The position numbers and the translations under genes were made by a program. From assembly GCF_944383115.1 (NCBI RefSeq), contig NZ_CALWOJ010000155.1, positions 41,667 to 105,666 of the forward strand: a stretch of DNA of 64,000 nt. The letters run 5' to 3'. The stretch comes from an uncultured Flavonifractor sp. Its GTDB lineage: Bacteria > Bacillota > Clostridia > Oscillospirales > Oscillospiraceae. Under the pieces are notes generated by a model that ran no database searches, was not told the DNA's origin, and worked only from the letters and a program-made list of their open reading frames with translations. This document shows positions 1 to 64,000 of the stretch, piece after piece. Numbering within the stretch: the stretch's first letter is position 1; every line of letters begins with the position of its first letter.

Positions 1-1232
1 TCAATATCGCCCACATCCGTAAAGCGATCCAGAATGGCCAGGTTGCCGCTGGTGGTGGTGATGTTCTGTGTTTGTCTGATCATCTCGAGGATGCCAACAA
101 CGGCCTCCTCCCGGGTGGTGGTCTGGCTCCAGTAGAAGTCGGTAAAAGGATTCTCATCATTTGCCGATTCCGGTATGTCCAGATAACCGGCCTTTCTTAC
201 ATGGTCGATTGCAGTGGATATGCGGGCTGGGTTGGTATCGGTGCTGGAAACAGTTCCGTCCATAACAGACAGCAGCACGGCAAACTGGAAACGGGGCGTA
301 ATATCATCAGGGCCAAACTGGCCGTCGCCGTAGCCGATGACAATATTCTGGTTGGCAAGATACATAATGCCGTCGTAGAACCAGTTATCCGGGGCCACAT
401 CATGGAAAATGATGTCCTTTTCTTCGCCTTTCTGCGCCATGAACTGCCCAACCATTTTGGTGGCTGCCGCCACGAGCGTATCATCCTCATCATAACCGGT
501 AGCAGAGAAATCCTTTATGCCGCCGATATTCGTATCCCCAAGCGCGGCTTCCCAGGCATCCCAAATCTCTTTGCCGCTTTTTGGCGCGGTGGATACATCG
601 TAGATGTCAGCGTAACCAGGCTTAAGGGCTGAGCTTACATAAGTTTCAATGCCCGTTGCTGTTCCAATCGTCTGATTGATATCGATGGGGGTTTTGTCTT
701 CCCCCACCACAAAGGGTACGCACTTGCGCACGGCCAGATACATCCAGGCCATGTATCCCGGCGTGCCGGGTTTCAGGCCTGCTACACCAGTGCCCTTTCC
801 GCCGCCCACAAAGTTGAGTACCCGGTAGGTCAGCACGGCAAACTCCGCAAAGCTGACGGGGTCGGCCGCACCCAGGTTGTCCTCCGACTTGCCGTTGACG
901 ATGTTCTGCTCATACAGATATGTAATGGCAGCCTCCTCGCCCACCGGCAGAGTAAACACATCTGCCAGTACCTCACAGGCTGCTGCGCGGTTAAAAGGAC
1001 TGGGCGCAGTGAGATCAGAGCGCCCCATGTTGTTCAAAACCGTCTGGGCGGCGCCGGTATCCATCGCTTCGTCACTGGTGCTGAAGATATCGCTGCCATA
1101 GAGTTCGTTCAGCACCGTTACCGCAGAGTCAGCCCAGTGGGGCGTGTCCTCCGCCAGGGCCGCCGTGGGCAGCAGGCCAAGCAGAAGAACCAGACACAGG
1201 GCGCCGCTCAGCCATTTTTTGATCAGCCGCAT
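1..1232 (-). CDS. SLH-domain surface protein, C-terminus cut by window edge
   Basis: The reading frame stays open for 410 residues from the ATG at 1232 to the window edge. It starts with a signal peptide (MRLIKKWLSG, a hydrophobic stretch, then an ALA-AED cleavage site). An S-layer-homology repeat is clear near residue 285 (FHDVAPDNWFYDGIMYLANQNI, quoted here in parts as FHDVAPDNWF and YLANQNIVIGYG), and weaker SLH-like segments lie before and after it. SLH repeats normally anchor proteins to cell-wall polysaccharide outside the cell. The start is fixed by an AGGAGG ribosome site 6-7 bases upstream. The visible part shows no catalytic domain; the missing C-terminus could hold one. Confidence 0.85.
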   Translation of the reverse strand, partial: MRLIKKWLSGALCLVLLLGLLPTAALAEDTPHWADSAVTVLNELYGSDIFSTSDEAMDTGAAQTVLNNMGRSDLTAPSPFNRAAACEVLADVFTLPVGEEAAITYLYEQNIVNGKSEDNLGAADPVSFAEFAVLTYRVLNFVGGGKGTGVAGLKPGTPGYMAWMYLAVRKCVPFVVGEDKTPIDINQTIGTATGIETYVSSALKPGYADIYDVSTAPKSGKEIWDAWEAALGDTNIGGIKDFSATGYDEDDTLVAAATKMVGQFMAQKGEEKDIIFHDVAPDNWFYDGIMYLANQNIVIGYGDGQFGPDDITPRFQFAVLLSVMDGTVSSTDTNPARISTAIDHVRKAGYLDIPESANDENPFTDFYWSQTTTREEAVVGILEMIRQTQNITTTSGNLAILDRFTDVGDI

Positions 1233-1268
1233 AATCGTTCCTCCTCTTTTTGTGTGTTCCCCTTAATT

Positions 1269-1316
1269 CAATATGTTGTATTTAGAAATTATAGTGCAAT
1301 ATATTGTTTTCGTCAA
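1269..1316 (-). promoter_or_regulatory. Promoter of the SLH gene with twin CAATAT palindromes
   Basis: On the minus strand a -35 TTGACG (1311-1316) and a -10 TATAAT (1288-1293) are separated by 17 bp. The spacer contains the perfect palindrome CAATATATTG (1297-1306), and a near copy, CAATATGTTG (1269-1278), lies just downstream of the -10. Two such sites placed on a promoter suggest a repressor. The divergent HTH gene at 1362 is the obvious candidate, but that link is inference. Confidence 0.6.
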
Positions 1317-1361
1317 GCAACGCATTGGTTAAACTAATGACGGGAGGTGATCAAGCAGCTC

Positions 1362-1721
1362 ATGCGCCAAAAGAAAGCCATCAATGTGGAAGTGGGCCGC
1401 CGGATACGGGAGGCCCGGGAGGCTGCCGGCCTGACCCAGGAGCGGTTTGCCGAGCTGATCGGCATCTCGCCCCAGAACATCTCCTGTGTGGAGCGGGGCC
1501 TGGCCGGCGTATCGCTGACGGTACTGCGGAGGATGTGCGAGATCCTCCATGTGTCCAGCGACTCCCTTCTGATGGGCGGATGTGGGGCCAATCATGCAGA
1601 AGCCATTGCCCACCGCCTGGAAAAACTCCCCCCGGAGCAATTCCGGGTGGTACAGGAGGTCATCAACGGTGTGTTGGAATTGACCGCCCTGCCCGACCAA
1701 AGTAAAGGACCGGAATCGTGA
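1362..1721 (+). CDS. Small XRE/Cro-type HTH transcription regulator
   Basis: This 119-residue protein begins with a Cro/C1-type helix-turn-helix (roughly residues 8-63: VGRRIREAREAAGLTQ, then ISPQNISCVERG). The rest is a short helical tail of unknown role. The start is chosen at ATG 1362 because an unusually complete Shine-Dalgarno, GGAGGTGATC (1343-1352), sits 9 bases upstream; the GTG at 1347 lies inside that site and is unlikely. The gene is divergent from the SLH gene and may regulate the shared intergenic promoter. A terminator hairpin overlaps its last codons. Confidence 0.85.
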   Translation: MRQKKAINVEVGRRIREAREAAGLTQERFAELIGISPQNISCVERGLAGVSLTVLRRMCEILHVSSDSLLMGGCGANHAEAIAHRLEKLPPEQFRVVQEVINGVLELTALPDQSKGPES

Positions 1722-1749
1722 TGATGGTATCACGGTTCCGGTCCTTTTT
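1704..1749 (+). terminator. Intrinsic terminator of the HTH gene
   Basis: An inverted repeat AAAGGACCGGAATCGTGAT / ATCACGGTTCCGGTCCTTT forms a long stem with a 6-base loop and ends in a T-run. The stop codon of the HTH gene lies within the stem. Confidence 0.85.
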
Positions 1750-1778
1750 GGAATGCAGATCTGCACAATCTGCCGGAA

Positions 1779-3743
1779 TCAGTAGGTCCGCAGCTGGAAG
1801 GTATGGCCGGGACAGGACGCCTCCACCAGCGCCGCCTGTCCCTGGGGCACCACCACCACCCAAAGGGCGGGCAGCTGATTCAGGGGCGAGAAATCGGTGA
1901 CCGCCAGATCCTCCAGCTGTACATAGTTCAGCTGAGGCAGTCCCGCCAGCGGGGACAGATCGGTAACAGCATTGAATCCAATGGACAGGGTGTACAGGCG
2001 GGTGAGGGATTCCACCCCCTCCAGACTTTCCAGGCTGCCCTTGTGGATGCCCAGCACTTCCAGCCCGCTCATGCCGGCCAGGGCTGTGAGATCCGGGGCG
2101 TAGTAATCTCCGATGCCCAGCGATTTCAGATCGGTAAGGGTACTGGCCGCCGCCACGGCGTCCTCATTGGGGTCCCAAAGCTGCAATTCCTCCAGCGCGA
2201 TCTGTCGGGTGAGGGGCTCCCAGCTGCCGTCCTTTGGTATGGTCAGCCTCAGGCTCAGCTTGCGCAGGGTAAGTCCATCCAGAAAGGACAGGCTGTCCAC
2301 CGCCCCGATGCCCGTGCTGCTGCCCCCCTCCACAGCCAGGGTTTCCAGCCGATTCAGTCCGGACAGGGCGCTGTAATCGGTGCCGGGATTGCCCCCCAGA
2401 TACAGGGTCTCCAGCTCCGTCAGGGTGCCCAGAGGGGAAAAGTCCACAATCTGATCCTCGCACAGGGCCAGCGTGGTCAGCGGTAAGCCCTCCAAAACAG
2501 AAATGTCCCTGATTTCCTGACGGCAAAGATACAGTTCCTGGAGGTTTGGCATATAGCCCAGAAGCTCCAGGTCGCTGTCGGTGATGTCCCCCAAAGGCTG
2601 ATCCCCCTGGTACTCATTGCCGATAAAACAGCCGATCCGGTAGTCAAAGCTCTGCTCCTGGTCAAAGGTACGCTCCCCCACAGCCGCCAGACGGCGGATC
2701 TGAGACAGCTGGTCGTAAGTGATCTCTCCCTCCGCCTGTCCCAGGGCCTGCCGTACAGCGGCCTCCATCGTGCGGGAGGTAAATGTAACCGCCTGCACCT
2801 CGGGGGAAGGTGCCGGGCTTTCCACGCCCGCCGGATGGAGCGGAGGCGCTCCGAACCGAGATACCCCCATTCCCACAGCCGCCGCCAGGGCCACTGCCAG
2901 CACCGCAGCCCCGATGATCCGCCTGCGCTGCCGCCGGGGCATTTGTCCCGCCAGCGCCGCGGAAAAGGAAGCGGAATCCTGAAACCGATCTTCCGGTGAA
3001 AACGCCACCGCTTTCTCCAGCACATGGCGCAGATGGGGAGAGACTTCTTTGGACTCGGCCAGACTGTCCCTGTCGTATTGCCCGGTCAGAAGCCAGATCA
3101 GAGTCATACCAAGGGCATAGAGGTCGGTACGCTGGTCGGTCTGAGCGTAACCGTACTGCTCCGGGGCGGCGGTGACCCGGGTACCCATGTGGCGGGTATC
3201 CGTGTCCTTACCGCCTTTGAATTGCCGGGCGGTACCGAAGTCCAGCAGTCCTACGCCGCCGTCGGGCAGGAGCATGATGTTCTCCGGCTTGATATCCCGG
3301 TGGATCACCGGCGGCTGCTGGTCGTGCAGGGTCCCCAACAGGGCGCACAGCTTCTGCCCCAGTGAGACGCACAGCGATTCCGGGCAGTGTTCTTTCCCCT
3401 CCCGCCACTGGGTCAGGGTCTCGCCGGAGAGATAGGTACGAAGGAGATATCCTGTTCCGCCTTCTTCAAAGCAGTCCACAGGCTCCGGCACCATCCCCGG
3501 CAGGAGAGGGGCCAGCTTTTCCAGAATGCGGTATTCTTCCGCCAGGTCTTCCTTGTGGGCCGCGGTCATTTTCAGCACAAAAAACCTGTTGTCGGCCTTG
3601 CCGCGCAGCCGCAGAACCAGGCGTCCATCCTCCTTGCAGGCCAGACAGGACTCCGCCTCATATGCCGCAAGGATACGGTCGGGCAGCGTTATATGCTCGG
3701 GAAGAGGGGTAAATTCAGCTAAAAAATGATCGTGAGCATTCAC
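1779..3743 (-). CDS. Ser/Thr protein kinase with leucine-rich-repeat sensor domain
   Basis: The protein has 654 residues. Residues 30-260 form a Hanks-type kinase: lysine in FVLK (58), catalytic loop HRDIKPEN (148-155), DFG (168-170) and APE (193-195). The glycine-rich loop is poorly conserved. A single membrane helix follows at about 276-294, after a basic stretch. The C-terminal half (about 375-650) holds leucine-rich repeats of the type LxxLxxLxLxxN, presumably outside the cell. The architecture is that of a receptor kinase of the PknB/PrkC type, but with LRRs instead of PASTA repeats. Its ATG overlaps the stop of the HTH gene at 3740 by four bases, so the two are translationally coupled. 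Substrate and signal are unknown. Confidence 0.9.
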   Translation of the reverse strand: MNAHDHFLAEFTPLPEHITLPDRILAAYEAESCLACKEDGRLVLRLRGKADNRFFVLKMTAAHKEDLAEEYRILEKLAPLLPGMVPEPVDCFEEGGTGYLLRTYLSGETLTQWREGKEHCPESLCVSLGQKLCALLGTLHDQQPPVIHRDIKPENIMLLPDGGVGLLDFGTARQFKGGKDTDTRHMGTRVTAAPEQYGYAQTDQRTDLYALGMTLIWLLTGQYDRDSLAESKEVSPHLRHVLEKAVAFSPEDRFQDSASFSAALAGQMPRRQRRRIIGAAVLAVALAAAVGMGVSRFGAPPLHPAGVESPAPSPEVQAVTFTSRTMEAAVRQALGQAEGEITYDQLSQIRRLAAVGERTFDQEQSFDYRIGCFIGNEYQGDQPLGDITDSDLELLGYMPNLQELYLCRQEIRDISVLEGLPLTTLALCEDQIVDFSPLGTLTELETLYLGGNPGTDYSALSGLNRLETLAVEGGSSTGIGAVDSLSFLDGLTLRKLSLRLTIPKDGSWEPLTRQIALEELQLWDPNEDAVAAASTLTDLKSLGIGDYYAPDLTALAGMSGLEVLGIHKGSLESLEGVESLTRLYTLSIGFNAVTDLSPLAGLPQLNYVQLEDLAVTDFSPLNQLPALWVVVVPQGQAALVEASCPGHTFQLRTY

Positions 3744-4150
3744 TCCAGCCCCTCCTCCCCCAATCCGGCCAAAAGCTCCTGGGTTTCGTCCGCGGTCAGG
3801 TTGTGGGTCAGGCCATACAGCACCGCCGCGTCCCTTCGGTTGCGGGCATACAGCGGCTGACGCTCCGCGATTTTCAGCAGCCGCTGGGTTCCGGCTTCCC
3901 CCAGTTTCAGCAGCAGGGCCAGCCTGAGCAGGAAATTCCGGGTTGGTTTTCGGGTGCCGTTGAACAGCTGGTATCCATAGCTGCGGTCAAGCCCGCACGC
4001 TACCACCACATCCTGCACCGAGCGGTTGTGGCGGCGCAGAAGTTCCCGCAGGTATTCCGCCAGGGTGGGGGCGGTGAAGGTATCTTCCATCAACAGGGAA
4101 GGCGTCTGGCTCTGCTGAATTTGATGCTCCAGTTCCTGCGTGGATTTCAT
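3740..4150 (-). CDS. HTH protein coupled to the LRR kinase
   Basis: This 136-residue protein has a Cro/C1-like helix-turn-helix core (about 30-75; TLAEYLRELLRRHNRSVQDVV, then DRSYGYQLFNGTRKP) followed by a helical segment. It is the first gene of a two-gene operon with the kinase. Proteins of this type next to Hanks-type kinases are common in Clostridia; whether it binds DNA or serves as a kinase substrate cannot be told from sequence. Confidence 0.8.
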   Translation of the reverse strand: MKSTQELEHQIQQSQTPSLLMEDTFTAPTLAEYLRELLRRHNRSVQDVVVACGLDRSYGYQLFNGTRKPTRNFLLRLALLLKLGEAGTQRLLKIAERQPLYARNRRDAAVLYGLTHNLTADETQELLAGLGEEGLE

Positions 4151-4182
4151 GGGTTACCGCCTCCTGTCACAAATTATGATTC

Positions 4183-4211
4183 ATTATGGCAAATACCCTT
4201 TTGAAAGTCAA
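4183..4211 (-). promoter_or_regulatory. Promoter of the HTH-kinase operon
   Basis: On the minus strand, -35 TTGACT (4206-4211) and -10 CATAAT (4183-4188) are separated by 17 bp, about 30 bases upstream of the start codon of the HTH gene. Confidence 0.6.
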
Positions 4212-4295
4212 TAGCAGGAAGGCATTGCATATTTTTACTCCTATCCTCATGCCGGTCAATCAAAAAATTTGAAGTATACCATCGAAAAGGGTCGT

Positions 4296-4324
4296 TTTAC
4301 ATGGGGCGTGAGCCTTTTTATAAT
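4296..4324 (+). promoter_or_regulatory. Promoter of the symporter/tautomerase operon
   Basis: TTTACA (4296-4301), a 17-bp spacer and a perfect TATAAT (4319-4324). The transcript would carry a leader of about 165 bases before the ATG at 4496. I see no recognisable riboswitch in the leader. Confidence 0.65.
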
Positions 4325-4495
4325 AACATCAGGATCACTCGTACGGGTTTTACAAACCATGCTGCCGCAGCAGATGGAGAGATATTCACATTCTGCACGA
4401 CAAATTGGGAGGGGGGAACGCCATCGTCAAAATCCAGACCAGGCTGTCGCGAAATTCCCAGAGATAAACCAGAAAACTATCAGGGAGGAAGGGAA

Positions 4496-5914
4496 ATGAA
4501 ATACTTACTTTTTATTCTGGCATATCTATTGGTCGTTGTTCTGTATGGACTGTACATCTCCAAGAAAAAGGTTAAAAAAAGTAAGGACTTTGCAACAGGC
4601 GGCCAGAGTCTTCCCCTTATCATTGTTCTAGGAACGCTGATCGCCACCTGGTTTGGCGGCGGCAGTATCACAGGTTGTTCCAACATCGTGTATACCCGCG
4701 GCATCATTCCGGGACTGGTCTACCAGTATGCAACACCCATTGGCCTGATTTTGGTGTTCCTGCTGGCCGGACGGATCAGAGCGACGGAGGAGACGTCCAT
4801 TGCCGGCTTGTTTACCCGGCGATACAACAAAGTTGCCGGTATTCTGGCCACCATTTTTATTGTGCTTTCCTACATCGGTACGGCGTCCTATCAGTTCAGC
4901 GGCGCCGGTTATATTCTGAACATCACCACTGGTATCCCGGCGGAGATCGGTACCATCATTGCCGCAGTGATCATCGTACTGCTCTGCGTTTCCGGCGGCC
5001 TGATGTCGGTGGCGTATACCGACGCCATCAGCGCGTGTTTCGTGTTCATTTGCTTTATCATTGCGATTCCCTGCCTGCTGATGCAGAGCGGCGGCTTTGG
5101 GGGCCTGGTCTCTCAGATCCCCGACAGCTACTTTACCTGGAGCGGCGGAACCGGCAATGCCTCCACCACGTGGGGTGTTCTGATTGCAACCAGCGTGCTG
5201 GCAATGGGCGACCAGAACCTGTTTATCCGCTTCGCAGCTTCCAAGGATCGGAAAACGGCGAAAAAGTCCGCGGGCCTTATGATCGGCGGCTGCCTTGTTC
5301 TGGGTACGATGGTGGTTCTGCTCGAGTCTTTTGCCATTCCTTATCTGAAGGACATCGCCCCCGACACCGCTCTGATGATGGTGGCCATGAAGCTGCTGCC
5401 CTTTGGTATCGGCGCAATGGTGCTGGCCGCCTGCGTGGCCTTCCTGGTTACCACCGGCGACTCCTACCTGTTGTCCTCCGCCATGACTTTGGATCAGGAT
5501 CTGATCGTTCCCTATATCCTGAAGGACCGTGAGCGCAGCGATAGGCAGAACATGATCCGCCTGCGTCTGCTGGTGGTGGGCGTCGGCGTGTGCGCCTATC
5601 TGCTGATCTCCCAGTTTACGGATATCCTGGGGATCATCATGTACGCCTATACCGTTTATGCGGCTGCCATTACGCCCTCCCTTGTCGCGGCCCTGCTCTG
5701 GAAGCGGGCCACTTCCGCCGGCGCCGTGGCCTCCATCTGTATCGGCGGCGTCACCGCGTTGGCTTGGGAGCTGTTCCTGAAAAACACCGTGGGCAACGGC
5801 CTGGACGCATCTTTGATCGCAGTTCCTGCCTCTGTCGCAGCCCTCATTATCGTCAGCCTGCTGACCAAGGCTCAGCCTGAAAAGGTGCTGAAGCTGGAGG
5901 AGTCGGAAGGGTAA
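4496..5914 (+). CDS. Sodium:solute symporter (SSS family)
   Basis: A 472-residue integral membrane protein with about 13 hydrophobic helices. The N-terminus (LLFILAYLLVVVLYGLYIS, then SKDFATGGQSLP) and a first cytoplasmic loop leading to TWFGGGSITG match the SSS family (LeuT fold, Na+-coupled import of amino acids, vitamins or organic acids). The start is placed at ATG 4496 behind GGGAGG; an upstream in-frame extension begins inside the promoter and has no ribosome site. It is the first gene of a run ending at 10334, so its substrate is probably the compound degraded by those enzymes. The substrate is not readable from sequence. Confidence 0.85.
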   Translation: MKYLLFILAYLLVVVLYGLYISKKKVKKSKDFATGGQSLPLIIVLGTLIATWFGGGSITGCSNIVYTRGIIPGLVYQYATPIGLILVFLLAGRIRATEETSIAGLFTRRYNKVAGILATIFIVLSYIGTASYQFSGAGYILNITTGIPAEIGTIIAAVIIVLLCVSGGLMSVAYTDAISACFVFICFIIAIPCLLMQSGGFGGLVSQIPDSYFTWSGGTGNASTTWGVLIATSVLAMGDQNLFIRFAASKDRKTAKKSAGLMIGGCLVLGTMVVLLESFAIPYLKDIAPDTALMMVAMKLLPFGIGAMVLAACVAFLVTTGDSYLLSSAMTLDQDLIVPYILKDRERSDRQNMIRLRLLVVGVGVCAYLLISQFTDILGIIMYAYTVYAAAITPSLVAALLWKRATSAGAVASICIGGVTALAWELFLKNTVGNGLDASLIAVPASVAALIIVSLLTKAQPEKVLKLEESEG

Positions 5915-5947
5915 CCACCTGTGTAAAACGAAAAGGAGGATATGAGC

Positions 5948-6343
5948 ATGCCTAGTGTCCAAATCATGACAAACGTTTCCTATTCCAAGGAGACAAAAGA
6001 CGCCGTGCTGCGCAAGTTCAACCGGGTCATGGTCGAGGTCGCCCATAAGAACGAGGAAGCCGTGATGGTTACCCTCCAGACTGTGGACGGCACGATGGGC
6101 AACACGGAAGAGCCGTTTGCCTTTATCGACGTGCGCAGTATGAATGGGATCGAACACAAGATGAACAACGACGTATGCGTGGAAATGACCAAGATCATGG
6201 AGGAAGCCTTTGGCATCAATCCTCTGCGCCTGTATATCACCTTTACCCGGGTCCCTGAGACCTGCTGGGGGTTGATGGGAGGTATCGCGATCTGGGATGC
6301 CAAGACGCGGGTTTGGGTCGTCAACGGCGAACCCTGCAAGTGA
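5948..6343 (+). CDS. MIF-like tautomerase
   Basis: A 131-residue member of the macrophage-migration-inhibitory-factor/tautomerase fold. Known family members use the N-terminal proline, exposed after removal of Met1, as catalytic base for keto-enol tautomerisation (for example of phenylpyruvate). The start is set at ATG 5948, which gives MPSVQIMTNV with Pro in position 2. The in-frame ATG at 5942 is only one base after the AGGAGGA ribosome site and would bury the proline. Other family features are the central MGNTEEPFAFIDVRS and the C-terminal NPLRLYITFTRV. It lies 33 bases after the symporter, and suggests that an unsaturated or 2-oxo acid intermediate occurs in this pathway. Confidence 0.8.
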   Translation: MPSVQIMTNVSYSKETKDAVLRKFNRVMVEVAHKNEEAVMVTLQTVDGTMGNTEEPFAFIDVRSMNGIEHKMNNDVCVEMTKIMEEAFGINPLRLYITFTRVPETCWGLMGGIAIWDAKTRVWVVNGEPCK

Positions 6344-6389
6344 CCGCAACGGCTTCGTTTTTCCCTGAACAAGAATCGGAGGTTTTATT

Positions 6390-6956
6390 ATGAAGAAGAA
6401 CATCGGCGCCCATGCTGTTATGGCTCCCATTCCCGCTTTCATTGCCACCTGCGCGGATAAGCAGGGCAATTCCAACCTCATTACCATCTCCTACGGCGGC
6501 ATTATCAACGCCAATCCTGTTATGGTATACATGTCGGTCCGCGACACCCGGGCATCCTATCCCATGCTGAAGGAGACGGGCGAATTTGTCATCAACATCC
6601 CGGGAGAAAACCTGACCAAGGAGACTGATATCTGCGGCATCCGCTCCGCGCGCAACTTTGACAAGTGGGAGCTGACCGGGTTTACGAAGGTGGACGCGTC
6701 CATCGTCAACGTGCCGATGATCAAGGAATGCCCCGTCAATATGGAGTGCGTCACCCGGCACATTATCAAGCTGGGTTCTCACGACATTTTCCTGGCCGAG
6801 GTGGTTGCCACCCATGTGGATGAGGAATTCCTGGACGAGAAGGATAAGGTAATCATCGAAAAGATGCGCCCCTTCGGTTTCTGCTACAATTCCCAGGACT
6901 ATTGGACGCTGGGTGAAAAGATCGGCCACTACGGCTGGGCCAATAAGGCTGACTAA
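6390..6956 (+). CDS. Flavin reductase-like (flavoredoxin) protein
   Basis: A 188-residue protein with the FMN-binding split-barrel fold of the flavin-reductase-like family (MAPIPAFIATCADKQGNSNL, ISYGGIINANPVMVYMSVR, GEFVINIPGENL). Characterised relatives bind FMN and reduce flavin or act as flavoredoxins in electron transfer. The place in the operon suggests a redox step in substrate breakdown, but the acceptor is unknown. A second, distant member of the same family lies at 24296. Confidence 0.8.
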   Translation: MKKNIGAHAVMAPIPAFIATCADKQGNSNLITISYGGIINANPVMVYMSVRDTRASYPMLKETGEFVINIPGENLTKETDICGIRSARNFDKWELTGFTKVDASIVNVPMIKECPVNMECVTRHIIKLGSHDIFLAEVVATHVDEEFLDEKDKVIIEKMRPFGFCYNSQDYWTLGEKIGHYGWANKAD

Positions 6957-6971
6957 TACACAAAACGAGCC

Positions 6972-7012
6972 CCATCCGGGCAGGCGACAATATGGTCTGC
7001 CTGCCCGGATGG
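6972..7012 (+). other. Intergenic hairpin between flavoredoxin and peptidase genes
   Basis: A 14-bp perfect inverted repeat, CCATCCGGGCAGGC / GCCTGCCCGGATGG, with a 13-base loop. No T-run follows, so it more likely marks mRNA processing, stability or partial attenuation between two parts of the operon than full termination. Confidence 0.5.
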
Positions 7013-7108
7013 CCAACAAATCAACAGATTTCTGCCACGCCTGCAAGCTGCCGGGTGTTGGAACTGTGTTGATTTGCTTTTGTGGTTTTGAGAAGGAGGG
7101 GAACTGCC

Positions 7109-8518
7109 GTGGCGGAAACGTATACTTCGGATCTTTTTCAAGACGCAGCGGACAACCTGGAGCGATATCTGGAGGAGCTATGTGAGTTTTTGCGGATCCC
7201 CGGCATCAGCGCCTGCCCGGACAGCGGCCAGGCGATGGCAGAGTCCTGCCGGTGGTTTCTGGAGAAGCTGGAGCGCATGGGGTTTTCCGGTCAACTGTGC
7301 CAGACGGAGGGCTGGCCGGTGGTACTTGCGCGATACGAGTATGGCCCGTCAGCCCCCACGCTTGTCATCTACGGGCACTATGACGTGCAGTCTCCGGAGC
7401 CGCTGGAGAAGTGGATCACCCCGCCCTTTGAACCCACCGTAAGAGACGGGGCCCTCTATGCCAGAGGGGTGAATGACGATAAGGGGCAGGTCTACACCTA
7501 CCTTGCGGCGCTGGAGAGCTACCGGAGGTGCCGGGGAGATATCCCCCTCAACATCACCTTTGTGGTGGAAGGGGAAGAGGAGGTCGGCAGCAAGGGGCTG
7601 CTGAAGCTGCTCCGGGAAAGGCCGGAATGGTTCCGGGGCGATATGTTCCTGGTCTCAGACAGTTCCATGTTTTCCAAGGAGCTGCCTGCCGTAACGTGCG
7701 GGTTCCGCGGGATCATGGCGATGCAGATCCAGTTGCAGACCATGAAGCAGGATCTCCATTCAGGGCTGTTTGGCGGCATCGTACGCAATGCGCCGGAGGT
7801 GCTGGTGCAACTGCTGGCCAAGTGTAAGGATGAGGAAGGGCGCGTTCTGATCCCGGGCTTTTACGACCAGGTACGGCCTCTCTCCCAGCGGGAACGGGAT
7901 ACATTGGCCCGGCTGCCCCAGGATGAGGAAAAACTGGCTGAGCGCATAGGGGCACCCCGGCTGTACGGAGAGACGGGCTATACGGCGGCGGAGCGGAAAT
8001 GCGCCCGCCCAACCCTGGATATCAATGGGATCTGGGGCGGCTATCTTGGCGAAGGGTCCAAGACGGTGATCCCGTGCGTGGCCTCTGCCAAACTCAGCGC
8101 CCGCCTGGTACCCGATCAACGCCCTGAGGAGATCTACGCCAAATTTGAAGCATTTATCCGAAGCCAGCTGCCCCCTGATGTCCAGGTGACGATGGAATAT
8201 CAATTTGGTGCGATGCCTGTTTTGATCGATGATTCCGACCCCAACGTCCAGCTGGCTGCCCACGCCATCGAGATGGGATTTGGAAGGGAGCCTGTACTGA
8301 TCCGCTCCGGCGGGACCGTTCACATCATCAGTGAGATCAAGGAGCGGCTGGGCATCCCATCCATCCTGATCCTGGGATGGGGACGGCCGGAAAATGGGTC
8401 CCACGCGCCCAATGAACATTTCTATGTGGAGGATTTTGAGAAAGCGGTTAAGAGCCTCTGCGCGCTGTTTGCACAGCTGGCGGAGCCGAGACCCAATGAG
8501 GAAGGGAGCGCCCTATGA
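7109..8518 (+). CDS. M20 family metallo-dipeptidase
   Basis: A 469-residue zinc peptidase of the M20 family. Visible motifs are GHYDVQ with the first metal ligand, DDKGQ with the bridging aspartate, EGEEEVGS with the catalytic glutamate, LHSG, and the long conserved segment ARPTLDINGI...GEGSKTVIP typical of CNDP-like dipeptidases, some of which cleave Cys-Gly. The GTG at 7109 is chosen because AAGGAGGGG sits 7 bases upstream. It overlaps the next gene by four bases (ATGA). It probably releases an amino acid from a dipeptide or an acylated amino acid brought in by the symporter. Confidence 0.85.
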   Translation: MAETYTSDLFQDAADNLERYLEELCEFLRIPGISACPDSGQAMAESCRWFLEKLERMGFSGQLCQTEGWPVVLARYEYGPSAPTLVIYGHYDVQSPEPLEKWITPPFEPTVRDGALYARGVNDDKGQVYTYLAALESYRRCRGDIPLNITFVVEGEEEVGSKGLLKLLRERPEWFRGDMFLVSDSSMFSKELPAVTCGFRGIMAMQIQLQTMKQDLHSGLFGGIVRNAPEVLVQLLAKCKDEEGRVLIPGFYDQVRPLSQRERDTLARLPQDEEKLAERIGAPRLYGETGYTAAERKCARPTLDINGIWGGYLGEGSKTVIPCVASAKLSARLVPDQRPEEIYAKFEAFIRSQLPPDVQVTMEYQFGAMPVLIDDSDPNVQLAAHAIEMGFGREPVLIRSGGTVHIISEIKERLGIPSILILGWGRPENGSHAPNEHFYVEDFEKAVKSLCALFAQLAEPRPNEEGSAL

Positions 8519-9024
8519 GCCGAGAGCAAAACACCTGCGTTGAGGATGTCCGTATCATGGCGGAACGTCTGGCGTTTCTCCATTATGCGTATGCAAAGAC
8601 CATAACGGAGCATCTGCCCCAGCCGCTGGCAGACCAGCTGATTGAGGCGGCGATTGACGCCTATGGCAAGCTGGCGGCAGATTCTGTGATGAAGACGCTC
8701 CATGCCCAGGGGCTGGAACCGGTGGTGATGAACTATAAATACGGCAAAGACCTGCCCTCCGTGGGCTGGGATTATGAGCCGGCCGTCATGCCGGAAGACA
8801 AGCCCTACGGGAAGGTGAGCAAGATCACCCGCTGCCCCCTGGCGGAGACCTGGAAGGAGCTTGGGGAGGAAGGCAAACGGCTGGGACGCCGCTATTGCCA
8901 TGTGGATCAGGCAAAATACAAAGCCTATGGAAAAGGTTACCGCTGCGTCCACGACAAAAACACGTTGGATGGGGACGACTGCTGTATCATCCGCGTGGAA
9001 CTGGACGGCCCGGACGACCGATAA
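8515..9024 (+). CDS. L-2-amino-thiazoline-4-carboxylate hydrolase-family protein
   Basis: This 169-residue protein resembles the family named after Pseudomonas AtcB, which opens the ring of L-2-amino-thiazoline-4-carboxylate on the way to cysteine. Features I recognise are TRCPLAETWKELG, the cysteine-containing YCHVDQAKYKAY and the near-terminal DGDDCCIIRVE. Most family members have no tested function. Here it lies between a dipeptidase and a cysteine-desulfidase-type enzyme, which fits sulfur amino-acid chemistry. The assignment to the family is moderately sure; the substrate is inference. Confidence 0.6.
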   Translation: MSREQNTCVEDVRIMAERLAFLHYAYAKTITEHLPQPLADQLIEAAIDAYGKLAADSVMKTLHAQGLEPVVMNYKYGKDLPSVGWDYEPAVMPEDKPYGKVSKITRCPLAETWKELGEEGKRLGRRYCHVDQAKYKAYGKGYRCVHDKNTLDGDDCCIIRVELDGPDDR

Positions 9025-9056
9025 ACAAATCTAGGACTGGAGGAAGCGGTAGAACT

Positions 9057-10334
9057 ATGGAGATATCAGACGCGCTCTACCAGACGTATGGACAGATCCT
9101 GCGTGAAGAACTGATTGAGGCAATGGGTTGTACCGAACCTGTCTCACTGGCCTATGCCGGGGCCACCGCCAGGGCGATCCTGGGCGGCCTGCCCGAGCGG
9201 GTCGTACTGGGAGTCAGCGGCAATATCGTAAAGAATGTAAAGAGTGTAAACGTACCCAATCTGGGGGGACTGAAGGGCCTCCAGGCGGCCGTTTCCGGCG
9301 GGATCGTGGCGGGCGATGAAACGGGCGTTTTGCAGGTGCTGGCCCACATCACCGCCGAGCAGCGGACACAGATAGCGGACTTTTTAGAAAAATGCCCCAT
9401 TGAGGTACATGTACTGGAGACGGGTTCTGCGTTTGAAATTGATTTGACCCTCTTCCGGGCGGAAGAAAGCGCCCGGATCCACATGAAGGACTATCACACC
9501 AATATTGTGGCCTTAGAAAAAAACGGCGTATCGATTTCCGATACGCCGAAGGCGGAATCCACTCCACAGGCAGCCCGGTCAAATCGCGACGGGCTGACGG
9601 TACGGGGAATCCTCGAGTATGCTTCCATGGTAAACATTTCGGAGATCCAGGATCTGCTGGATCTGCAGATTGCAGACAATATGGCCATCTCCTCAGAGGG
9701 ACTGTCCCACAAGTGGGGGGCCTGCATTGGGAGCGTCTTGTCGGAAAGCAGAAGCCCCGACTTGCGCCTGCGTTGCAGCGCCGCCGCTGCCGCCGGCTCG
9801 GACGCAAGAATGAGCGGTTGCGAGCTGCCGGTGGTCATATGCTCCGGAAGCGGGAACCAGGGGATCACCACGTCGGTTCCGGTGATCGTATACGCCCGGC
9901 AGACGGGCTGTTCTCAGGAGCGGCTTTACCGGGCCCTGGTGGTCAGCAACCTGCTGACCATCCATCAGAAACAATACATTGGCGCGCTGTCCGCATTCTG
10001 CGGCGCGGTAAGCGCAGGGGCCAGCGCCGGCGCGGCCATCGCCTGGATGGATACAGGCAGTTATGAAGCTGTGTGCCACACGCTGACAAACGCGCTGGGC
10101 ATCGCCTCCGGCATGATCTGCGACGGGGCCAAACCATCCTGCGCGGCAAAAATCGCCACAGCGGTTCAGGCGGGCCTTCTGGGCTACGACATGTACCGCA
10201 ACGCCAGCGCATTTCACGGCGGAGAAGGCATCCTGGCCGATGAGATCGAAACCACCATTCAAAATGTGGGAAAAGTGGGCCGGGAAGGTATGCGGGAGAC
10301 GGATCGGGAGATTCTGCGCCTGATGACCTGCTGA
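9057..10334 (+). CDS. L-cysteine desulfidase-type (CyuA/UPF0597) enzyme
   Basis: 425 residues. The N-terminal signature MGCTEPVSLAYA (23-34) and the conserved GNIVKNVKSVNVPN and CSGSGNQGITTSVPVIVYA blocks mark the UPF0597 family, related to serine dehydratase alpha chains. Characterised members (E. coli CyuA, archaeal cysteine desulfidase) use an iron-sulfur cluster to split L-cysteine into pyruvate, ammonia and sulfide. The start is ATG 9057 behind GGAGGAAG. An in-frame extension back to 8895 overlaps the previous gene and is a shadow. It is the last gene of the first half of the catabolic locus. An L-serine-type substrate cannot be excluded. Confidence 0.8.
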   Translation: MEISDALYQTYGQILREELIEAMGCTEPVSLAYAGATARAILGGLPERVVLGVSGNIVKNVKSVNVPNLGGLKGLQAAVSGGIVAGDETGVLQVLAHITAEQRTQIADFLEKCPIEVHVLETGSAFEIDLTLFRAEESARIHMKDYHTNIVALEKNGVSISDTPKAESTPQAARSNRDGLTVRGILEYASMVNISEIQDLLDLQIADNMAISSEGLSHKWGACIGSVLSESRSPDLRLRCSAAAAAGSDARMSGCELPVVICSGSGNQGITTSVPVIVYARQTGCSQERLYRALVVSNLLTIHQKQYIGALSAFCGAVSAGASAGAAIAWMDTGSYEAVCHTLTNALGIASGMICDGAKPSCAAKIATAVQAGLLGYDMYRNASAFHGGEGILADEIETTIQNVGKVGREGMRETDREILRLMTC

Positions 10335-10346
10335 GATCTGCGGCCG

Positions 10347-11273
10347 TTAGATATCGTCGGGACCGCCGGAGCCCAGGACATCGTTCTCCTCCCATTGCCA
10401 TTTTACGAGGTCCAGCAGCCCCTGCATCTGCGGGGTGATCCACTTGTTTTTGTGGTAAAAGACGTTGGTGAAAAACGGGAGGGAATATCCCACCACCGGC
10501 AAAATTCTGACAGTGCCCTTTAGTACGGTCCGCCGCACCATATAGAGCGGCAGGAAAGAAATCCCCAAATTCTGACGGATCAGATCGATGATCAGGCGGG
10601 AACTTTCGGTCTGGATGGGGTAATCCGGGTGTATTCCGTATTGAAGCGCCAGTTCGTTGAGCTTTTGCTGCAAAAAGGAATTTTCGCCGGTGACAATGAT
10701 CGGATACTCTAAAATTTCTTCCACGGGAATGGAACTGCGCTTACTGAGGGGATGATGAGGCGCGGCGATAAAGACGGCCTCCTCCGGATGGCTGTATACA
10801 CGGACGCAGTCCAACGTGTCCAGCTGGCTGCCAATGGTAAAAATAACATCCACGGAGTTATGCCTGAGCATATCAAACAGCGGTTCCGTGATCGCCAGAC
10901 GGATTTTCACATCCACCTTGGGATACCGCATGCGATACCTTTGGATCACATCCAGCAGCAGGGAACTCATGATCGATTCCACGCTGCCGATCCGAATGGT
11001 TCCCTGGATATCAGAAGGGTCATGCTGCTTGATGCTTAAAATGTTTTCCTCCAGCTGCATGGCCTGGTTGGCGTAGGTCAGCAGTTGCTGTCCATAGGGT
11101 GTCAGTATGTTTTTCCGCCCAATCCGCTCAAACAGAGGAACGCCGATCTCGGCCTCCAGCTGTTGAATGTGGGTGGTAATTGCGGACTGGACATAACCCA
11201 GCTCCTGGGCGGCCTGCGTAAAATTCCCCAGCTCTGCGGCCCGCAAAAAGCTGAGTAGATTGCGAAACTCCAT
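10347..11273 (-). CDS. LysR-type transcriptional regulator
   Basis: A 308-residue protein with the LysR winged HTH at the N-terminus (FLRAAELGNFTQAAQELGYVQ, then SAITTHIQQLEAEIGVPLFER) and an effector-binding domain from about residue 90. It is convergent with the desulfidase gene and divergent from the CoA-transferase/Kor operon. LysR regulators usually activate the divergent operon in response to a pathway intermediate, so it likely controls 11438-17493 and possibly the upstream operon. Confidence 0.9.
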   Translation of the reverse strand: MEFRNLLSFLRAAELGNFTQAAQELGYVQSAITTHIQQLEAEIGVPLFERIGRKNILTPYGQQLLTYANQAMQLEENILSIKQHDPSDIQGTIRIGSVESIMSSLLLDVIQRYRMRYPKVDVKIRLAITEPLFDMLRHNSVDVIFTIGSQLDTLDCVRVYSHPEEAVFIAAPHHPLSKRSSIPVEEILEYPIIVTGENSFLQQKLNELALQYGIHPDYPIQTESSRLIIDLIRQNLGISFLPLYMVRRTVLKGTVRILPVVGYSLPFFTNVFYHKNKWITPQMQGLLDLVKWQWEENDVLGSGGPDDI

Positions 11274-11314
11274 ATCAATCCCTTCATTTCAAACAAACGG
11301 CACACCTGAATAGA

Positions 11315-11336
11315 CATATGTAACTAATAATATATG
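11315..11336. promoter_or_regulatory. Candidate LysR binding site
   Basis: CATATG...ATATATG forms an AT-rich imperfect dyad (CATATGTAACTAATAATATATG read in two halves) containing the T-N11-A pattern. It lies 42-63 bases upstream of the lysR start, in the divergent intergenic region. The evidence is sequence pattern and position only. Confidence 0.4.
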
Positions 11337-11437
11337 AAAAACGTCAAGTGATGTCAAGAGCGCAGAAAAAGGGAATTTTTTCTATAAATTTGCTATACCG
11401 AGGTCATAGACTGTGGCAACCACAGGAAGGTGATAGT

Positions 11438-12394
11438 TTGAAAAGAGGAAAAGTAGTAACTGCCGAGGAAGCGATCCGCACCTACCTGCACGCAGGAGAT
11501 TGCCTCGCTCTGGGGGGGTTCTCCACCAACCGACGGGCTTATGCTCTGGTGCGGGAAATCATCCGTCAAGGCGTGAGGGATCTGACCGTTGAAAGCGGCG
11601 CGGCGGGCGGCGACGTGGACATGCTTGTGGGCGCGGGCTGTGTTAAGGCGATCAATATCAGTTACATAGCCAACTCCGGCTTTACAATGGTCTGCCGTCG
11701 ATTTCGGGAGGCGGTGGAGCAGGGGAAGCTGCCGGCGGAGGACTATTCCCTTGATGTACAGACCATTGCCTATCATGGGGCGGCACTGGGCCTGAGCTAT
11801 GTCCCGGTCAGGAATATGGTGGGGTCGGATCTGGAACACAAGTGGGGGATCTCTGACGAGCAGCGAAAGGACTTCCCCAAGCTGCCCGCCAAAAAGTTCA
11901 TCCTTCAGGAGGACCCGTTTCATCCCGGCACTCAGCTGTGCCTGATCCCCACACCCAGGATTGATGTGGCGTGTATCCATGTGCAGAAGGCCAGCCCCGA
12001 GGGCATTTGCCGCATCGAGGGGGCGGAATTTCAGGACGTGGATATCGCGCTGGCGGCAGCCCACACCATCGTATCCTGTGAGGAACTGGTCAGTGACGAA
12101 GAGATGCGCCGGGAGCCGGACAGAAACACCATTCCGGGGACGTGTGTGGACGCGGTTGTTCCCATCCCATACGGGGCCCACCCTTCCCAGTGCTGCGGGT
12201 ACTATGACTACGATCCGCAGGCCCTTCAGGAATACGACCGGGTCAGCCGGACACAGGAAGCGTTTGACCGGTATCTGGAAGAGCAGGTGCTGATCAGCCA
12301 TGAGGCATATTTGAGCCATATCGGGGACGAGCAGCTGCGCTCCCTTCGGACGGACCGGTTATATGGATATGCCGTCGGGCTGCGCCGGAGTTAG
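11438..12394 (+). CDS. CoA-transferase, alpha subunit (glutaconate-type)
   Basis: 318 residues if started at TTG 11438, which follows GGAAGGTGAT by a few bases and begins KRGKVVTAEEA, the usual start of the family. A GTG at 11348 would add 30 residues and run into the promoter region. It belongs to family I CoA-transferases (SGAAGGDVDMLVGAGCVKAI, VPVRNMVGSDLE). Together with the next gene it moves CoA between a carboxylic acid and an acyl-CoA. In this operon it may conserve the energy of the acyl-CoA made by the Kor complex. Substrate specificity (glutaconate, 3-oxoacid, other) is open. Confidence 0.75.
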   Translation: MKRGKVVTAEEAIRTYLHAGDCLALGGFSTNRRAYALVREIIRQGVRDLTVESGAAGGDVDMLVGAGCVKAINISYIANSGFTMVCRRFREAVEQGKLPAEDYSLDVQTIAYHGAALGLSYVPVRNMVGSDLEHKWGISDEQRKDFPKLPAKKFILQEDPFHPGTQLCLIPTPRIDVACIHVQKASPEGICRIEGAEFQDVDIALAAAHTIVSCEELVSDEEMRREPDRNTIPGTCVDAVVPIPYGAHPSQCCGYYDYDPQALQEYDRVSRTQEAFDRYLEEQVLISHEAYLSHIGDEQLRSLRTDRLYGYAVGLRRS

Positions 12395-12405
12395 GGGGAA
12401 AGGCA

Positions 12406-13167
12406 ATGGACTACACACGCAAGCAGATGATGGCGGTCGCGCTCTCCCGGGAGATCGAGGACGATAAGCTATACATCATTGGCACAGGCTTACCCCTGAT
12501 CGGAGCGGCTCTGGCAAAGCGTACCCACGCGCCTAAGGCGCGGCTGCTGTTTGAAACCGGCATCCTGGACGGAGATCCACAGGAGGTCCCTACCAGCGTT
12601 TCGGATCTGCGTCTGAATTACCAGGCGGCGATTCTCTGGCCCCAGTACCGTTATTTCGGCTTTGAGATCCTGGCGGCTGAACGGGGACAGATTGAGGCCG
12701 GCTTTTTGGGCGGGGCGCAGATCGATCCCTACGGCAACTTGAATTCCACATGTATCGGTGATTATGCAGCGCCTGTGACCCGGTTTTCCGGCTCCGGCGG
12801 CGCCAACGGGATCGCCACATTCTGCGATACGGTTATCGTGATGAAACATGAAAAGCGCCGTTTTGTCCAGCGGGTAGACTATTGCACCAGCCCCGGCTGG
12901 ATCAACGGGCCGGACGGACGGCGCAGCATGGGCCTTCCGGAGGACAGGGGGCCGCGGGCGGTTATCACAGAGCTGGGGGTTTTCCGCTTCGGAGCGGACA
13001 AACGCATGTACCTGGCCGAGCTGTTTCCCGGCGTTACCCCGGAGCAGGTGGTGGAGAATACGGGCTTTCCCATCGACGTCACCAGGGCGGTACCGGCCGC
13101 GCCCCCAAGTGAAGCGGTTCTGAAAACGCTGGTGGAAGAGGTGGATCCGCATCATCTGATGACCTGA
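12406..13167 (+). CDS. CoA-transferase, beta subunit (glutaconate-type)
   Basis: 253 residues, 11 bases after the alpha subunit. Glu50 in LLFETG matches the region of the catalytic glutamate of glutaconate CoA-transferase beta subunits, which forms the glutamyl-CoA thioester. Further family features are GFLGGAQIDPYGNLNST and the glycine-rich SGSGGANGIATF. The two subunits are expected to form a cytoplasmic heterotetramer or larger complex. Confidence 0.75.
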   Translation: MDYTRKQMMAVALSREIEDDKLYIIGTGLPLIGAALAKRTHAPKARLLFETGILDGDPQEVPTSVSDLRLNYQAAILWPQYRYFGFEILAAERGQIEAGFLGGAQIDPYGNLNSTCIGDYAAPVTRFSGSGGANGIATFCDTVIVMKHEKRRFVQRVDYCTSPGWINGPDGRRSMGLPEDRGPRAVITELGVFRFGADKRMYLAELFPGVTPEQVVENTGFPIDVTRAVPAAPPSEAVLKTLVEEVDPHHLMT

Positions 13168-13217
13168 GTGTTCCTGAGGCGTATCCCTCCGGTATCCGGG
13201 CTTTAGAAAGGAAAGAG

Positions 13218-13418
13218 ATGGAGAATGGTATGAAACAAATTACGATCCATAGAGATTGGTGCAAGCAGTGCGGGATCTGTGCTTCGTTTTGCCCCAAGAA
13301 GGTACTTGAACTGGTCAAGGGCTATCCGGAGGCGGTGCGCCCGGAAGACTGTATTGGGTGCATGCTGTGCGAAATGCGTTGCCCTGACTTTGCCATCAGC
13401 GTCAAAACGGAGGATTGA
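13218..13418 (+). CDS. korD: Ferredoxin-type delta subunit of 2-oxoacid:ferredoxin oxidoreductase
   Basis: A 66-residue protein with two [4Fe-4S] motifs: CKQCGICASFCPK and CIGCMLCEMRCPD. It directly precedes the alpha subunit (3-base gap) and is therefore the delta subunit that accepts electrons from the TPP site. An alternative start at the ATG at 13230 also has a GGAG site. Confidence 0.85.
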   Translation: MENGMKQITIHRDWCKQCGICASFCPKKVLELVKGYPEAVRPEDCIGCMLCEMRCPDFAISVKTED

Positions 13419-13421
13419 GTC

Positions 13422-14552
13422 ATGGGAAAGATTCGGTTTATGCAGGGAAATGAGGCAATGACGGAGGGCGCAATTGCCGCCGGCGCCCGCTTTTATGCAG
13501 GCTATCCCATCACGCCCTCTACCGAGGTGGCGGAAACCTCCGCCATACGCCTGCCGCAGGTGGGCGGCGTGTACATCCAGATGGAGGATGAGATCGGGAG
13601 TATTGCGGCCCTGATCGGCGCCGCCTGCGCGGGGAAAAAGGCCTATACGGCCACAAGCGGTCCCGGTTTATCCCTGATGGCGGAAAACCTGGGGGTGGCG
13701 GTCCTGGGCGAGGTGCCGTGCGTCATTATTGACGTACAGCGTTCCGGGCCAAGCACCGGTATGGCTACCAGGCCTGCCCAGGGCGACGTGATGCAGGCCC
13801 GCTGGGGCACCCACGGAGATCATGCCATGATCGCGCTGGCCCCCTCCTCCGTGCAGGACTGCTATGATCTGATGAGAACGGCCTTTGCCTATGCGCAGCG
13901 GTATCGGACGCCGGTTATTTTCCTGGCTGACGAGATCATCGGTCACTTGCGGGAGCGGTGCGTGATCCCGGATCCTGAAGAGATTCCCCCTGCGGAGCAG
14001 CCTGATGCCATCGGGAACTTGCAGGAGTACCGCCCTTATGATCATACCAACGGGTTGGCACCCCTGGCCGCTTACGGAAGCAAACATATCTTTAAGATAA
14101 ACGGAAGCATGCATGACCAGATGGGCCGCCCCTGTGCAGATCCCCAGAACGCCGATCAGGTCATCCGCCATCTCAGCGAAAAGATCGAAGGGGCGAAAGA
14201 CGAAATCACTTTGACCCGCGCATACCGTATGGAAGATGCATCGTATGTCCTCATTGCCTACGGCGGGACGGCCCGCTCTGCGCTTTCGGCAATGGAACTG
14301 GCGCGGGCGGAAGGCATTCCGGTTGGCGTCCTCCAGCTGGTTACCGTATGGCCGGTGGCTGAAAAAGAGATTGACGCCGCACTGGCCCAGGTGAAAGCCG
14401 TTGTGGTTCCGGAGCTGAATCTGGGCCAGTTCATCGGGGAGGTGCGCGTACGCAACCGGAGGAATATCCCGGTGGTGGGGGTCAACCGCGTGGATGGGAA
14501 ACCCATCGAACCGGCAGAAATTCTGGAGAAACTCCGAGAGGTGATGGCGTAA
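13422..14552 (+). CDS. korA: 2-oxoacid:ferredoxin oxidoreductase, alpha subunit
   Basis: 376 residues. The N-terminal GNEAMTEGAIAAGARFYAGY, then PITPSTEVAE, is the pyrimidine-binding region typical of Kor/Vor alpha subunits; a transketolase-C-like domain follows. With the beta, gamma and delta subunits it oxidises a 2-oxoacid to acyl-CoA and CO2 and reduces ferredoxin. The family cannot be assigned to 2-oxoglutarate, branched-chain or other acids by eye. A pyruvate- or aryl-pyruvate-like substrate would fit the neighbours. Its stop overlaps the beta start by one base. Confidence 0.85.
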   Translation: MGKIRFMQGNEAMTEGAIAAGARFYAGYPITPSTEVAETSAIRLPQVGGVYIQMEDEIGSIAALIGAACAGKKAYTATSGPGLSLMAENLGVAVLGEVPCVIIDVQRSGPSTGMATRPAQGDVMQARWGTHGDHAMIALAPSSVQDCYDLMRTAFAYAQRYRTPVIFLADEIIGHLRERCVIPDPEEIPPAEQPDAIGNLQEYRPYDHTNGLAPLAAYGSKHIFKINGSMHDQMGRPCADPQNADQVIRHLSEKIEGAKDEITLTRAYRMEDASYVLIAYGGTARSALSAMELARAEGIPVGVLQLVTVWPVAEKEIDAALAQVKAVVVPELNLGQFIGEVRVRNRRNIPVVGVNRVDGKPIEPAEILEKLREVMA

Positions 14553-15364
14553 TGCTGCAAGATTATTTGCTGGAAGAGAATCTGCCCCATTTTTGGTGCG
14601 CCGGCTGCGGAAGCGGCATTGTGCTGCAGTCCCTGCTGCGGAACATTGATAAGCAGGGCTGGAAGCGGGAGGACACGGTGGTTGTGACCGGCATCGGATG
14701 CTGGGGCAAAGCGGACGACTATATCAAAACCAATACGTTTCATGGTACCCACGGCCGTGCGCTGGCCTTTTCCACCGGGATCAAGCTGGCGAATCCCGAC
14801 CTGCATGTGTTCACCCTCATGGGTGACGGCGACGGGATTACCATTGGCGGCAACCACCTGATCCATGCGGCCCGGCGGAATATCGACCTGGTGGCGATCA
14901 TGGTAAACAACCTGAACTACGGCATGACGGGCGGCCAGTATTCCGGGACCACCCCCAGAGACGCCATCACCAAGACCTCTCCCTACGGCCATATAGAAAC
15001 CGGCTTCGATGTCTGCCGCGTGGTGCAGGCGGCGGGCGGGAGTTTTGTGGCCCGCGGGACTGTATACGACGTGGTGCAGCTCAACAAGCTGATAGAGCAG
15101 GCAATCGCGCACAAAGGATTTTCCTTTGTGGAGGTCATATCGCCCTGTCCGACGCATTTCGGCCGCTCCAACCACATGGCGGCAGCCGTTGAAATGATGC
15201 GCTGGATCAAGGAACAGACGGTGCCGCTGGCCCGGGCGGCGTCCATGTCCCCGCAGGAACTGGAGGGGAAATTTGTCACAGGCGTTTTTGAAAACAGCCA
15301 GCGTGAGGATTACTCCACCGCCTATCAGCGGGTTGTTGACCGGTTGAAAGGGGAGGCGGGATAA
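14552..15364 (+). CDS. korB: 2-oxoacid:ferredoxin oxidoreductase, beta subunit (TPP-binding)
   Basis: 270 residues. CAGCGSG near the N-terminus, GDGDGITIGG and NNLNYGMTGGQ form the thiamine-diphosphate and Mg2+ binding motif (GDG...N..YG). The order delta-alpha-beta-gamma and the tight spacing show one complex. Confidence 0.88.
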   Translation: MLQDYLLEENLPHFWCAGCGSGIVLQSLLRNIDKQGWKREDTVVVTGIGCWGKADDYIKTNTFHGTHGRALAFSTGIKLANPDLHVFTLMGDGDGITIGGNHLIHAARRNIDLVAIMVNNLNYGMTGGQYSGTTPRDAITKTSPYGHIETGFDVCRVVQAAGGSFVARGTVYDVVQLNKLIEQAIAHKGFSFVEVISPCPTHFGRSNHMAAAVEMMRWIKEQTVPLARAASMSPQELEGKFVTGVFENSQREDYSTAYQRVVDRLKGEAG

Positions 15365-15366
15365 GC

Positions 15367-15927
15367 GTGAAAAAGGAAATCATTATCAGCGGCGTGGGCG
15401 GCCAGGGGCTGATCTTATGCGGAACCTTGTTGGGGGAAGCGGCTGTGATCCACGACAAGAAGTACGCCACCCTCTCTTCGGAGTACGGCGTGGAGACCCG
15501 CGGAACCTTTGCCAAGTCGGACGTTATCATCAGCGACCGTGAAATTTACTTCCCGGACGCCACCCAACCCAACCTGGTCGTCTGTTTGGCACAGGCGGCT
15601 TATGCCCGCTATTCCGGAGCCGTTCCAAAGGGGACGCTCCTCCTGTATAACGCGGATGAAATAACCGGAGATCCGGCCCGGGCGGGATGTGAGTGGGGGC
15701 TCAGCCTGACCAGTATGGCCCGGGCGCAGGGAGCTGCGGCCACCATCAATATCATCACATTGGGGATCATTGCGGGGATGACGGATACGGTCACCCTTGC
15801 AGGCGCCAAAGATGCGGTGGAAGAATTCTTCTCTCCCAAAGGCCAAAAGATCGTACAGATGAATCTCGGGGCCCTTGAGCTGGGATATCAGACGGGTATG
15901 CAGCTGCGGCGTGCCGCATCTGCGTGA
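15367..15927 (+). CDS. korC: 2-oxoacid:ferredoxin oxidoreductase, gamma subunit
   Basis: 186 residues, GTG start. IISGVGGQGLILCGTLLGEA is the hallmark N-terminus of the gamma subunit of Kor/Vor/Por, and EYGVETRGTFAKSDVIIS follows. Two bases separate it from korB. It helps form the CoA-binding face of the complex. Confidence 0.85.
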   Translation: MKKEIIISGVGGQGLILCGTLLGEAAVIHDKKYATLSSEYGVETRGTFAKSDVIISDREIYFPDATQPNLVVCLAQAAYARYSGAVPKGTLLLYNADEITGDPARAGCEWGLSLTSMARAQGAAATINIITLGIIAGMTDTVTLAGAKDAVEEFFSPKGQKIVQMNLGALELGYQTGMQLRRAASA

Positions 15928-15963
15928 GAGAAGGCGGCAACAGGGGGAGAGGAACGATCAATC

Positions 15964-17493
15964 ATGGCGTATACAGTTTTAGGTATGCTCATTGTGTTGG
16001 CCGTCCTGATCGGGATCGGAGTTCTGTCCGGACGAAAGGTACAGGATAGCGGCGACTTTTTGACGGGAGGAGGCAAAGCAAGCTCCTTCCTGGTTTGCGG
16101 AGCGATTATGGGAAGTCTGGTGAGCAGCCAGGCCACCATTGGCACCGCGCAGCTGGCCTTCCATTATGGGCTTGCCGCATGGTGGTTCACACTGGGATCA
16201 GGCATAGGGTGCCTCATTTTGGCCCTGGGATATGTGAGGCCGCTGCGCCGGAGCGGCTGCGTGACTGAATTGCAGATCATTTCCCGTGAGTATGGCGCCG
16301 GCGCAGGCAGCCTGAGCTCCGTGCTGAATGCAGTGGGTATATTTATCAGCGTTCTGGCCCAGGTAGTGGCCTGTACCGGTTTGATCACCATACTTCTCCC
16401 CCAAATACCGATGGCGATAGTGGTCCTGCTGACCATCGCCATTATGTGTATCTACGTCATATTTGGCGGAACATGGGGGGCCAGCATCGGCGGAGCGGTA
16501 AAGCTGCTCCTGCTCTATGGGGCGGCTATCCTGTGCATGGCCTATGTCCTCATCGCTGCCGGCGGTTTCCAGGGCCTGTACGATCAGCTGGTCCGACTGT
16601 TGGCGGAAACCGATCTTGGAATGAGCCAGGAACTGGCCGGCGGGCTCAATAACCTGGAGACGACACAGGATGTCTCCCAGCGATTTTTTAGTCTGGTTGC
16701 CCGGGGTGCGGCAAAGGATATCGGTTCAGGCATATCCCTCCTGCTCGGCGTACTTTCCACACAGACTTACGCACAGGCTGTGTGGAGTGCGCAGAGCGAC
16801 CGGAAAGCGCGGCGGGGCGCGCTGCTGAGCGCCTGCCTGATCCCGCCCATTGGAGTGGCAGGAATCTGCATCGGACTTTTTATGCGCACACACTACCTGA
16901 CCCAGATGGAGGTGGATGTGCTGACCTCCCTTGGAGCCAACGTGCCGGATCTTCCGGTGCTGGCATCCACCATCCAGGTGTTTCCCAGCTTTGTCCTCAA
17001 CCATCTCCCGCCACTGATCGCCGGTATCATTTTGGGTACGCTGTTTTTAACGGTGATCGGCGGAGGAGCAGGGCTGTCCCTTGGCATGGCCACGATCATG
17101 CTGAAGGATATATACAAGCGAGTAACCAACCGGATCAACAGCCCGGCCAAAGAGCTTGCTGTCGTCCGGGTAACGATTGGTGTGATCCTGCTCGCCGCAG
17201 GAGTAATCGCCATTGCCGTGCCGGAGAGTACCATCAACGATCTCGGCTTTCTGTCAATGGGGCTGCGAGGTACGGTGGTATTTCTGCCTCTCAGCTGCGC
17301 CCTTTGGCTGAAGGGCAGGATAGCGCCCGTGTGTATTCTGGTGTCCATTGTACTTGCACCGGTGGCAGTGCTGGTTGGGAATTGGATGACCCTGCCTTTT
17401 GATGCGCTGTTTTTGGGCATGCTGGTTTCACTGGCCTGCTGTGTGGTGGGGTGGGTCCTTGGACGAAACGCCGGCAGGAGCCGAAGGATTTGA
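15964..17493 (+). CDS. Second sodium:solute symporter of the locus
   Basis: 509 residues, about 13 membrane helices, SSS family (DSGDFLTGGGKASSFLVCG, then MGSLVSSQATIGTAQ). It differs clearly from the symporter at 4496 and lies 36 bases after korC, in the same direction. It may import the same substrate, a related acid or a product. It ends at a strong terminator. Confidence 0.82.
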   Translation: MAYTVLGMLIVLAVLIGIGVLSGRKVQDSGDFLTGGGKASSFLVCGAIMGSLVSSQATIGTAQLAFHYGLAAWWFTLGSGIGCLILALGYVRPLRRSGCVTELQIISREYGAGAGSLSSVLNAVGIFISVLAQVVACTGLITILLPQIPMAIVVLLTIAIMCIYVIFGGTWGASIGGAVKLLLLYGAAILCMAYVLIAAGGFQGLYDQLVRLLAETDLGMSQELAGGLNNLETTQDVSQRFFSLVARGAAKDIGSGISLLLGVLSTQTYAQAVWSAQSDRKARRGALLSACLIPPIGVAGICIGLFMRTHYLTQMEVDVLTSLGANVPDLPVLASTIQVFPSFVLNHLPPLIAGIILGTLFLTVIGGGAGLSLGMATIMLKDIYKRVTNRINSPAKELAVVRVTIGVILLAAGVIAIAVPESTINDLGFLSMGLRGTVVFLPLSCALWLKGRIAPVCILVSIVLAPVAVLVGNWMTLPFDALFLGMLVSLACCVVGWVLGRNAGRSRRI

Positions 17494-17548
17494 CAGGATA
17501 AAAACGCTCTTTAACAGAGCAACTTTTCCGGAAAGTTTGAGACATCAA

Positions 17549-17593
17549 TACCTCCCTCTGAAATTCAAGGTTTTCAGAGGGAGGTATTTTTTG
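17549..17593 (+). terminator. Terminator of the CoA-transferase/Kor/symporter operon
   Basis: CTCCCTCTGAAA / TTTCAGAGGGAG stem with an 8-base loop, followed by GTATTTTTT. It lies 58-100 bases after the symporter stop. Confidence 0.9.
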
Positions 17594-17694
17594 CTTTGTG
17601 GCGTTCAAGATAGGAACCGCCCGTTTGAATGACCTCCAAATTGGCCCGGACCCGTTTCCCCGGTCAGCCCCATCACCGCAACTTTGCATGCACT

Positions 17695-19062
17695 TCAGAT
17701 TCCTTTCCTCAAAGCCTCATGCACCAGCGTTTTTCTTTCCCAGATTTTGCTTTTGAAGTAGATGAGTCCAACCAGGGCGGGCAGGATGGGCGAAAGGGCC
17801 TGGCCCAGATAGATTCCGGGAAAGCCCAAGGAGAGGGAAAAGGCCAGCAGCCACCCCACCGGCAGACGAACGGCCACCGCGTCCAGCAGGGCATTGACCA
17901 TGGCTACATGGGCCGCGCCCACACCGATGGCAAAGGAATCCAGCGTGTACATGGCGGCATAGACAAGGCTGTTAACCCCGCAGCACAGGCGCAGATACAG
18001 CACGCCAACCTGGATTACCTCCGCTCTGGTGCTGTCAAACAGGCGGATGAGAGGTTCCGCCAGAAGCTGGACTGTCACAACCACCACCCCTGTGACCGCA
18101 AGGTTCAGCAGCAATCCGGATCGCACCACCTGACGGGCCCGCCGGATCTGGCCGGCTCCCATGCACTGGCCCACCATGGCGGTAATTGCCTGGCCAATGG
18201 CCCAGCAGTGCATTCCGGCAAAGGTGTTGATCTTCAGACCTACGCCGGAGGCAGCGGCCACTGAGGTGCCAAATGGATTGAGCATCCCCGTCACCAGCAG
18301 GTAGGCTGTGTTTACCACCACCATTTGAATGGCGGCGGGCAGGCCCACCTTCAAAATAGCCAACAATATTTCCCGGCGGAACTCGATCTTCCTGAGGGAA
18401 ACGCTCCGCTGAAGCCGCCGCAGATAGACCAGCGAGCTTACAAAGGAAACGCCCTGGGCAGTGATCGTGGCCCATGCCGCGCCGGCCGTGCCCATGGAAC
18501 ACGGCCCTACCAGTAGCACATCCAGCAAAACATTGAGAATCGTGGCGACTCCTACAAAAAGGAGGGGCGTTTTGGAATCGCCCAGGCCTTTTAAAATGGA
18601 GCAAACTGTGTTGTAGCCAAAGACGAATACGGTCCCCCAGCAGATGATCTCCATATAGCCGCAGGCATCCGGATAGGCCTCCGCCGGAACATCCAGCGCC
18701 CGGAACAGAGACTCATAGACGGCAAGACCGAGCATGGTAACCACAACGGAGGCTGCCAGCGACAGGAGAAACAGCATTCCGATGGTGTCACGCGGTCCCT
18801 TTTGGTCGCCCGCCCCCTTGTACTGGGCCACCAAAACGCTCCCGCCCATGGTCAGGCCGATACAAAGGGAATTGATGATAAAGCACAGCATGGAGGCATT
18901 GCTGATGGCGGCCAGGCCGGTTTCGCCTACAATTTTTCCCACCACCAGCATATCCACCACATTGTAGAGGGCCTGCAGCAGATTGGACAGAAACAGCGGG
19001 AAGGCGAACCAAATCAGCTTTTTCGGTACGCTCCCGGTCAATAAGTTTTGTTCTTGGGTCAT
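17695..19062 (-). CDS. MATE family multidrug/toxin efflux transporter
   Basis: 455 residues with 12 predicted membrane helices in two similar halves (for example SNLLQALYNVVDMLVVGKIV in the first, and a matching GLKINTFAGMHCWAIGQAI in the second). MATE proteins export cationic drugs or metabolites by Na+ or H+ antiport. The ATG at 19062 follows AAGGAAGA. A leader region of about 290 bases with a small coding frame and terminators lies upstream, which suggests drug- or metabolite-induced attenuation. Confidence 0.9.
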   Translation of the reverse strand: MTQEQNLLTGSVPKKLIWFAFPLFLSNLLQALYNVVDMLVVGKIVGETGLAAISNASMLCFIINSLCIGLTMGGSVLVAQYKGAGDQKGPRDTIGMLFLLSLAASVVVTMLGLAVYESLFRALDVPAEAYPDACGYMEIICWGTVFVFGYNTVCSILKGLGDSKTPLLFVGVATILNVLLDVLLVGPCSMGTAGAAWATITAQGVSFVSSLVYLRRLQRSVSLRKIEFRREILLAILKVGLPAAIQMVVVNTAYLLVTGMLNPFGTSVAAASGVGLKINTFAGMHCWAIGQAITAMVGQCMGAGQIRRARQVVRSGLLLNLAVTGVVVVTVQLLAEPLIRLFDSTRAEVIQVGVLYLRLCCGVNSLVYAAMYTLDSFAIGVGAAHVAMVNALLDAVAVRLPVGWLLAFSLSLGFPGIYLGQALSPILPALVGLIYFKSKIWERKTLVHEALRKGI

Positions 19063-19079
19063 GTAACCATCTTCCTTTC

Positions 19080-19118
19080 AAAAAAGACAGAGGGCAGCAC
19101 AGTGCGGTGCGCCCTCTG
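19080..19118 (-). terminator. Leader terminator 2 upstream of the MATE gene
   Basis: On the minus strand CAGAGGGC / GCCCTCTG form a stem (arms 19111-19118 and 19088-19095) followed by TCTTTTTT. It lies only about 20 bases before the MATE start codon, so full read-through is needed for expression. Confidence 0.75.
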
Positions 19119-19142
19119 TTCCATCGCCCCTGAAATGGGCAT

Positions 19143-19177
19143 AACAAAAGGCCGCGGACAAAACATCGTCCGCGGCC
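19143..19177 (-). terminator. Leader terminator 1 upstream of the MATE gene
   Basis: On the minus strand GGCCGCGGAC / GTCCGCGGCC with an 8-base loop and then TTTTGTT. It lies between the leader frame and the MATE gene and is the second of at least two terminators in a row. Confidence 0.75.
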
Positions 19178-19260
19178 CAAAATAAACCATCTTGTCCTGT
19201 CAGTCTGCAAAAAGGGTACAACAGCCAAAGGCAGTGATTTCCTGCCCTGGCCTCCCGGTT

Positions 19261-19353
19261 TTACAGATTGACAGTCCGAAAAGGCTCCGCACAATGTTTT
19301 GTGGTATCCATTTGTACGGAGCCAAAATCAATACAGAATTTCCCGAATAACAT
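19261..19353 (-). CDS. Putative 30-residue leader peptide of the MATE gene
   Basis: An ATG at 19353, preceded by AGGTGAG, opens a frame of 30 codons ending in TAA at 19261; the peptide begins MLFGKFCIDFGSVQMDTT. Within the frame, GGCTCCG and CGGAGCC pair as a terminator-like hairpin, with TTTT just behind. CTGTCAATCTG at the end of the frame can pair with CAGACTGACAG at 19200-19210. Position and structures suggest ribosome-dependent attenuation as in known antibiotic-resistance leaders. That it is translated is inference. Confidence 0.5.
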   Translation of the reverse strand: MLFGKFCIDFGSVQMDTTKHCAEPFRTVNL

Positions 19354-19447
19354 CGTGCTCACCTCGCTTTGCTATTGTAAATCCTACACCATGCACCGCT
19401 GCCTGTCAATATCCGTCATGCCGGTGACAGCGGCCTGCTGTGTATGT

Positions 19448-19891
19448 TTATAGTTCCCTCTGCAGGCATATCATGTCCATCAGCCGCACCCCGCACTCAT
19501 AGATGGGGTGGTCGTAGTGGTCGATAAAAAAGTCCTTGATCAGATGGTGCCTGTGAAAGCCGCAGGCTTCATAAAACGGGATGGTGGACGGGCTGTCCCC
19601 AGTGCCCACCTGCAGCGCCGTATACTGCTCCTTGTAAGTTCGGACAAGGAACCCTATCATGGCTTTTCCGTAGCCTTTGCCCTGAAAGCCAGGCGCCACG
19701 GCGATGTTTTTCAGCTCCAGAATGCCATTTCCTTCATCGGTCACCACGCATTCAGCCTTAATGCCATCGTCCTCCAGCACATACATGGTTCCCCGCTCCA
19801 GATAGCGGTCGACCATGTCCTCCTGCTCGTCGGCCAGCAGCAGGAGATCCAGGTATCGTTTTTTGTCCGTTTCCACTTTTCTGATTTCCAT
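19448..19891 (-). CDS. GNAT family N-acetyltransferase
   Basis: 147 residues, starting at ATG 19891 behind GAGGA. The acetyl-CoA binding motif is visible in NIAVAPGFQGKGYGKAMIGF (Q/RxxGxG/A). The substrate is unknown. The frame extends upstream on paper, but that extension lies antisense to the WYL regulator gene and lacks a ribosome site. Confidence 0.85.
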   Translation of the reverse strand: MEIRKVETDKKRYLDLLLLADEQEDMVDRYLERGTMYVLEDDGIKAECVVTDEGNGILELKNIAVAPGFQGKGYGKAMIGFLVRTYKEQYTALQVGTGDSPSTIPFYEACGFHRHHLIKDFFIDHYDHPIYECGVRLMDMICLQREL

Positions 19892-19968
19892 AGGTGATCC
19901 ATCCTCGCCTGACGGTCTTGGTGGGACTATGATACCATACGGCATGAGCCTACGCAATTCTTTGAGAA

Positions 19969-20004
19969 ACATGACACACAGTTGTCGTGTTCCTGTGCTA
20001 TAAT
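19969..20004 (+). promoter_or_regulatory. Autoregulated promoter of the WYL regulator
   Basis: ACATGACA (19969-19976) and TGTCGTGT (19983-19990) form a dyad with one mismatch, immediately upstream of a perfect -10 TATAAT (19999-20004). Such dyads are typical operators of regulators of this family, so self-control is likely. Confidence 0.55.
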
Positions 20005-20035
20005 GCAAACAGAAATGCGAAAGGCGGTGCGTCCC

Positions 20036-20962
20036 ATGAAGATGGAGCGGCTCATCGGCATTCTGTCCATCCTGCTCCAGCGGGAGAAGGTCACCGCTCC
20101 CGAGCTGGCAGAGCAGTTCGAGGTATCCCGCCGAACCATCCAGCGGGACATTGAGTCCCTGTGCCGGGCGGGCATCCCCATCGCCACCGCCCAGGGTTCC
20201 GGGGGCGGCATCTCCATCATGGAGGGCTACCGGCTGGACCGGACGGTACTCACCGCCCCGGAGATGCAGGCCATTCTGGCGGGACTTAGAAGCCTGGACA
20301 GCGTCAGCGGTACCCGGCGCTATGCCCAGCTGATGGAAAAGCTGTCTGCTGGGACGGGCGGATTGGTGCCGGGCGGCGCCCACATGCTCATCGATCTCTC
20401 CTCCTGGTACAAGACCAGCCTGCCGCCCAAAATTGAACTGATCCAAAGGGCTATGGAGCAGCACCGCGCCATTCGCTTTACCTACTTCTCTCCCAAGGAG
20501 GAATCGGTGCGCACCGTTGAACCCTACTACTTGGTGTTCCACTGGTCCACCTGGTATGTGTGGGGCTGGTGCCGGGGCCGTAAGGATTTCCGCCTGTTCA
20601 AATTGAACCGCATGACGGACCTCGCTGCCGGCGAGCCCTTTGCGCCCCGGTACGCGCCCCTGCCCGACCTGGAGCCGGAGCGGGTTTTTCCCGTCAAGTA
20701 TCAGGTCACAGCCCTCTTTGCGTCCACCTGCCGGTGGCGGCTGGTGGAGGAGTACGGCGCAGACCGCTTCACTGTGGAGCCGGACGGCAGACTGCGCTTT
20801 ACCGGGGGCTTTCCCGATGCGGACAGCGTACTCAGCTGGATACTGACCTTCGGGGACAAGGCGGAATTACTGGAACCGGAAGAATTACGGGAACGGTTGA
20901 GGGAACTGACCGAAACACTGGCCCGCCGTTACCGAAAGGGGGATTCGTATGGCCTCTCATAA
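20036..20962 (+). CDS. HTH/WYL-domain transcriptional regulator (YafY-like)
   Basis: 308 residues from the ATG at 20036. An N-terminal winged HTH (RLIGILSILLQREKVTAPEL, then FEVSRRTIQRDIESLC) is followed by a WYL domain (around 140-220; FRLFKLNRMTDL) and a C-terminal extension. WYL proteins sense nucleic acids or small ligands. It starts a run with TfoX-like, GyrI-like and SRPBCC proteins, overlapping the next gene by 14 bases. A longer frame from 19982 would begin within the operator and is rejected. Confidence 0.85.
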   Translation: MKMERLIGILSILLQREKVTAPELAEQFEVSRRTIQRDIESLCRAGIPIATAQGSGGGISIMEGYRLDRTVLTAPEMQAILAGLRSLDSVSGTRRYAQLMEKLSAGTGGLVPGGAHMLIDLSSWYKTSLPPKIELIQRAMEQHRAIRFTYFSPKEESVRTVEPYYLVFHWSTWYVWGWCRGRKDFRLFKLNRMTDLAAGEPFAPRYAPLPDLEPERVFPVKYQVTALFASTCRWRLVEEYGADRFTVEPDGRLRFTGGFPDADSVLSWILTFGDKAELLEPEELRERLRELTETLARRYRKGDSYGLS

Positions 20963-21269
20963 GGACTTTGTGGACTATGTGGCCGAGCAGTTGCGGGAGG
21001 CAGGCGCCATCCGCAGCCGGAAGATGTTCGGCGAGTACGGCCTCTACTGCGACGATGTGTTCTTCGCCGTCATCTGCGACGACCAGCTTTTTATGAAGGT
21101 CACCCCGGTGGGGGAGACGGCCTTTCCCAATCTGCCCAAGGCCCCGCCCTATGAGGGAGCCAGGGACTACATCTGGGTGGAGGATGTGGACGACCGGGAC
21201 ACCATGACTGCCCTCACCCGCCTCACCTGTCTGGCCCTCCAGGCCCAGCCCAAGAAAGGGAGGAAATGA
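20949..21269 (+). CDS. TfoX N-terminal-domain protein
   Basis: 106 residues with the TfoX/Sxy N-terminal fold (RSRKMFGEYGLYCDDVFFAV, DQLFMKVTP). In gamma-proteobacteria full-length TfoX controls competence, but stand-alone domains in Clostridia are uncharacterised. It overlaps the WYL gene and is likely co-translated with it. Confidence 0.8.
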   Translation: MASHKDFVDYVAEQLREAGAIRSRKMFGEYGLYCDDVFFAVICDDQLFMKVTPVGETAFPNLPKAPPYEGARDYIWVEDVDDRDTMTALTRLTCLALQAQPKKGRK

Positions 21270-21271
21270 CC

Positions 21272-21907
21272 ATGGCCTTTGACTACAAGAAGGAGTACAA
21301 GGAATTCTATCTGCCCCCCAGAACGCCGGGCATCGTCACGGTGCCCGCCATGAGCTTCCTGGCGGTGCGGGGCCAGGGCGATCCCAATGAGGAAACCGGC
21401 GCCTACAAGCAGGCCCTGGAGCTGCTCTACGCGGTAGCCTACACCATTAAAATGAGCAAGATGGGCAAGCACAGGCTGGAGGGCTACTTCGACTATGTGG
21501 TGCCGCCCCTGGAGGGCCTTTGGTGGCAGGAGGGTGTCCATGGGGTGGATTACATCCACAAGGAAGCGTTTCAGTGGATCTCCCTCATCCGCCTGCCGGA
21601 GTTTGTGACGGAAGAAGTCTTTGATTGGGCCGTCCGGGAGGCCGCGGAGAAAAAGCAGCGGGACTTCTCCAAGGTGGAGTTCTTCCCCTGGGAGGAGGGT
21701 CTGTGTGTCCAGTGTATGCACATCGGCCCCTACGACAATGAGCCCGCCACCGTGGCGGCCATGGATGAATACGCCAAATCCCAAGGCTACGAGCTGGATT
21801 TCAGCCAGGGCCGGTTTCATCACGAGATCTATTTGAGCGATGTACGGCGGTGCAAACCGGAAAAGCTGAAAACCGTCATCCGGCAGCCCATTAAACGGGC
21901 AGAGTGA
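21272..21907 (+). CDS. GyrI-like small-molecule-binding protein
   Basis: 211 residues. The start MAFDYKKEYKEFYLP and the block PAMSFLAVRGQGDPNEETGA are typical of stand-alone GyrI-like (SOUL/AraC-effector) proteins in Firmicutes. The fold binds or hydrolyses small cationic compounds. The ATG at 21272 is preferred over that at 21266, which is only two bases from GGGAGG. A role in drug sensing with the WYL protein is possible but not shown. Confidence 0.8.
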   Translation: MAFDYKKEYKEFYLPPRTPGIVTVPAMSFLAVRGQGDPNEETGAYKQALELLYAVAYTIKMSKMGKHRLEGYFDYVVPPLEGLWWQEGVHGVDYIHKEAFQWISLIRLPEFVTEEVFDWAVREAAEKKQRDFSKVEFFPWEEGLCVQCMHIGPYDNEPATVAAMDEYAKSQGYELDFSQGRFHHEIYLSDVRRCKPEKLKTVIRQPIKRAE

Positions 21908-21939
21908 GGAAGAAGATGGGCGTTGAAGGGAGCATTGGT

Positions 21940-22335
21940 ATGGCAACTTCCAGGGTGACAGAGTATTTTCCTTGCCCGGTGGAGCAGGTGTGGCGGACCG
22001 TGACCGACCTTTCCCATACCGCCTGGCGCAGCGATTTGGCTCGGGTGGATATTCTGGACGCAATTCATTTTGTGGAGCATACCAAGAGCGGCTATGCTAC
22101 TCACTTTACCGTCACGGCCTGTGAGCCGCCGCTGCGCTGGGCCTTCACCATGGAAAACGGCAATATGTCCGGTTCCTGGGAGGGATTCTTCCAGGCAGCG
22201 GAGGGCGGTACCCGGCTCCATTGTACCGAAACTGTCAACGCCAAACGCTGGTGGATGCGCCCCTTTGTCCCCGGCTATCTGAAGCGTCAGCAGAAACTTT
22301 ATTTGGATGATTTGCGGAAGGAATTGCTGAAATAG
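21940..22335 (+). CDS. SRPBCC (START-like) family protein
   Basis: 131 residues from the ATG at 21940, which follows GAAGGGAG by 7 bases. VTEYFPCPVEQVWRTVTDLS and the later GSWEGFFQAAEGGTRLHCTE are typical of the polyketide-cyclase/START-like hydrophobic-ligand-binding fold. Ligand and role are unknown. An in-frame GTG at 21904 overlaps the previous stop and is less likely. Confidence 0.75.
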   Translation: MATSRVTEYFPCPVEQVWRTVTDLSHTAWRSDLARVDILDAIHFVEHTKSGYATHFTVTACEPPLRWAFTMENGNMSGSWEGFFQAAEGGTRLHCTETVNAKRWWMRPFVPGYLKRQQKLYLDDLRKELLK

Positions 22336-22407
22336 TCTGTGTTACTTTGCATTGCTTGCGGCAACGGGCCATTCTCCCTACAATGTGAGCGAAAGGAGTG
22401 AGCCCAC

Positions 22408-22917
22408 ATGTTAAACGAAAACATCAAAGCCATCCGGAAATCCAAGGGCCTTTCCCAGCAGGAGCTGGCGGTTAAGCTGAATGTGGTGCGGCAGACCATC
22501 TCCAAATGGGAGCAGGGCCTGTCCGTCCCGGATTCTGATCTGTTGATCTCCCTGTCGGAAGCCCTTGAGACACCTGTGAGTACGTTGCTTGGAGAGACGG
22601 TGATGGAGGCGGAGGTGGATGCGGTCAAAGCGCTCTCCGAAAAGCTGGAGATCATCAATTTGCAGCTTGCGCGGAGAAAGGTGATGCGAAGAGCAATCCT
22701 CCTTTGGCTGCTCATCGCATTATGCGCCGGCATTGTGATCATTGCCGCGATCTTGTTCGTGGGGAACAGTTTTTACCTGGGATGGGATTACAGTGCCCCG
22801 GAGACCGCCGTCATGGGCGTGGCCATTCACGCTTTTGAATGGGGCTTTGTCCGTCTGGCCCCCTTTGCCCTGATTGCGGCGCTGGCGGGCGTTTTTATGA
22901 CCCGGAAAAGAACATGA
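22408..22917 (+). CDS. XRE regulator with membrane anchor
   Basis: 169 residues: Cro/C1 HTH (IKAIRKSKGLSQQELAVKLN, VVRQTISKWEQG) at 5-60, then two hydrophobic helices at about 97-117 and 150-162. HTH proteins of this design are common in Clostridia and are probably membrane-tethered regulators. AAAGGAG precedes the ATG. Confidence 0.85.
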   Translation: MLNENIKAIRKSKGLSQQELAVKLNVVRQTISKWEQGLSVPDSDLLISLSEALETPVSTLLGETVMEAEVDAVKALSEKLEIINLQLARRKVMRRAILLWLLIALCAGIVIIAAILFVGNSFYLGWDYSAPETAVMGVAIHAFEWGFVRLAPFALIAALAGVFMTRKRT

Positions 22918-22956
22918 AGTATTTTTCAAAAGAAGTAAAGCAGGGAGGCGGCTACT

Positions 22957-23370
22957 GTGCCTGAGATGGTGCCAAGCGCGGAGCAGATGACAACGTTAGT
23001 TGGGAAGCCCCTATATGAGATCTGGACGCAGCTGTGCGCCCGGATCGACGGGAACTATGATATGGAGTGCTTGTGGGGCAGCGGCGGGAAAGCGTGGACC
23101 TATGAATATAAATACCGCCGGGGCGGCAAAACCCTTTGCGCACTCTATGCCAGAGAACACCGCATCGGGTTTATGGTCATCCTGGGCAGGGAGGAGCGTT
23201 TGAAATTCGAGAAGGACAGGGAGCATTACGCTCCGGAAGTGCAAACCATTTATGATGAAACGCCAACTTACCGCGATGGAAAATGGCTGATGTTTGAGCC
23301 GGTGGACACCTCGTTGTTTGGGGATTTTATCCGGCTGCTGGCCATCAAACGGAAACCGAATAGGAAATAG
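22957..23370 (+). CDS. DUF3788 family protein
   Basis: 137 residues, GTG start behind GGGAGG. The blocks LYEIWTQLCARIDGNYDMEC, WTYEYKYRRGGKTLCALY and FMVILGREERLKFE match the DUF3788 family, small cytosolic proteins of unknown function. It ends at a hairpin shared with the convergent pseudogene. Confidence 0.75.
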   Translation: MPEMVPSAEQMTTLVGKPLYEIWTQLCARIDGNYDMECLWGSGGKAWTYEYKYRRGGKTLCALYAREHRIGFMVILGREERLKFEKDREHYAPEVQTIYDETPTYRDGKWLMFEPVDTSLFGDFIRLLAIKRKPNRK

Positions 23371-23371
23371 A

Positions 23372-23404
23372 GGCAGTCCCCCGGTCAAATACCGGGGGAC
23401 TGCC
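23372..23404. terminator. Hairpin between DUF3788 gene and convergent pseudogene
   Basis: GGCAGTCCCCCGGT / ACCGGGGGACTGCC, a 14-bp perfect stem with a 5-base loop. The T-rich tail (CTTATCCTTATTTT) on the plus side is imperfect. Confidence 0.65.
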
Positions 23405-23410
23405 TTATCC

Positions 23411-24123
23411 TTATTTTACCCAATACACCACGGCGTCCCGCAAAAAGCGGGCGCAGCCGGACAGATGTTTATCGTAGTAGGCGGTGAACCGCTCGTCCAT
23501 CACGTAGAGTTCCGCAATCCCCCGGTGCCTGGCCGGATCGTACCGGTTCCCGGTGATGGTGAGCCACCGGCGGTGGAGGGCGGTGATTTCCTTGCCCGCC
23601 TCACTCTCCGGGGACAGACCGGCCTGGACGGCGGCCTCCAGACGCTCCTGGATCTTCCGGCCCAGGTCCGTCCACTCCTGATACTACGCCTGGGTCAGGT
23701 TCATCACTGCGGCGTTAGCCTCGTCCACCTCTTTGTCGCCATACTTGGCCCGGATCTCTGCTCCGTAAGAAGCTTCGTTGTGGGCTACCGTGCGCTGCTT
23801 GAACACCTCAAATTTCTGCTCGTCGCTCATGATCTCGTTCCTTTCTTCCGCTCCGATGGTGTCTCTCACCGACCGGATGAGCTGTTCCAGCCGCGCCAAA
23901 AATTCCGCCGCCGGGATCCCGTCCATCTGGGCGTGGTGGAACTGGAAGGACATGGGCGGGGTGGCGCGCAGCCACTTTTTCCGGTATTTGCCCCAGATGA
24001 GGAAGGGGTTATTGTAGCATCCGGCGTAGATGTTTACATCAGGGTCACCATGGGCATGGGGGCCTTCATCCACAGCTCAAAGGCCAGCGCCCGGGAGGTG
24101 CTTTTTGGATCTACTTCTTTCAT
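23411..24123 (-). pseudogene. Decayed CAT-like acetyltransferase joined to TipAS domain
   Basis: Reading on the minus strand from 24123, the start (KEVDPKSTSRALAFELWMK, then APMPMVTL) is that of a chloramphenicol-acetyltransferase-like protein. It then jumps, with a frameshift, to the C-terminal part (NNPFLIWGKYRKKW, FQFHHAQMDGIPAAEFL with the catalytic HHAQMDG). About 130 residues are missing. The frame continues into a TipAS drug-binding domain beginning at Met 23830 (SDEQKFEVFKQ), which has an in-frame TAG at 23684 in place of the expected GAG or GAA. After it, the domain runs on to TAA at 23411. Both parts are therefore broken. TipAS domains normally bind thiopeptide-like drugs. Confidence 0.75.
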
Positions 24124-24295
24124 GTTGTTCTCCGTCCTGTTTATAAGGTGCGGTTTGGTTGGCCGTGGTAAGTAATCGATATCATACCATAGCGTCTTGC
24201 GGTCGGCAACCGATGCCTATGTTGCGAAGCCGGAACTTGTGGTATAATAGTCGCAAAGCAATTTACACACTGGAATATCACAAGGAGGGATTGCT

Positions 24296-24856
24296 ATGCG
24301 CAAGAATTTTGGAGCCAAGCCCTGGACCTATCCCCAGCCGGTTTTTATCCTGGCCGCATACGATGAAGACGGCACCCCTAACGCCATGAACGCGGCCTGG
24401 GGTGGCATCAGCGAGGATAAAGAGCTGAGTATGTGCATCAGTCAAGGTCATAAAACCACCGCCAACATCATGGCCCGCAAGGCGTTTACCGTGAGCATGG
24501 CCACGGCGGAGCAGGCGGTGGCCTGCGACTATGTTGGGATTGAGTCCGGCAACAAGGTGGCGGACAAGGTGGCAAAGGCCGGCTGGCACACCACAAAGTC
24601 GGAATTTGTGGACGCCCCCCTCATCGACGAGCTTCCTATGGCGGTGGAGTGCCGCCTGGTGAGCTACGACCCGGAGAGCTGCCGTCTGGTGGGAGAGATC
24701 GTCAATGTAAGCGCCGACGAGTCTGTGCTGGATGAAACTGGAAAGATTGACCCGGACAAGCTGCGGCCCATTACATTTGACCCCATCCACAATGCATACC
24801 GTGTGCTGGGCGAAAAGGTCGCCAATGCTTTCCAGGACGGTGCGAAGCTGAGGTAA
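24296..24856 (+). CDS. Flavin reductase-family protein
   Basis: 186 residues, split-barrel FMN-binding family (PQPVFILAAYDEDGTPNAMN, AAWGGISEDKELSMCISQGH). It belongs to the same broad family as 6390-6956 but with little similarity. Single-gene unit, AAGGAGG before the ATG, terminator behind. Electron acceptor unknown. Confidence 0.82.
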   Translation: MRKNFGAKPWTYPQPVFILAAYDEDGTPNAMNAAWGGISEDKELSMCISQGHKTTANIMARKAFTVSMATAEQAVACDYVGIESGNKVADKVAKAGWHTTKSEFVDAPLIDELPMAVECRLVSYDPESCRLVGEIVNVSADESVLDETGKIDPDKLRPITFDPIHNAYRVLGEKVANAFQDGAKLR

Positions 24857-24880
24857 TTGCTGAATTTTATCCCGGGCGTG

Positions 24881-24920
24881 AATGAGGGACGGAGGTCACA
24901 CCTCCGCCCCTCATTTTTTT
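24881..24920 (+). terminator. Terminator after flavin reductase gene
   Basis: AATGAGGG-ACGGAGGT and ACCTCCG-CCCCTCATT pair around a short loop, followed by seven T. Confidence 0.85.
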
Positions 24921-24955
24921 AACATCAGATTATTGCCGTCCTCCGCTGTTTGCGG

Positions 24956-25207
24956 TTATCCGTGCTTATTTGATTTCTTGTTCCAGACTGTCAAACTCCT
25001 GCGTTGCAAAAACTCGCCCAATGTAATATCCAAGCCGTCGCAGATCATCTTGATGGTCAACAGCTTTGGATTCTGGCTCTTTCCATAGAGGATGTTCTTC
25101 ACGCTGGACGGCGGCAACGCTGCGAGGCTGGATAGTTTGTTGATGCTGATATTCCGTTCACCGCACAACTCCAAAATGCGGTTTCTGACCGCAGTCACCG
25201 TGTCCAC
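24956..25207 (-). CDS. XRE-type HTH regulator, chromosomal copy
   Basis: 83 residues from GTG 25207, which follows GGAGGTGAG. It has a complete HTH (NRILELCGERNISINKLSSL, then PPSSVKNILYGKSQNPKLLT). It is a paralogue of the regulator at 57643 (shared pattern ILxLCxE, K/EKSQNP, KxxCDGLDI). Like that copy it is divergent from an SLOG-type gene, which is broken here. Confidence 0.85.
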   Translation of the reverse strand: MDTVTAVRNRILELCGERNISINKLSSLAALPPSSVKNILYGKSQNPKLLTIKMICDGLDITLGEFLQRRSLTVWNKKSNKHG

Positions 25208-25284
25208 GCGCTCACCTCCTCCAAATTTTCTTGCTATTAGCATATCCAATCTGGATGGACTTTGTAGGCTACGCGTGCTACTAT

Positions 25285-25302
25285 TAGGCTATACATAGCC
25301 TA
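25285..25302. promoter_or_regulatory. Candidate operator in the XRE/SLOG intergenic region
   Basis: TAGGCTATACATAGCCTA is a perfect 7-bp dyad around TACA, with a related GTAGGCTACGCGTGCTAC just to its left (25264-25281). It lies between the divergent XRE and SLOG starts, as in the intact paralogous pair on the island. Confidence 0.55.
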
Positions 25303-25318
25303 TTGGAGTGTGCAAGCA

Positions 25319-25472
25319 ATGGGATGGACATGTACATTTTTCGGCCACCGGGACTGTCCGGCGGCCATCCAGCCGAAGCTGCGGGCGGTGGTAGTGGAGC
25401 TGATTGAGCGGCGCGGCCCAATTCGCGGAGAAGGCCGTCCGGCAGGGAAAGACCGTCCTCAATTTAGCATAA
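25319..25472 (+). pseudogene. SLOG-type gene with internal deletion
   Basis: The first 30 codons (TFFGHRDCPAAIQPKLRAVV) match the N-terminus of the intact protein at 58017. The sequence then jumps to the last codons (AQFAEKAVRQGKTVLNLA, TAA at 25470) in another frame. About 270 bases are lost. The remnant directly abuts the tRNA-Ala terminator copy at the left island edge. Confidence 0.8.
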
Positions 25473-25506
25473 AAAAGACTTGAAACCGAAGTTTCAAGTC
25501 TTTTTT
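25471..25506 (-). terminator. Displaced terminator of tRNA-Ala
   Basis: AAAAAAGACTTGAAAC / GTTTCAAGTCTTTTTT around CGAA; nearly identical to the terminator next to the intact tRNA at 60178. It was the original transcription end of the tRNA before the island inserted. Confidence 0.85.
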
Positions 25507-25507
25507 C

Positions 25508-25556
25508 TTGGTGGAGATAAGCGGGATCGAACCGCTGACCTCTTGAATGCCATTCA
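25508..25556 (-). repeat. Left attachment repeat: 3' part of tRNA-Ala
   Basis: 49 bases identical to 60227-60275, containing the 3' 48 bases of tRNA-Ala(GGC) from the anticodon stem to CCA. The sequence diverges directly after the anticodon arm (here TGCCCTC, in the intact gene AGCGCTC). This is the classic mark of integration into a tRNA gene. Confidence 0.9.
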
Positions 25557-25645
25557 TGCCCTCATTCACTTTTCCAGAAAAACGGGCCGGAAAGGGCCCG
25601 TTTTTCCTGGTTTTTTACCCCCTTTTGGAGAGACAGTTCGGAGCA

Positions 25646-25663
25646 ATTCCACTCGGATTCCAC
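25646..25663 (+). repeat. Left-end ATTCCAC pair (putative integrase arm sites)
   Basis: ATTCCAC occurs at 25646 and 25657, 11 bp apart, 90-107 bp inside the left attachment repeat. The right end carries the same motif with the same spacing at 60045-60122. Confidence 0.55.
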
Positions 25664-25780
25664 TTTTTTCGGGGGCCGTTTTGGAGGTGGGAATGGCAGA
25701 CAAAATTTCCCCCGCTTTCGGAGAGTGGGGAAGGGTGCAAAGCCTTGCAGCATCAGACTTTTGCGTTTTTCCGAAGAAAC

Positions 25781-25938
25781 AAAATCCTGATATTTTGCCG
25801 AGGGTATTTCGGAATTCAAACAGTCTGACAGCGGCATCAGTAGCGCGGACAAAATCCCGACATTCTGCAGGTGCCATTTCAGCCGCTGTAGTTACTCTGT
25901 TCAGTGCCCGAAAAGTCGACGAAATCCCGTCATTTTGC
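25781..25938 (+). repeat. Three 18-bp repeats phased at 70 bp
   Basis: AAAATCCTGATATTTTGC (25781), AAAATCCCGACATTCTGC (25851) and GAAATCCCGTCATTTTGC (25921) start exactly 70 bp apart. The bases between them are much less similar. An inverted repeat ACAGGATTTC / GAAATCCTGT follows at 25951-25987. The stretch 25557-26239 has no believable gene; it holds these elements and the hairpin at 26199. Confidence 0.6.
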
Positions 25939-25950
25939 AGTGGGTAGTTT

Positions 25951-25987
25951 ACAGGATTTCGTACGCCGTATATGATGGAAATCCTGT
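25951..25987. repeat. 10-bp inverted repeat next to the phased repeats
   Basis: ACAGGATTTC (25951-25960) and GAAATCCTGT (25978-25987) are perfectly complementary with a 17-base spacer. The GAAATCC core recurs in the phased repeats. Confidence 0.5.
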
Positions 25988-26198
25988 AGGAATATCGCTC
26001 TCATCGCATAAGCGGCAAAATCATTCTTGCACAATAGCACAACCCAAAATCCAGTGTACCGTCAAGAACATCCGAAGAAAGGGCAGGAGTTTATCGAGGA
26101 AACCGGCGTAAAGGCGAGACTGTCCAAAACTTTGTGTAAACCTCCTGTGTGATGGACTGACCCAGCTGCTCCATACCCTTCAAAATTTATGGTATAGC

Positions 26199-26240
26199 AA
26201 CAACCGGGGAGAGCCGTGTATACGACTCTCCCCGGTTGTT
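26199..26240. terminator. Hairpin behind the Phd/Doc operon
   Basis: AACAACCGGGGAGAG / CTCTCCCCGGTTGTT, 15-bp perfect stem with a 12-base loop, touching the stop codon of doc. The T-run is short on either strand. Confidence 0.65.
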
Positions 26241-26617
26241 TACAGCTGATGGGCAAGAAGCCACACCAACAGATCGTCATATTCCTTTTCCCCGGCAGCT
26301 ATCTGCAGAATGATATCTGACAGCTCCTGCTGCGTGTAAGATAACTCCAGCCCGTTGACAGCCAGGAAAACCAGCATGGCGTGGGCCCCAATCCGTTTAT
26401 TGCCGTCAATGAATGGATGATTTTTGACCAAGCCATAGCAAAGGCGTGCCGCCTTCTGCTGGAGGGATGGATAAGCGCTGGTGTCGCCAAATGTTTGGAA
26501 GGGAGCGTTCAGAGCCGAATCCAGAAGGCCCTCATCCCTCAGGCCTGGACTGCCGCCAGTTTCATCAACCAGATGCTGATGGAGCATCAAGATCTGGCGC
26601 TTGTTCAGGATTTTCAT
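26240..26617 (-). CDS. doc: Doc/Fic-family toxin
   Basis: 125 residues. The Fic motif HPFIDGNKRIG (67-77) is intact, in a compact Doc-type protein without extra domains. Doc phosphorylates EF-Tu and halts translation. The start overlaps the antitoxin stop by four bases (26614-26617), as usual for Phd/Doc pairs. It probably stabilises the island. Confidence 0.92.
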   Translation of the reverse strand: MKILNKRQILMLHQHLVDETGGSPGLRDEGLLDSALNAPFQTFGDTSAYPSLQQKAARLCYGLVKNHPFIDGNKRIGAHAMLVFLAVNGLELSYTQQELSDIILQIAAGEKEYDDLLVWLLAHQL

Positions 26618-26856
26618 TTGGCCAGTTCCTCATAGGCCACCCGGTTTTGCTGAATGAGCCTTGCGGAGATCTGCATGATGTCCTCGTCCTGGGCCGCCTG
26701 CATCTGCTCCACCTGGCTGAACTCAACGACAAGGTAACGGGGCACATTGTTCTTCAGAATAACGGCGGAACCCTGCTCATCCACCAGACGGGCTACCTTG
26801 GAAAAATTCTGATTGGCCTCTGTGATGGAAACCATCGTATTGGAATTGATCATCAT
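26614..26856 (-). CDS. phd: Phd/YefM-family antitoxin
   Basis: 80 residues. VSITEANQNFSKVARLVDEQ and NNVPRYLVVEFSQ are the conserved DNA-binding N-terminal half; the C-terminal helix should block the Doc active site. AGGAGGGTGAT precedes the ATG. Confidence 0.9.
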   Translation of the reverse strand: MMINSNTMVSITEANQNFSKVARLVDEQGSAVILKNNVPRYLVVEFSQVEQMQAAQDEDIMQISARLIQQNRVAYEELAK

Positions 26857-26879
26857 GGGATCACCCTCCTTCTGAATCT

Positions 26880-26915
26880 ATTATACTCCAAAATAGGATA
26901 AATTCAACCTATTTT
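26880..26915 (-). promoter_or_regulatory. Promoter and operator of phd-doc
   Basis: On the minus strand, -35 TTGAAT (26902-26907) and -10 TATAAT (26880-26885) with a 16-bp spacer. The dyad AAAATAGG / CCTATTTT (26890-26897 and 26908-26915) surrounds the -35, as expected for autorepression by Phd. Confidence 0.65.
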
Positions 26916-27037
26916 ATAGAGAGCGTGACTCGTTCCATAAGAGGATTCCCCGCACTCTAAAACATATGATTTTGATTGGAGGGTTAAAGGGCACCCATAC
27001 TGGTCTCTCTGTATTTCATATGCATCTGTATGTTTGC

Positions 27038-27964
27038 TTACAGGTGCTTTTTAAACGCCTGTTTCATCTTCAACATCACATCTATCAGCCAGTCAAATTG
27101 TACTGGCCACTGGCCTTTATCCTCAAAGGATACACTTTTTGAAAGAACGATGCGGCTTGCTTTGCGCTCTGGCAGTTCTCTCCATTCAAATGTCAGCCCA
27201 GCATCCGCTTCAATACTGTCTTTCTGCTGGAACAGGGAATGAAACAATTCCTTATCCTCACTGATGTACAGTTCCACATACAGTTCATTACGCTTCTTAA
27301 TCTGTGAAACGGCAATGTGGCAGGCGGAGGACCCGATGCTGAAGTTCATCCAACTATCCAAGGAAGGTTTCCTGCGGTTGAAGTTTTTGGCAAACTGTAC
27401 ATTTTGAAACGCATAATCCTGGAACGCCACCCAATAATCATACCGCTGCTGCTGTGTACTGTTTGCCGTCTCATTTTTCTTGACTTCCTTTGCCCAGTCG
27501 TTGGGCTTTTCAATTACTTCAAATTTGACGGCCGGTTGGGAATTTTCAATCTGATACAACTTGATTTCACAAAGGAAGAACCCAATTTTTTCATCGGTGT
27601 GATTGTTCAGCCATTCGACAGCGGCCCGGTGTTCCTCTCGGGCGTGTTTCACAACCCAGATAATGACATCTGCTGATTTTCCGGAGGCATATGTAATGAG
27701 TTTTCCCAAGTGGTCATGGTTTGTATCTTCCAGCTGGTTTTCGATGATGATTTTTCGGTCTGTGCCCGTTTCCGATGCAAAAATGTCCACATTGAAATCA
27801 CCAACTGCCGATTCTGTTTCATCAACCGTAATATCAAGGCCTACTGCATCTGCAAGGAGCGCTATATTGTCATCCTGTGAAAGCCACGGTGTAAAATCCA
27901 ACGCCTCGTGGGGCCACACAGTCCGCAAGTCTTTGATTTCCACCAGCTTACCTAAGCTCACCAT
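27038..27964 (-). CDS. DUF4268 protein with nuclease-like N-terminal region
   Basis: 308 residues. The block FNVDIFASETGTDRKIIIENQ, then LEDTNHDHLGKLITYA, resembles the core of PD-(D/E)XK-like nuclease folds found with DUF4268 (D...IENQ). The DUF4268 part is at the C-terminus (about 170-305; NFNRRKPSLDSWMNFSIG). Function is not established; such proteins are frequent in defence and mobile regions. It is a single-gene unit. Confidence 0.7.
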   Translation of the reverse strand: MVSLGKLVEIKDLRTVWPHEALDFTPWLSQDDNIALLADAVGLDITVDETESAVGDFNVDIFASETGTDRKIIIENQLEDTNHDHLGKLITYASGKSADVIIWVVKHAREEHRAAVEWLNNHTDEKIGFFLCEIKLYQIENSQPAVKFEVIEKPNDWAKEVKKNETANSTQQQRYDYWVAFQDYAFQNVQFAKNFNRRKPSLDSWMNFSIGSSACHIAVSQIKKRNELYVELYISEDKELFHSLFQQKDSIEADAGLTFEWRELPERKASRIVLSKSVSFEDKGQWPVQFDWLIDVMLKMKQAFKKHL

Positions 27965-28061
27965 ATGTCATGTCCTCCTTGCCGCATAGGCATTTTTATT
28001 ATTATATCATAAAAAGAAAATGTAACACAAGGAAACTATGGCTTGCTTCAATCCCTATTGC

Positions 28062-29696
28062 TTATGGCTCCAGAACAGACAATGTACCGGATATCCCATG
28101 CAGACACGACAGATCCAGCGTACTGTCGGCCTTGACTGCCACCTCTATCTCCAGCAGATTCCGTTTTCTGGGGTCCAGTGCTGGATAGACGCCTTCGCTA
28201 GACAGGCGCGGCATGGGTTCACAAAAGAAGCGACGATCCCGTGCCAGAGCGCGGTAGAGCATTTCCTGACCAGATGGGTCCGCAAAGCTATGATAGTGGT
28301 CGGAGGTTGTATCGCTGGCCAAAGACCGGCCCAAGAGGAATTTCACAGCGCCGGATGTCGCCTGCAAACCACAGTAAGTCACCAGACGATGTTCCAGGTT
28401 ATCCCGCAGCAAATTCCACCCGTATGTACGCTTGTCCGGATTATCACCCGGAATGTTCCAGGCCATCAGCATCCGTCGAATATAGAGGTCAATGGCATCA
28501 CGGGCAGTGGGCTCATTTCCTGCACCGCACACATAAATATCACTTAGGTCAGCATCTGGATTTTGCTCCACCAGATCATCATACCACCGTTTCATCAGGC
28601 GCGCACAGAAGGGGCTCAGCGGCACGGTATAATCCTGGGTGGCTGAGCCCGCATAAAAGCGGACACGCCGCACATGGACGCGCAGGGGCTTCTCACAGAT
28701 CATCAGATGCCGTACCTGCAGTCCGGCCAGTTCTCCGGGGTTTAGCGCGGCTTCTTTGCACAGCAGCAACGCCCGACCCAGGGGCTTTTGCCAATTGGCT
28801 TCCAGATATTCGTTCAGTCGCTGCTCTTCCTCATCTTTCAGCATGACCTGTTTAGAAATGCTGCGCTCGGCTGCTGCCGCGTTTACCGCTTTATGCTTTC
28901 CGCCCTTCAACAAGTCTGTGATAGGATTTTTACCGTCAGCAAGCTGATTCCCGATACAATAATCCCAGAACTGCTCTGCCCGACGGAAACGCTGCTTTAC
29001 CTTCTCATCATTTCCCAGGTCCGACATACACTGACGTACCATAACCGGCGTGACCATATGCATGAGGTGTCCGGAGAGCTGCAGTGCAACCCCCTGAATA
29101 CTCCTGCGAATCTCGTCCTGATAGCGTTTGCTGCGGGTTGCATATTCAAGCATAAAGGATTCTCCCACCAGATCCCATGCGGCAAGCATTGTCACACCTG
29201 CACGCTTGCCACTTTTGTACTGCTGGTCGCGTATGGCTTCCCAATGCTTTTGGCAAAGCTCTACCCCACACTGGGCGATATAATGTTTGATTTCCTCCTC
29301 AGACTCCGCATTGCTATGAAGAAGCATGGTTGCCTTCATGGCCTCATTGCTTTTACGCTGAAAGTCCTTCCACTTCTTTTCCGGTATGCCATCCGGATAA
29401 GCTTCGCGGAGCTTTGCCTCCTTTTCATCCCAGTGTGCCTTCATCGCATTGTACAAATCGCCCTTCATCTCCAGATAATACCCATTGGCGCCCTGGATTC
29501 CCATGACGCCCCGCCAACGATAGTCCCGCTTTTCTGCTGCGGGTTGAAAATTCAGTCGAAATACGACAGCAAATGTTCCCACCATATAGCGGCCGGTATA
29601 TTTGTCCGGGTCGTCCGGCATATCTTTGGGCAACGGCGTTATGTGGCTTTTGTCATTATCCCAGCCCTCATTGGCCGACTCATACTTTTTTGCCAT
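28062..29696 (-). CDS. Tyrosine-recombinase-like protein, second of pair
   Basis: 544 residues from the ATG at 29696 (AAGGAG 9 bases upstream), overlapping the preceding recombinase gene by 17 bases. The C-terminal third follows the tyrosine-recombinase plan: EAALNPGELAGLQVRHLM in place of the Arg I region (without the usual arginine), NLLRDNLEHRL in place of the HxLR box, and a final SDHYHSF with the tyrosine. Some catalytic residues appear to be lost, so it may be a structural partner of the 588-residue protein. The N-terminal 300 residues match nothing I recognise. Confidence 0.6.
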   Translation of the reverse strand: MAKKYESANEGWDNDKSHITPLPKDMPDDPDKYTGRYMVGTFAVVFRLNFQPAAEKRDYRWRGVMGIQGANGYYLEMKGDLYNAMKAHWDEKEAKLREAYPDGIPEKKWKDFQRKSNEAMKATMLLHSNAESEEEIKHYIAQCGVELCQKHWEAIRDQQYKSGKRAGVTMLAAWDLVGESFMLEYATRSKRYQDEIRRSIQGVALQLSGHLMHMVTPVMVRQCMSDLGNDEKVKQRFRRAEQFWDYCIGNQLADGKNPITDLLKGGKHKAVNAAAAERSISKQVMLKDEEEQRLNEYLEANWQKPLGRALLLCKEAALNPGELAGLQVRHLMICEKPLRVHVRRVRFYAGSATQDYTVPLSPFCARLMKRWYDDLVEQNPDADLSDIYVCGAGNEPTARDAIDLYIRRMLMAWNIPGDNPDKRTYGWNLLRDNLEHRLVTYCGLQATSGAVKFLLGRSLASDTTSDHYHSFADPSGQEMLYRALARDRRFFCEPMPRLSSEGVYPALDPRKRNLLEIEVAVKADSTLDLSCLHGISGTLSVLEP

Positions 29697-31446
29697 ATTT
29701 AAAAATCTCCTTCCATATTTTCTCGACTGCCCCACGGACTTTTGCGGACTCCGCTGCAGTGATTGACTTCTCGTACCATCCCGGTGACGGAACATTGGCA
29801 AGCAACTGGCGTGCAGAGCGCTCGGCCGGCAAATCCTCCACTGGCACCTGTTTTTGACGCAACACTTTGCCGTCAGAAAAATTTGCTTGGATGATCTGTC
29901 CGGCATCCAATGACAGGAGATTCAGTCGAATCACAGTATCTTTCTTGAAGAACAGCCGAGCTTGCGTCACTGGCAACAGGGTAAGGTCTTGTGTTCCGTC
30001 CACAACAATCGGCAAAAAGGCGGGGTGTGCCGTATGTTTTGGGTCAAAAATATAGTTCTCCAGCTTTTGACGAAAGGCAGACAGAGAAGGAAGGCTGTAA
30101 AAAGTACGCTTTTCCACAGCCGAGCATCGGATCTTGTGACCCAGAGCAAGATCCAGCTCCCGTTCTGTAACACCGCAGCTGTTGGCGGCCCGGGATGCGA
30201 AATCCCGACGCAGTGCATATGCGGTAATATCCCGGAGCCTTTCACCGTCCTGGGAGAGATCCAGCTTGCCGGACATCAGATCCAGCATATCCTCCCAATA
30301 GGAAACTGTGCAGCCGCTGGCCAGGAGCAGGGCGCGTCCTGCGGACGAAATCTGACTGCTGGGAACAAACAGTTGGGATGTTCCGGGCTGATAACTGATG
30401 GGCAGGTTGTCAATGGACAGGTGATCCATTGGCTCCTCCTTTGATTCCTCCTCCGCTGTTTCCTTTGCATTTTTCAGTGTTTGAAGATATGCTTTACGGG
30501 TCGACACCATATCCTGTAAAAATTGCACCAACGGTAGACGACGGTAGGAACTCTCTGTCTTCAAGGTCGGAGTTACGTTGGTACCGGACAGCTGCTTTTT
30601 CACCTGGACAGTCCAGGTTTCTCCGGATGTGTGGATATCGCCGAAGGTCAAGGCGGCGCTCTCCGCAGTCCGCAAACCACAGAAAAACATAAACCCAAGA
30701 CAAAGGGCGACACCTCCGTAGGGCGACTCCATCTGCTGGCGCAAAATGGCTGCAAAGCGAATGCGAACTGGGTCGGGCAGCGATTTGCATTGTTCCACAT
30801 TGGGTACCGCCTCGCCCTTCATGCGAAGATTCAGGTCCGGCAGATTTCTCCACGGCAGCAGAAGCTGAAGCTGGCGATACAGAATATCACAGCGGCGCAT
30901 TTTGTAGAGAAGATTCTGCCGGATTTGAGAGACAGTTTCTTTGCTGAGCGGCTCGTCCTGCGGTTTGCCCGTAACAATCAGATCTACCAGTTCTTCCTGC
31001 ATGGCCTGGATCTTTTCCGGGCCGGGATTCACACCAAGCTTATCCAGTCTGGGAAGCACCCGGTTGCACAAATAGGTATAGGTGCCACGAAAAGTGCTGG
31101 TAGCCCAGTTTTCCCAGTTCAGATGTTGTTGCTGTTCCTCTGGCGTTGGATAGAAACTGCAGAACTCTTTCAGCGCATCCGTGTAGGGATGCTTGCCGGA
31201 TGTGCCGTTGCGGGGGAAAAATGCTTTCTGGTATTTTTCTATCAGGTGGTTCTTTACAAAGTCCTTCGCATCACCCACGGATTCCTTCGGGCGAATCTTG
31301 TGCTGTGCATTCTTTACCCCGGGGATCGGCAGACTGTCTTTGTCTACCAGGGTCCCCACTACAATCGTGTTATGTTCCCGGAAACCATAGCGGATGTATA
31401 GATTTTCACCGACCTGTACCGTTTCATTGGTAAAACAGTCTGCCAT
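29680..31446 (-). CDS. Tyrosine-recombinase-like protein, first of pair
   Basis: 588 residues. Near residue 255, FFCGLRTAESAALTFGDI is a good Arg I box; near 410, YALRRDFASRAANSCGV corresponds to the HxxR box with Tyr for His, followed by LALGHK and the putative nucleophile region RTFYSLPS. It is thus a divergent, perhaps active, tyrosine recombinase. It lies between the small resolvase-like gene (33-base gap) and the second recombinase (17-base overlap), all in one operon. The set resembles the multi-recombinase modules of Tn554-type elements in principle, not in sequence that I can match. Confidence 0.65.
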   Translation of the reverse strand: MADCFTNETVQVGENLYIRYGFREHNTIVVGTLVDKDSLPIPGVKNAQHKIRPKESVGDAKDFVKNHLIEKYQKAFFPRNGTSGKHPYTDALKEFCSFYPTPEEQQQHLNWENWATSTFRGTYTYLCNRVLPRLDKLGVNPGPEKIQAMQEELVDLIVTGKPQDEPLSKETVSQIRQNLLYKMRRCDILYRQLQLLLPWRNLPDLNLRMKGEAVPNVEQCKSLPDPVRIRFAAILRQQMESPYGGVALCLGFMFFCGLRTAESAALTFGDIHTSGETWTVQVKKQLSGTNVTPTLKTESSYRRLPLVQFLQDMVSTRKAYLQTLKNAKETAEEESKEEPMDHLSIDNLPISYQPGTSQLFVPSSQISSAGRALLLASGCTVSYWEDMLDLMSGKLDLSQDGERLRDITAYALRRDFASRAANSCGVTERELDLALGHKIRCSAVEKRTFYSLPSLSAFRQKLENYIFDPKHTAHPAFLPIVVDGTQDLTLLPVTQARLFFKKDTVIRLNLLSLDAGQIIQANFSDGKVLRQKQVPVEDLPAERSARQLLANVPSPGWYEKSITAAESAKVRGAVEKIWKEIFKYGKKV

Positions 31447-31478
31447 TTACCTCACCTCCTGTTTAACTGTGTCAGCAC

Positions 31479-31895
31479 TTACTTGTTGTCCGCTTCTTCA
31501 TCGCTTTTTGCCGCAGAGGTTTCTGCGCAGTGAATCAGAGAGAGGATCTTCTTATCAAAATTCTTCGTTGCGAACAGGTTTTCACATCCCAGTTCGTCGC
31601 AATAGAGTTCCACGCCCAGTGCGTTCAGCTTGTGCAGCAATTCCGCACCGTCGGCAATGTGAATGGCGATGGAGGCCAGGTTGGGGACAATGATTATGTC
31701 GATCTGGAGGTCGATGATCATTTGAATGATCTCATCCCAATAGGCGCTGGGATCTCCATGGCCACAGCGATAGTCGACCACTTCGCAATTCAGCAGTTTG
31801 GCCAGTTCCTCTGCACTGTGATAAGACACCCAGATTTTGAGCAGGGGGTATTTGGAATACTTACTTACAATGCTGACAATGAGAACCCTTTTCAT
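31479..31895 (-). CDS. Small resolvase-like protein of the recombinase cassette
   Basis: 138 residues. The stretch DEIIQMIIDLQIDIIIVPNL, then ALGVELYCDE, follows the serine-recombinase N-terminal pattern (helix, VVV..LDRL, GV.L.S). The usual catalytic YxRVST start is replaced by SIVSKYSKYP and the DRL motif is absent, so it is probably not a normal resolvase. AAAGGAGGG precedes the ATG. It is the first gene of the operon with the two large recombinase-like genes. Confidence 0.45.
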   Translation of the reverse strand: MKRVLIVSIVSKYSKYPLLKIWVSYHSAEELAKLLNCEVVDYRCGHGDPSAYWDEIIQMIIDLQIDIIIVPNLASIAIHIADGAELLHKLNALGVELYCDELGCENLFATKNFDKKILSLIHCAETSAAKSDEEADNK

Positions 31896-31969
31896 ATCGG
31901 TTCCCTCCTTTCAAATGATGCATGAAGATGTCTTCCTGTATTTAGTATGGAAGAAACCGATTGAAAAAA

Positions 31970-32038
31970 ATGAAACGAAACGATCCCGGTCTTCGCGAGT
32001 CTCTTACACTCGCTTATCCCGGGATCGTTTCGTTTCAT
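31970..32038. repeat. 20-bp perfect inverted repeat upstream of recombinase cassette
   Basis: Arms 31970-31989 and 32019-32038 are exactly complementary (20 bases; ATGAAACGAAACGATCCCGG). Inside, GCGAG and CTCGC can pair as a second stem. It lies 75 bases upstream of the first cassette gene. It could be a strong terminator for a transcript from the right, a recombination site, or a cassette end. Confidence 0.7.
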
Positions 32039-32150
32039 ATTATTCTTCGTTATATATATGGCTGTTTTTTGCGGGAAAATTTTTTCTATATGAAGAATCC
32101 AGTAAATTTTTTATGAGTTGGCTCATTTTAAGCACAAAAATGCAAACAAA

Positions 32151-32177
32151 GGGGTACTCTCATGCCGAGAGTACCCC
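32151..32177 (-). terminator. Terminator of the integrase-downstream gene pair
   Basis: GGGGTACTCTC / GAGAGTACCCC with a 5-base loop; on the minus strand a T-rich run (TTTGTTTGCATTTTT) follows. It lies directly behind the gene ending at 32186. Confidence 0.75.
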
Positions 32178-32185
32178 TGTATTTC

Positions 32186-33007
32186 TCATTTAACTTGCTG
32201 GCCGCGGGGTTTCCATTCATCCCCCAGCCAGATATGAACTGCCTTTTCCAGTTCAAAGTCGAAGCAGGGCTGAGCGGTGCGCTCCTTCAGGTAACGCTCC
32301 AGCTCCTCTTGGGGCACCACCTCCTCCAGGTAGTGAATCAGCTTCAGATAGTCCTCACAGGAGCCATTATCGATGGTTCCGTCCATCAGGAACACCTCGC
32401 CGTCCTTGTGACAGATGTACGCCGCGGAGTGACGGCAGCCATCCCAGGGCGTACCGTACAGGGCCAGACGCATGCAGCGCCAGGTCTCGTTGCGGGGATA
32501 TTTGGGCTCCGACACCTCACCCAGTGCCAATGTCAGCTGATAGGTCACCAGGCACTGCAGGATTTCCAGCGTCAGGGGATAATTGCGGGTCTTCTGCAGA
32601 AGCGAATCCAGCGTTTCGAAGAAAAGTTCCTCCGCTTGCGCCAGCGTTTCGGGGACATTCCACCACTTGGGGTACACCTCGGCCGAAAGAAGGGTAAGAT
32701 CCCAGTCCTCCAGAGTGGGGCTGTCACAGACGGTACCCTCGCGGATGGCTTCCAGAATATCCGCTTCGTGGAGCGCAATGTCCACAGACTTGTGCACTTC
32801 TCCCTCCAGCTGCATCACAGCGGCGTCGGCTTTCAGGGCGGGATAGGCCTCATACTGCAGAACCTGCATCAACGCCGTATCGCCCTCGGGTGACTGGGCA
32901 AGCAGCCGATGGAGCTGATGGAGAGCCGCCGTGACGGCCGCCCCCTTAGGGGCGGTCATCACGATACGGGCCAGGTCGGCAACGGTGGGCAATTCAAAAA
33001 AGCTCAT
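32186..33007 (-). CDS. Unknown protein downstream of integrase
   Basis: 273 residues, acidic, soluble, no family recognised. Two tryptophan- and cysteine-bearing stretches stand out (YPKWWNVPETLAQAEELFFE and WRCMRLALYGTPWDGCRHSA). It starts 3 bases after the stop of the membrane-anchored gene at 33011 and ends at a terminator, so the two form a unit, possibly continuing the xis-int operon. Confidence 0.65.
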   Translation of the reverse strand: MSFFELPTVADLARIVMTAPKGAAVTAALHQLHRLLAQSPEGDTALMQVLQYEAYPALKADAAVMQLEGEVHKSVDIALHEADILEAIREGTVCDSPTLEDWDLTLLSAEVYPKWWNVPETLAQAEELFFETLDSLLQKTRNYPLTLEILQCLVTYQLTLALGEVSEPKYPRNETWRCMRLALYGTPWDGCRHSAAYICHKDGEVFLMDGTIDNGSCEDYLKLIHYLEEVVPQEELERYLKERTAQPCFDFELEKAVHIWLGDEWKPRGQQVK

Positions 33008-33010
33008 AGC

Positions 33011-33916
33011 TTAAACCTCCTTATAATACTTGGAAAGATTCTCCCGGAAGCGGGGCAGCTCCCAATAGCTGCGGAATTCGTCCCGCTCCGTCCATCCGAG
33101 CATGGCGTAGAGAGCCAGCAGTTCTTGGGTGTCAGCATCTTCATCGCCGTGATCCATCAGGCAGCGCACCTTCAGGTCCAGCAGATGATAGAGACAGGTC
33201 ACCAGGCGGTCGTGGTCCCAGGGAATGTCCATCTGGTGGAGACGAGCGATGATTCGGGCGGTCAGATAGAGTTCCTCCACGGTGGCATCGGCCGTCAGCG
33301 TCCAGGGCGAGAGAATCCGCAGCTTCATGCCGTCGAAGCAGAGGAAGTAGATGGCATAGGCCTCGGCACCGGCGTTAATACAGTTGGTAAGCTCCGTCCA
33401 GACGCGGAACTGATGGGTGGTCACCGGGTCAAAATTGAACTTCTGCATCTCCGGAACCGTGGCGTAGAACAGCAGTTCCGCCACCTTGGAGCGGAGCGTC
33501 AGCGCTGCTTGATTTCTCGCCGCCTCCGGGAGAGCGGCCAGCTCCGCCAGCAGGTCATCCCGACGCTCCAGATAGTCCTCTACGCGGTTCAGGGCGGAAA
33601 TCTCGGTCAGCAGTTCATCGGCCCGGGCATCGGTGCAAGGGCCGGGAACCACAGGGCAGTCCAGGCGCTTCCAGTCGTCCAGAAGCTGCTTGCGTTCATC
33701 CGTGTCGGGTTGTTCAGCCAGGAATTTTTCTACCCGATCCAGGAGGAAGCGTTCCAGTACATCCCGGAACTGGCGGGCCAGGGGGACAATGCGCTCCCAG
33801 GGGGTGTCCCGGAGGAAGTTGCGCATCATGGCAAGAGCGGAAGTCAGAACCTGCACGGAAATGGCGCTGGCCAGGGTCATGAGCACGGGGAGAATGCTCC
33901 ATCGTTTATCTTTCAT
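33011..33916 (-). CDS. Unknown membrane-anchored protein downstream of integrase
   Basis: 301 residues from the ATG at 33916 (AAGGAA upstream). One hydrophobic segment at about 7-30 (ILPVLMTLASAISVQVLTSA), then a helical, charged cytoplasmic or surface part with no family I recognise. It follows the integrase gene by 91 bases in the same direction. The frame extends upstream on paper into integrase sequence; that extension is not used. Confidence 0.65.
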   Translation of the reverse strand: MKDKRWSILPVLMTLASAISVQVLTSALAMMRNFLRDTPWERIVPLARQFRDVLERFLLDRVEKFLAEQPDTDERKQLLDDWKRLDCPVVPGPCTDARADELLTEISALNRVEDYLERRDDLLAELAALPEAARNQAALTLRSKVAELLFYATVPEMQKFNFDPVTTHQFRVWTELTNCINAGAEAYAIYFLCFDGMKLRILSPWTLTADATVEELYLTARIIARLHQMDIPWDHDRLVTCLYHLLDLKVRCLMDHGDEDADTQELLALYAMLGWTERDEFRSYWELPRFRENLSKYYKEV

Positions 33917-34007
33917 AGATATCGTTCCTTTCGATGTAAAAATATAGGTTTGGCATAATGGGATGAAATATCCTGTGGCGGGCCACGAGGGCTGGATGCG
34001 GCATTTT

Positions 34008-35144
34008 TCATGCGGGAGCCGCCTCCTCCCGGGTGTCCGACACATCCAGTACGGCCACTGCCTTTTCCAGGGCAGCGTTCTGGATGTGAAGATACCCGTC
34101 GGTGGTGGTGACGCGGCTATGGCCCACCAGGCGGGCAATGGTCTCCATGGGGACGCCCTTAGCCTGGAGCATGGTGATGTAGGTGTGACGGCAGCAGTGG
34201 GGCGTCAGAGCGCGTACGCCGGGAACCTGCTTGATGGCCCCATAGTAGCGCTTGCGGAAGCTCTCGATGGTACAGGGGGTTCCCAACAGCTTCTTGGCCC
34301 GAAGGACAAACAGCTTGCCGGCCCGTTTTCGAAGATCCACTGCGTAGGGACGAAAGCGAAGCGGAATGGGGATAGTGCGGATGCCGCGGCGGCTCTTGGG
34401 TGGGCCCAGGACCGGCTTGCCATCCACCATCTTCACCGCCTTGTTGATGTCCACCCAGGAGCCGTCCTCGGCGATGTCTGCTGCCGTCAGTGCTACCAGT
34501 TCCTGAATTCGCATGCCGGAACCCAGCAGCAGGCGGATAGCGTTGCCGATGGCGTCATCGGGAAGGTCCTCCATGAGACGTTCCACTTCTTCCGGCGTAA
34601 AAGCATCCTTGGGCGCAGGGACAAGTTCCCCGGTAACAGACTCGGCACGGATGGCCTTGGCGGCCCGAGCAGGATTGCGGTCCAGCAGACCATTGACCAG
34701 GGCACTGTCCAGAATCTGAATCAGCATGGCGCGGCACTTGCTGATTTTGGAGTGGGAAAAGCCCTTGCGCAGCAGCCCCGTCAGATAGTCGTTGATGTCC
34801 ATAGGGCGGATGGCCATCAGCTCTGCCTTGCCGAAATGGTCCTTCAGATCCTGGAGGGTATACTTGTAGTTGGAGTAGGTGGAGGGCTCCACTTGGGTGC
34901 GGTAGTCCTCATACCAGCGGTCTGCCCACTGGGAAAAGGTCATGGGCGGTGCCTTTTTCTTCTGCTCCTTTTCAAGCTTGTAGTTCTGGATTTTCTGGAG
35001 GACTTCCCGCTTGGTAGGCGCGGTGAAGGAAATGATGATTCGCTTGCCGGTGATGGGGTCGTTGCCGTCCATCAGTTGTCCGCGCCACTTTCCATTGGGG
35101 GTTTGGGTAATATACCCCTCCCCGTGTGCGCGTTTTCCTGCCAT
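34008..35144 (-). CDS. int: Tyrosine integrase
   Basis: 378 residues. An arm-type DNA-binding domain (1-60; GEGYITQTPNGKWRGQ) and a core-binding SAM-like domain (70-165) are followed by the catalytic domain with Arg212 (GMRIQEL), His316-x-x-Arg319 (HCCRHTYIT), His342 (GHS) and Tyr351 (DGYLH). All catalytic residues are present. The excisionase gene is directly upstream (9-base gap). It is the only complete classical integrase in the island and the best candidate for the tRNA-Ala recombination, although it lies in the middle of the island, not at an edge. Confidence 0.93.
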   Translation of the reverse strand: MAGKRAHGEGYITQTPNGKWRGQLMDGNDPITGKRIIISFTAPTKREVLQKIQNYKLEKEQKKKAPPMTFSQWADRWYEDYRTQVEPSTYSNYKYTLQDLKDHFGKAELMAIRPMDINDYLTGLLRKGFSHSKISKCRAMLIQILDSALVNGLLDRNPARAAKAIRAESVTGELVPAPKDAFTPEEVERLMEDLPDDAIGNAIRLLLGSGMRIQELVALTAADIAEDGSWVDINKAVKMVDGKPVLGPPKSRRGIRTIPIPLRFRPYAVDLRKRAGKLFVLRAKKLLGTPCTIESFRKRYYGAIKQVPGVRALTPHCCRHTYITMLQAKGVPMETIARLVGHSRVTTTDGYLHIQNAALEKAVAVLDVSDTREEAAPA

Positions 35145-35153
35145 GGCGCCACC

Positions 35154-35372
35154 TCACATAGAGGCCATGTAGGAACGCAGATTTGGCGAGATGTGGGTCT
35201 TCATGTCCACCCAGGCCAGGAAGGCTTCCTTGGGAATGCGAACCCGGCTGCCGATGCGGAAGACGGGAAAATCCTGGCTGTGGGTCAGTTCGTAGACAGC
35301 GGTCTGGCTGACACCCAGATAGTCGCTGACTTCACGGACGGTGAGATAGGTCTGTTCGTTTACTTTACTCAT
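35154..35372 (-). CDS. xis: Excisionase-family DNA-binding protein
   Basis: 72 residues from the ATG at 35372. The MerR-like winged HTH of excisionases is clear (YLTVREVSDYLGVSQTAVYEL, quoted as YLTVREVSDYLG and SQTAVYELT; then FRIGSRVRIPKEAFLAW). It sets the direction of integrase action. Its leader carries a 13-bp hairpin. Confidence 0.88.
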   Translation of the reverse strand: MSKVNEQTYLTVREVSDYLGVSQTAVYELTHSQDFPVFRIGSRVRIPKEAFLAWVDMKTHISPNLRSYMASM

Positions 35373-35410
35373 GGTCGTATGTCCTTTCTGTTTTGGATTG
35401 AAAACAGAAA

Positions 35411-35444
35411 AACACCGTGCAGGTGAGTTCCCCTGCACGGTGTT
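35411..35444 (-). other. 13-bp hairpin in the xis leader
   Basis: AACACCGTGCAGG (35411-35423) and CCTGCACGGTGTT (35432-35444) pair perfectly around 8 bases. It lies about 40 bases upstream of the xis start and may control expression or be a recombinase site. Confidence 0.5.
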
Positions 35445-35500
35445 GGCCATGAGTCTATGGCGAGCCGCCGCCGCAAAATCCAAGTTTTCCGATTTTCCAC

Positions 35501-35529
35501 TTGCGCCAGCTGGGAAAAACGGGTATACT
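35501..35529 (+). promoter_or_regulatory. Promoter of the small RNA next to xis
   Basis: TTGCGC (35501-35506), 17 bp, TATACT (35524-35529) on the plus strand, pointing away from xis. Confidence 0.55.
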
Positions 35530-35535
35530 GATCCT

Positions 35536-35627
35536 GCGGTGCGGATTTATATCCGTTGCATGGGTGCCCTAATCACCTATGTAGGCATGCGAGAGCTGCA
35601 ACTCTCGTATGCTACCGTGTTTTTTTG
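35536..35627 (+). ncRNA. Putative small RNA of about 90 bases
   Basis: Between the promoter at 35501 and a strong terminator (GTAGGCATGCGAGAG / CTCTCGTATGCTAC at 35581-35615, then seven T) lies a short transcript without a coding frame. It also ends before the HTH gene at 35770, so it is either a free small RNA or an attenuated leader of that gene. I know no Rfam family that fits by eye. The remaining bases 35628-35769 are AT-rich and show nothing clear. Confidence 0.5.
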
Positions 35628-35769
35628 TTTTCTGTAATCAGTATAGCACAAGAAAATTTGTTTGTCAACATTTTAAATGTGTTTTGACAAATATTTTTTT
35701 GCAATAGAAAAATATAATCTTGTACTTCCTACATTGAAATGATAAAATGACAGCAACGGAGGGATAAAG

Positions 35770-35988
35770 ATGTCTTGGAATTATGCACCCCTGTGGAAAA
35801 TTTTGATCGATCGAAATATGAAACGCACAGACCTGCTTTCAAACGCAAAAATCTATTCGCAGACATTGGCCAAAATGGGAAAAAACGAAGCTGTTTCTAT
35901 GGACGCTTTGGGCCGCATCTGCCAGGCTCTGGATTGCAGAATTGAAGATGTTGTGGAGTTCGTGCCTGAAAAGAATCAAGAGAATTAA
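35770..35988 (+). CDS. Small Cro/C1-type HTH protein
   Basis: 72 residues, single HTH (LWKILIDRNMKRTDLLSNAK, then VSMDALGRICQALDCRIED). It is closely similar in layout to the HTH protein at 53183 (LWKxLxDxxM...LxxICxxL). GGAGG precedes the ATG. Possibly the control gene of the integrase region. Confidence 0.85.
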   Translation: MSWNYAPLWKILIDRNMKRTDLLSNAKIYSQTLAKMGKNEAVSMDALGRICQALDCRIEDVVEFVPEKNQEN

Positions 35989-35992
35989 ATCA

Positions 35993-36030
35993 GAAAAATC
36001 CGCTGAAGAAATAACTTCAGCGGATTTTTC
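35993..36030 (+). terminator. Terminator after small HTH gene
   Basis: GAAAAATCCGCTGAAG / CTTCAGCGGATTTTTC, 16-bp perfect stem with a 6-base loop; usable from both directions. Confidence 0.88.
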
Positions 36031-36046
36031 TATTAGACAAAATTTT

Positions 36047-36592
36047 CTACAATAATAGCTTTGTTATAATGCAACCTAGTGTTTTCAAAAGCCCAGCAGC
36101 AAAGTCCTTATGGCCCTGCTCTGTGAAGTGTACGCCGTCATGAGCCAGGGAGACGCCCCACTTTCCGGCGTCGACAAAGCGGATGCTCAACGGCTCTGCC
36201 TGTGTCTGACAGGGCCGTGCAAAGGTATAGGAATCATTAGCTAGATACCCACTCACCAAGCGCCATTGGCGGCGGTGTGATCAGCATAATCTTGCTTCGC
36301 TCAATGGGGCAGCATAGAGAAATCGTTCCAGCCACTCAGCCGCCTGTTCTGGACTTCGGCCCTTGAGGAGATCGTTGGTGCCCAGCATGATAATCAGCAA
36401 ATCTGCATTACCCGGAAATTTTGGATCGTCAGAAGGAATCTCCTGTCCGTTCTGTCCCATCTTGCAGACAGTACAGCCGGTTTTTGCAGCCAAAATGTCC
36501 ACCCACCGTCCGTCTGCGTCATAGCGCCCCTCGAAATAGCTTCAGGGATCATATCCGTAGGTGTTGGAATCACCGAAACAAATGACTTTCAT
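36047..36592 (-). pseudogene. Broken SGNH/GDSL hydrolase
   Basis: From the ATG at 36592 the sequence reads KVICFGDSNTYGYDP, then a TGA in the place of a coding triplet, then the rest of an SGNH hydrolase: LLIIMLGTNDLLKGR with the GTND block and, after at least one frameshift near 36260-36285, AHDGVHFTEQGHKDFA with the catalytic Asp/His. All four blocks of the family survive, but in three pieces. It may once have been an arylesterase-like protein; now not functional. Confidence 0.8.
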
Positions 36593-36653
36593 TCCATGCT
36601 TTTCCGTTCTCTGTATACATACGTCTTCCAATAATAGTCAAGGGGTCTTTGGA

Positions 36654-37037
36654 TTACTTAATAGTTTTCAGACGCAATAGGATTTTCTTATCTGCCGGGC
36701 AAAAATCATATTGATCAATTTCATCCACAGTAATCCATCGAATATCATTGTGCTCCAGTTTCTGAAGAATACCTGATTGAATCGATGCATTGAAGAGAGT
36801 TAGGTGGACAGTCAGATCTGGATATTCGTGGGTGACATCCATAAATATATCCCCTATATGCAATGTGACAGCTAGTTCCTCCTGACACTCTCGTATGAGG
36901 GCCTGTTCTTTTGCTTCACCAGGTTCTACCTTTCCACCAACAAACTCCCAAAGGAGTCCTCTTGCCTTATGTTCTGGACGCTGGCAAATCATAAAGTTGT
37001 CTTGATCCCAAATCAAGGCTGCAACTACTTCGGTCAT
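36654..37037 (-). CDS. NUDIX hydrolase (MutT-like)
   Basis: 127 residues with a complete Nudix box, GGKVEPGEAKEQALIRECQE then EL (residues about 34-56). The WEFVGGK start and the small size suggest an 8-oxo-dGTP diphosphatase-like enzyme. It lies 32 bases behind the eight-gene defence operon in the same direction and is AT-rich like it, so it may be part of that transcript. Confidence 0.88.
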   Translation of the reverse strand: MTEVVAALIWDQDNFMICQRPEHKARGLLWEFVGGKVEPGEAKEQALIRECQEELAVTLHIGDIFMDVTHEYPDLTVHLTLFNASIQSGILQKLEHNDIRWITVDEIDQYDFCPADKKILLRLKTIK

Positions 37038-37069
37038 TTTTTATCCTCCTGGTATCGAGACCTAGCTCT

Positions 37070-40000
37070 TCATGCCAAACACAGATTATGTATTACAGGA
37101 TTATCTGCAAGTTGTCCAACTTGCATTTCGTGCAAACGATAGACCACCTCATCTTCAGGCATATCATAATGAACAATAAAACGAATATGCGGATTAGAAA
37201 GGTTTTTTCCTGCATCATGCGTAGTAATAAGTACAGGAATGCCTCCATTAGAAAAAGAGTTTGTGAGGTAATTAATCTTTTCCTTATTTTCAGGATTTGC
37301 GACATCAATATATGCTTCAGCCAAAATCTTTCTTTTTCTGAGAAGTTTGCTTAAGTTTATGCAGGTCGTTTCATCAGTACAGTAGATTAAGCCCTGTCCA
37401 TTTATTTCGCTCAGGTTATCTAGTATCCACTCTGACTTTTCATCAGGAGAAGACAACATATGCTCTATTGTATTTTCAAACTCATGTTTACTTTCGATAT
37501 TAGAGCATAGGTAGTTACTCAAATCCAGATTTTCAAAACCTGTTTTAGCCATTAAGTACATTGTGGCTTGAATGGCTGCACCACAGTTGTTAATCTGTTT
37601 CCATACTTCTTTTGCAAAAGCAGGGTGGTCGATTCCCCAATAAGCAACCTTTCCATCGAAATAATCAACAAATAGAGAAATATTTTCGTGCTGTTTAAAA
37701 AAGTCATAGGATACGAAGATTACATCGTACTTCTCTTTCTTAAAGTCAGCTAACAACTCCTCCATGGTGCTTATTATTCCACCCTTAAGTCCGAGCCTGT
37801 CAGCAAGAACTAGGGAATTTTCTTGAAGGTGCGATTCTGCCGTTAGCAAAGTTTGTTTTCCACTAGTTAAATGTTCTTTCATGGCTAGGAGATAAAGCAT
37901 AACACTCTTCATTGATCCCGATGGAGCATTACAAGCAACAGATTTACCGTGGTACAATGCAAGGACGATGTTCTGCTGTTCTACCGACAAAGTATGTTCT
38001 GGCCCAAACCTCTCTTCAAGAATGGAATTGAACTCAGCAATTAGTATACTATCTTCATTTGATAGTTCTTTATCGGTATAAATATCGTGATTGCTTTTAA
38101 GGGGGCTTTCAGGGGTATTATACAGCACGTCACTCTGAGAAGTTAAGCGCCCTTCGTTATGCTCCACGGTATCTATTGATTCTGCTTTTTGATTCCAATC
38201 GGCGTCCATTGGCGTCTGATCTACTATAGAGGAATTCACTAGCGAGTGATCCTGTCCTATTAAATTTTCTGGTACAGGGATTGGTTCTATAAACTCATCA
38301 CCAATTTCGTCGTCTGTTTCATCAATCTCAAGTTCAGATGAAAAATGATCACGGACAACTGCTAAATGATCTAATGCTCGTGTATATGAAATATACTTTT
38401 CATTAGCAGACATTTGATCAACAATAGCAACAACTGCCTCAAATTCCAAGCCCTTTGCTGTTTCTACAGAAACTACTGAAAGTTTTGTGTCATCAACTGA
38501 ATACCATGACACATCTTGTTTATCCAAAATCGAATGAAGAAATTCCTGTATTGCCTTTAATCCGTGACGGTGAATGATAGCAACTCGATAATCAGAATTT
38601 AATCGTTTTATTTCCAAAACCCACTTTACAGCAGCAATAGCATCCATTTCAACAACCGGGTCACCCGAAATACCGATAGGATATACTTCCGCCTCAAATT
38701 CCTTGTTGCAGAAATCTGTAATTTGAAGAGTATTTCTGTAATTTTCGTTAAGAACATAGACATTCCCTGATGTAATATCCGAAATATCATCCCAGTCTGC
38801 AATTCCCTTGTAACTATATACCGATTGATTGATATCTCCGTAAAGATTAAATATGCATTTTTCACCCAGCACCATGCGCAGCAGATGGTATTCTGCAATA
38901 GAAATATCTTGTGCTTCATCTATGTTTAAAAATGTATCACTGTTCAAAGGACGTGCAAAATACAACGCACAATACAAGAGTTTTAAATAGATTTTATGTC
39001 GATAATTTGTCTTCTGATATCTCTGGTTGTACTGTTTATATTGGTCCAAAAGATCCTTAAACATTACATTTCGAGATATTTCACTCATCTGCAGCTGCTT
39101 TAAAATTTTACTACAATCCCTAATATAGGCCTCATCTTCTTTCGTATATGCGTCCCGCACATATTGCGTATACTCGATTTCAAGTCTGCTTTTAGTTTGT
39201 TCTAGAGTGGTCACCCTTTCGTGTAAACGGTTATATACTAGCCTTTGTTCCTCATAACCGGAAAGTATAGGGCTCAACTCTTTTTTGGCGGATGTGGATA
39301 ATAAGCTCTTTGTATCAGGCAAATCCTCAGAGGCAAAAATATTAGCGCACTCGTTTAGTGCAGAGAGTCGACCTTTTTGATTGTGTAAGCGTTTCTTCTC
39401 GTTTTGGATGGTCTCATCTATGCTAATGAAGCCCTGATCAAAAGCGTCCAGAGCACTCTGCAAGGCATCCTTTTCATTGTTTGCCATAGTAAGCTTAGCG
39501 TCAATAAATGATGATATTTTTTCTGTAAAAGTTGCCTTTTTCTCAGTTAGCTGCTTCCGCAAAGTGTTTCTTTTTCCGAAATTATAGATTGGAGTTTTTT
39601 GATATAATTGGACTACATCAGAAATTTCTTGGATAAGGGTAGCATACTCTCGACGGATTATTTGACTTACTGTATTATCGATAAGCACAAACTGGTCATA
39701 ATTTGTATAAGCATCGGTATTATGCGAAAACATGTTAATGATAGCCTTTACCTGCGTCAAATCGGCATCAGCCCGGCTACGTCGGTCTATCAGCTCATCG
39801 CGCTGAGTATTAGAAACTGTAATCTTACTCTCAATTTCTTGGATAGTTTCTCCAATCGTAATGCTTTCTATCTCAAGCCGTGTGATTACCTGACTTTTGG
39901 CATTAACAAGTTTATCTGCACAATTATCAAGTTCTTGCTGAACAACTTCGATCTCTTTAGAAGTAGCTTCCATCCGTTGGGCAACGGATTCTTTCTTCTT

Positions 40001-41143
40001 CTCTGCGGTGGAAATAGTTATTGAGATTTGCTGTAAAGATTGTTCCATTTGGACGACCGTAGCAGCCGTATGCAATGCTGTATTCGGGTATATAAGAGTA
40101 AATCTAGCAAAATACTCCTGCAACTTTGGTTGATTAAGAGCGGTTAATATTTGCTCCCAGTATTCATGATAGTGAGCAATAGAATTGTCCAAATACTGAA
40201 GAGAATATATGTCTTCCAATAATTTAGGACTTAGTGATTTCTCACTACATACATCTGCAGTCACATTTGCTTTGCTGTAATATTTTTTGATGAGAAAAAC
40301 ATAGTATTCTTCAACAGAAAAACGGTCAATCGCAGTTAGACCAAGTTCAACACTTAGATCGTTTATATGAGCATCAAAGTATTTGTTTGGAGTGATTATC
40401 TTAATGCCAGACAAGGACATTGCTCTGTTGTTAAATTTTAAATATGAAAGTCGATGAAGCAGGATCATCGTTTTCCCAGATCCAGCACACCCTTGTACAA
40501 CGAAGCTTTCTGTCCGAGGTTTTCTGATGATTTCATTTTGATTTCCCTGGATTGTTCGAATAATGTCTGTCAGTCGATTATGTCTACGCTTGTCCTTAAG
40601 GACCGTAAGCAGAAAAGGATCAATGACATCTCCTTCAAGAGAAACTGTTTCACCATCGTACTCCGTTTGATAACTCAAAAGCTTTGCATTTCTCACATCT
40701 AATGCTCGACGAAGCGCTAAAAGATATTTATGATTTTTAACTTTAAATTCTTTTTGATTTGAAGCATAGTAGCAAGAGCCGATAGGAGTTCTCCAATCGA
40801 CTACGAGTACATCCGCGCTGTCAGTTATAGCTTCTTTTCCAATGTAGTATGTTTGGGTCTCAATTTCAGCACTGTCATCGTCACAGTCGAGATCCAGCCG
40901 TCCGAAATAAGGGGATGGCTCCATTGAGTGCCACCATTCGGCACTCTTTCGATTAGTTTCACGATCGTGAATCAGTTGTTGTTTGACTTCTATGTCAGAA
41001 TAATCATAAACAACAAAATCAAGGATTTCTTTTGCTAATCGAGAAGTTTCATCTTCATAATGAGATGCTTTTCTCGATATTCTTTTTTCAGTTTCAGCTA
41101 AATGCCGCTCTTCTTCCTGAAAAATCTTATCCATGAAAGGCAC
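37070..41143 (-). CDS. HelD/UvrD-like helicase fused to a degenerate RecQ-like domain
   Basis: 1357 residues. The N-terminal 1000 residues form a superfamily-1 helicase of the HelD/UvrD type: Walker A GCAGSGKT (218-225), a long coiled-coil insertion (about 370-700), Walker B NIDEAQDIS (near 740), NYRN (near 795), TAKGLEF and YTRALDH (near 920). Residues about 1040-1357 resemble a RecQ-type superfamily-2 core, but the P-loop reads SGSMKS instead of GxGKS, the DEAH box reads GIDHPAF, and the arginine-finger box (QxxGRAGR) is replaced by HEMQVGQL. That half is probably a binding or scaffolding domain. It is the last of the eight co-directional defence genes, six bases after the PLD nuclease. Confidence 0.8.
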   Translation of the reverse strand: MPFMDKIFQEEERHLAETEKRISRKASHYEDETSRLAKEILDFVVYDYSDIEVKQQLIHDRETNRKSAEWWHSMEPSPYFGRLDLDCDDDSAEIETQTYYIGKEAITDSADVLVVDWRTPIGSCYYASNQKEFKVKNHKYLLALRRALDVRNAKLLSYQTEYDGETVSLEGDVIDPFLLTVLKDKRRHNRLTDIIRTIQGNQNEIIRKPRTESFVVQGCAGSGKTMILLHRLSYLKFNNRAMSLSGIKIITPNKYFDAHINDLSVELGLTAIDRFSVEEYYVFLIKKYYSKANVTADVCSEKSLSPKLLEDIYSLQYLDNSIAHYHEYWEQILTALNQPKLQEYFARFTLIYPNTALHTAATVVQMEQSLQQISITISTAEKKKESVAQRMEATSKEIEVVQQELDNCADKLVNAKSQVITRLEIESITIGETIQEIESKITVSNTQRDELIDRRSRADADLTQVKAIINMFSHNTDAYTNYDQFVLIDNTVSQIIRREYATLIQEISDVVQLYQKTPIYNFGKRNTLRKQLTEKKATFTEKISSFIDAKLTMANNEKDALQSALDAFDQGFISIDETIQNEKKRLHNQKGRLSALNECANIFASEDLPDTKSLLSTSAKKELSPILSGYEEQRLVYNRLHERVTTLEQTKSRLEIEYTQYVRDAYTKEDEAYIRDCSKILKQLQMSEISRNVMFKDLLDQYKQYNQRYQKTNYRHKIYLKLLYCALYFARPLNSDTFLNIDEAQDISIAEYHLLRMVLGEKCIFNLYGDINQSVYSYKGIADWDDISDITSGNVYVLNENYRNTLQITDFCNKEFEAEVYPIGISGDPVVEMDAIAAVKWVLEIKRLNSDYRVAIIHRHGLKAIQEFLHSILDKQDVSWYSVDDTKLSVVSVETAKGLEFEAVVAIVDQMSANEKYISYTRALDHLAVVRDHFSSELEIDETDDEIGDEFIEPIPVPENLIGQDHSLVNSSIVDQTPMDADWNQKAESIDTVEHNEGRLTSQSDVLYNTPESPLKSNHDIYTDKELSNEDSILIAEFNSILEERFGPEHTLSVEQQNIVLALYHGKSVACNAPSGSMKSVMLYLLAMKEHLTSGKQTLLTAESHLQENSLVLADRLGLKGGIISTMEELLADFKKEKYDVIFVSYDFFKQHENISLFVDYFDGKVAYWGIDHPAFAKEVWKQINNCGAAIQATMYLMAKTGFENLDLSNYLCSNIESKHEFENTIEHMLSSPDEKSEWILDNLSEINGQGLIYCTDETTCINLSKLLRKRKILAEAYIDVANPENKEKINYLTNSFSNGGIPVLITTHDAGKNLSNPHIRFIVHYDMPEDEVVYRLHEMQVGQLADNPVIHNLCLA

Positions 41144-41149
41144 CTCAAA

Positions 41150-42058
41150 TCATCTGTTGTTAATCCTTACACGCTGAGAGTATCCAGGCCTATCAATAAC
41201 TAGATCATCTATTTTCAAATCGCTAATCCATGTCAGGAGATTGCTCACAAGTTGCTTTACATCCTTACGATAGGGCTTGGGCTCATTAAGCAAGGTGTTA
41301 TGTAATGCGGCGGTAAGCGCTCCAAAATATATTTCCTGTGACTTTTCGCCTTTAAGGAGATTAAGTAACCAAAGGTAACACTTTGAAGATTTCATGGCCT
41401 TTGCAAGTTGTAATTCTGCAGCACTAGAAGAAATGTTGAGAAAAAGCAAATCTTCATCTGATGCATTTCGGGGATGCACGCATGGAGGGAAATCCTCTGC
41501 AAACAGAAGAGAATATTCTGGCTGAAACATATCTGTGATTTTCTTGGGCCACTGCAACAAGCCCGTAGCAACTGTGTCCTGAACGTCAACAGCATGATGC
41601 ATAATTTCGTATATTGAATCGTTCATTTCAACAGAGCCTAGAAGGAGTAGTTTTAATGCTTGTATATCTTTTTCTGCTAATTCACAAACTGCGGCCATCT
41701 CGTAATTGCCAAAACCACCTATGTTCATACCACTACCGGTAGCGTTTGCACTTCCGATAATACAGCGTAGACGGTCAAAAACATATGTCTTTGCATGTAG
41801 GTCTAATCGAAAGTACAATTTCCAGCCATTATCCCTACAATACGGGTAAATATCTAAATCAGATGCTCCAGATAAAATATCTTCGGGGCGGAAACGAACT
41901 ATTAATTTTTTCTCAATCCCAATATTAGATATACAAGTATCAAAATATTTTACGAGTGGCAGTTTACAGTAAGCAGAAATAAGCAGGAAAGATTCTGTAC
42001 TCTTAGAGAGTTCATCACTAATACGGTCTAGGATTTTTTGTGATACCAAAATCGACAT
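41150..42058 (-). CDS. PLD-like nuclease
   Basis: 302 residues with one HKD motif: HAKTYVFD (His88, Lys90) followed by GSANATGSG (Gly102, Asn105). A single copy implies an active site formed by a dimer, as in bacterial PLD nucleases of restriction systems. The C-terminal 150 residues are not recognised. Spacing to its neighbours is 6 and 28 bases, so it belongs to the same operon. Likely the DNA-cutting part of the four-gene module. Confidence 0.8.
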   Translation of the reverse strand: MSILVSQKILDRISDELSKSTESFLLISAYCKLPLVKYFDTCISNIGIEKKLIVRFRPEDILSGASDLDIYPYCRDNGWKLYFRLDLHAKTYVFDRLRCIIGSANATGSGMNIGGFGNYEMAAVCELAEKDIQALKLLLLGSVEMNDSIYEIMHHAVDVQDTVATGLLQWPKKITDMFQPEYSLLFAEDFPPCVHPRNASDEDLLFLNISSSAAELQLAKAMKSSKCYLWLLNLLKGEKSQEIYFGALTAALHNTLLNEPKPYRKDVKQLVSNLLTWISDLKIDDLVIDRPGYSQRVRINNR

Positions 42059-42086
42059 ACAGAATCCTCCTTGCCCTAAAATGAAA

Positions 42087-43883
42087 TCAATTAGACTTAA
42101 TCTGTTTGAGGTAGGATTTCAGACGATGATCCCAGTGCTGTAAAAGTTCATCGTTCTGGTCGCTGTTATGAATATTTGTAAGGTCGATGGCTTTAGCGAG
42201 TGCAGCAATAAATAATTCAAATGCTAGTCTACTTTCTTCAGGCATCTTCACTATATATTCGTTATAGAAGATGTGTGCGGTATTAATAGTAACCTTGACA
42301 TGGCCTAGGCTAAAATCGGTATCAATAAAGGAGCCATTACGCCCAAGATTGGTATATTCAAAGGTTAATTCTCTATTTAGCAAAGCTCTAATTTGCTCAT
42401 ATGTCGGTGACTCAAACCCATGATCTTTCAGGAACTCCTCAGCTTCTTTTTCTAGGACTTCGGGATCCGTTGTTTCGGTTACCTTACTAGTTGCACTACC
42501 AGTATCATCCTCGTTGTCCTCAACTGCGCTTACAATGCTATTGGCAGGAGAGTCTCCGATCTCATCATTGTTGGCAATACGGCTCCCTTTTCGAAGCTCT
42601 TTATTGTCTTCAACCATTTCTTTGATTGTGTATTTAATAATCTGAGCAAGCCTATTCCATAAAGGAAGAATTAGTTCATTATTAGGTCCTACTTCTGGTT
42701 CTGCATCATCACGTAGTTCCACCTGCTGCTTGTTATTGGAAACGCCAAAGACCTCATCAAGTACAGGGTCAAAAAGGATTTCACAGCCCCACCACCTGTG
42801 GTAGGGGTTATTTGTTTTGTCATAGAAATCAAAGGCACCAAAGTCAATTTCACGTCCAGCTCGAACAACTGAAATGCCTTCAAGTTTTTTCGCATATTTG
42901 CCAATGGGCTTATTCCCTGGATCACCAGTCGAAATAGCAGTTTGGTCATAAAATTCCGCCCGAACCTTCGAAAAGCGTATCAGAACATCAGATGTTTTTT
43001 CTTCTCCAGTCTTTTTATCCACATAAGGAATTTGAATGATTACCTCTCCATCATTATCTCCATATGGTTCAAAAATAGGTTCTGTGCAATTGATATTTGC
43101 TCTTTCAGAAATATTGGCCGGATCGTTCAAATTTCCCAAAACATAATTTGGTTTCATCAAAAACAGTGGATCATTAGGAAGAACATCAATCGCAGCGTCT
43201 TCGTGACCAATTGTTATCAGACGGATATTGTGTGTTCCGTTCATAATTAAGTGGCGGAACTTTCTTCCAAGGAAAAATTCCAACTTTTCGTTCAATGTCG
43301 CCATAGTCTTAGGCTTAACATTATCACAATTTTTCCAATAGACTAGTGTCCCATGGGCAGTAAAGTCGTATGTTTTTCCTGAGGTATGATAGTTAAGAAA
43401 GGGGCGATACTGCTTAGGAATTTCCGTTAACTCTGGATCATTGATTTCCTCCTGTTCACCAGTTTTGACTTTTTCAATGTCAAGCCAGACTTGGCGTACT
43501 GGATCGTCGACCTCAATAGGGCCATCATCTTGCGTCCAAGAATATACTTCTACATTCGGGGTCACATGGAGAGAGGCTTGAGGGAGCCCAACACCAAAAC
43601 GGCCCATCCCGCGGCGATCAGATTTTGTAGTAAATCCAATTCCGAGACAACTTGCTAATTTGCTGATGTCCATACCGGATCCGTTATCAAGGATGCCAAA
43701 TTCATAAACCGCTTTGCGGTGGGATACAGGATCAACTCGTTCAGTCATGATAACAAATATATCATGCGCTCCTGCCTCGATAGAGTTGTCAATCAATTCA
43801 GCAATGGCACTGTCAATGCTCTTATACCCACTACTACGCAAAGCATCACCCATCTGCTTGATTTGAACGATACTTTGTCCCAT
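42087..43883 (-). CDS. MORC/Hsp90-like GHKL ATPase
   Basis: 598 residues. The GHKL nucleotide site is complete: Glu29, Asp32 and Asn33 in AIAELIDNSIEAGA, DNGSG (66-70) and GRFGVG (94-99). A transducer-like middle part follows, then an acidic linker (about 450-485) and a helical C-terminal domain. Bacterial MORC-type ATPases are known from restriction-related operons together with SF2 helicases and PLD nucleases, where they are thought to clamp DNA. The start lies 22 bases behind the helicase gene. Confidence 0.82.
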   Translation of the reverse strand: MGQSIVQIKQMGDALRSSGYKSIDSAIAELIDNSIEAGAHDIFVIMTERVDPVSHRKAVYEFGILDNGSGMDISKLASCLGIGFTTKSDRRGMGRFGVGLPQASLHVTPNVEVYSWTQDDGPIEVDDPVRQVWLDIEKVKTGEQEEINDPELTEIPKQYRPFLNYHTSGKTYDFTAHGTLVYWKNCDNVKPKTMATLNEKLEFFLGRKFRHLIMNGTHNIRLITIGHEDAAIDVLPNDPLFLMKPNYVLGNLNDPANISERANINCTEPIFEPYGDNDGEVIIQIPYVDKKTGEEKTSDVLIRFSKVRAEFYDQTAISTGDPGNKPIGKYAKKLEGISVVRAGREIDFGAFDFYDKTNNPYHRWWGCEILFDPVLDEVFGVSNNKQQVELRDDAEPEVGPNNELILPLWNRLAQIIKYTIKEMVEDNKELRKGSRIANNDEIGDSPANSIVSAVEDNEDDTGSATSKVTETTDPEVLEKEAEEFLKDHGFESPTYEQIRALLNRELTFEYTNLGRNGSFIDTDFSLGHVKVTINTAHIFYNEYIVKMPEESRLAFELFIAALAKAIDLTNIHNSDQNDELLQHWDHRLKSYLKQIKSN

Positions 43884-43905
43884 AACTGCTTACCTCTCTT
43901 TCTAG

Positions 43906-45630
43906 TTAGCTCCAATAGGAGTTAAAATGGCTGAATGCCATATCAGCATCGTACCGACCGAGATTATCTTTAATATCAACTAGTAAACATTCAGCATTGC
44001 CACCCATCATGGGTCCACGTAGGCCTCGTCCTAACATTTGGCTGTAAAGGACGATAGATTGTGTGGGTCTTGTAATAAAAACACACCGAATATTCGTTGA
44101 GTCGAAACCTGTAGTCAAGACCTCATAATTAATGAGAATATTCACAGGGTTTTGGCGATCTTTAAAAGAGGAAATTGCATCCGCCCGCTCTACCGGATTC
44201 ATTTCGCCAAGCACCAGCGCATTTGGAATATCTTCAAGTGATAACATAAATGAAATCAACTTGGCATGAGCTACTGAACATGCAAAAACAATTGTGGGAA
44301 CTTGCTCAGTTGATAGTTCACGCAACTTATCAAGGATTGCTTTATTTCGACTTCGATTTTTCCCGATATTTTCTAGTGCCGTTTTTGTAAAATCCATATA
44401 ACCATTGTCCAGCATCTTTGCTTTAATCTTCTGGAGTTCAGTAGTCGTAAATTGTTCAGAATAAGTAAGTTGCTCTTTTTTTATTTTAGCCAAAATGTTA
44501 TTTTTCTGGAAGTAGCGGATGATATTACTCTCTGTGGTGTGATTAAGATATGCATTTTTTGACATATTAACCTGATTTACAACACTAACATCAATGCCTA
44601 TGAGGCGGTTCTCAAACATATTGGATAACAACTTGTTTTCATCGCCTGTAAGTGTTGTTCGTCCCGGAGTAGCTGTCAGGCCAACTAGAGAACGATCTTC
44701 ATATCCTGGGGGAGAATACATAAAGGATTCGACTAATGAACGCGTTTCTTGGGCTGCTGCTTTGTGGGCTTCATCAAAGATAATAAGTCTCGTATTTTTA
44801 ACGATTTGCTCAAATAAGTCTGCATTAGTAGTACGAAGAGCTTGCAATTTCTGAATTCCACAGAACATTATGCCATTAAAACCGTCTTGCGGGATTGAAA
44901 TATTACTTTGCCCCCAGAGCTTATATGTATTTATTTGACCATCCCCGAGGTGTTCCCACACGGCGGTAAAAGTTTCGTATGCCTGCTGAAGTAGCTCTGT
45001 TGTATGTGCAAGCCAAACGATTGTGCCCTGTTTTTTTAATGTAAAAGTGTAGTAATGGACTAACGTATGCATAGAAGTTTTGGTTTTGCCTGTACCTGTT
45101 GGCATATGTACAAGCATGCGCTTCAGAGGAAACGGCTTGTTTAATTCATTTAATACGCGCTGCTTAATAAAAAATTGATAATCAAGTAACTCATAAAAAC
45201 GCTTGCCAGCTTGGTGGGAAACCATTACTTTATCATCTTTAATCGGTGGATTGAAGATGGAGCAATCAATTCCAAGGGTCTCCATTAATTTTAAATTTGC
45301 CTCAGAAGGCCCCCACGAGAGCGCAGCAATAGCATTGGCTTTATCACTTATCGTGGAGATATCTTTCTTTTTTGCAGCGGGCAACTTATCAAAAATAGCT
45401 TCGATATCTTTGGCCTCCATATGCATAAGCACATCTCGCCGAAATTGGCTTTTTTTCAATAATTCAACTCCGTTTAGTTGAAGTATCATTTCCGCAAGAC
45501 GCTTTTTTGTTAAGAGCCCATTATTTTCCCACTCAGAAAGAAGTTGCTCAATGAGGTCATCTCCAAGATAATGGCGTAAAGTATCTTGAGAAAAGAGTTT
45601 TAGGCACTCTATTAGCTTAGGGTAATTCAT
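43906..45630 (-). CDS. DEAD/DEAH-box SF2 helicase
   Basis: 574 residues with all usual motifs: MPTGTGKTKTS (Walker A, near 178), IIFDEAHKAAAQ (near 283), GLTATPGRT, and QMLGRGLR with the arginine finger. The class is that of restriction-type translocases (UvrB/ResIII-like). It starts 13 bases after sspA and is followed by the GHKL ATPase. A translocase for the effector module is the natural role. Confidence 0.85.
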   Translation of the reverse strand: MNYPKLIECLKLFSQDTLRHYLGDDLIEQLLSEWENNGLLTKKRLAEMILQLNGVELLKKSQFRRDVLMHMEAKDIEAIFDKLPAAKKKDISTISDKANAIAALSWGPSEANLKLMETLGIDCSIFNPPIKDDKVMVSHQAGKRFYELLDYQFFIKQRVLNELNKPFPLKRMLVHMPTGTGKTKTSMHTLVHYYTFTLKKQGTIVWLAHTTELLQQAYETFTAVWEHLGDGQINTYKLWGQSNISIPQDGFNGIMFCGIQKLQALRTTNADLFEQIVKNTRLIIFDEAHKAAAQETRSLVESFMYSPPGYEDRSLVGLTATPGRTTLTGDENKLLSNMFENRLIGIDVSVVNQVNMSKNAYLNHTTESNIIRYFQKNNILAKIKKEQLTYSEQFTTTELQKIKAKMLDNGYMDFTKTALENIGKNRSRNKAILDKLRELSTEQVPTIVFACSVAHAKLISFMLSLEDIPNALVLGEMNPVERADAISSFKDRQNPVNILINYEVLTTGFDSTNIRCVFITRPTQSIVLYSQMLGRGLRGPMMGGNAECLLVDIKDNLGRYDADMAFSHFNSYWS

Positions 45631-45643
45631 CTAACCCCTCCGA

Positions 45644-46786
45644 TCACGAGTTTTCCTCAATGAAGCCAAGCGCTTTCTCTAATTCGTAAAAGTCTTCTTC
45701 AGATGTAAAATAGCCAACACTGAATCGTACTGTGCCCGCTGGAAATGTTCCTAATGTTTTATGCGCAACTGGTGCACAATGCAATCCAGTTCTAACTGCA
45801 ATCTCATATCGATCCAAAACATCGCCAATATTATCGCTGCTGTAATCGTCAAATAAGCAAGATACGACACCAATACAATTACTCCGTTCTTGGGGCCCAA
45901 CAATTGTTATATTCGAATGCGCACGTAGTGTCGAAAGCAATCGTTTGTGGTTACCATCTTCTATCCTACGGATATCCTCGGCATTCTCAAGAAACCATGT
46001 AAGTGCTGTGTGCAATCCTGAAATAGCATGAATATTCTGGCTTCCCATTTCGTATCGAGAGGGAGCCTCATGAGGCATATCCTGCAGCGCAGATTCTACA
46101 CCTGTCCCGCCAAACAGAATGGGGGTGGGGTTTGATTCTGGTTTTTTCACAAGCCCCCCAATTCCGATAGGGCCGTATAGTGTTTTATGTCCAGCAAAAA
46201 CGGCGTAGTCTATATTATTTGAGCCGATGTTTATTGGAACAAGGCCAGCCGTTTGAGCAATGTCTAGAACCGTAATGCAATCAAACTCTTTTGCCAAACT
46301 TGTAAGCTCCTCCACCGGTGCAATTAAACCGCATACATTACTTGCATGGCTAATGACTAGTACACCAGGTGCATTTTTCTTAAACTCAGCACGAACAGCA
46401 TCGATATCATATCCGCCCTGTATACCGAAAGGAATAACATGAACGATAATATTCTTTGACTTTTCAAGAGCATATAATGTTCTTGTTACGGCATTGTGCT
46501 CGAAGGGGGAAATATAGATGTGCATTCCAGGAGCAATGATTCCCTGAAGTACCATATTCATAGCAAGCGTTGCAGAGGGAGCAAAAATAACTTCTTTGTT
46601 TTCGCACTGCAGCACAGTTTGAATCATCTTCCGCGTTTCAGAGATAATTCGACTTGCGGTCGCGGCCAGTTTATACTGGCCACGACCGGCATTTCCGCCA
46701 TTTTCTCTATAAAATATATCCATATAATCATATACGGCTTTAGGTTTAGGGTATGTTGTTGCTGCATTGTCGAAATATGCTCCCAT
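45644..46786 (-). CDS. sspA: Cysteine desulfurase, SspA-type
   Basis: 380 residues, class V aminotransferase fold. PLP lysine Lys201 in AGHKTLYGP, Asp175 in VLDIAQTAG, substrate-loop cysteine Cys337 in RTGLHCAP. It mobilises sulfur from cysteine for phosphorothioation. In detail it looks like the general cysteine-desulfurase family of Clostridia (YFDNAATTYPKPK, GNAGRGQYKLA), so it may have been recruited from that stock. Position (12 bases after sspC) supports the name; the domain alone would not. Confidence 0.8.
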   Translation of the reverse strand: MGAYFDNAATTYPKPKAVYDYMDIFYRENGGNAGRGQYKLAATASRIISETRKMIQTVLQCENKEVIFAPSATLAMNMVLQGIIAPGMHIYISPFEHNAVTRTLYALEKSKNIIVHVIPFGIQGGYDIDAVRAEFKKNAPGVLVISHASNVCGLIAPVEELTSLAKEFDCITVLDIAQTAGLVPINIGSNNIDYAVFAGHKTLYGPIGIGGLVKKPESNPTPILFGGTGVESALQDMPHEAPSRYEMGSQNIHAISGLHTALTWFLENAEDIRRIEDGNHKRLLSTLRAHSNITIVGPQERSNCIGVVSCLFDDYSSDNIGDVLDRYEIAVRTGLHCAPVAHKTLGTFPAGTVRFSVGYFTSEEDFYELEKALGFIEENS

Positions 46787-46798
46787 AACTTATCCTCC

Positions 46799-49700
46799 CT
46801 AGCAGAGTTTCTCCAATATCTCCATTAGCACCTGGCGTTTCTCCTGCGGGGAAATAGATTGTCCCATTTCCCTAATTGCGCTGTCAATTCTTCGATATAA
46901 GATTTCTGAACGCTTGCTGCGCTCCACTCGATCAAATACCCGCTGAATGGCTGTACCATCTCCGTTTACAAAGACAACTGAATAGGCATTTTCTTTCTCA
47001 AGTATAACAGGATCAATATCCGCTTCCGAATGAACGCTTTCTTCGTCAATTGTTGTTTTGTACTCTATCATGCGCTCTCGGAACACTTGAATAGCACTGT
47101 CTGTCCAATCGTCAATACGCAAACCAGTAAGAACCCTTGCAAGTCCTTCAATCAATAGATGTTCGTCATTTGTTGATTTTTCAAACACTTTAAAGATACA
47201 TTCTGCGCCATTAGCATACACTTTGTTTCGAACAGCAGTAGTTAGACTTTCGTACCAGTCCATTACAATGGAGGACAGGGACGCACTACCCTGTTGACCA
47301 CAGAAAATCTCTTTTACATCTTCAACCAAAGCATCTTCCAAGTTAGGTTTAACTTGATCAAAAAACAATTTTGTCGCTGTGATTTTCTCAACAAGTTCGC
47401 TGGATGCTTCATTATACCCAAAGCACTTGGGAATCCTTGTAAACAAAAGATCTAATGCACCAATAGAGGCTTGCTTAAGCAGTGCTAAGAACTTTCTCAT
47501 TTCATTATTAATTTCTGAGTACCTATCACTTTTAGCATTGCCGTTGTAAACTTGTTTCAGTTCTTTCACATATTTAGGCAAAGAGAGATACCATCTCCCC
47601 ATAGCAATTGTCAAATAAGAATAACCATTTTTGCCTCGATCTGCTTCAAAGATAAAGTCTTCAAAAATAGATGTCAGTGCCTCGACATATGCTTCTTTTC
47701 CGTCGCTCCACTCCTCAAGTCTCGCTGTGTATCGCTCAGGATTTTCATTTATCTCATTTAGAAGACTAGGGGTAATTCCTACTTCATTAAACTCGTCACG
47801 AATAATAATGTGTTTTTGATATTTTCGTAAAACAGCAGCGATATAAATGGGAATCAGGCCTCTTCTCATTCCTATTCCATTAGGCGTTCCCGTTAGATCC
47901 TGATACAGTATTTCAAATGACCGATCTCCCGACACTTTAGACTCTTTTACAAAATTTTCGATAATAAAAAGTACTCGCTCAAGATCTTTGTGCTCTTCTG
48001 GAAGATCATTCAACGCAATATATGCGGTTCCATTCTCTTGGCGGAGAACACCTGTTGTAATAAGCGCACTGCGCATAAAGGATACATCCTGGCCGGATCC
48101 AGTAAGTCCTAAATTAATCTGAAGTGGAGTAGTCAACAATCCATTCAACAATTTGGTGCGGCTGTTCATGGCGACAGTTGTCAAATGGTTTTTATTCAAG
48201 ACTTCGTTATTGATTACAGGTGTCTTAGAATATACCTGATCACAAATATCAGAGAGCAGATGGCTTAGATGTGCTTTGCGATACAACGCTTTTTCTTGTC
48301 CGTTGTAAATAAACTTAGCCGCATGTAGCTCCGGGTGGGTATACTGTGCAATAAACCGGTGTACCACTTCGAATAGATCCTGGTAGATGACATCGTATTC
48401 GTCAAAAAGAACATCATCACCTTGGCTAGCTTCACGTAAAATCTGGACTGCATCCAGATTTCTAAGGTGATCCAAAATATCATGAATATGTTCAGGAATG
48501 ACAAAAACAGCTCGCTTAACCCCAACAGTATTTGCTTTTAATGCGTTTTCCAATTCAGCAATATGCTCTTCATCTTGAGGTAAAACACCAAATATAACGC
48601 CATCAGAATGATGCTGGTGAACAAGTTCTTTTAAGTTTTGAGTTAGGAGAATATCTTCTCCGTCAATGAACACGAATTGGAAGAAACGTGTCATCTCTTT
48701 TTGATCATTGTATCGAATCGGATAAGCATACGGTTCAAGATTTGCTGCATTCAGAAGGTTAGCTGCAGTCATGCTGCTACGACGTTTCTGAACTAAATCT
48801 GCAATAGCCTTATATACATCAACACCTGAACTTTCCTTCAATTTCAGATATGCATTACTCCTTTTGAGATACACAACGCACTGCTTCTGAACTAAATCCA
48901 TGATGGTTGCATTGATCTCGTCAACGCTTATGCTGTCATCAGCATATGTGCTCAGAATAGTATCAACCGTAGGTGCAAGTCGTTCAAATTGACCTAAACA
49001 ATAAATCAGAGAAATTGTTTTGATGATCTTTGCGTGAAGTGTGTCCGGTGCAAACTTTGCCAAAATGCTACTAGTCAGACGATATAACTGATGAATTTCG
49101 CTAGTATATACTTCCTTGCGCATTTGGGGAGCAAAGTAGTCATAAAGTACATCAGGAGTTACCATTGGAAATTCGCCAGATAGTCCCTTGATAGCCCCAG
49201 AAAGTGTCGCAGACTCATGTCCAGAAATAAATGTGAAAAGGGTGCGTTCATTCTGCGCTACCTTCTCAGAAATTCGAGGAAGCATGAAGGTAGTAATCGG
49301 GTGGAGCGGATAACACCCTACAACAGCAGCATTTAAACCATTATCGTCACAATCTTCAAAGAGTGTCGTTCCGCTAAAGCGTTGTCTGATGTCATCAAAG
49401 CGAGTTTTGTGTTGCGCATAGAAGGTCGCCCATTGAGCTTCATCTTTTAAGATAGCTTGAGAAATAATTTCATAGATTTGGGCAAAGTCACTGTGCATAT
49501 GGATATGGCTAAATCTTTCGGATACGCCTTTCCAACCATCCACTTTTTGTTTTGGAAGCACGTCAATATAGTTCTCAATTTCCTTGTGAGAAATCAGAAG
49601 CAGGTGAAGTTGTTTACTTCCGCTGCGACTACATTTTTCTGCAAAATCTTGCAGCATTTTTATGTCACTGATAGACGCTTTTGTAATGCTAGATTCAAGA

Positions 49701-50461
49701 TATTTACTAAACTCATCGTATACGACAATAATACCTGTATATCCAACATCAGGGAGTTTTTCAATGACTTTTTCGTAAAGTTCAATCACATCAAACCCAG
49801 CGAAAGGATTAAATTCGCTGCCAGCTGTCAAAGAAGGATAGATTTTTTCAAAAGTGGAGTATGCCTCCACATCAAAATTAGAAAGATGACCTAGAAACTC
49901 ATCTAGGGACATATTGATAGAATTCTTAAACTTTGCAAGTGTTTCTGGATATTCCTTTTCCCAGCGCCGAATCATATTTATAGCAGCCTGGAAATGCGTA
50001 TCCGGCATAAGCGTTAACAAATTATTTTGCTTTAGGGTATTATAAAGGGCCCCCATAAAAGACTGAACAAGGCTAATATTACTACCGTTGATTATGACAG
50101 GTAGTAACTTTTTATCAGATGCAAGATAGCCCTGAGCATATTCGTATAGATCTTCGTTGACCTCTTTTACCTTTGAAAGTAGTGTTGCACTGTCTTGTTC
50201 AACTTTTCTGCAGAGGAAGGAAAGAATAGAGAGGATAATATGGGATTTCCCTTTGCCGTATGCACCAATTAAAATTTTAGCTCTATTTGTAGCTGCGTTG
50301 TCTGTGCTCAGGAGAAAATCTTCAAAAAGATTTACTGCAGCAGACGTTGGTATTAGATGTTTTATTTTATCCGAGTTGTTCAAATCATAGGCGATATTCA
50401 CCGATGTCTGAAAACCCGGAGCGGTCGAGATCATATCTAGAATCATGGGATATTTCTCCAT
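46799..50461 (-). CDS. sspC: SspC-like large P-loop ATPase
   Basis: 1220 residues. Walker A GAYGKGKSH (66-74) and Walker B IIVVYDEFSKYL (about 245-256) sit in an N-terminal AAA-like domain; the rest is long, helical and without other motifs I recognise. It resembles BrxC/PglY-type ATPases, and in this gene order (D-B-C-A) it is the SspC component, the ATPase partner of the nickase and sulfur-transfer proteins. Nine bases separate it from sspB. Confidence 0.75.
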   Translation of the reverse strand: MEKYPMILDMISTAPGFQTSVNIAYDLNNSDKIKHLIPTSAAVNLFEDFLLSTDNAATNRAKILIGAYGKGKSHIILSILSFLCRKVEQDSATLLSKVKEVNEDLYEYAQGYLASDKKLLPVIINGSNISLVQSFMGALYNTLKQNNLLTLMPDTHFQAAINMIRRWEKEYPETLAKFKNSINMSLDEFLGHLSNFDVEAYSTFEKIYPSLTAGSEFNPFAGFDVIELYEKVIEKLPDVGYTGIIVVYDEFSKYLESSITKASISDIKMLQDFAEKCSRSGSKQLHLLLISHKEIENYIDVLPKQKVDGWKGVSERFSHIHMHSDFAQIYEIISQAILKDEAQWATFYAQHKTRFDDIRQRFSGTTLFEDCDDNGLNAAVVGCYPLHPITTFMLPRISEKVAQNERTLFTFISGHESATLSGAIKGLSGEFPMVTPDVLYDYFAPQMRKEVYTSEIHQLYRLTSSILAKFAPDTLHAKIIKTISLIYCLGQFERLAPTVDTILSTYADDSISVDEINATIMDLVQKQCVVYLKRSNAYLKLKESSGVDVYKAIADLVQKRRSSMTAANLLNAANLEPYAYPIRYNDQKEMTRFFQFVFIDGEDILLTQNLKELVHQHHSDGVIFGVLPQDEEHIAELENALKANTVGVKRAVFVIPEHIHDILDHLRNLDAVQILREASQGDDVLFDEYDVIYQDLFEVVHRFIAQYTHPELHAAKFIYNGQEKALYRKAHLSHLLSDICDQVYSKTPVINNEVLNKNHLTTVAMNSRTKLLNGLLTTPLQINLGLTGSGQDVSFMRSALITTGVLRQENGTAYIALNDLPEEHKDLERVLFIIENFVKESKVSGDRSFEILYQDLTGTPNGIGMRRGLIPIYIAAVLRKYQKHIIIRDEFNEVGITPSLLNEINENPERYTARLEEWSDGKEAYVEALTSIFEDFIFEADRGKNGYSYLTIAMGRWYLSLPKYVKELKQVYNGNAKSDRYSEINNEMRKFLALLKQASIGALDLLFTRIPKCFGYNEASSELVEKITATKLFFDQVKPNLEDALVEDVKEIFCGQQGSASLSSIVMDWYESLTTAVRNKVYANGAECIFKVFEKSTNDEHLLIEGLARVLTGLRIDDWTDSAIQVFRERMIEYKTTIDEESVHSEADIDPVILEKENAYSVVFVNGDGTAIQRVFDRVERSKRSEILYRRIDSAIREMGQSISPQEKRQVLMEILEKLC

Positions 50462-50470
50462 TCGTACTTA

Positions 50471-51346
50471 TTAGGAAAGTTTGCTGTAGTACTGTCGGAC
50501 ACAATCTAAGAATGACATATCTGTCGTGATGTGCAGCAGATCCAATCCGGCTGTACGTACTACTTCTATAAACCCAGCACGTTCAGCAGCGTTTAAAACT
50601 GTGAGCAAAGTAATGGTATCTAGATTAAATATTTTCCCAAGATTTCCTTCTTTGTTTTGAATCTCGGAGAGTGGAATTTCTCGCCGCCCGTCAGCATTAT
50701 CAATGATAGCAGCTACCGCCACTAGAGGATCGATCGTATGTGCAGCAGGGATAGATTTCTTGTATGTCTTTTCCTTCTTGTTGTGGTAATCAATCAGTCC
50801 AAGTTCGCTTAAAGGGCAATCCATATTACTTTCAGGCTCGTCTTTAGAAGGTGCAGTTTTGTACCGTGGCATATAGGTATTAATAATACAGTTAAAATCA
50901 TCATCCAAAGGTCTGATGGGAGGTTCACTGTTGCCGTTCATTTTTGCATAATTTGCAAGCGCAGTCGTGAAATCCTCCTTGCTAAATTCAGAGAGCTGAA
51001 AGTGGTTGAAAAAGAAGTACCAAGAAGTTGCTATATCTTGTTGTCTTGCAAGCTTATAGTGTAACAACCACAGGGTTCCCATCTCCTCGATATATGGGTC
51101 GTTTTCATACAAAATTCTCCCAAATTTTGTTAGATACTGAGCACTTTTGCCTTTGGCACTATCAGAAAGTCCTACTGCAAGCATCCAGTATCGCAAAGAC
51201 TTTACCATGTTTGAGCCAATGCCGAGCACATCCATAGGATTGTATTCTTTGCTAACAAATACATAGGGATCTCGGAAAACATGTTTCATGCCTTTGCTAA
51301 GCCACCCTTTTCGTATTGAAAATGTTTCGTGTGCTCTAAATTTCAT
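50471..51346 (-). CDS. sspB: SspB-like DUF4007 protein (nickase)
   Basis: 291 residues. The N-terminus FRAHETFSIRKGWLSKGM, then LGIGSNMVKSLRYWMLAVGL, is the DUF4007 signature (usually F.gHETFp.R..WL.Kg and LGVGKNMV). In the known Ssp systems the DUF4007 protein SspB nicks DNA to allow single-strand sulfur insertion. It lies 17 bases after sspD and 9 before sspC. Confidence 0.8.
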   Translation of the reverse strand: MKFRAHETFSIRKGWLSKGMKHVFRDPYVFVSKEYNPMDVLGIGSNMVKSLRYWMLAVGLSDSAKGKSAQYLTKFGRILYENDPYIEEMGTLWLLHYKLARQQDIATSWYFFFNHFQLSEFSKEDFTTALANYAKMNGNSEPPIRPLDDDFNCIINTYMPRYKTAPSKDEPESNMDCPLSELGLIDYHNKKEKTYKKSIPAAHTIDPLVAVAAIIDNADGRREIPLSEIQNKEGNLGKIFNLDTITLLTVLNAAERAGFIEVVRTAGLDLLHITTDMSFLDCVRQYYSKLS

Positions 51347-51363
51347 GTTATGTTATCCCTTCA

Positions 51364-53091
51364 TTATTTGGTCTTAAGATATTTGTCCATCATACAACCA
51401 CCATCAAGATACTTGGCAGATACGCATTTTTTACAGCGAATGCATTTCTCTGGGTCAATGATATATTCATCTCCCACTATCATAATTGCACCTTGCTTAC
51501 AAATGGACTCGCATTTCAAACATTTTCGACATGCATTAAATTTGCGAACTTGGTACCCAATCACTCTTTGCAAATCTTCATGCTTTGCAACATTCATGGT
51601 TTTAATCTTTACAGCATAATCATATCCGTGCTGAGAAAATGGTTGGATCGAGATAATTGGTACTTTTGTGCGAACATCAATAATAATGGTTTCCTGAATC
51701 AGTTTACGGCCAAGTTCTGGAGCAGCAATTCCAAAGGGCGACATCATTCCGATAAAGGAGTCATCAAAAGGCTTTGTTAAACTATATATCTTGGCATGAT
51801 CTTCTGCAGTGCAGTTTGTAAATTTAATTTTCACATCGTTAGCCGCCGCCAAACCATTTCCACCTTGGCGAGCCTTCCATTTTCCGGTATCAACATATAC
51901 CTCTGGATCAGGTTTTCCGATTCGTTTTGCAAAGCTAATTAAAAATTCTCGCCACTTCTTGGACTGTTCCGGCATATAGATTCTAGAGAGAAATTGAGCC
52001 CTGGAGTTATTATTTGGACAACACCAGCAACCCACACGATCATATCCCAAACGATATGCGTCATTAAAATCAACATGTTCACCAAGAATGTAGAGCCAAA
52101 CATCCAAGTCACTCCAAAAAAAGATGGGTGCAGCAACAGTCTGTTTTTGAATTTTAACCGACTCATTATTATGAGTAACTCGACTATATTTACTTCGACT
52201 TACTGATTCGCACTTCCTAATTCCATAAAAAGTGAGAATCTGCTCACCGGGAAAGGCTTCATTTAGAAGTCTTGTAATAGGACCAGTTTTAAACATCGAG
52301 CAACACCAGCGCATCATACGAGCAGGAGGCCCAATATCTTCACAAACAGCATAAAAGTCCTGATCGTAATTTTTTGAGATCCAGACTGGTGTATGTGGAT
52401 TATTATCACTGAATCTTTCAGAATAGGCATATGTCATGGGAAATTCCAGGGTTGTATCGCCAAAGATATGAGTTATTCTTGGATTGCCTAATGCCTTTAC
52501 AACAACATCTGCTGTTGCAGTAGAGTCTTTACCACCAGAAAAAGATATAACGAGTCTTTCTTCGTCAAAATGTGTTGCGATTCGCTTAATGAAATCTGTT
52601 GCTTCCTTCTTAATGTAATATAACCGATAAGAATTTGCTCGAATAAATCTATCAATATATTTATTGAATACTTCGTAAGAATTTAAAGGTTGATACTGTT
52701 TTAAAAGAGCCCCTAATTTGTCAGTATCAGCATTTTGAAAATGCTTTGTACTCACTGAAACTGATTTTCCATTAATGTAGTAACGACTATTCGAGGCCCA
52801 AACAGATGCATTCATATAAGTGTGCGGTTTCTTGTTGAGCAAAAGTTCTAAAAGTAATCTTTCTTCTGGAAATACTGGTCGCATATCACTAGAAAGATAG
52901 TCTATCGGTCTACCACAAAGAGGGCAAAACATCTCCATTTGCCCTTCACCTTGTCTTCTAGGCTCTTTCATAACCGGTATTTGGCACGTTTCACACCAAT
53001 AGACTCCACTTTCTGGAACCGGAACTGTTTCTGAATGGCACTCAGGACAGTTATTATATTCAGTTTCTATATTACACTTCGTACACCACAT
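51364..53091 (-). CDS. sspD: SspD-like ATP pyrophosphatase (PAPS-reductase family)
   Basis: 575 residues in three parts. Residues 1-60 carry four CxxC pairs (C3/C6, C15/C18, C33/C36, C56/C59), a double zinc ribbon. The central part is an adenylating PAPS-reductase-like domain with the P-loop SGGKDS (185-190) and a cysteine-rich WCCPNNN stretch. The C-terminus (about 515-565) has two ferredoxin-like clusters, CRKCLKCESICK and CIRCKKCVSAKYLDGGC. DndC/SspD proteins activate DNA and insert sulfur, using an iron-sulfur cluster. It is the first enzyme gene of the operon. Confidence 0.82.
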   Translation of the reverse strand: MWCTKCNIETEYNNCPECHSETVPVPESGVYWCETCQIPVMKEPRRQGEGQMEMFCPLCGRPIDYLSSDMRPVFPEERLLLELLLNKKPHTYMNASVWASNSRYYINGKSVSVSTKHFQNADTDKLGALLKQYQPLNSYEVFNKYIDRFIRANSYRLYYIKKEATDFIKRIATHFDEERLVISFSGGKDSTATADVVVKALGNPRITHIFGDTTLEFPMTYAYSERFSDNNPHTPVWISKNYDQDFYAVCEDIGPPARMMRWCCSMFKTGPITRLLNEAFPGEQILTFYGIRKCESVSRSKYSRVTHNNESVKIQKQTVAAPIFFWSDLDVWLYILGEHVDFNDAYRLGYDRVGCWCCPNNNSRAQFLSRIYMPEQSKKWREFLISFAKRIGKPDPEVYVDTGKWKARQGGNGLAAANDVKIKFTNCTAEDHAKIYSLTKPFDDSFIGMMSPFGIAAPELGRKLIQETIIIDVRTKVPIISIQPFSQHGYDYAVKIKTMNVAKHEDLQRVIGYQVRKFNACRKCLKCESICKQGAIMIVGDEYIIDPEKCIRCKKCVSAKYLDGGCMMDKYLKTK

Positions 53092-53182
53092 CCGACAATT
53101 CTCCCATGTGTCAGTAGATAGTCATTTTCAGTATTGAGTTTAACAGCATATGAGTCCAATAAAACGGACATGTGCCTAATAA

Positions 53183-53401
53183 TCAATTTGTATGTGTACC
53201 ATCCGGTATAAACTCCATAATATCTCCAATATCTACTGCAAGCGTAGAACAAATTTTTTGCAATACTGTGAGGGTTACTTCCTCATCCCGGCGAAGACGC
53301 GTCATTGTGTTAGGGGCAATGCCGGCAGCTCTTCGCAAATCAGCTTTACTCATCTTTTTATCAACAAGGAGCTTCCAGAGTTTGTTGTAAGAGATGGCCA
53401 T
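53183..53401 (-). CDS. HTH regulator at the head of the ssp operon
   Basis: 72 residues, Cro/C1 HTH (LWKLLVDKKMSKADLRRAAG, then APNTMTRLRRDEEVTLT). It lies 91 bases upstream of sspD in the same direction, behind a good promoter, so it is probably the first gene of the operon and controls it. It is a paralogue of the HTH protein at 35770. Confidence 0.85.
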   Translation of the reverse strand: MAISYNKLWKLLVDKKMSKADLRRAAGIAPNTMTRLRRDEEVTLTVLQKICSTLAVDIGDIMEFIPDGTHTN

Positions 53402-53435
53402 GTCTTTCGACCTCCGGTCTCAAATGTTGACAATT

Positions 53436-53464
53436 ATTGTATCACAAATCCGGACCTTCGACAA
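53436..53464 (-). promoter_or_regulatory. Promoter of HTH-sspDBCA operon
   Basis: On the minus strand: -35 TTGTCG (53459-53464), 17-bp spacer, -10 TACAAT (53436-53441), 35 bases before the HTH start codon. Confidence 0.6.
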
Positions 53465-53704
53465 GAAAGTTTCGCAACAGGGTGCGATTATATCTCTTTA
53501 TACTAAATGTTGCACCACAAAGCACGATTCATTTTCAAAGTGTAACAGAAGTTAAAAATATATAAATCTTCCCACAAATTGAGGACAAAAAAACAATCTT
53601 TGAGCAACAACTAAGCTTTGTGTGACTCAAGGCGTTAGCAATTGCTACATATAGTCGCGCAGGGCTTAGTTATGTATGAGCAGCCCAACTTTTTCGACAC
53701 TATA

Positions 53705-53733
53705 TTGTAATTCTAGACATTCTCTTCTATAAT
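53705..53733 (+). promoter_or_regulatory. Promoter of sspE
   Basis: TTGTAA (53705-53710), 17-bp spacer, perfect TATAAT (53728-53733), 90 bases before the sspE ATG. The remaining part of the 53402-53822 region is AT-rich; I see no gene in it. Confidence 0.65.
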
Positions 53734-53822
53734 CAAATTATACAATAAATGGATTGGATATCAGATCATATATGTTTCACATCAATTTTTAATACAATAC
53801 AAAAGGGTAGGAGGATGCAGCT

Positions 53823-56081
53823 ATGTTGCAGCCAAACAGAGAAAGCCTAGAAATTACAATTAATAAGATTAAGAGGAACGAAATTCTTCTTCCTGACTTT
53901 CAGCGACAATTTGTTTGGAAAGAGGAAGAGATGCAATGTAAATTAGTTGCTTCGGTCCTAACTAAAATGCCAATTGGTAGTATCCTCCTGCTAAAATCCA
54001 AAAATGCTCGCGAATATTCCTGTAAGCCGCTAGGGGCAAAAGATACCATACCAATTGAAAAATTACCCAGTGGATCTGTCGAGTTTTTACTAGATGGCCA
54101 GCAGCGTATGACTGTATTGGCTAATGTTTTTTCTGATGCAATTTTTCAATTAACCCCACAAAGCAGTAATTTAATTGCACCCGGTGCATTAAAACGCAGA
54201 TTTTATCTTGCCTTACCTAAATATGGCAACAACATGGTTCCTGATCTGTTTGGCCTACATAAATTAATGTTTCCAATGAGAACGCCGGATTCTGATGAAC
54301 CTGATTTTTTAACGCAAGATATTCTTCCTTTTATTAGAGTAATACCATTTAGCGTCACTAAAGATAGTGGAAAATGTTATAATCCTTATAGTAGGCCTAT
54401 CCCCAATATGCTAAACAAGCTTGAAACATATTGCCCTAATGTTGAGGAAGATTGGTCATATATTCCGCTTTATTTACTAGTTGAAAATGAAAAGATAAGT
54501 CTGAACCATACTACATTAAATAATATTATTGCAGCCATTGCAAAAAGCGTCTTGACAACGAAGCGATTAACTTTAGATGAGAAACTTAATGCTGAACAAA
54601 TTGAAGACGCGAAACAATATATTATAGATAATCTAGATGAAGATATCTATGGCGGATACTTTGATGTTTCTTGTTATAAAGAATCTAATTTGAAAATTTC
54701 TAATGAGTTTGCAAGAGTTCTTGAAATTCAAGCAAATGATTGGGCTACAAAAATGATTGCGTACTTGAAATCTTGTATCACGCAAATCAATTTGAGTCAA
54801 ATTTCACTAGAAGAGTCACAGAGAGCTCGAGCAATTGATATATACGAAAATCTAAACCGCGGAGGAGTAAGCCTCGATATTTTTGATTTAATCATGGCAA
54901 GAGTTGCTCAAGCAACACCAGAGCCTTTTTATCAACGGTTAGAAAAATGTATCTCTGCTGGATCTGAATATCCTGTTAATAATATATCTTCTCCCACTGT
55001 AAAAAAGGCATATTTAACTATTGCTGCTAAGGGTAATTATCATGCATCAGAAAATTTGCAATGTTATAACCGGGACAAGAACGAGTTCCCAAAATCATAT
55101 TTAGACGGTTTTTTGAATGTTCTTTCCCTAATTTGTTATCAAAAGGATTATGATCATGATGGCTGTTTTACTGTAGAGCATCTTAAACGGCAACGGAAAC
55201 TCAGTTTGACTGCCGAGCAAATCAATACGTCTTGTGAGCGCTGTTGTCAAGCAATAGATCGTGCTTGCTTTTTCTTCCAAGTTCGTTGTGGAATCCGCAC
55301 ATTAAAAGAAATCAATTACACTTTGATGATTCCTATAGTTGCTTATATTTTAGATAATGATGAATGTTATTCGGGCGAGAAAAGTAGCACTGTGTTTGAC
55401 TTGCTCGAAGCGTGGTATTGGTCTAGTATTTTTTCTGGGGCATACGACAAAGATCAAAACCAAGTAATGATTAATGATCTCAACCGTTTAATTGCGGCTA
55501 CAAATTCTATTATAACTGGAGCGACACCAGATACGACATGGATTAAGCAACATCGTGATAATGTTTTGGAGGTAAAAGGCTTCTCTGATTTCGATTTCTT
55601 GATGTTGGCTGAAGCAGAAAATGATGAATATCCTAAAACTGTGTTAGGTAATACGCTATGTCAGTTTTTCCTTGCAGAAGGATATGAGGATCTAATTACT
55701 AACGAAGCAGGAGATGTTGTGCAGCTTTCTGTCTTTTCAGAATATGCATCTACTCTGCAAGTTCATCATGTTATACCGCTTGGCTCTGCGGGCATCATTT
55801 TTAATTCAACTAAATCTATTCGAAATAATAAGAAGCACTATCTCAATTCTCCGCTGAATTTTATGTATATTACAGATTATGCCAATCGAACCATATCAAA
55901 TAAATCTCTTGCAGAGTACACACAAATGATTCCAGCGAGTGCCGGATTAAGCGCCGTAGGATTCGTTGGCGTGAATCTTGATGCAACAGCTACGGATGAT
56001 ATGCGCAAAGATGTTCTGCGAAACAGATATATCACAATTGTTCAGAAAATAAAACATCGAATCAATGTCCTTATCCCTTGA
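53823..56081 (+). CDS. sspE: SspE-like phosphorothioate-sensing effector (DUF262-HNH)
   Basis: 752 residues. N-terminal DUF262 domain with LLPDFQRQFVWKEEEM and the nucleotide-hydrolysis motif DGQQR (91-95). C-terminal DUF1524-like HNH nuclease with HHVIPLG (about 646-652) and the two asparagines of NSPLNFMY (about 679-686). Known SspE is stimulated by phosphorothioated DNA and nicks unmodified phage DNA. Transcribed divergently from sspDBCA, AGGAGG before the ATG. All key motifs are intact. Confidence 0.85.
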   Translation: MLQPNRESLEITINKIKRNEILLPDFQRQFVWKEEEMQCKLVASVLTKMPIGSILLLKSKNAREYSCKPLGAKDTIPIEKLPSGSVEFLLDGQQRMTVLANVFSDAIFQLTPQSSNLIAPGALKRRFYLALPKYGNNMVPDLFGLHKLMFPMRTPDSDEPDFLTQDILPFIRVIPFSVTKDSGKCYNPYSRPIPNMLNKLETYCPNVEEDWSYIPLYLLVENEKISLNHTTLNNIIAAIAKSVLTTKRLTLDEKLNAEQIEDAKQYIIDNLDEDIYGGYFDVSCYKESNLKISNEFARVLEIQANDWATKMIAYLKSCITQINLSQISLEESQRARAIDIYENLNRGGVSLDIFDLIMARVAQATPEPFYQRLEKCISAGSEYPVNNISSPTVKKAYLTIAAKGNYHASENLQCYNRDKNEFPKSYLDGFLNVLSLICYQKDYDHDGCFTVEHLKRQRKLSLTAEQINTSCERCCQAIDRACFFFQVRCGIRTLKEINYTLMIPIVAYILDNDECYSGEKSSTVFDLLEAWYWSSIFSGAYDKDQNQVMINDLNRLIAATNSIITGATPDTTWIKQHRDNVLEVKGFSDFDFLMLAEAENDEYPKTVLGNTLCQFFLAEGYEDLITNEAGDVVQLSVFSEYASTLQVHHVIPLGSAGIIFNSTKSIRNNKKHYLNSPLNFMYITDYANRTISNKSLAEYTQMIPASAGLSAVGFVGVNLDATATDDMRKDVLRNRYITIVQKIKHRINVLIP

Positions 56082-56204
56082 TACTGCTGCCTAATTAATG
56101 CTATTTTAAACACTACTATTTATGAACTTTAGGGTAGCGTATTTATGTTTTAAAGTACGGATTTTCAATATGTCAATTAAAAATTTAGAGGTGGTTAATC
56201 TTGG

Positions 56205-56879
56205 ATGCACACCTTTAAAGTAGGAAGTAAAGTTGTTTCCGTTTTTTTAACTACAGAGCCAGGTACCCCGATTATCTATCTCAATACCTTCTCCGATGAA
56301 GGCCAGAAGGTATATGTGGCCGCGCAGGCTGCTGGCTGCCCACCATTTACTTTGGTAGCCATCAGCGATTTGGACTGGAACCACGACATGGTGCCCTGGG
56401 ACAATCCGCCTATCTTCAAAAATGCTGAACCCTGTACCGGTGGTGCGGACGATTTCCTGCGATTGCTTACGGAGAAGATCATACCGGCGGCAGAGAAAAA
56501 GATTCACGGGGCCCCTCGTTGGCGTGGGATCGCTGGGTACTCTCTGGCTAGGCTGTTTGCGCTGTATGCCATCTACCAGACCGGCCTGTTTTCCCGAGTG
56601 GGCAGCATGTCTGGTTCCCTCTGGTTTCCCGGCATGAAGGAGTACATCTTCACCCATGAGCCAAAGCGCTGGCCGGACTGCATATACTTCTCCCTGGGTA
56701 ACAAGGAAAGTAAAACCCGTAATCCGGTCCTGAGGAATGCCCAACAGAACATAGAAGAGCTTCACACGTTATATCAAAACAAGGGCATTGATACCACGTC
56801 TCAGCTGAATCCAAGTAACCACTACGACCGTGCGGCAGAGCGCACTGCTGCCGGCATTGCCTGGATGCTGAGTCGGTAA
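56205..56879 (+). CDS. Alpha/beta-hydrolase (putative esterase)
   Basis: 224 residues. Nucleophile elbow GYSLARLF (usual GYSLAGLF; glycine after the nucleophile motif changed to arginine) and a C-terminal NPSNHYDRA with the probable catalytic histidine. It is of the putative-esterase type common in gut Clostridia. Base composition returns to GC-rich here, so it is outside the AT-rich defence block. The changed residue may affect activity. Confidence 0.75.
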   Translation: MHTFKVGSKVVSVFLTTEPGTPIIYLNTFSDEGQKVYVAAQAAGCPPFTLVAISDLDWNHDMVPWDNPPIFKNAEPCTGGADDFLRLLTEKIIPAAEKKIHGAPRWRGIAGYSLARLFALYAIYQTGLFSRVGSMSGSLWFPGMKEYIFTHEPKRWPDCIYFSLGNKESKTRNPVLRNAQQNIEELHTLYQNKGIDTTSQLNPSNHYDRAAERTAAGIAWMLSR

Positions 56880-56935
56880 CTCTTGTCAACCGAGCAGGCA
56901 CTCGGTACAATGGCTGCAGAAAGGAGGCGCGGCTT

Positions 56936-57601
56936 ATGGCGATTCGTTGCCCGCATTGTGGAAGTCCGGTGATGATTCGGGGCGGCAGGTGGGAGTGCGG
57001 TTGGTGCGGTGATTTTGGAGCCTTCTCATCCCTTCATCCATCGGAACGAGCAAAATTAGATGACACAATCCGGGTGACAGTCACTGTGACAATGACCGAG
57101 CCGGAAGAAGGATCTCCAAAGGAGTTCACCCAGGCGGAGCTGGAAGCCATGGTACGCCGGTGGGACTTTGTAGACAACGAGGATGCCATCCGGGATCTGC
57201 TGCTGGCTACATTCCCGGAAGCCACCTCTTATGTTGAAGCCGATGATCTAGGCGCTGAAGAGCTGCTGGGAGCAATCTATGAAAAGAACCCCGATCTGGC
57301 GGTACAGATGTGGCGGAAGGTGCTGGATGTGGCCCAGGGACACCTACAGGAGCCGGAAAGGGCGGAGTATCTGCTGTGTGACCTCATGGGCGATGTCTGG
57401 TACGGTTCTATCTCACTGTGGTTCATACTGAAAGCCATGAAGCAGGATGAGAACTTTACACGGCAGGTATTCGGAAGCGCCTATGTTGGGTATCCGCAGG
57501 AAGAATTGCTGAAGGTGTGCGATGATTCCGGAGAGCCGGAGTTGAAAGCAACACTGACTTCGTTGTTGGAGAAGAACCCGCACTTCAAAGGATTTGAGTA
57601 A
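56936..57601 (+). CDS. Zinc-ribbon protein of unknown function
   Basis: 221 residues. An N-terminal zinc ribbon CPHCGSP...CGWCGDFG (6-30) is followed by a helical domain without known motifs (FVDNEDAIRDLLLATFPEAT, MWRKVLDVAQGH). It lies 56 bases behind the esterase in the same direction and could be a partner. No function assigned. Confidence 0.75.
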   Translation: MAIRCPHCGSPVMIRGGRWECGWCGDFGAFSSLHPSERAKLDDTIRVTVTVTMTEPEEGSPKEFTQAELEAMVRRWDFVDNEDAIRDLLLATFPEATSYVEADDLGAEELLGAIYEKNPDLAVQMWRKVLDVAQGHLQEPERAEYLLCDLMGDVWYGSISLWFILKAMKQDENFTRQVFGSAYVGYPQEELLKVCDDSGEPELKATLTSLLEKNPHFKGFE

Positions 57602-57642
57602 AAAATAAGCACGGACAATCGCTGCTTGGCGGTTATCCGTGC

Positions 57643-57885
57643 TTATTTGATTTCTTGCTCCAGCTCATCGAACAGATCGCAGTCAAAAAACTGCCGGATG
57701 CTGATGTCCAATCCGTCGCACAGCTTCTTGAGCGAAACCACACCGGGATTTTGACTTTTTTCGTTCAGCATACTGTAAATTGTGGATGGTGAAACGCCCG
57801 ATACGTCAGCCAAGGCGTTGACTGCCATATTATGTTCCGCGCACAAGTCGAGAATGCGTTTTGCTACTGCTTCTTTTGTGTTCAT
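57643..57885 (-). CDS. XRE-type HTH regulator, island copy
   Basis: 80 residues from the ATG at 57885 (GGGAGGG upstream). HTH in ILDLCAEHNMAVNALADVSG, then SPSTIYSMLNEKSQNPGVVS. Paralogue of 24956-25207, and again divergent from an SLOG-type gene. Four half-sites in the common promoter region point to autoregulation and control of the SLOG gene. Confidence 0.88.
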   Translation of the reverse strand: MNTKEAVAKRILDLCAEHNMAVNALADVSGVSPSTIYSMLNEKSQNPGVVSLKKLCDGLDISIRQFFDCDLFDELEQEIK

Positions 57886-57900
57886 CCTCACATCCCTCCC

Positions 57901-57999
57901 TGCGATGTATCGTAAAAACAGTGTAACCAATATTACGATAAATCGCATGGGACATATCGCAAATTTGCTTTTTCTCTGCTATAATTGCGATATATCCCA
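57901..57999. promoter_or_regulatory. Four operator half-sites between XRE and SLOG genes
   Basis: Two inverted pairs: TGCGATGTATCGTAA (57901) with TTACGATAAATCGCA (57933), and TGGGACATATCGCAA (57948) with TTGCGATATATCCCA (57985), each with one mismatch. A TATAAT (57980-57985) lies between the second pair. All share a GCGAT/ATCGC core. Confidence 0.7.
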
Positions 58000-58016
58000 T
58001 ATTTGGAGGGTGAGCT

Positions 58017-58463
58017 ATGGCTGTGTGTACCTTCTTCGGCCACCGGGACTGTCCGGAGACCATTCGACCGAGGCTGCGGGCGGTTCTGGTTGAGCTGATC
58101 GAGAGGCACGGTGTGGAGCAGTTCTATATAGGGCGACAGGGAGCCTTTGATGCCATGGCTCGCTCTGTGCTGCGAAAGCTGGAAGAAGTTTATCCCCACA
58201 TCTCCTATGCCGTGGTGTTGGAACGGCTGCCGGGGCCAAGGGACAAGGCGATCTGGGATTTCTCCGACACCATCTTTCCGGAAGGTCTGGAGACTGTGCC
58301 GCCGCGGTTCGCCATCTCCAGGCGCAACGAATGGATGCTGAGGCAGGCAGATTTCGTGGTGACCTATATCACCCACAACTGGGGCGGTGCGGCCCAATAT
58401 GCGGAGAAGGCCCAACGGCAGGGCAAGACGGTCTGCAACCTGGCAAGCAGCCGAAGATATTAA
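58017..58463 (+). CDS. SLOG-like nucleotide-binding-fold protein
   Basis: 148 residues. CTFFGHRDCPETIRPRL resembles the N-terminus of SLOG/DUF1273 (YpsA-type) Rossmann proteins (FTGHRP), and QADFVVTYITHNWGGAAQYAE, read in parts as ADFVVTYITHNWGG and AAQYAEKA, matches their second half. SLOG proteins bind nucleotide-derived ligands and often occur in conflict systems. With the divergent XRE gene it forms a small, duplicated module. Function not assigned. Confidence 0.7.
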   Translation: MAVCTFFGHRDCPETIRPRLRAVLVELIERHGVEQFYIGRQGAFDAMARSVLRKLEEVYPHISYAVVLERLPGPRDKAIWDFSDTIFPEGLETVPPRFAISRRNEWMLRQADFVVTYITHNWGGAAQYAEKAQRQGKTVCNLASSRRY

Positions 58464-58729
58464 AGTAAAGCACGCATATTGCAAAATTTCTCAAAAAAAT
58501 TTTTTAAAAATTTGTCAATCAAGGAAATGTAAAATCCGAAAATTCCGAACTTTTTTGACAAAAATGATGGGAGCTCCAAAAAAACAACTTTACCCAATTT
58601 TAGGGGTATTTGGACCCCTTTTGGAACCACCTCAGCCCAAATTGCACTTCAACACAAAATTTCATTTTTTCGAGTTTTTGCAACTTTTTCTCTAAATATT
58701 GCCCTGTATTTTCCGATTAATAGCGCATA

Positions 58730-58758
58730 TTGACAGCTATATGTTTCTGTGCTAATAT
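58730..58758 (+). promoter_or_regulatory. Strong promoter at the right end of the island
   Basis: Perfect -35 TTGACA (58730-58735), 17 bp, TAATAT (58753-58758). TTGACA is mirrored by TGTCAA just downstream of the -10. The preceding 58464-58729 is AT-rich and shows no gene. Confidence 0.75.
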
Positions 58759-58764
58759 AGTGTC

Positions 58765-59012
58765 AAGCCAGAAGTCTTATTGGCTAAGTAATTAAATACA
58801 GAAAATTTCTACACAATATTTTTGAAATTAGAACTACGCATATGCCGCCACATATCGGTATGTGCATACTTGCGATGGACAATCTTATGTCCCGCTAGGA
58901 AAACAAATTCTGCAACTTCATACTGTGATTCCTATATCGCAATAAAGTAGACAGAATCTCTCAATGTGAACGCTTTGAAAGCAAGTAGATTGGGGGTATT
59001 CTGTCTTTTTTT
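58765..59012 (+). ncRNA. Structured RNA leader or free ncRNA, about 250 bases
   Basis: From the promoter to a terminator (AGACAGAAT 58949-58957 / ATTCTGTCT 58998-59006 and seven T) there is no convincing coding frame. Stems: GCATATGCCG (58838) with CGGTATGTGC (58856), ten pairs with two wobbles, and GGAC/GTCC at 58877/58889. GGGGGTA (58992) could instead pair with TACCCCC (59014), competing with the terminator. It may be a riboswitch-like leader of the gene at 59140. Confidence 0.5.
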
Positions 59013-59139
59013 GTACCCCCGGCCGGGAAACCGGCCCATCTACGAACAAAGAAAATTACAGACTGGTTCAATGCACACGAGAGCTTCGGTGAGGGCTCCG
59101 TGTCCGACTCATTTGCCCACCGAGAAAAGGAGGTATTGC

Positions 59140-59559
59140 ATGATGCTGGATATTCAGAACACCGCTCTGGATCTTGGATCCAAAGTTTTTGACCTGATTG
59201 GAACCGATACTGTTCCGGAATCTGCTGGAACGATGGCTCTGGCCATCATGACCGCTCAGGAAACCGCAGCTCAGGTTGCTTTCCAAGGAACTGCCGCCGC
59301 AGAGGCTGATGAAGCCATTGATGCACGGGCAGTTGACTATGTGCCTTTCGTTGTCGAATGCGGCACTGCGGCTGAAGTCGTTGCGTATTTTGATGCGTTG
59401 GATAACATTCTGACCGACGCCAGTGGCCGCTATCATGTGAAATGGCTGGCTGTGGCGGCAGATTGTGCCTGCAAGGCGTTGGCGTTTCTTCTGTCTGGAA
59501 TGGACACCCTTCCCGCGAATCTTGCGGAAGCCGTTTCCGCATACGGAAATAATGCGTAA
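59140..59559 (+). CDS. Small acidic protein of unknown function
   Basis: 139 residues from the ATG at 59140, six bases after AAGGAGG. It is alanine-rich and acidic (TAQETAAQVAFQGTAAAEAD, DARAVDYVPFVVECG), with no signal peptide and no family I recognise. Followed by a perfect hairpin and another small gene in the same direction. Typical of accessory proteins at island ends; no function proposed. Confidence 0.65.
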   Translation: MMLDIQNTALDLGSKVFDLIGTDTVPESAGTMALAIMTAQETAAQVAFQGTAAAEADEAIDARAVDYVPFVVECGTAAEVVAYFDALDNILTDASGRYHVKWLAVAADCACKALAFLLSGMDTLPANLAEAVSAYGNNA

Positions 59560-59603
59560 CACACCAGCCTGATGAAAGCTGATAAGTCTTCTGACTGAAC
59601 AGG

Positions 59604-59625
59604 GCCTGCCGCATATGCGGCAGGC
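59604..59625 (+). other. 22-base perfect palindrome between two small genes
   Basis: GCCTGCCGCAT and its exact mirror ATGCGGCAGGC form an uninterrupted palindrome, followed by TCCACCAAAAAATA. No T-run, so not a typical terminator; might be a protein binding site or a processing hairpin. Confidence 0.5.
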
Positions 59626-59675
59626 TCCACCAAAAAATATACGGGCGTTTAGGCCCGCGGAAAGGAGACGCTGCA

Positions 59676-60041
59676 ATGCGCGAATTTTCTAATATCAATG
59701 AATACTCTGGCTCCTTTGCCTTCCGGCTGGAGCCTGATGTAACGGAAATCAATTTCCTGGTTGTTTACCAGGTGATGGATGTGGAAGATCTGAATGCCCA
59801 TGATGTGTATGATCTCTCCGTGACTGTTTTCGAACAGGATGAGGCGTACCGTCCTATGCCGGTGTTCTATTTCTTCACCCGTGCGACGCGGGAAGAGTTG
59901 ACCGATCAGGTCACCTTTCCTTTGAAAATTATGGCCACGCTGCGGGACAGCAAGGAATTTCGTGATGTGTGTCGTGATTGTTATCTGAAAACGGTACAGC
60001 CTCTGGAGACCTGGTCTGTGTATGCCACTTCCGCTTTTTGA
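59676..60041 (+). CDS. Small protein of unknown function at island edge
   Basis: 121 residues, AAGGAG before the ATG. Mixed alpha/beta appearance (FAFRLEPDVTEINFLVVYQV, MPVFYFFTRATREELTDQ), no known family. It runs up to the right-end integrase arm motifs (first copy at 60045). Confidence 0.65.
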   Translation: MREFSNINEYSGSFAFRLEPDVTEINFLVVYQVMDVEDLNAHDVYDLSVTVFEQDEAYRPMPVFYFFTRATREELTDQVTFPLKIMATLRDSKEFRDVCRDCYLKTVQPLETWSVYATSAF

Positions 60042-60044
60042 TAA

Positions 60045-60122
60045 GTGGAATTTTGATTCCACACAGGGCACAGCTGTGACGCCTGTTCCGGGAGAAAAAA
60101 TACGATTCCACTTTCATTCCAC
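60045..60122. repeat. Right-end ATTCCAC motifs (putative integrase arm sites)
   Basis: GTGGAAT (60045) and ATTCCAC (60056), then ATTCCAC (60105) and ATTCCAC (60116). Within each pair the spacing is 11 bp, equal to the pair at the left end. They lie 105-182 bp from the right attachment repeat. Confidence 0.6.
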
Positions 60123-60177
60123 TTTTCCGGCAAAACCGGCAAAACTGGAAATTCCCCATTTTCGCACTTTGGGAAAT

Positions 60178-60215
60178 AAAAAAAGACTTGAAACCGAAGT
60201 TTCAAGTCTTTTTTT
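60178..60215 (-). terminator. Terminator of tRNA-Ala
   Basis: AAAAAAAGACTTGAAAC / GTTTCAAGTCTTTTTTT around CGAA, directly downstream of the tRNA on the minus strand. A copy stands at the left island edge. Confidence 0.9.
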
Positions 60216-60226
60216 ACTCTTTCGAG

Positions 60227-60303
<77 letters not shown>

Positions 60304-60347
60304 ATATTTACTTGTAGCCAACCTTTTCAGCCGACCGAACGAAGTGT

Positions 60348-60376
60348 ATTTTAGCATGTCCGTCCGCCGTTGTCAA
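60348..60376 (-). promoter_or_regulatory. Promoter of tRNA-Ala
   Basis: On the minus strand: perfect TTGACA (60371-60376), 17-bp spacer, TAAAAT (60348-60353), 45 bases before the tRNA. Confidence 0.75.
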
Positions 60377-60408
60377 CAACTTTTTTCTTCATTTGCACAT
60401 CAAACAGG

Positions 60409-60456
60409 AAACACCCCCTGATGCAGTTTATGTGTTCTGCATCAGAGGGTGTTTTA
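60409..60456. terminator. Terminator between SLH-phosphatase gene and tRNA
   Basis: AACACCCCCTGATGCAG / CTGCATCAGAGGGTGTT with a 10-base loop and one mismatch; T-rich on both sides. Confidence 0.8.
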
Positions 60457-60516
60457 TCTATGGTTGCTTTCTACCTGCTCTATCCTCAGCGGTGTGCGGA
60501 GAAATCAGCTTTCAGC

Positions 60517-62706
60517 TCACTGGGCGATGGGGGTGGACAAAACCGTCTTGAGGGCGGAAATTTGCTCGGCAGTGAGTCCAATACCGGTCATGTAATCCTC
60601 GGCAGCCTTCTGCAGATCCACCTTGGAGAGGTCCGCGTCCTTTTCCAGGCCCGCCAGGTCACGGAGCATACCCGCGGCCACCTCGGAAATCAGCTTATAC
60701 TGCTCGGAGTCCTTCTCCACATGGTAGTAGTTCTCATAGGAGACCATGTAGTCGGCCACGATCTCGTCCAGGGAGGCGCCCATCAGGGCCTCCAGTAGGA
60801 TGGCGGTAAAGCCGGCCCGGTCCTTGCCCTCGGTGCAGTGGAAGGCGTAGGGGCCCTCATGGGCGATCATGAACTCCAGCCCGGTCTTGAGCTTGGCCTG
60901 GAAGTCGGCGGCCTTGTAGTCCACGCCCATGTTGAGGACCACAACACTGCCCGCCTCATAGAGGCTCTTGTAGTAAGGGGAATCAAAGCCTTCAGCGGCA
61001 AAGTAGCCCTGAACGGCCTCGTCGTCGTCGGCCAGGTTGACCACGGTCTTAACGCCAGCCTTTTCGATCAGATCGTCGGCATAGGAGGCCCGGCCGATCT
61101 CAGGATTCACGGGGCTGCTGGTGCGGTAGAGTACGCCCTCGGCAATATCGCCCACGGTGATGGCGCGGAAGTTGGCAAAGACCTCGTCGGAGGCATAGTC
61201 GTCCCGCTCATTGGTGCGCTCGAGCTGGTGGGCCTGATACTGGCCCAGGTAACCGGCCTTCTCAGCCAACGTGAAGGTGACAATGTCGCCCTTCTCCACG
61301 CCGTAGGTGCCGGCAAAGTCGCCCATATTGATGGCCACCACCAGGATGTCGCTCTCCTGGTTGTCGCGCACCACGTTCTCACCGGTATTTACATCGCTGT
61401 AGGCGGTGCAGAAGGGGATCTCCAGGCTCTGGCCGTTCACCGTCACACCCAGCACGTCGCCCAGCTCAAAGCCTGCGGTGTAGAGTACTTCGGGCTTGAT
61501 GTCCAGATCCAGATTGCCGTACTTTTCAACGGCGGCCACGCTGCCCACCACAGGGCCCCGGCTTACATCGTAAGTATTGGCAAAGATGGCACCGTTGACC
61601 ACCCAGACATCGGAGAAGTCGGGCTTGCCGTCCTTGTTGGGGCAAACCAGGTAGTCGCCGTATCCGTGTTCGGAGGAGGGATCGTTTACATGCAGCACGT
61701 CGCCCCAGGCGGTATTGACGGTGAGGCGCACATCGCGGGGAACAAAGCAGGCAAAGTTGGTGTCGGGCTCCGCCTTGGTTTTCAGATCAATAAAGGTATC
61801 CTTGGCGTTGGTGAAATCCTCCGCTTTGAGGGCGGTCCCGTCAGCCTTGGTGTAAGTCTCCAGCACTTTGTCCAGTTTGGCGACCCACTGCTCGCCCACA
61901 GTACCCTTGAGAACCACGCTCTCGCCGTCGTCCGTGGCGGTATAGTCCACGTTCTCCAGGTCGTTGTGGAACTTGGTCTCCTTGGAGACCATCATGCCCT
62001 GAATGGCATACTCGGTCTTGCCGGTCAGGAAGAACGCTCCCTCATGGGCCTTGATATAATCCTCGGCAGGCGTCTCGAAGCTGATGGTGCCGAAGTTCAT
62101 CAGGATCTGAGCCAGCTCAGAACGCTGGGCAGTACCGGCAGGATTGAGCTTGTTCTGGCTGCCGGAGAGGATGCCCAGGGCCACCGCCCGCTCCATGCCG
62201 TCCTTGGCCCAGTCAGCCACGGCGGCGGCGTCGGCATAGGTACTCAGGTCGGCCTGATCCGCCTGGGCGCCCAACGCCTCGGCGTAGTCGGCAAAGACCT
62301 TGCCCAGCTCCTGACGGGTCATGGCCCGCTCGCCGCCAAAGGCGCCCTGACCCACACCGGAGGTCAGCCCCTCGTCCTCAGCCCAGGCGGCAGCGTCGGC
62401 ATACCACTGGCCGGACACGTCGCTGAAGGAGGCGGCCTCAGCTACCGCGGGACGTCCGGCCATATTGTACAGGGTCTGATACACCATGCCCCGGGTAACG
62501 GTGAGGGCGGGGCTGAAGGTCGATTCGCCGGTTCCGTTCATGATGCCCTGCTCGGCCACATAGGAGACGGCGGGGGCATACCAGGCGTCGGCCGCCACAT
62601 CGGTAAAGACGGGTGCGGTCTCGCCCTCTGCCGCTGCCGGAAGGGCCAGGCTCAAGGCCATAGCGCCCGCCAGCGTCAGGGAAAGAAGTTTCCTGCTGCT
62701 CTTCAT
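60517..62706 (-). CDS. Secreted SLH protein with tyrosine-phosphatase domain
   Basis: 729 residues from the ATG at 62706 (AAGGTGG upstream). Signal peptide (SSRKLLSLTLAGAMALSLAL), three SLH repeats (about 33-215; VFTDVAADAWYAPAVSYVAE, FSDVSGQWYADAAAWAEDEG), a middle domain, then a phosphatase of the Tyr_phosphatase3 kind: YRTSSPVNP near 540 and the active site HCTEGKDRAG near 624-633, with cysteine and arginine in place. It would act on the cell surface on phosphotyrosine, phosphoinositides or phosphosugars. The combination with SLH anchors is unusual but known in Clostridia. Confidence 0.88.
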   Translation of the reverse strand: MKSSRKLLSLTLAGAMALSLALPAAAEGETAPVFTDVAADAWYAPAVSYVAEQGIMNGTGESTFSPALTVTRGMVYQTLYNMAGRPAVAEAASFSDVSGQWYADAAAWAEDEGLTSGVGQGAFGGERAMTRQELGKVFADYAEALGAQADQADLSTYADAAAVADWAKDGMERAVALGILSGSQNKLNPAGTAQRSELAQILMNFGTISFETPAEDYIKAHEGAFFLTGKTEYAIQGMMVSKETKFHNDLENVDYTATDDGESVVLKGTVGEQWVAKLDKVLETYTKADGTALKAEDFTNAKDTFIDLKTKAEPDTNFACFVPRDVRLTVNTAWGDVLHVNDPSSEHGYGDYLVCPNKDGKPDFSDVWVVNGAIFANTYDVSRGPVVGSVAAVEKYGNLDLDIKPEVLYTAGFELGDVLGVTVNGQSLEIPFCTAYSDVNTGENVVRDNQESDILVVAINMGDFAGTYGVEKGDIVTFTLAEKAGYLGQYQAHQLERTNERDDYASDEVFANFRAITVGDIAEGVLYRTSSPVNPEIGRASYADDLIEKAGVKTVVNLADDDEAVQGYFAAEGFDSPYYKSLYEAGSVVVLNMGVDYKAADFQAKLKTGLEFMIAHEGPYAFHCTEGKDRAGFTAILLEALMGASLDEIVADYMVSYENYYHVEKDSEQYKLISEVAAGMLRDLAGLEKDADLSKVDLQKAAEDYMTGIGLTAEQISALKTVLSTPIAQ

Positions 62707-62841
62707 TTCAGATACCACCTTTTCTCTTTTGGTATCCCGCCACAGCGGGAATACCGTTCTGCCTTTCATAGTAGCAAAACCACCCACACAATACAAGCAT
62801 TTCTTACCGTATTTTCCCTTTCCTGTCCGTGAGAAAACAGC

Positions 62842-62876
62842 AAAAAACCCGTTCCTTTTCAGGAACGGGTTTTTTG
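62842..62876. terminator. Bidirectional terminator behind ftsH
   Basis: CAAAAAACCCGTTCC / GGAACGGGTTTTTTG with a 6-base loop; runs of six A and six T make it work in both directions. Confidence 0.92.
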
Positions 62877-62911
62877 CAAATGCTCCACATCTTTTCCTGC
62901 GGTACTAACAA

Positions 62912-64000
<1,089 letters not shown>

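Follow-up and report, generated by a model that had tools for sequence, protein, structure and literature searches.

The four genes that lie directly behind an sspD-sspB-sspC-sspA cluster raise the question of whether they serve phosphorothioation as a restriction partner, and of which among them belong to such a system. The window (the whole 64-kb stretch of DNA analysed) and relatives of its genes in other genomes were used to address both points. The evidence is best read as revealing, in three of the four genes, an additional restriction cassette for Ssp-type phosphorothioation that apparently has no name yet.

Gene content of the locus

The genes upstream of these four encode SspB (with its DUF4007 domain), SspC, SspD, and a cysteine desulfurase, all with intact catalytic motifs, as in Ssp-type modification modules (Table 1). 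Judging from their sequences, they are predicted to write a phosphorothioate mark on the host DNA. Directly behind them, an ORF check of the window revealed four intact minus-strand genes for an SF2 protein, a GHKL ATPase, a PLD protein, and a HelD-like protein, separated from sspA downward by gaps of 13, 22, 28, and 6 nt. Their GC content (0.378–0.411) is close to that of sspD-B-C-A (0.381–0.429), and both groups lie in a low-GC stretch at approximately 36.5–56 kb, outside which 2-kb windows range from about 0.47 to 0.62. The ORFs and the base composition thus confirm an earlier note on this DNA, which had described four codirectional genes with these gaps and a shared composition, and its family assignments (SF2, MORC/Hsp90-like GHKL, single-HKD, and HelD-like) agree with Pfam matches and intact motifs. 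A promoter after sspA is neither supported nor excluded, since promoter and terminator scans of the locus gave matches no richer than those in shuffled sequence. A repeat search at the locus returned short, mostly imperfect repeats only. When two genomes of the same genus were compared with the locus to look for an empty site, one gave only short matches of 66–71%, not collinear in orientation, and the other none.

Table 1. Features of the locus, with coordinates in the window.
Feature	Position	Strand	Characteristics
MutT-like NUDIX, membership uncertain	36654..37037	-	32 nt behind the HelD-like gene; PADLOC PDC-S07 145 bits; NUDIX
HelD-like protein (SF1 motor; RecQ-like C-terminal part degenerate), clade-specific accessory	37070..41143	-	1357 aa, GTG start
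Single-HKD PLD nuclease (predicted), cassette gene 3	41150..42058	-	302 aa; PLDc_2
MORC-like GHKL ATPase, cassette gene 2	42087..43883	-	598 aa; HATPase_c_3 63 bits
SF2 helicase/translocase (ResIII, RadD-like), cassette gene 1	43906..45630	-	574 aa; ResIII 79 bits
sspA, cysteine desulfurase	45644..46786	-	PADLOC SspA 155 bits; RTGLHC
sspC, ATPase	46799..50461	-	PADLOC SspC 413 bits, BrxC 177 bits; Walker A GAYGKGKS
sspB	50471..51346	-	Pfam DUF4007 280 bits; PADLOC SspB 207 bits
sspD/BrxP-like PAPS reductase, ferredoxin motifs	51364..53091	-	PADLOC BrxP 258 bits, SspD 48 bits; SGGKDS
Cro/C1-type HTH regulator, upstream of sspD	53183..53401	-	HTH_26 81 bits
GmrSD-type DUF262/HNH protein, divergent, putative optional second effector	53823..56081	+	GmrSD_N 84 bits; DGQQR 91, HHVIP 648

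The SF2 protein matches the Pfam families ResIII, DEAD, and Helicase_C, and holds intact PTGTGKT, DEAH, TATPGR, and QMLGRGLR motifs, the core helicase-motif residues being invariant in a 39-row alignment. Against the NCBIfam RadD model it scores 106 bits, with a cut-off of 720. The GHKL protein preserves the ELIDNS, DNGSGM, and GMGRFGVG motifs, and residues E29, D32, N33, D66, G68, G70, and K385 are invariant in a 58-row alignment. Its predicted structure (pLDDT 86) finds SMCHD1 and MORC2 with DNA as first PDB matches (TM 0.35–0.40), followed by Hsp90 and MutL. The motifs, the conserved basic residue K385, and a MORC-like fold at modest TM point to a putative MORC-type ATPase. The PLD protein carries one HxKx4D motif plus GSAN, with H88, K90, and N105 invariant and D95 conserved in at least 90% of a 43-row alignment. 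Its predicted structure (pLDDT 89) matches PLD folds including NucT, Nuc, and Zucchini, as well as the non-nucleases TrmBL2 (the first match) and FAM83, the fold matches of the cassette proteins being modest (TM of about 0.3–0.4 by query length). The HxKx4D and GSxN motifs together with the Nuc-like fold are those of single-HKD nucleases, and the protein is a predicted nuclease of this kind.

Linkage of the SF2, GHKL, and PLD genes to ssp genes

The constant unit is formed by three genes, encoding the SF2, MORC-like GHKL, and single-HKD PLD proteins, and not by the four-gene module that the earlier note had proposed. Using labels from profiles built on the window and the fetched loci, the SF2 gene adjoins the GHKL gene in 47 of the 65 GHKL loci from genome contigs, and a PLD gene is present in 44 of these 47. 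The HelD-like gene, on the other hand, was not labelled in fetched triad loci beyond the window and one further locus. With the HelD-like gene an addition confined to one clade, and the GmrSD gene a partner that is often absent from the labelled loci, the triad would be the main effector.

The proposed linkage of the GHKL gene to ssp genes was borne out: at least one of sspB, sspC, and sspD occurs in 45 of the 47 SF2–GHKL loci, and 46 have an ssp gene of any kind. Among 31 loci of close relatives (L002–L029, L031, L035, and L042, leaving out L030 and the contig-end L046), 29 have the SF2 gene behind sspA on the same strand within 99 nt, overlaps included, as ORFs were mechanically taken as the longest and some gaps are hence negative. 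Clostridia, Treponema, Pelagibacter, Planctomycetes, and an archaeal bin all provide examples of cassette members next to ssp genes. The third, nuclease slot varies: in L030 it is occupied by a GmrSD gene, and in L067 and L068 by a gene of 359 aa that matches an endonuclease effector.

Among 398 genomes of the phylum, DUF4007 was found in 29 and the GHKL protein in three, all within the 29 (Fisher's P = 0.00035, or 0.0048 with the own genome removed). The cassette is rare: a single genome was positive among 150 from the family (E 1e-30), a single one among 391 from the class (E 1e-60), and three among the 398 from the phylum (E 1e-20). Each count includes the own genome, and the scan was built on aligning 17 homologues out of 120 listed. 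It is present in just two of the 28 other DUF4007 loci of the phylum, some of these stretches being short contigs. A pattern matched 91 stretches of viral contigs, with no relative among them, and phages gave a single weak partial match. The linkage could partly reflect co-residence in defence islands.

Modification and effector genes vary as two units in close relatives. Across 27 close loci, after loci with missing or broken genes were dropped, Spearman coefficients were 0.90 for GHKL–SF2 and 0.83 for SspC–SspB, against 0.17–0.27 across units; over all 37 compared loci the two units do correlate (0.67–0.78). An example is provided by L006 and L020, which share 92.7% DNA identity over 7.7 kb, ending 63 nt before the sspA stop codon, beyond which protein identity is 45% for SF2, 42% for GHKL, and 71% for PLD. 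SspC is 97% identical between these two loci and GHKL only 42%, which shows that the SF2–GHKL pair has been exchanged next to sspA. The independent variation of SF2–GHKL and SspBC in close relatives suggests that self is probably signalled via the DNA mark rather than by contact with SspBCD. With near-identical modification modules and different cassettes, L006 and L020 constitute a natural pair for studying how the mark is read.

A putative restriction cassette and its alternatives

The SF2, GHKL, and PLD proteins probably constitute one ATP-driven restriction complex, likely cutting DNA without the phosphorothioate mark. Both the cutting of unmarked DNA and the sensing of a missing phosphorothioate are inferred. 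In such a complex, the SF2 protein would translocate on DNA, a GHKL dimer would close on it as a clamp and gate the reaction, and a PLD dimer would make the cut. As a tentative extension of this model, the SF2 protein and the MORC-type clamp might be an exchangeable engine that reads the backbone sulfur mark, closing on incoming DNA and compacting or scanning it unless phosphorothioates are met, and then handing it to the nuclease in the third slot—PLD, GmrSD-HNH, or other. If true, this would define a new class of phosphorothioate effectors in bacteria and archaea and provide a prokaryotic case of a MORC that works on an epigenetic mark in the DNA backbone.

DndI is reportedly counted elsewhere among the phosphorothioate restriction branches. 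The available text of a 2025 review describes three, namely DndFGH with SspFGH, SspE, and PbeABCD, and mentions no MORC-like ATPase for any of them (PMC12707154); the cassette would add another branch, with such an ATPase. Many phosphorothioating bacteria are described, in the part of the source available, as devoid of restriction genes (PMC11931770), and some of them may carry cassettes of this kind.

A doubtful alternative, although one with arguments in its favour, is that the phosphorothioate mark switches the cassette on instead of holding it off, so that it would be silent and harmless without modification and, with modification, would attack unmarked incoming DNA. SspE and PbeABCD have been reported, in the text available, to need the mark to act, and the window also holds a GmrSD protein with DGQQR. 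However, Pbe is often solitary (320 of 553 pbeAC without dndCD within 10 kb in the published count, as far as available), whereas an ssp gene accompanies nearly every SF2–GHKL pair; this linkage fits better with a system that is unsafe without the mark, although the comparison is indirect and is weakened by the fact that the Pbe count asked for dnd genes only and Pbe-like genes also adjoin ssp genes.

It is unlikely that the cassette represents an independent GHKL–helicase restriction system which merely occupies the same defence island and makes no use of phosphorothioates. In favour of this reading, GHKL–SF2–nuclease operons of other kinds exist: prokaryotic MORC restriction operons likewise combine a GHKL protein with an SF2 helicase and a nuclease (HKD in a few), and they frequently include or adjoin methylases, the term phosphorothio being absent from the available text (PMC2292703). 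Of the 18 GHKL loci that lack SF2, moreover, 10 are also devoid of ssp genes. Nevertheless, the fixed gene order, the short distance between sspA and the SF2 gene, the persistence of the linkage in distant lineages, and an exchange breakpoint located just before the end of sspA all argue against mere neighbourhood.

It is very improbable that the cassette is a diverged version of a partner that already has a name (SspFGH, PbeABCD, DISARM, MZA, or BREX type 4), weak PADLOC matches (SF2–PbeA 47, PLD–DrmC 31, and GHKL–MzaB 33 bits) and the BrxP-like SspD being outweighed by the differences from each of these systems. SspABCD–SspFGH is also a multi-gene partner adjoining sspBCD and, according to the available text, can coexist with other effectors (PMC8092258), but SspF, SspG, and SspH belong to other families than the cassette proteins. 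On an Agrobacterium plasmid (L068), they share one locus with an SF2–GHKL pair (787, 726, and 2427 bits; of six SspF labels overall, five are weak, at 23–43 bits), while PADLOC listed no SspF, SspG, or SspH models for ten window proteins and no relatives of the L068 proteins were found among the window ORFs. PbeABCD shows similar PLD/HKD and SF2 helicase chemistry beside phosphorothioation genes; however, as described in the available texts, PbeA is a PLD–SF2 fusion whose partner is an ABC-type PbeC (PMC6459918, PMC10853773), whereas SF2 and PLD are separate in the cassette and the third ATPase is of the GHKL type. In two Ssp loci, PbeA proteins reach 808 and 828 bits. A PbeA could be aligned with the triad through the helicase cores but not through the PLD profile, and no PbeC was listed for the scanned proteins. 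Pbe-like genes adjoin sspDBCA as a separate class (10 loci, two of them, L113 and L118, run against PADLOC). By profile scores, then, the cassette is not near-identical to SspFGH or Pbe, a comparison that the earlier note had proposed.

For DISARM and MZA, the scores stay far below the NCBIfam cut-offs, with DrmC at 20.5 bits (cut-off 133) and MzaB at 35 bits (cut-off 850), and no DrmA or DrmB was listed for the ten scanned proteins. BREX type 4 has SspC/BrxC, a BrxP-like SspD, DUF4007, and a cysteine desulfurase in common with the locus, as far as the source is available (PMC12839542), but the triad stands behind sspA instead of PglZ and BrxL. No BrxL was detected in the 89%-complete own genome (controls positive in 2 of 14; the genome-wide PglZ search had no positive control), and type-4 PglZ and BrxL queries missed the window in a test where two PglZ queries found each other. 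In agreement with the earlier suggestion that the arrangement may be undescribed, no published name or description of the SF2–GHKL–PLD cassette was found among the literature matches listed.

The HelD-RecQ and GmrSD genes

Beside the restriction complex favoured here, two further genes may have accessory roles. The 1357-aa protein resembles the RNA polymerase recycling factor HelD in its N-terminal part and SF1 motor (117 bits to PDB chain 6wvk; 125 bits to the NCBIfam HelD_BACSU model, cut-off 419), with Pfam matches to AAA_19, UvrD, and a sub-threshold Helicase_C, and with intact AGSGKT and DEAQ motifs. Unlike HelD, it adds a RecQ-like C-terminal part that keeps the Walker lysine (APSGSMKS) but has YDFF at the expected DExH box, so that of the HelD-RecQ helicase described earlier the SF1 motor stands and the RecQ part is degenerate. 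Its expected constant linkage did not hold, the gene being labelled only in the window and in L003, where the end of the contig leaves a fragment of 240 aa. Nineteen exact longest-contig sizes are common to 67 HelD and 112 GHKL rows (the first 67 of 120, three being fragments, and 112 of 120), and at least one further shared size (21474) falls in a row left out of this count. These equal-size contigs, rather than read contigs, together with the window and L003, suggest that, within the clade to which the window belongs, the gene is linked to the cassette. Among the 398 phylum genomes, the full-length protein occurs in the own genome only, the other two genomes giving partial matches in frames of 760–780 aa. 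As a guess from its family, it might assist the cassette in this one clade by removing RNA polymerase or other roadblocks.

The divergent GmrSD gene had earlier been called SspE. The DUF262-type architecture with DGQQR and an HNH end (HHVIP) was recovered, as in the SspE/GmrSD family so far as described in the available text (PMC13251355), but the identity as SspE was not: the PADLOC scan listed no SspE-named model (whether its library holds one was not seen), there was no NCBIfam match, and only a DUF262 chain matched in PDB. The gene lies outside the cassette and is a candidate SspE, which may act as a second, optional effector. GmrSD relatives were labelled in at least five of the 47 SF2–GHKL loci, plus one more by Pfam (L011), a lower bound with Pfam run on few neighbours, and in L002 a relative (1010 bits) sits between sspA and the SF2 gene.

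Linkage of the cassette to phosphorothioation genes

The four ORFs comprise the triad of SF2 helicase, MORC-like GHKL ATPase and single-HKD PLD nuclease, followed by a HelD-like protein, and their order, strand, gaps (13, 22, 28 and 6 nt) and common low GC agree with the earlier note. The predicted phosphorothioation genes sspA, sspC, sspB (DUF4007) and sspD lie upstream in the same direction, and motif inspection located the catalytic motifs of SspA, SspC and SspD. SspD is nearer to BrxP of BREX type 4 (258 bits) than to the SspD model (48 bits). BrxL gave no match in the window's own assembly, neither BrxL nor a type-4 PglZ was found within the window, and PglZ was searched across the assembly without a positive control.

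Neighbourhoods were surveyed with an alignment of 17 GHKL homologues, drawn from 120 listed of 2945 hits. One genome per species was taken, yielding 65 GHKL loci. Profiles made from genes of the window and of fetched loci served to label the neighbours, which a script then counted. SF2 adjoins GHKL in 47 loci. PLD is present in 44 of these, being missing from L030, L033 and L046 (a contig end). Of the 47, 45 carry one or more of sspB, sspC and sspD and 43 carry two or more, while any ssp gene is found in 46, in line with the linkage envisaged in the earlier note; the sole ssp-free locus, from a Methanoregula bin (L059), stops 3.6 kb past GHKL on one side. In 29 of 31 loci from close relatives, at most 99 nt separate sspA from the SF2 gene behind it; the exceptions are L002, with an intervening GmrSD gene, and L010, which lacks sspA. 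Distant members from Candidatus Pelagibacter ubique HIMB058 (L034), Roseivirga (L039), a Planctomycetes bin (L061) and an archaeal bin (L049) all hold sspB and sspC within the stretch. The 18 GHKL loci without SF2 have a phosphorothioation gene in eight cases, two of them BREX type 4-like, and none in ten.

Because of this ssp linkage and the cassette exchange described below, the best reading of the triad is a phosphorothioate-coupled restriction cassette, with cleavage predicted from sequence.

Several neighbourhoods show further features. A GmrSD relative was labelled in 5/47 SF2-GHKL loci and recognised by Pfam in one more (L011). A PC4-domain gene separates GHKL and SF2 in L050; a similar-sized gene (~200 aa) fills this slot in L041, L049, L055, L056, L060, L061 and L065, the PC4 domain having been identified by Pfam in L050. 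L010 is a broken locus, with sspD split by a 506-aa ORF and sspC and SF2 shortened, in which the GHKL and PLD frames remain open. In L051 and L062, a GHKL relative stands beside a BREX type 4-like set, with DUF7862-7864 proteins in both and BrxL in L062.

Coordinates of the features in the window and in loci fetched from other genomes
Locus	Feature	Coordinates	Strand
Window	SF2 helicase	43906-45630	-
Window	GHKL ATPase	42087-43883	-
Window	PLD nuclease	41150-42058	-
Window	HelD-like protein	37070-41143	-
Window	MutT-like NUDIX gene	36654-37037	
Window	DUF262/HNH (GmrSD) gene	53823-56081	+
L006	DndB-type protein	12967-14238	
L010	Broken locus	3686-9989	
L050	PC4-domain gene	11641-12243	
L068	Locus on Agrobacterium plasmid	5705-21494	
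L104	Second kind of GHKL protein	2578-4344	
L122	Different trio adjoining sspDBCA	884-7260	
L126	Different trio adjoining sspDBCA	1379-7712	

Cassette exchange and named restriction partners

Distance ranks over 27 close-relative loci correlate within units (GHKL-SF2 0.90; SspC-SspB 0.83) and weakly across the two units (0.17-0.27), PLD being intermediate (0.38-0.47). Cross-unit values of 0.67-0.78 over all 37 compared loci are taken to reflect a split between two large families. L006 and L020 share 92.7% DNA identity across 7.7 kb, a similarity that breaks off 63 nt short of the sspA stop codon. The SspD, SspB, SspC and SspA proteins of the two loci share 92-98% identity, whereas beyond the breakpoint identity is 45% for SF2, 42% for GHKL and 71% for PLD. 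Since the cassette and ssp units vary apart, as in this pair with like ssp genes and unlike cassettes, we infer that self-information would be carried by the DNA mark and not by fitted protein contact.

Identity with Pbe, DrmC- or MzaB-type systems was rejected, as the PbeA, DrmC and MzaB matches fall far under members' scores or cut-offs. Identity with SspFGH was likewise rejected: the window proteins match none of the three models, and both kinds coexist in L068, which holds an SF2-GHKL pair, an SspF/SspG/SspH set (787, 726 and 2427 bits), sspD and sspC. The near-identity to named SspFGH or Pbe proteins that, by the earlier note, would have lowered the novelty was thus not found. Among the open-access papers listed by the searches, none was recognised as describing a GHKL, SF2 and PLD cassette with ssp genes.

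The L068 locus combines SspFGH and SF2-GHKL with a single modification module. Its third slot, like that of L067, holds a 359-aa protein that is not PLD, with an endonuclease-effector match across the first 96 residues; in L030, this slot holds a GmrSD gene.

Predicted chemistry of the triad and the HelD-like protein

The alignments show complete or almost complete conservation of the SF2 helicase-motif residues, the GHKL motifs with the second-domain lysine, and the PLD HKD signature. The GHKL model (pLDDT 86) first matches SMCHD1 and DNA-bound MORC2, with modest TM, Hsp90 and MutL ranking lower. The PLD model (pLDDT 89) matches PLD folds, including the nucleases NucT, Nuc and Zucchini. However, the archaeal DNA-binding protein TrmBL2 and a FAM83 protein come first and second, and therefore the prediction of nuclease activity draws more on conservation of the HKD and GSxN residues than on structural similarity.

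The 1357-aa HelD-like protein resembles HelD, a motor that recycles RNA polymerase, with a score under the family cut-off; its C-terminal part is RecQ-like but lacks a DExH box. The constant linkage considered in the earlier note was not borne out for this protein, which besides the window occurs among the fetched loci just in L003, where the contig ends and a fragment of it is left. Nevertheless, HelD appears linked to the cassette in the window's own clade, because 19 longest-contig sizes are exactly common to the GHKL rows and the best 67 HelD rows, against a mean of 0.17 and a maximum of 2 with shifted values as chance control. By analogy, our guess is that it may clear polymerase. The NUDIX gene, which strongly matched the PADLOC candidate PDC-S07, lies 32 nt behind it.

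Partners of the Ssp module across the phylum

DUF4007 occurs in 29 of 398 phylum genomes and GHKL in three, all among the 29 (Fisher P 0.00035; 0.0048 without the window's own genome). Judging from gene content, the Ssp modification module accepts interchangeable partners, the triad being a minority class among them, since the 28 other DUF4007 loci hold the triad in just two (L115, where PLD was observed, and L117), a PbeA-like gene of 713-742 aa in ten, SspF-like matches, mostly weak, in six, and a GmrSD relative in three. PbeA-like genes were called by SF2 profile score and size, and two of the ten were checked in PADLOC (808 and 828 bits).

These PbeA-like genes stand beside Ssp modification genes (L104, L106, L109, L112-L114, L118, L122, L127 and L128); Pbe is described together with dnd genes in the available text. 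In most of the ten, the next gene encodes ~600-680 aa, and is PbeC by PADLOC in L113. The trio in L122 and L126 consists of PLD, an unmatched ~1020-1040 aa protein and a UvrD helicase (Pfam, L122). The second kind of GHKL protein in L104 (588 aa; MzaB match 58 bits) directly follows sspA, and sspA-GHKL pairs also occur in L047 and L057. The DndB-type protein of L006 lies behind the triad, L115 has a DndB match within the operon, and L015, L023 and L026 carry gene pairs of comparable size.
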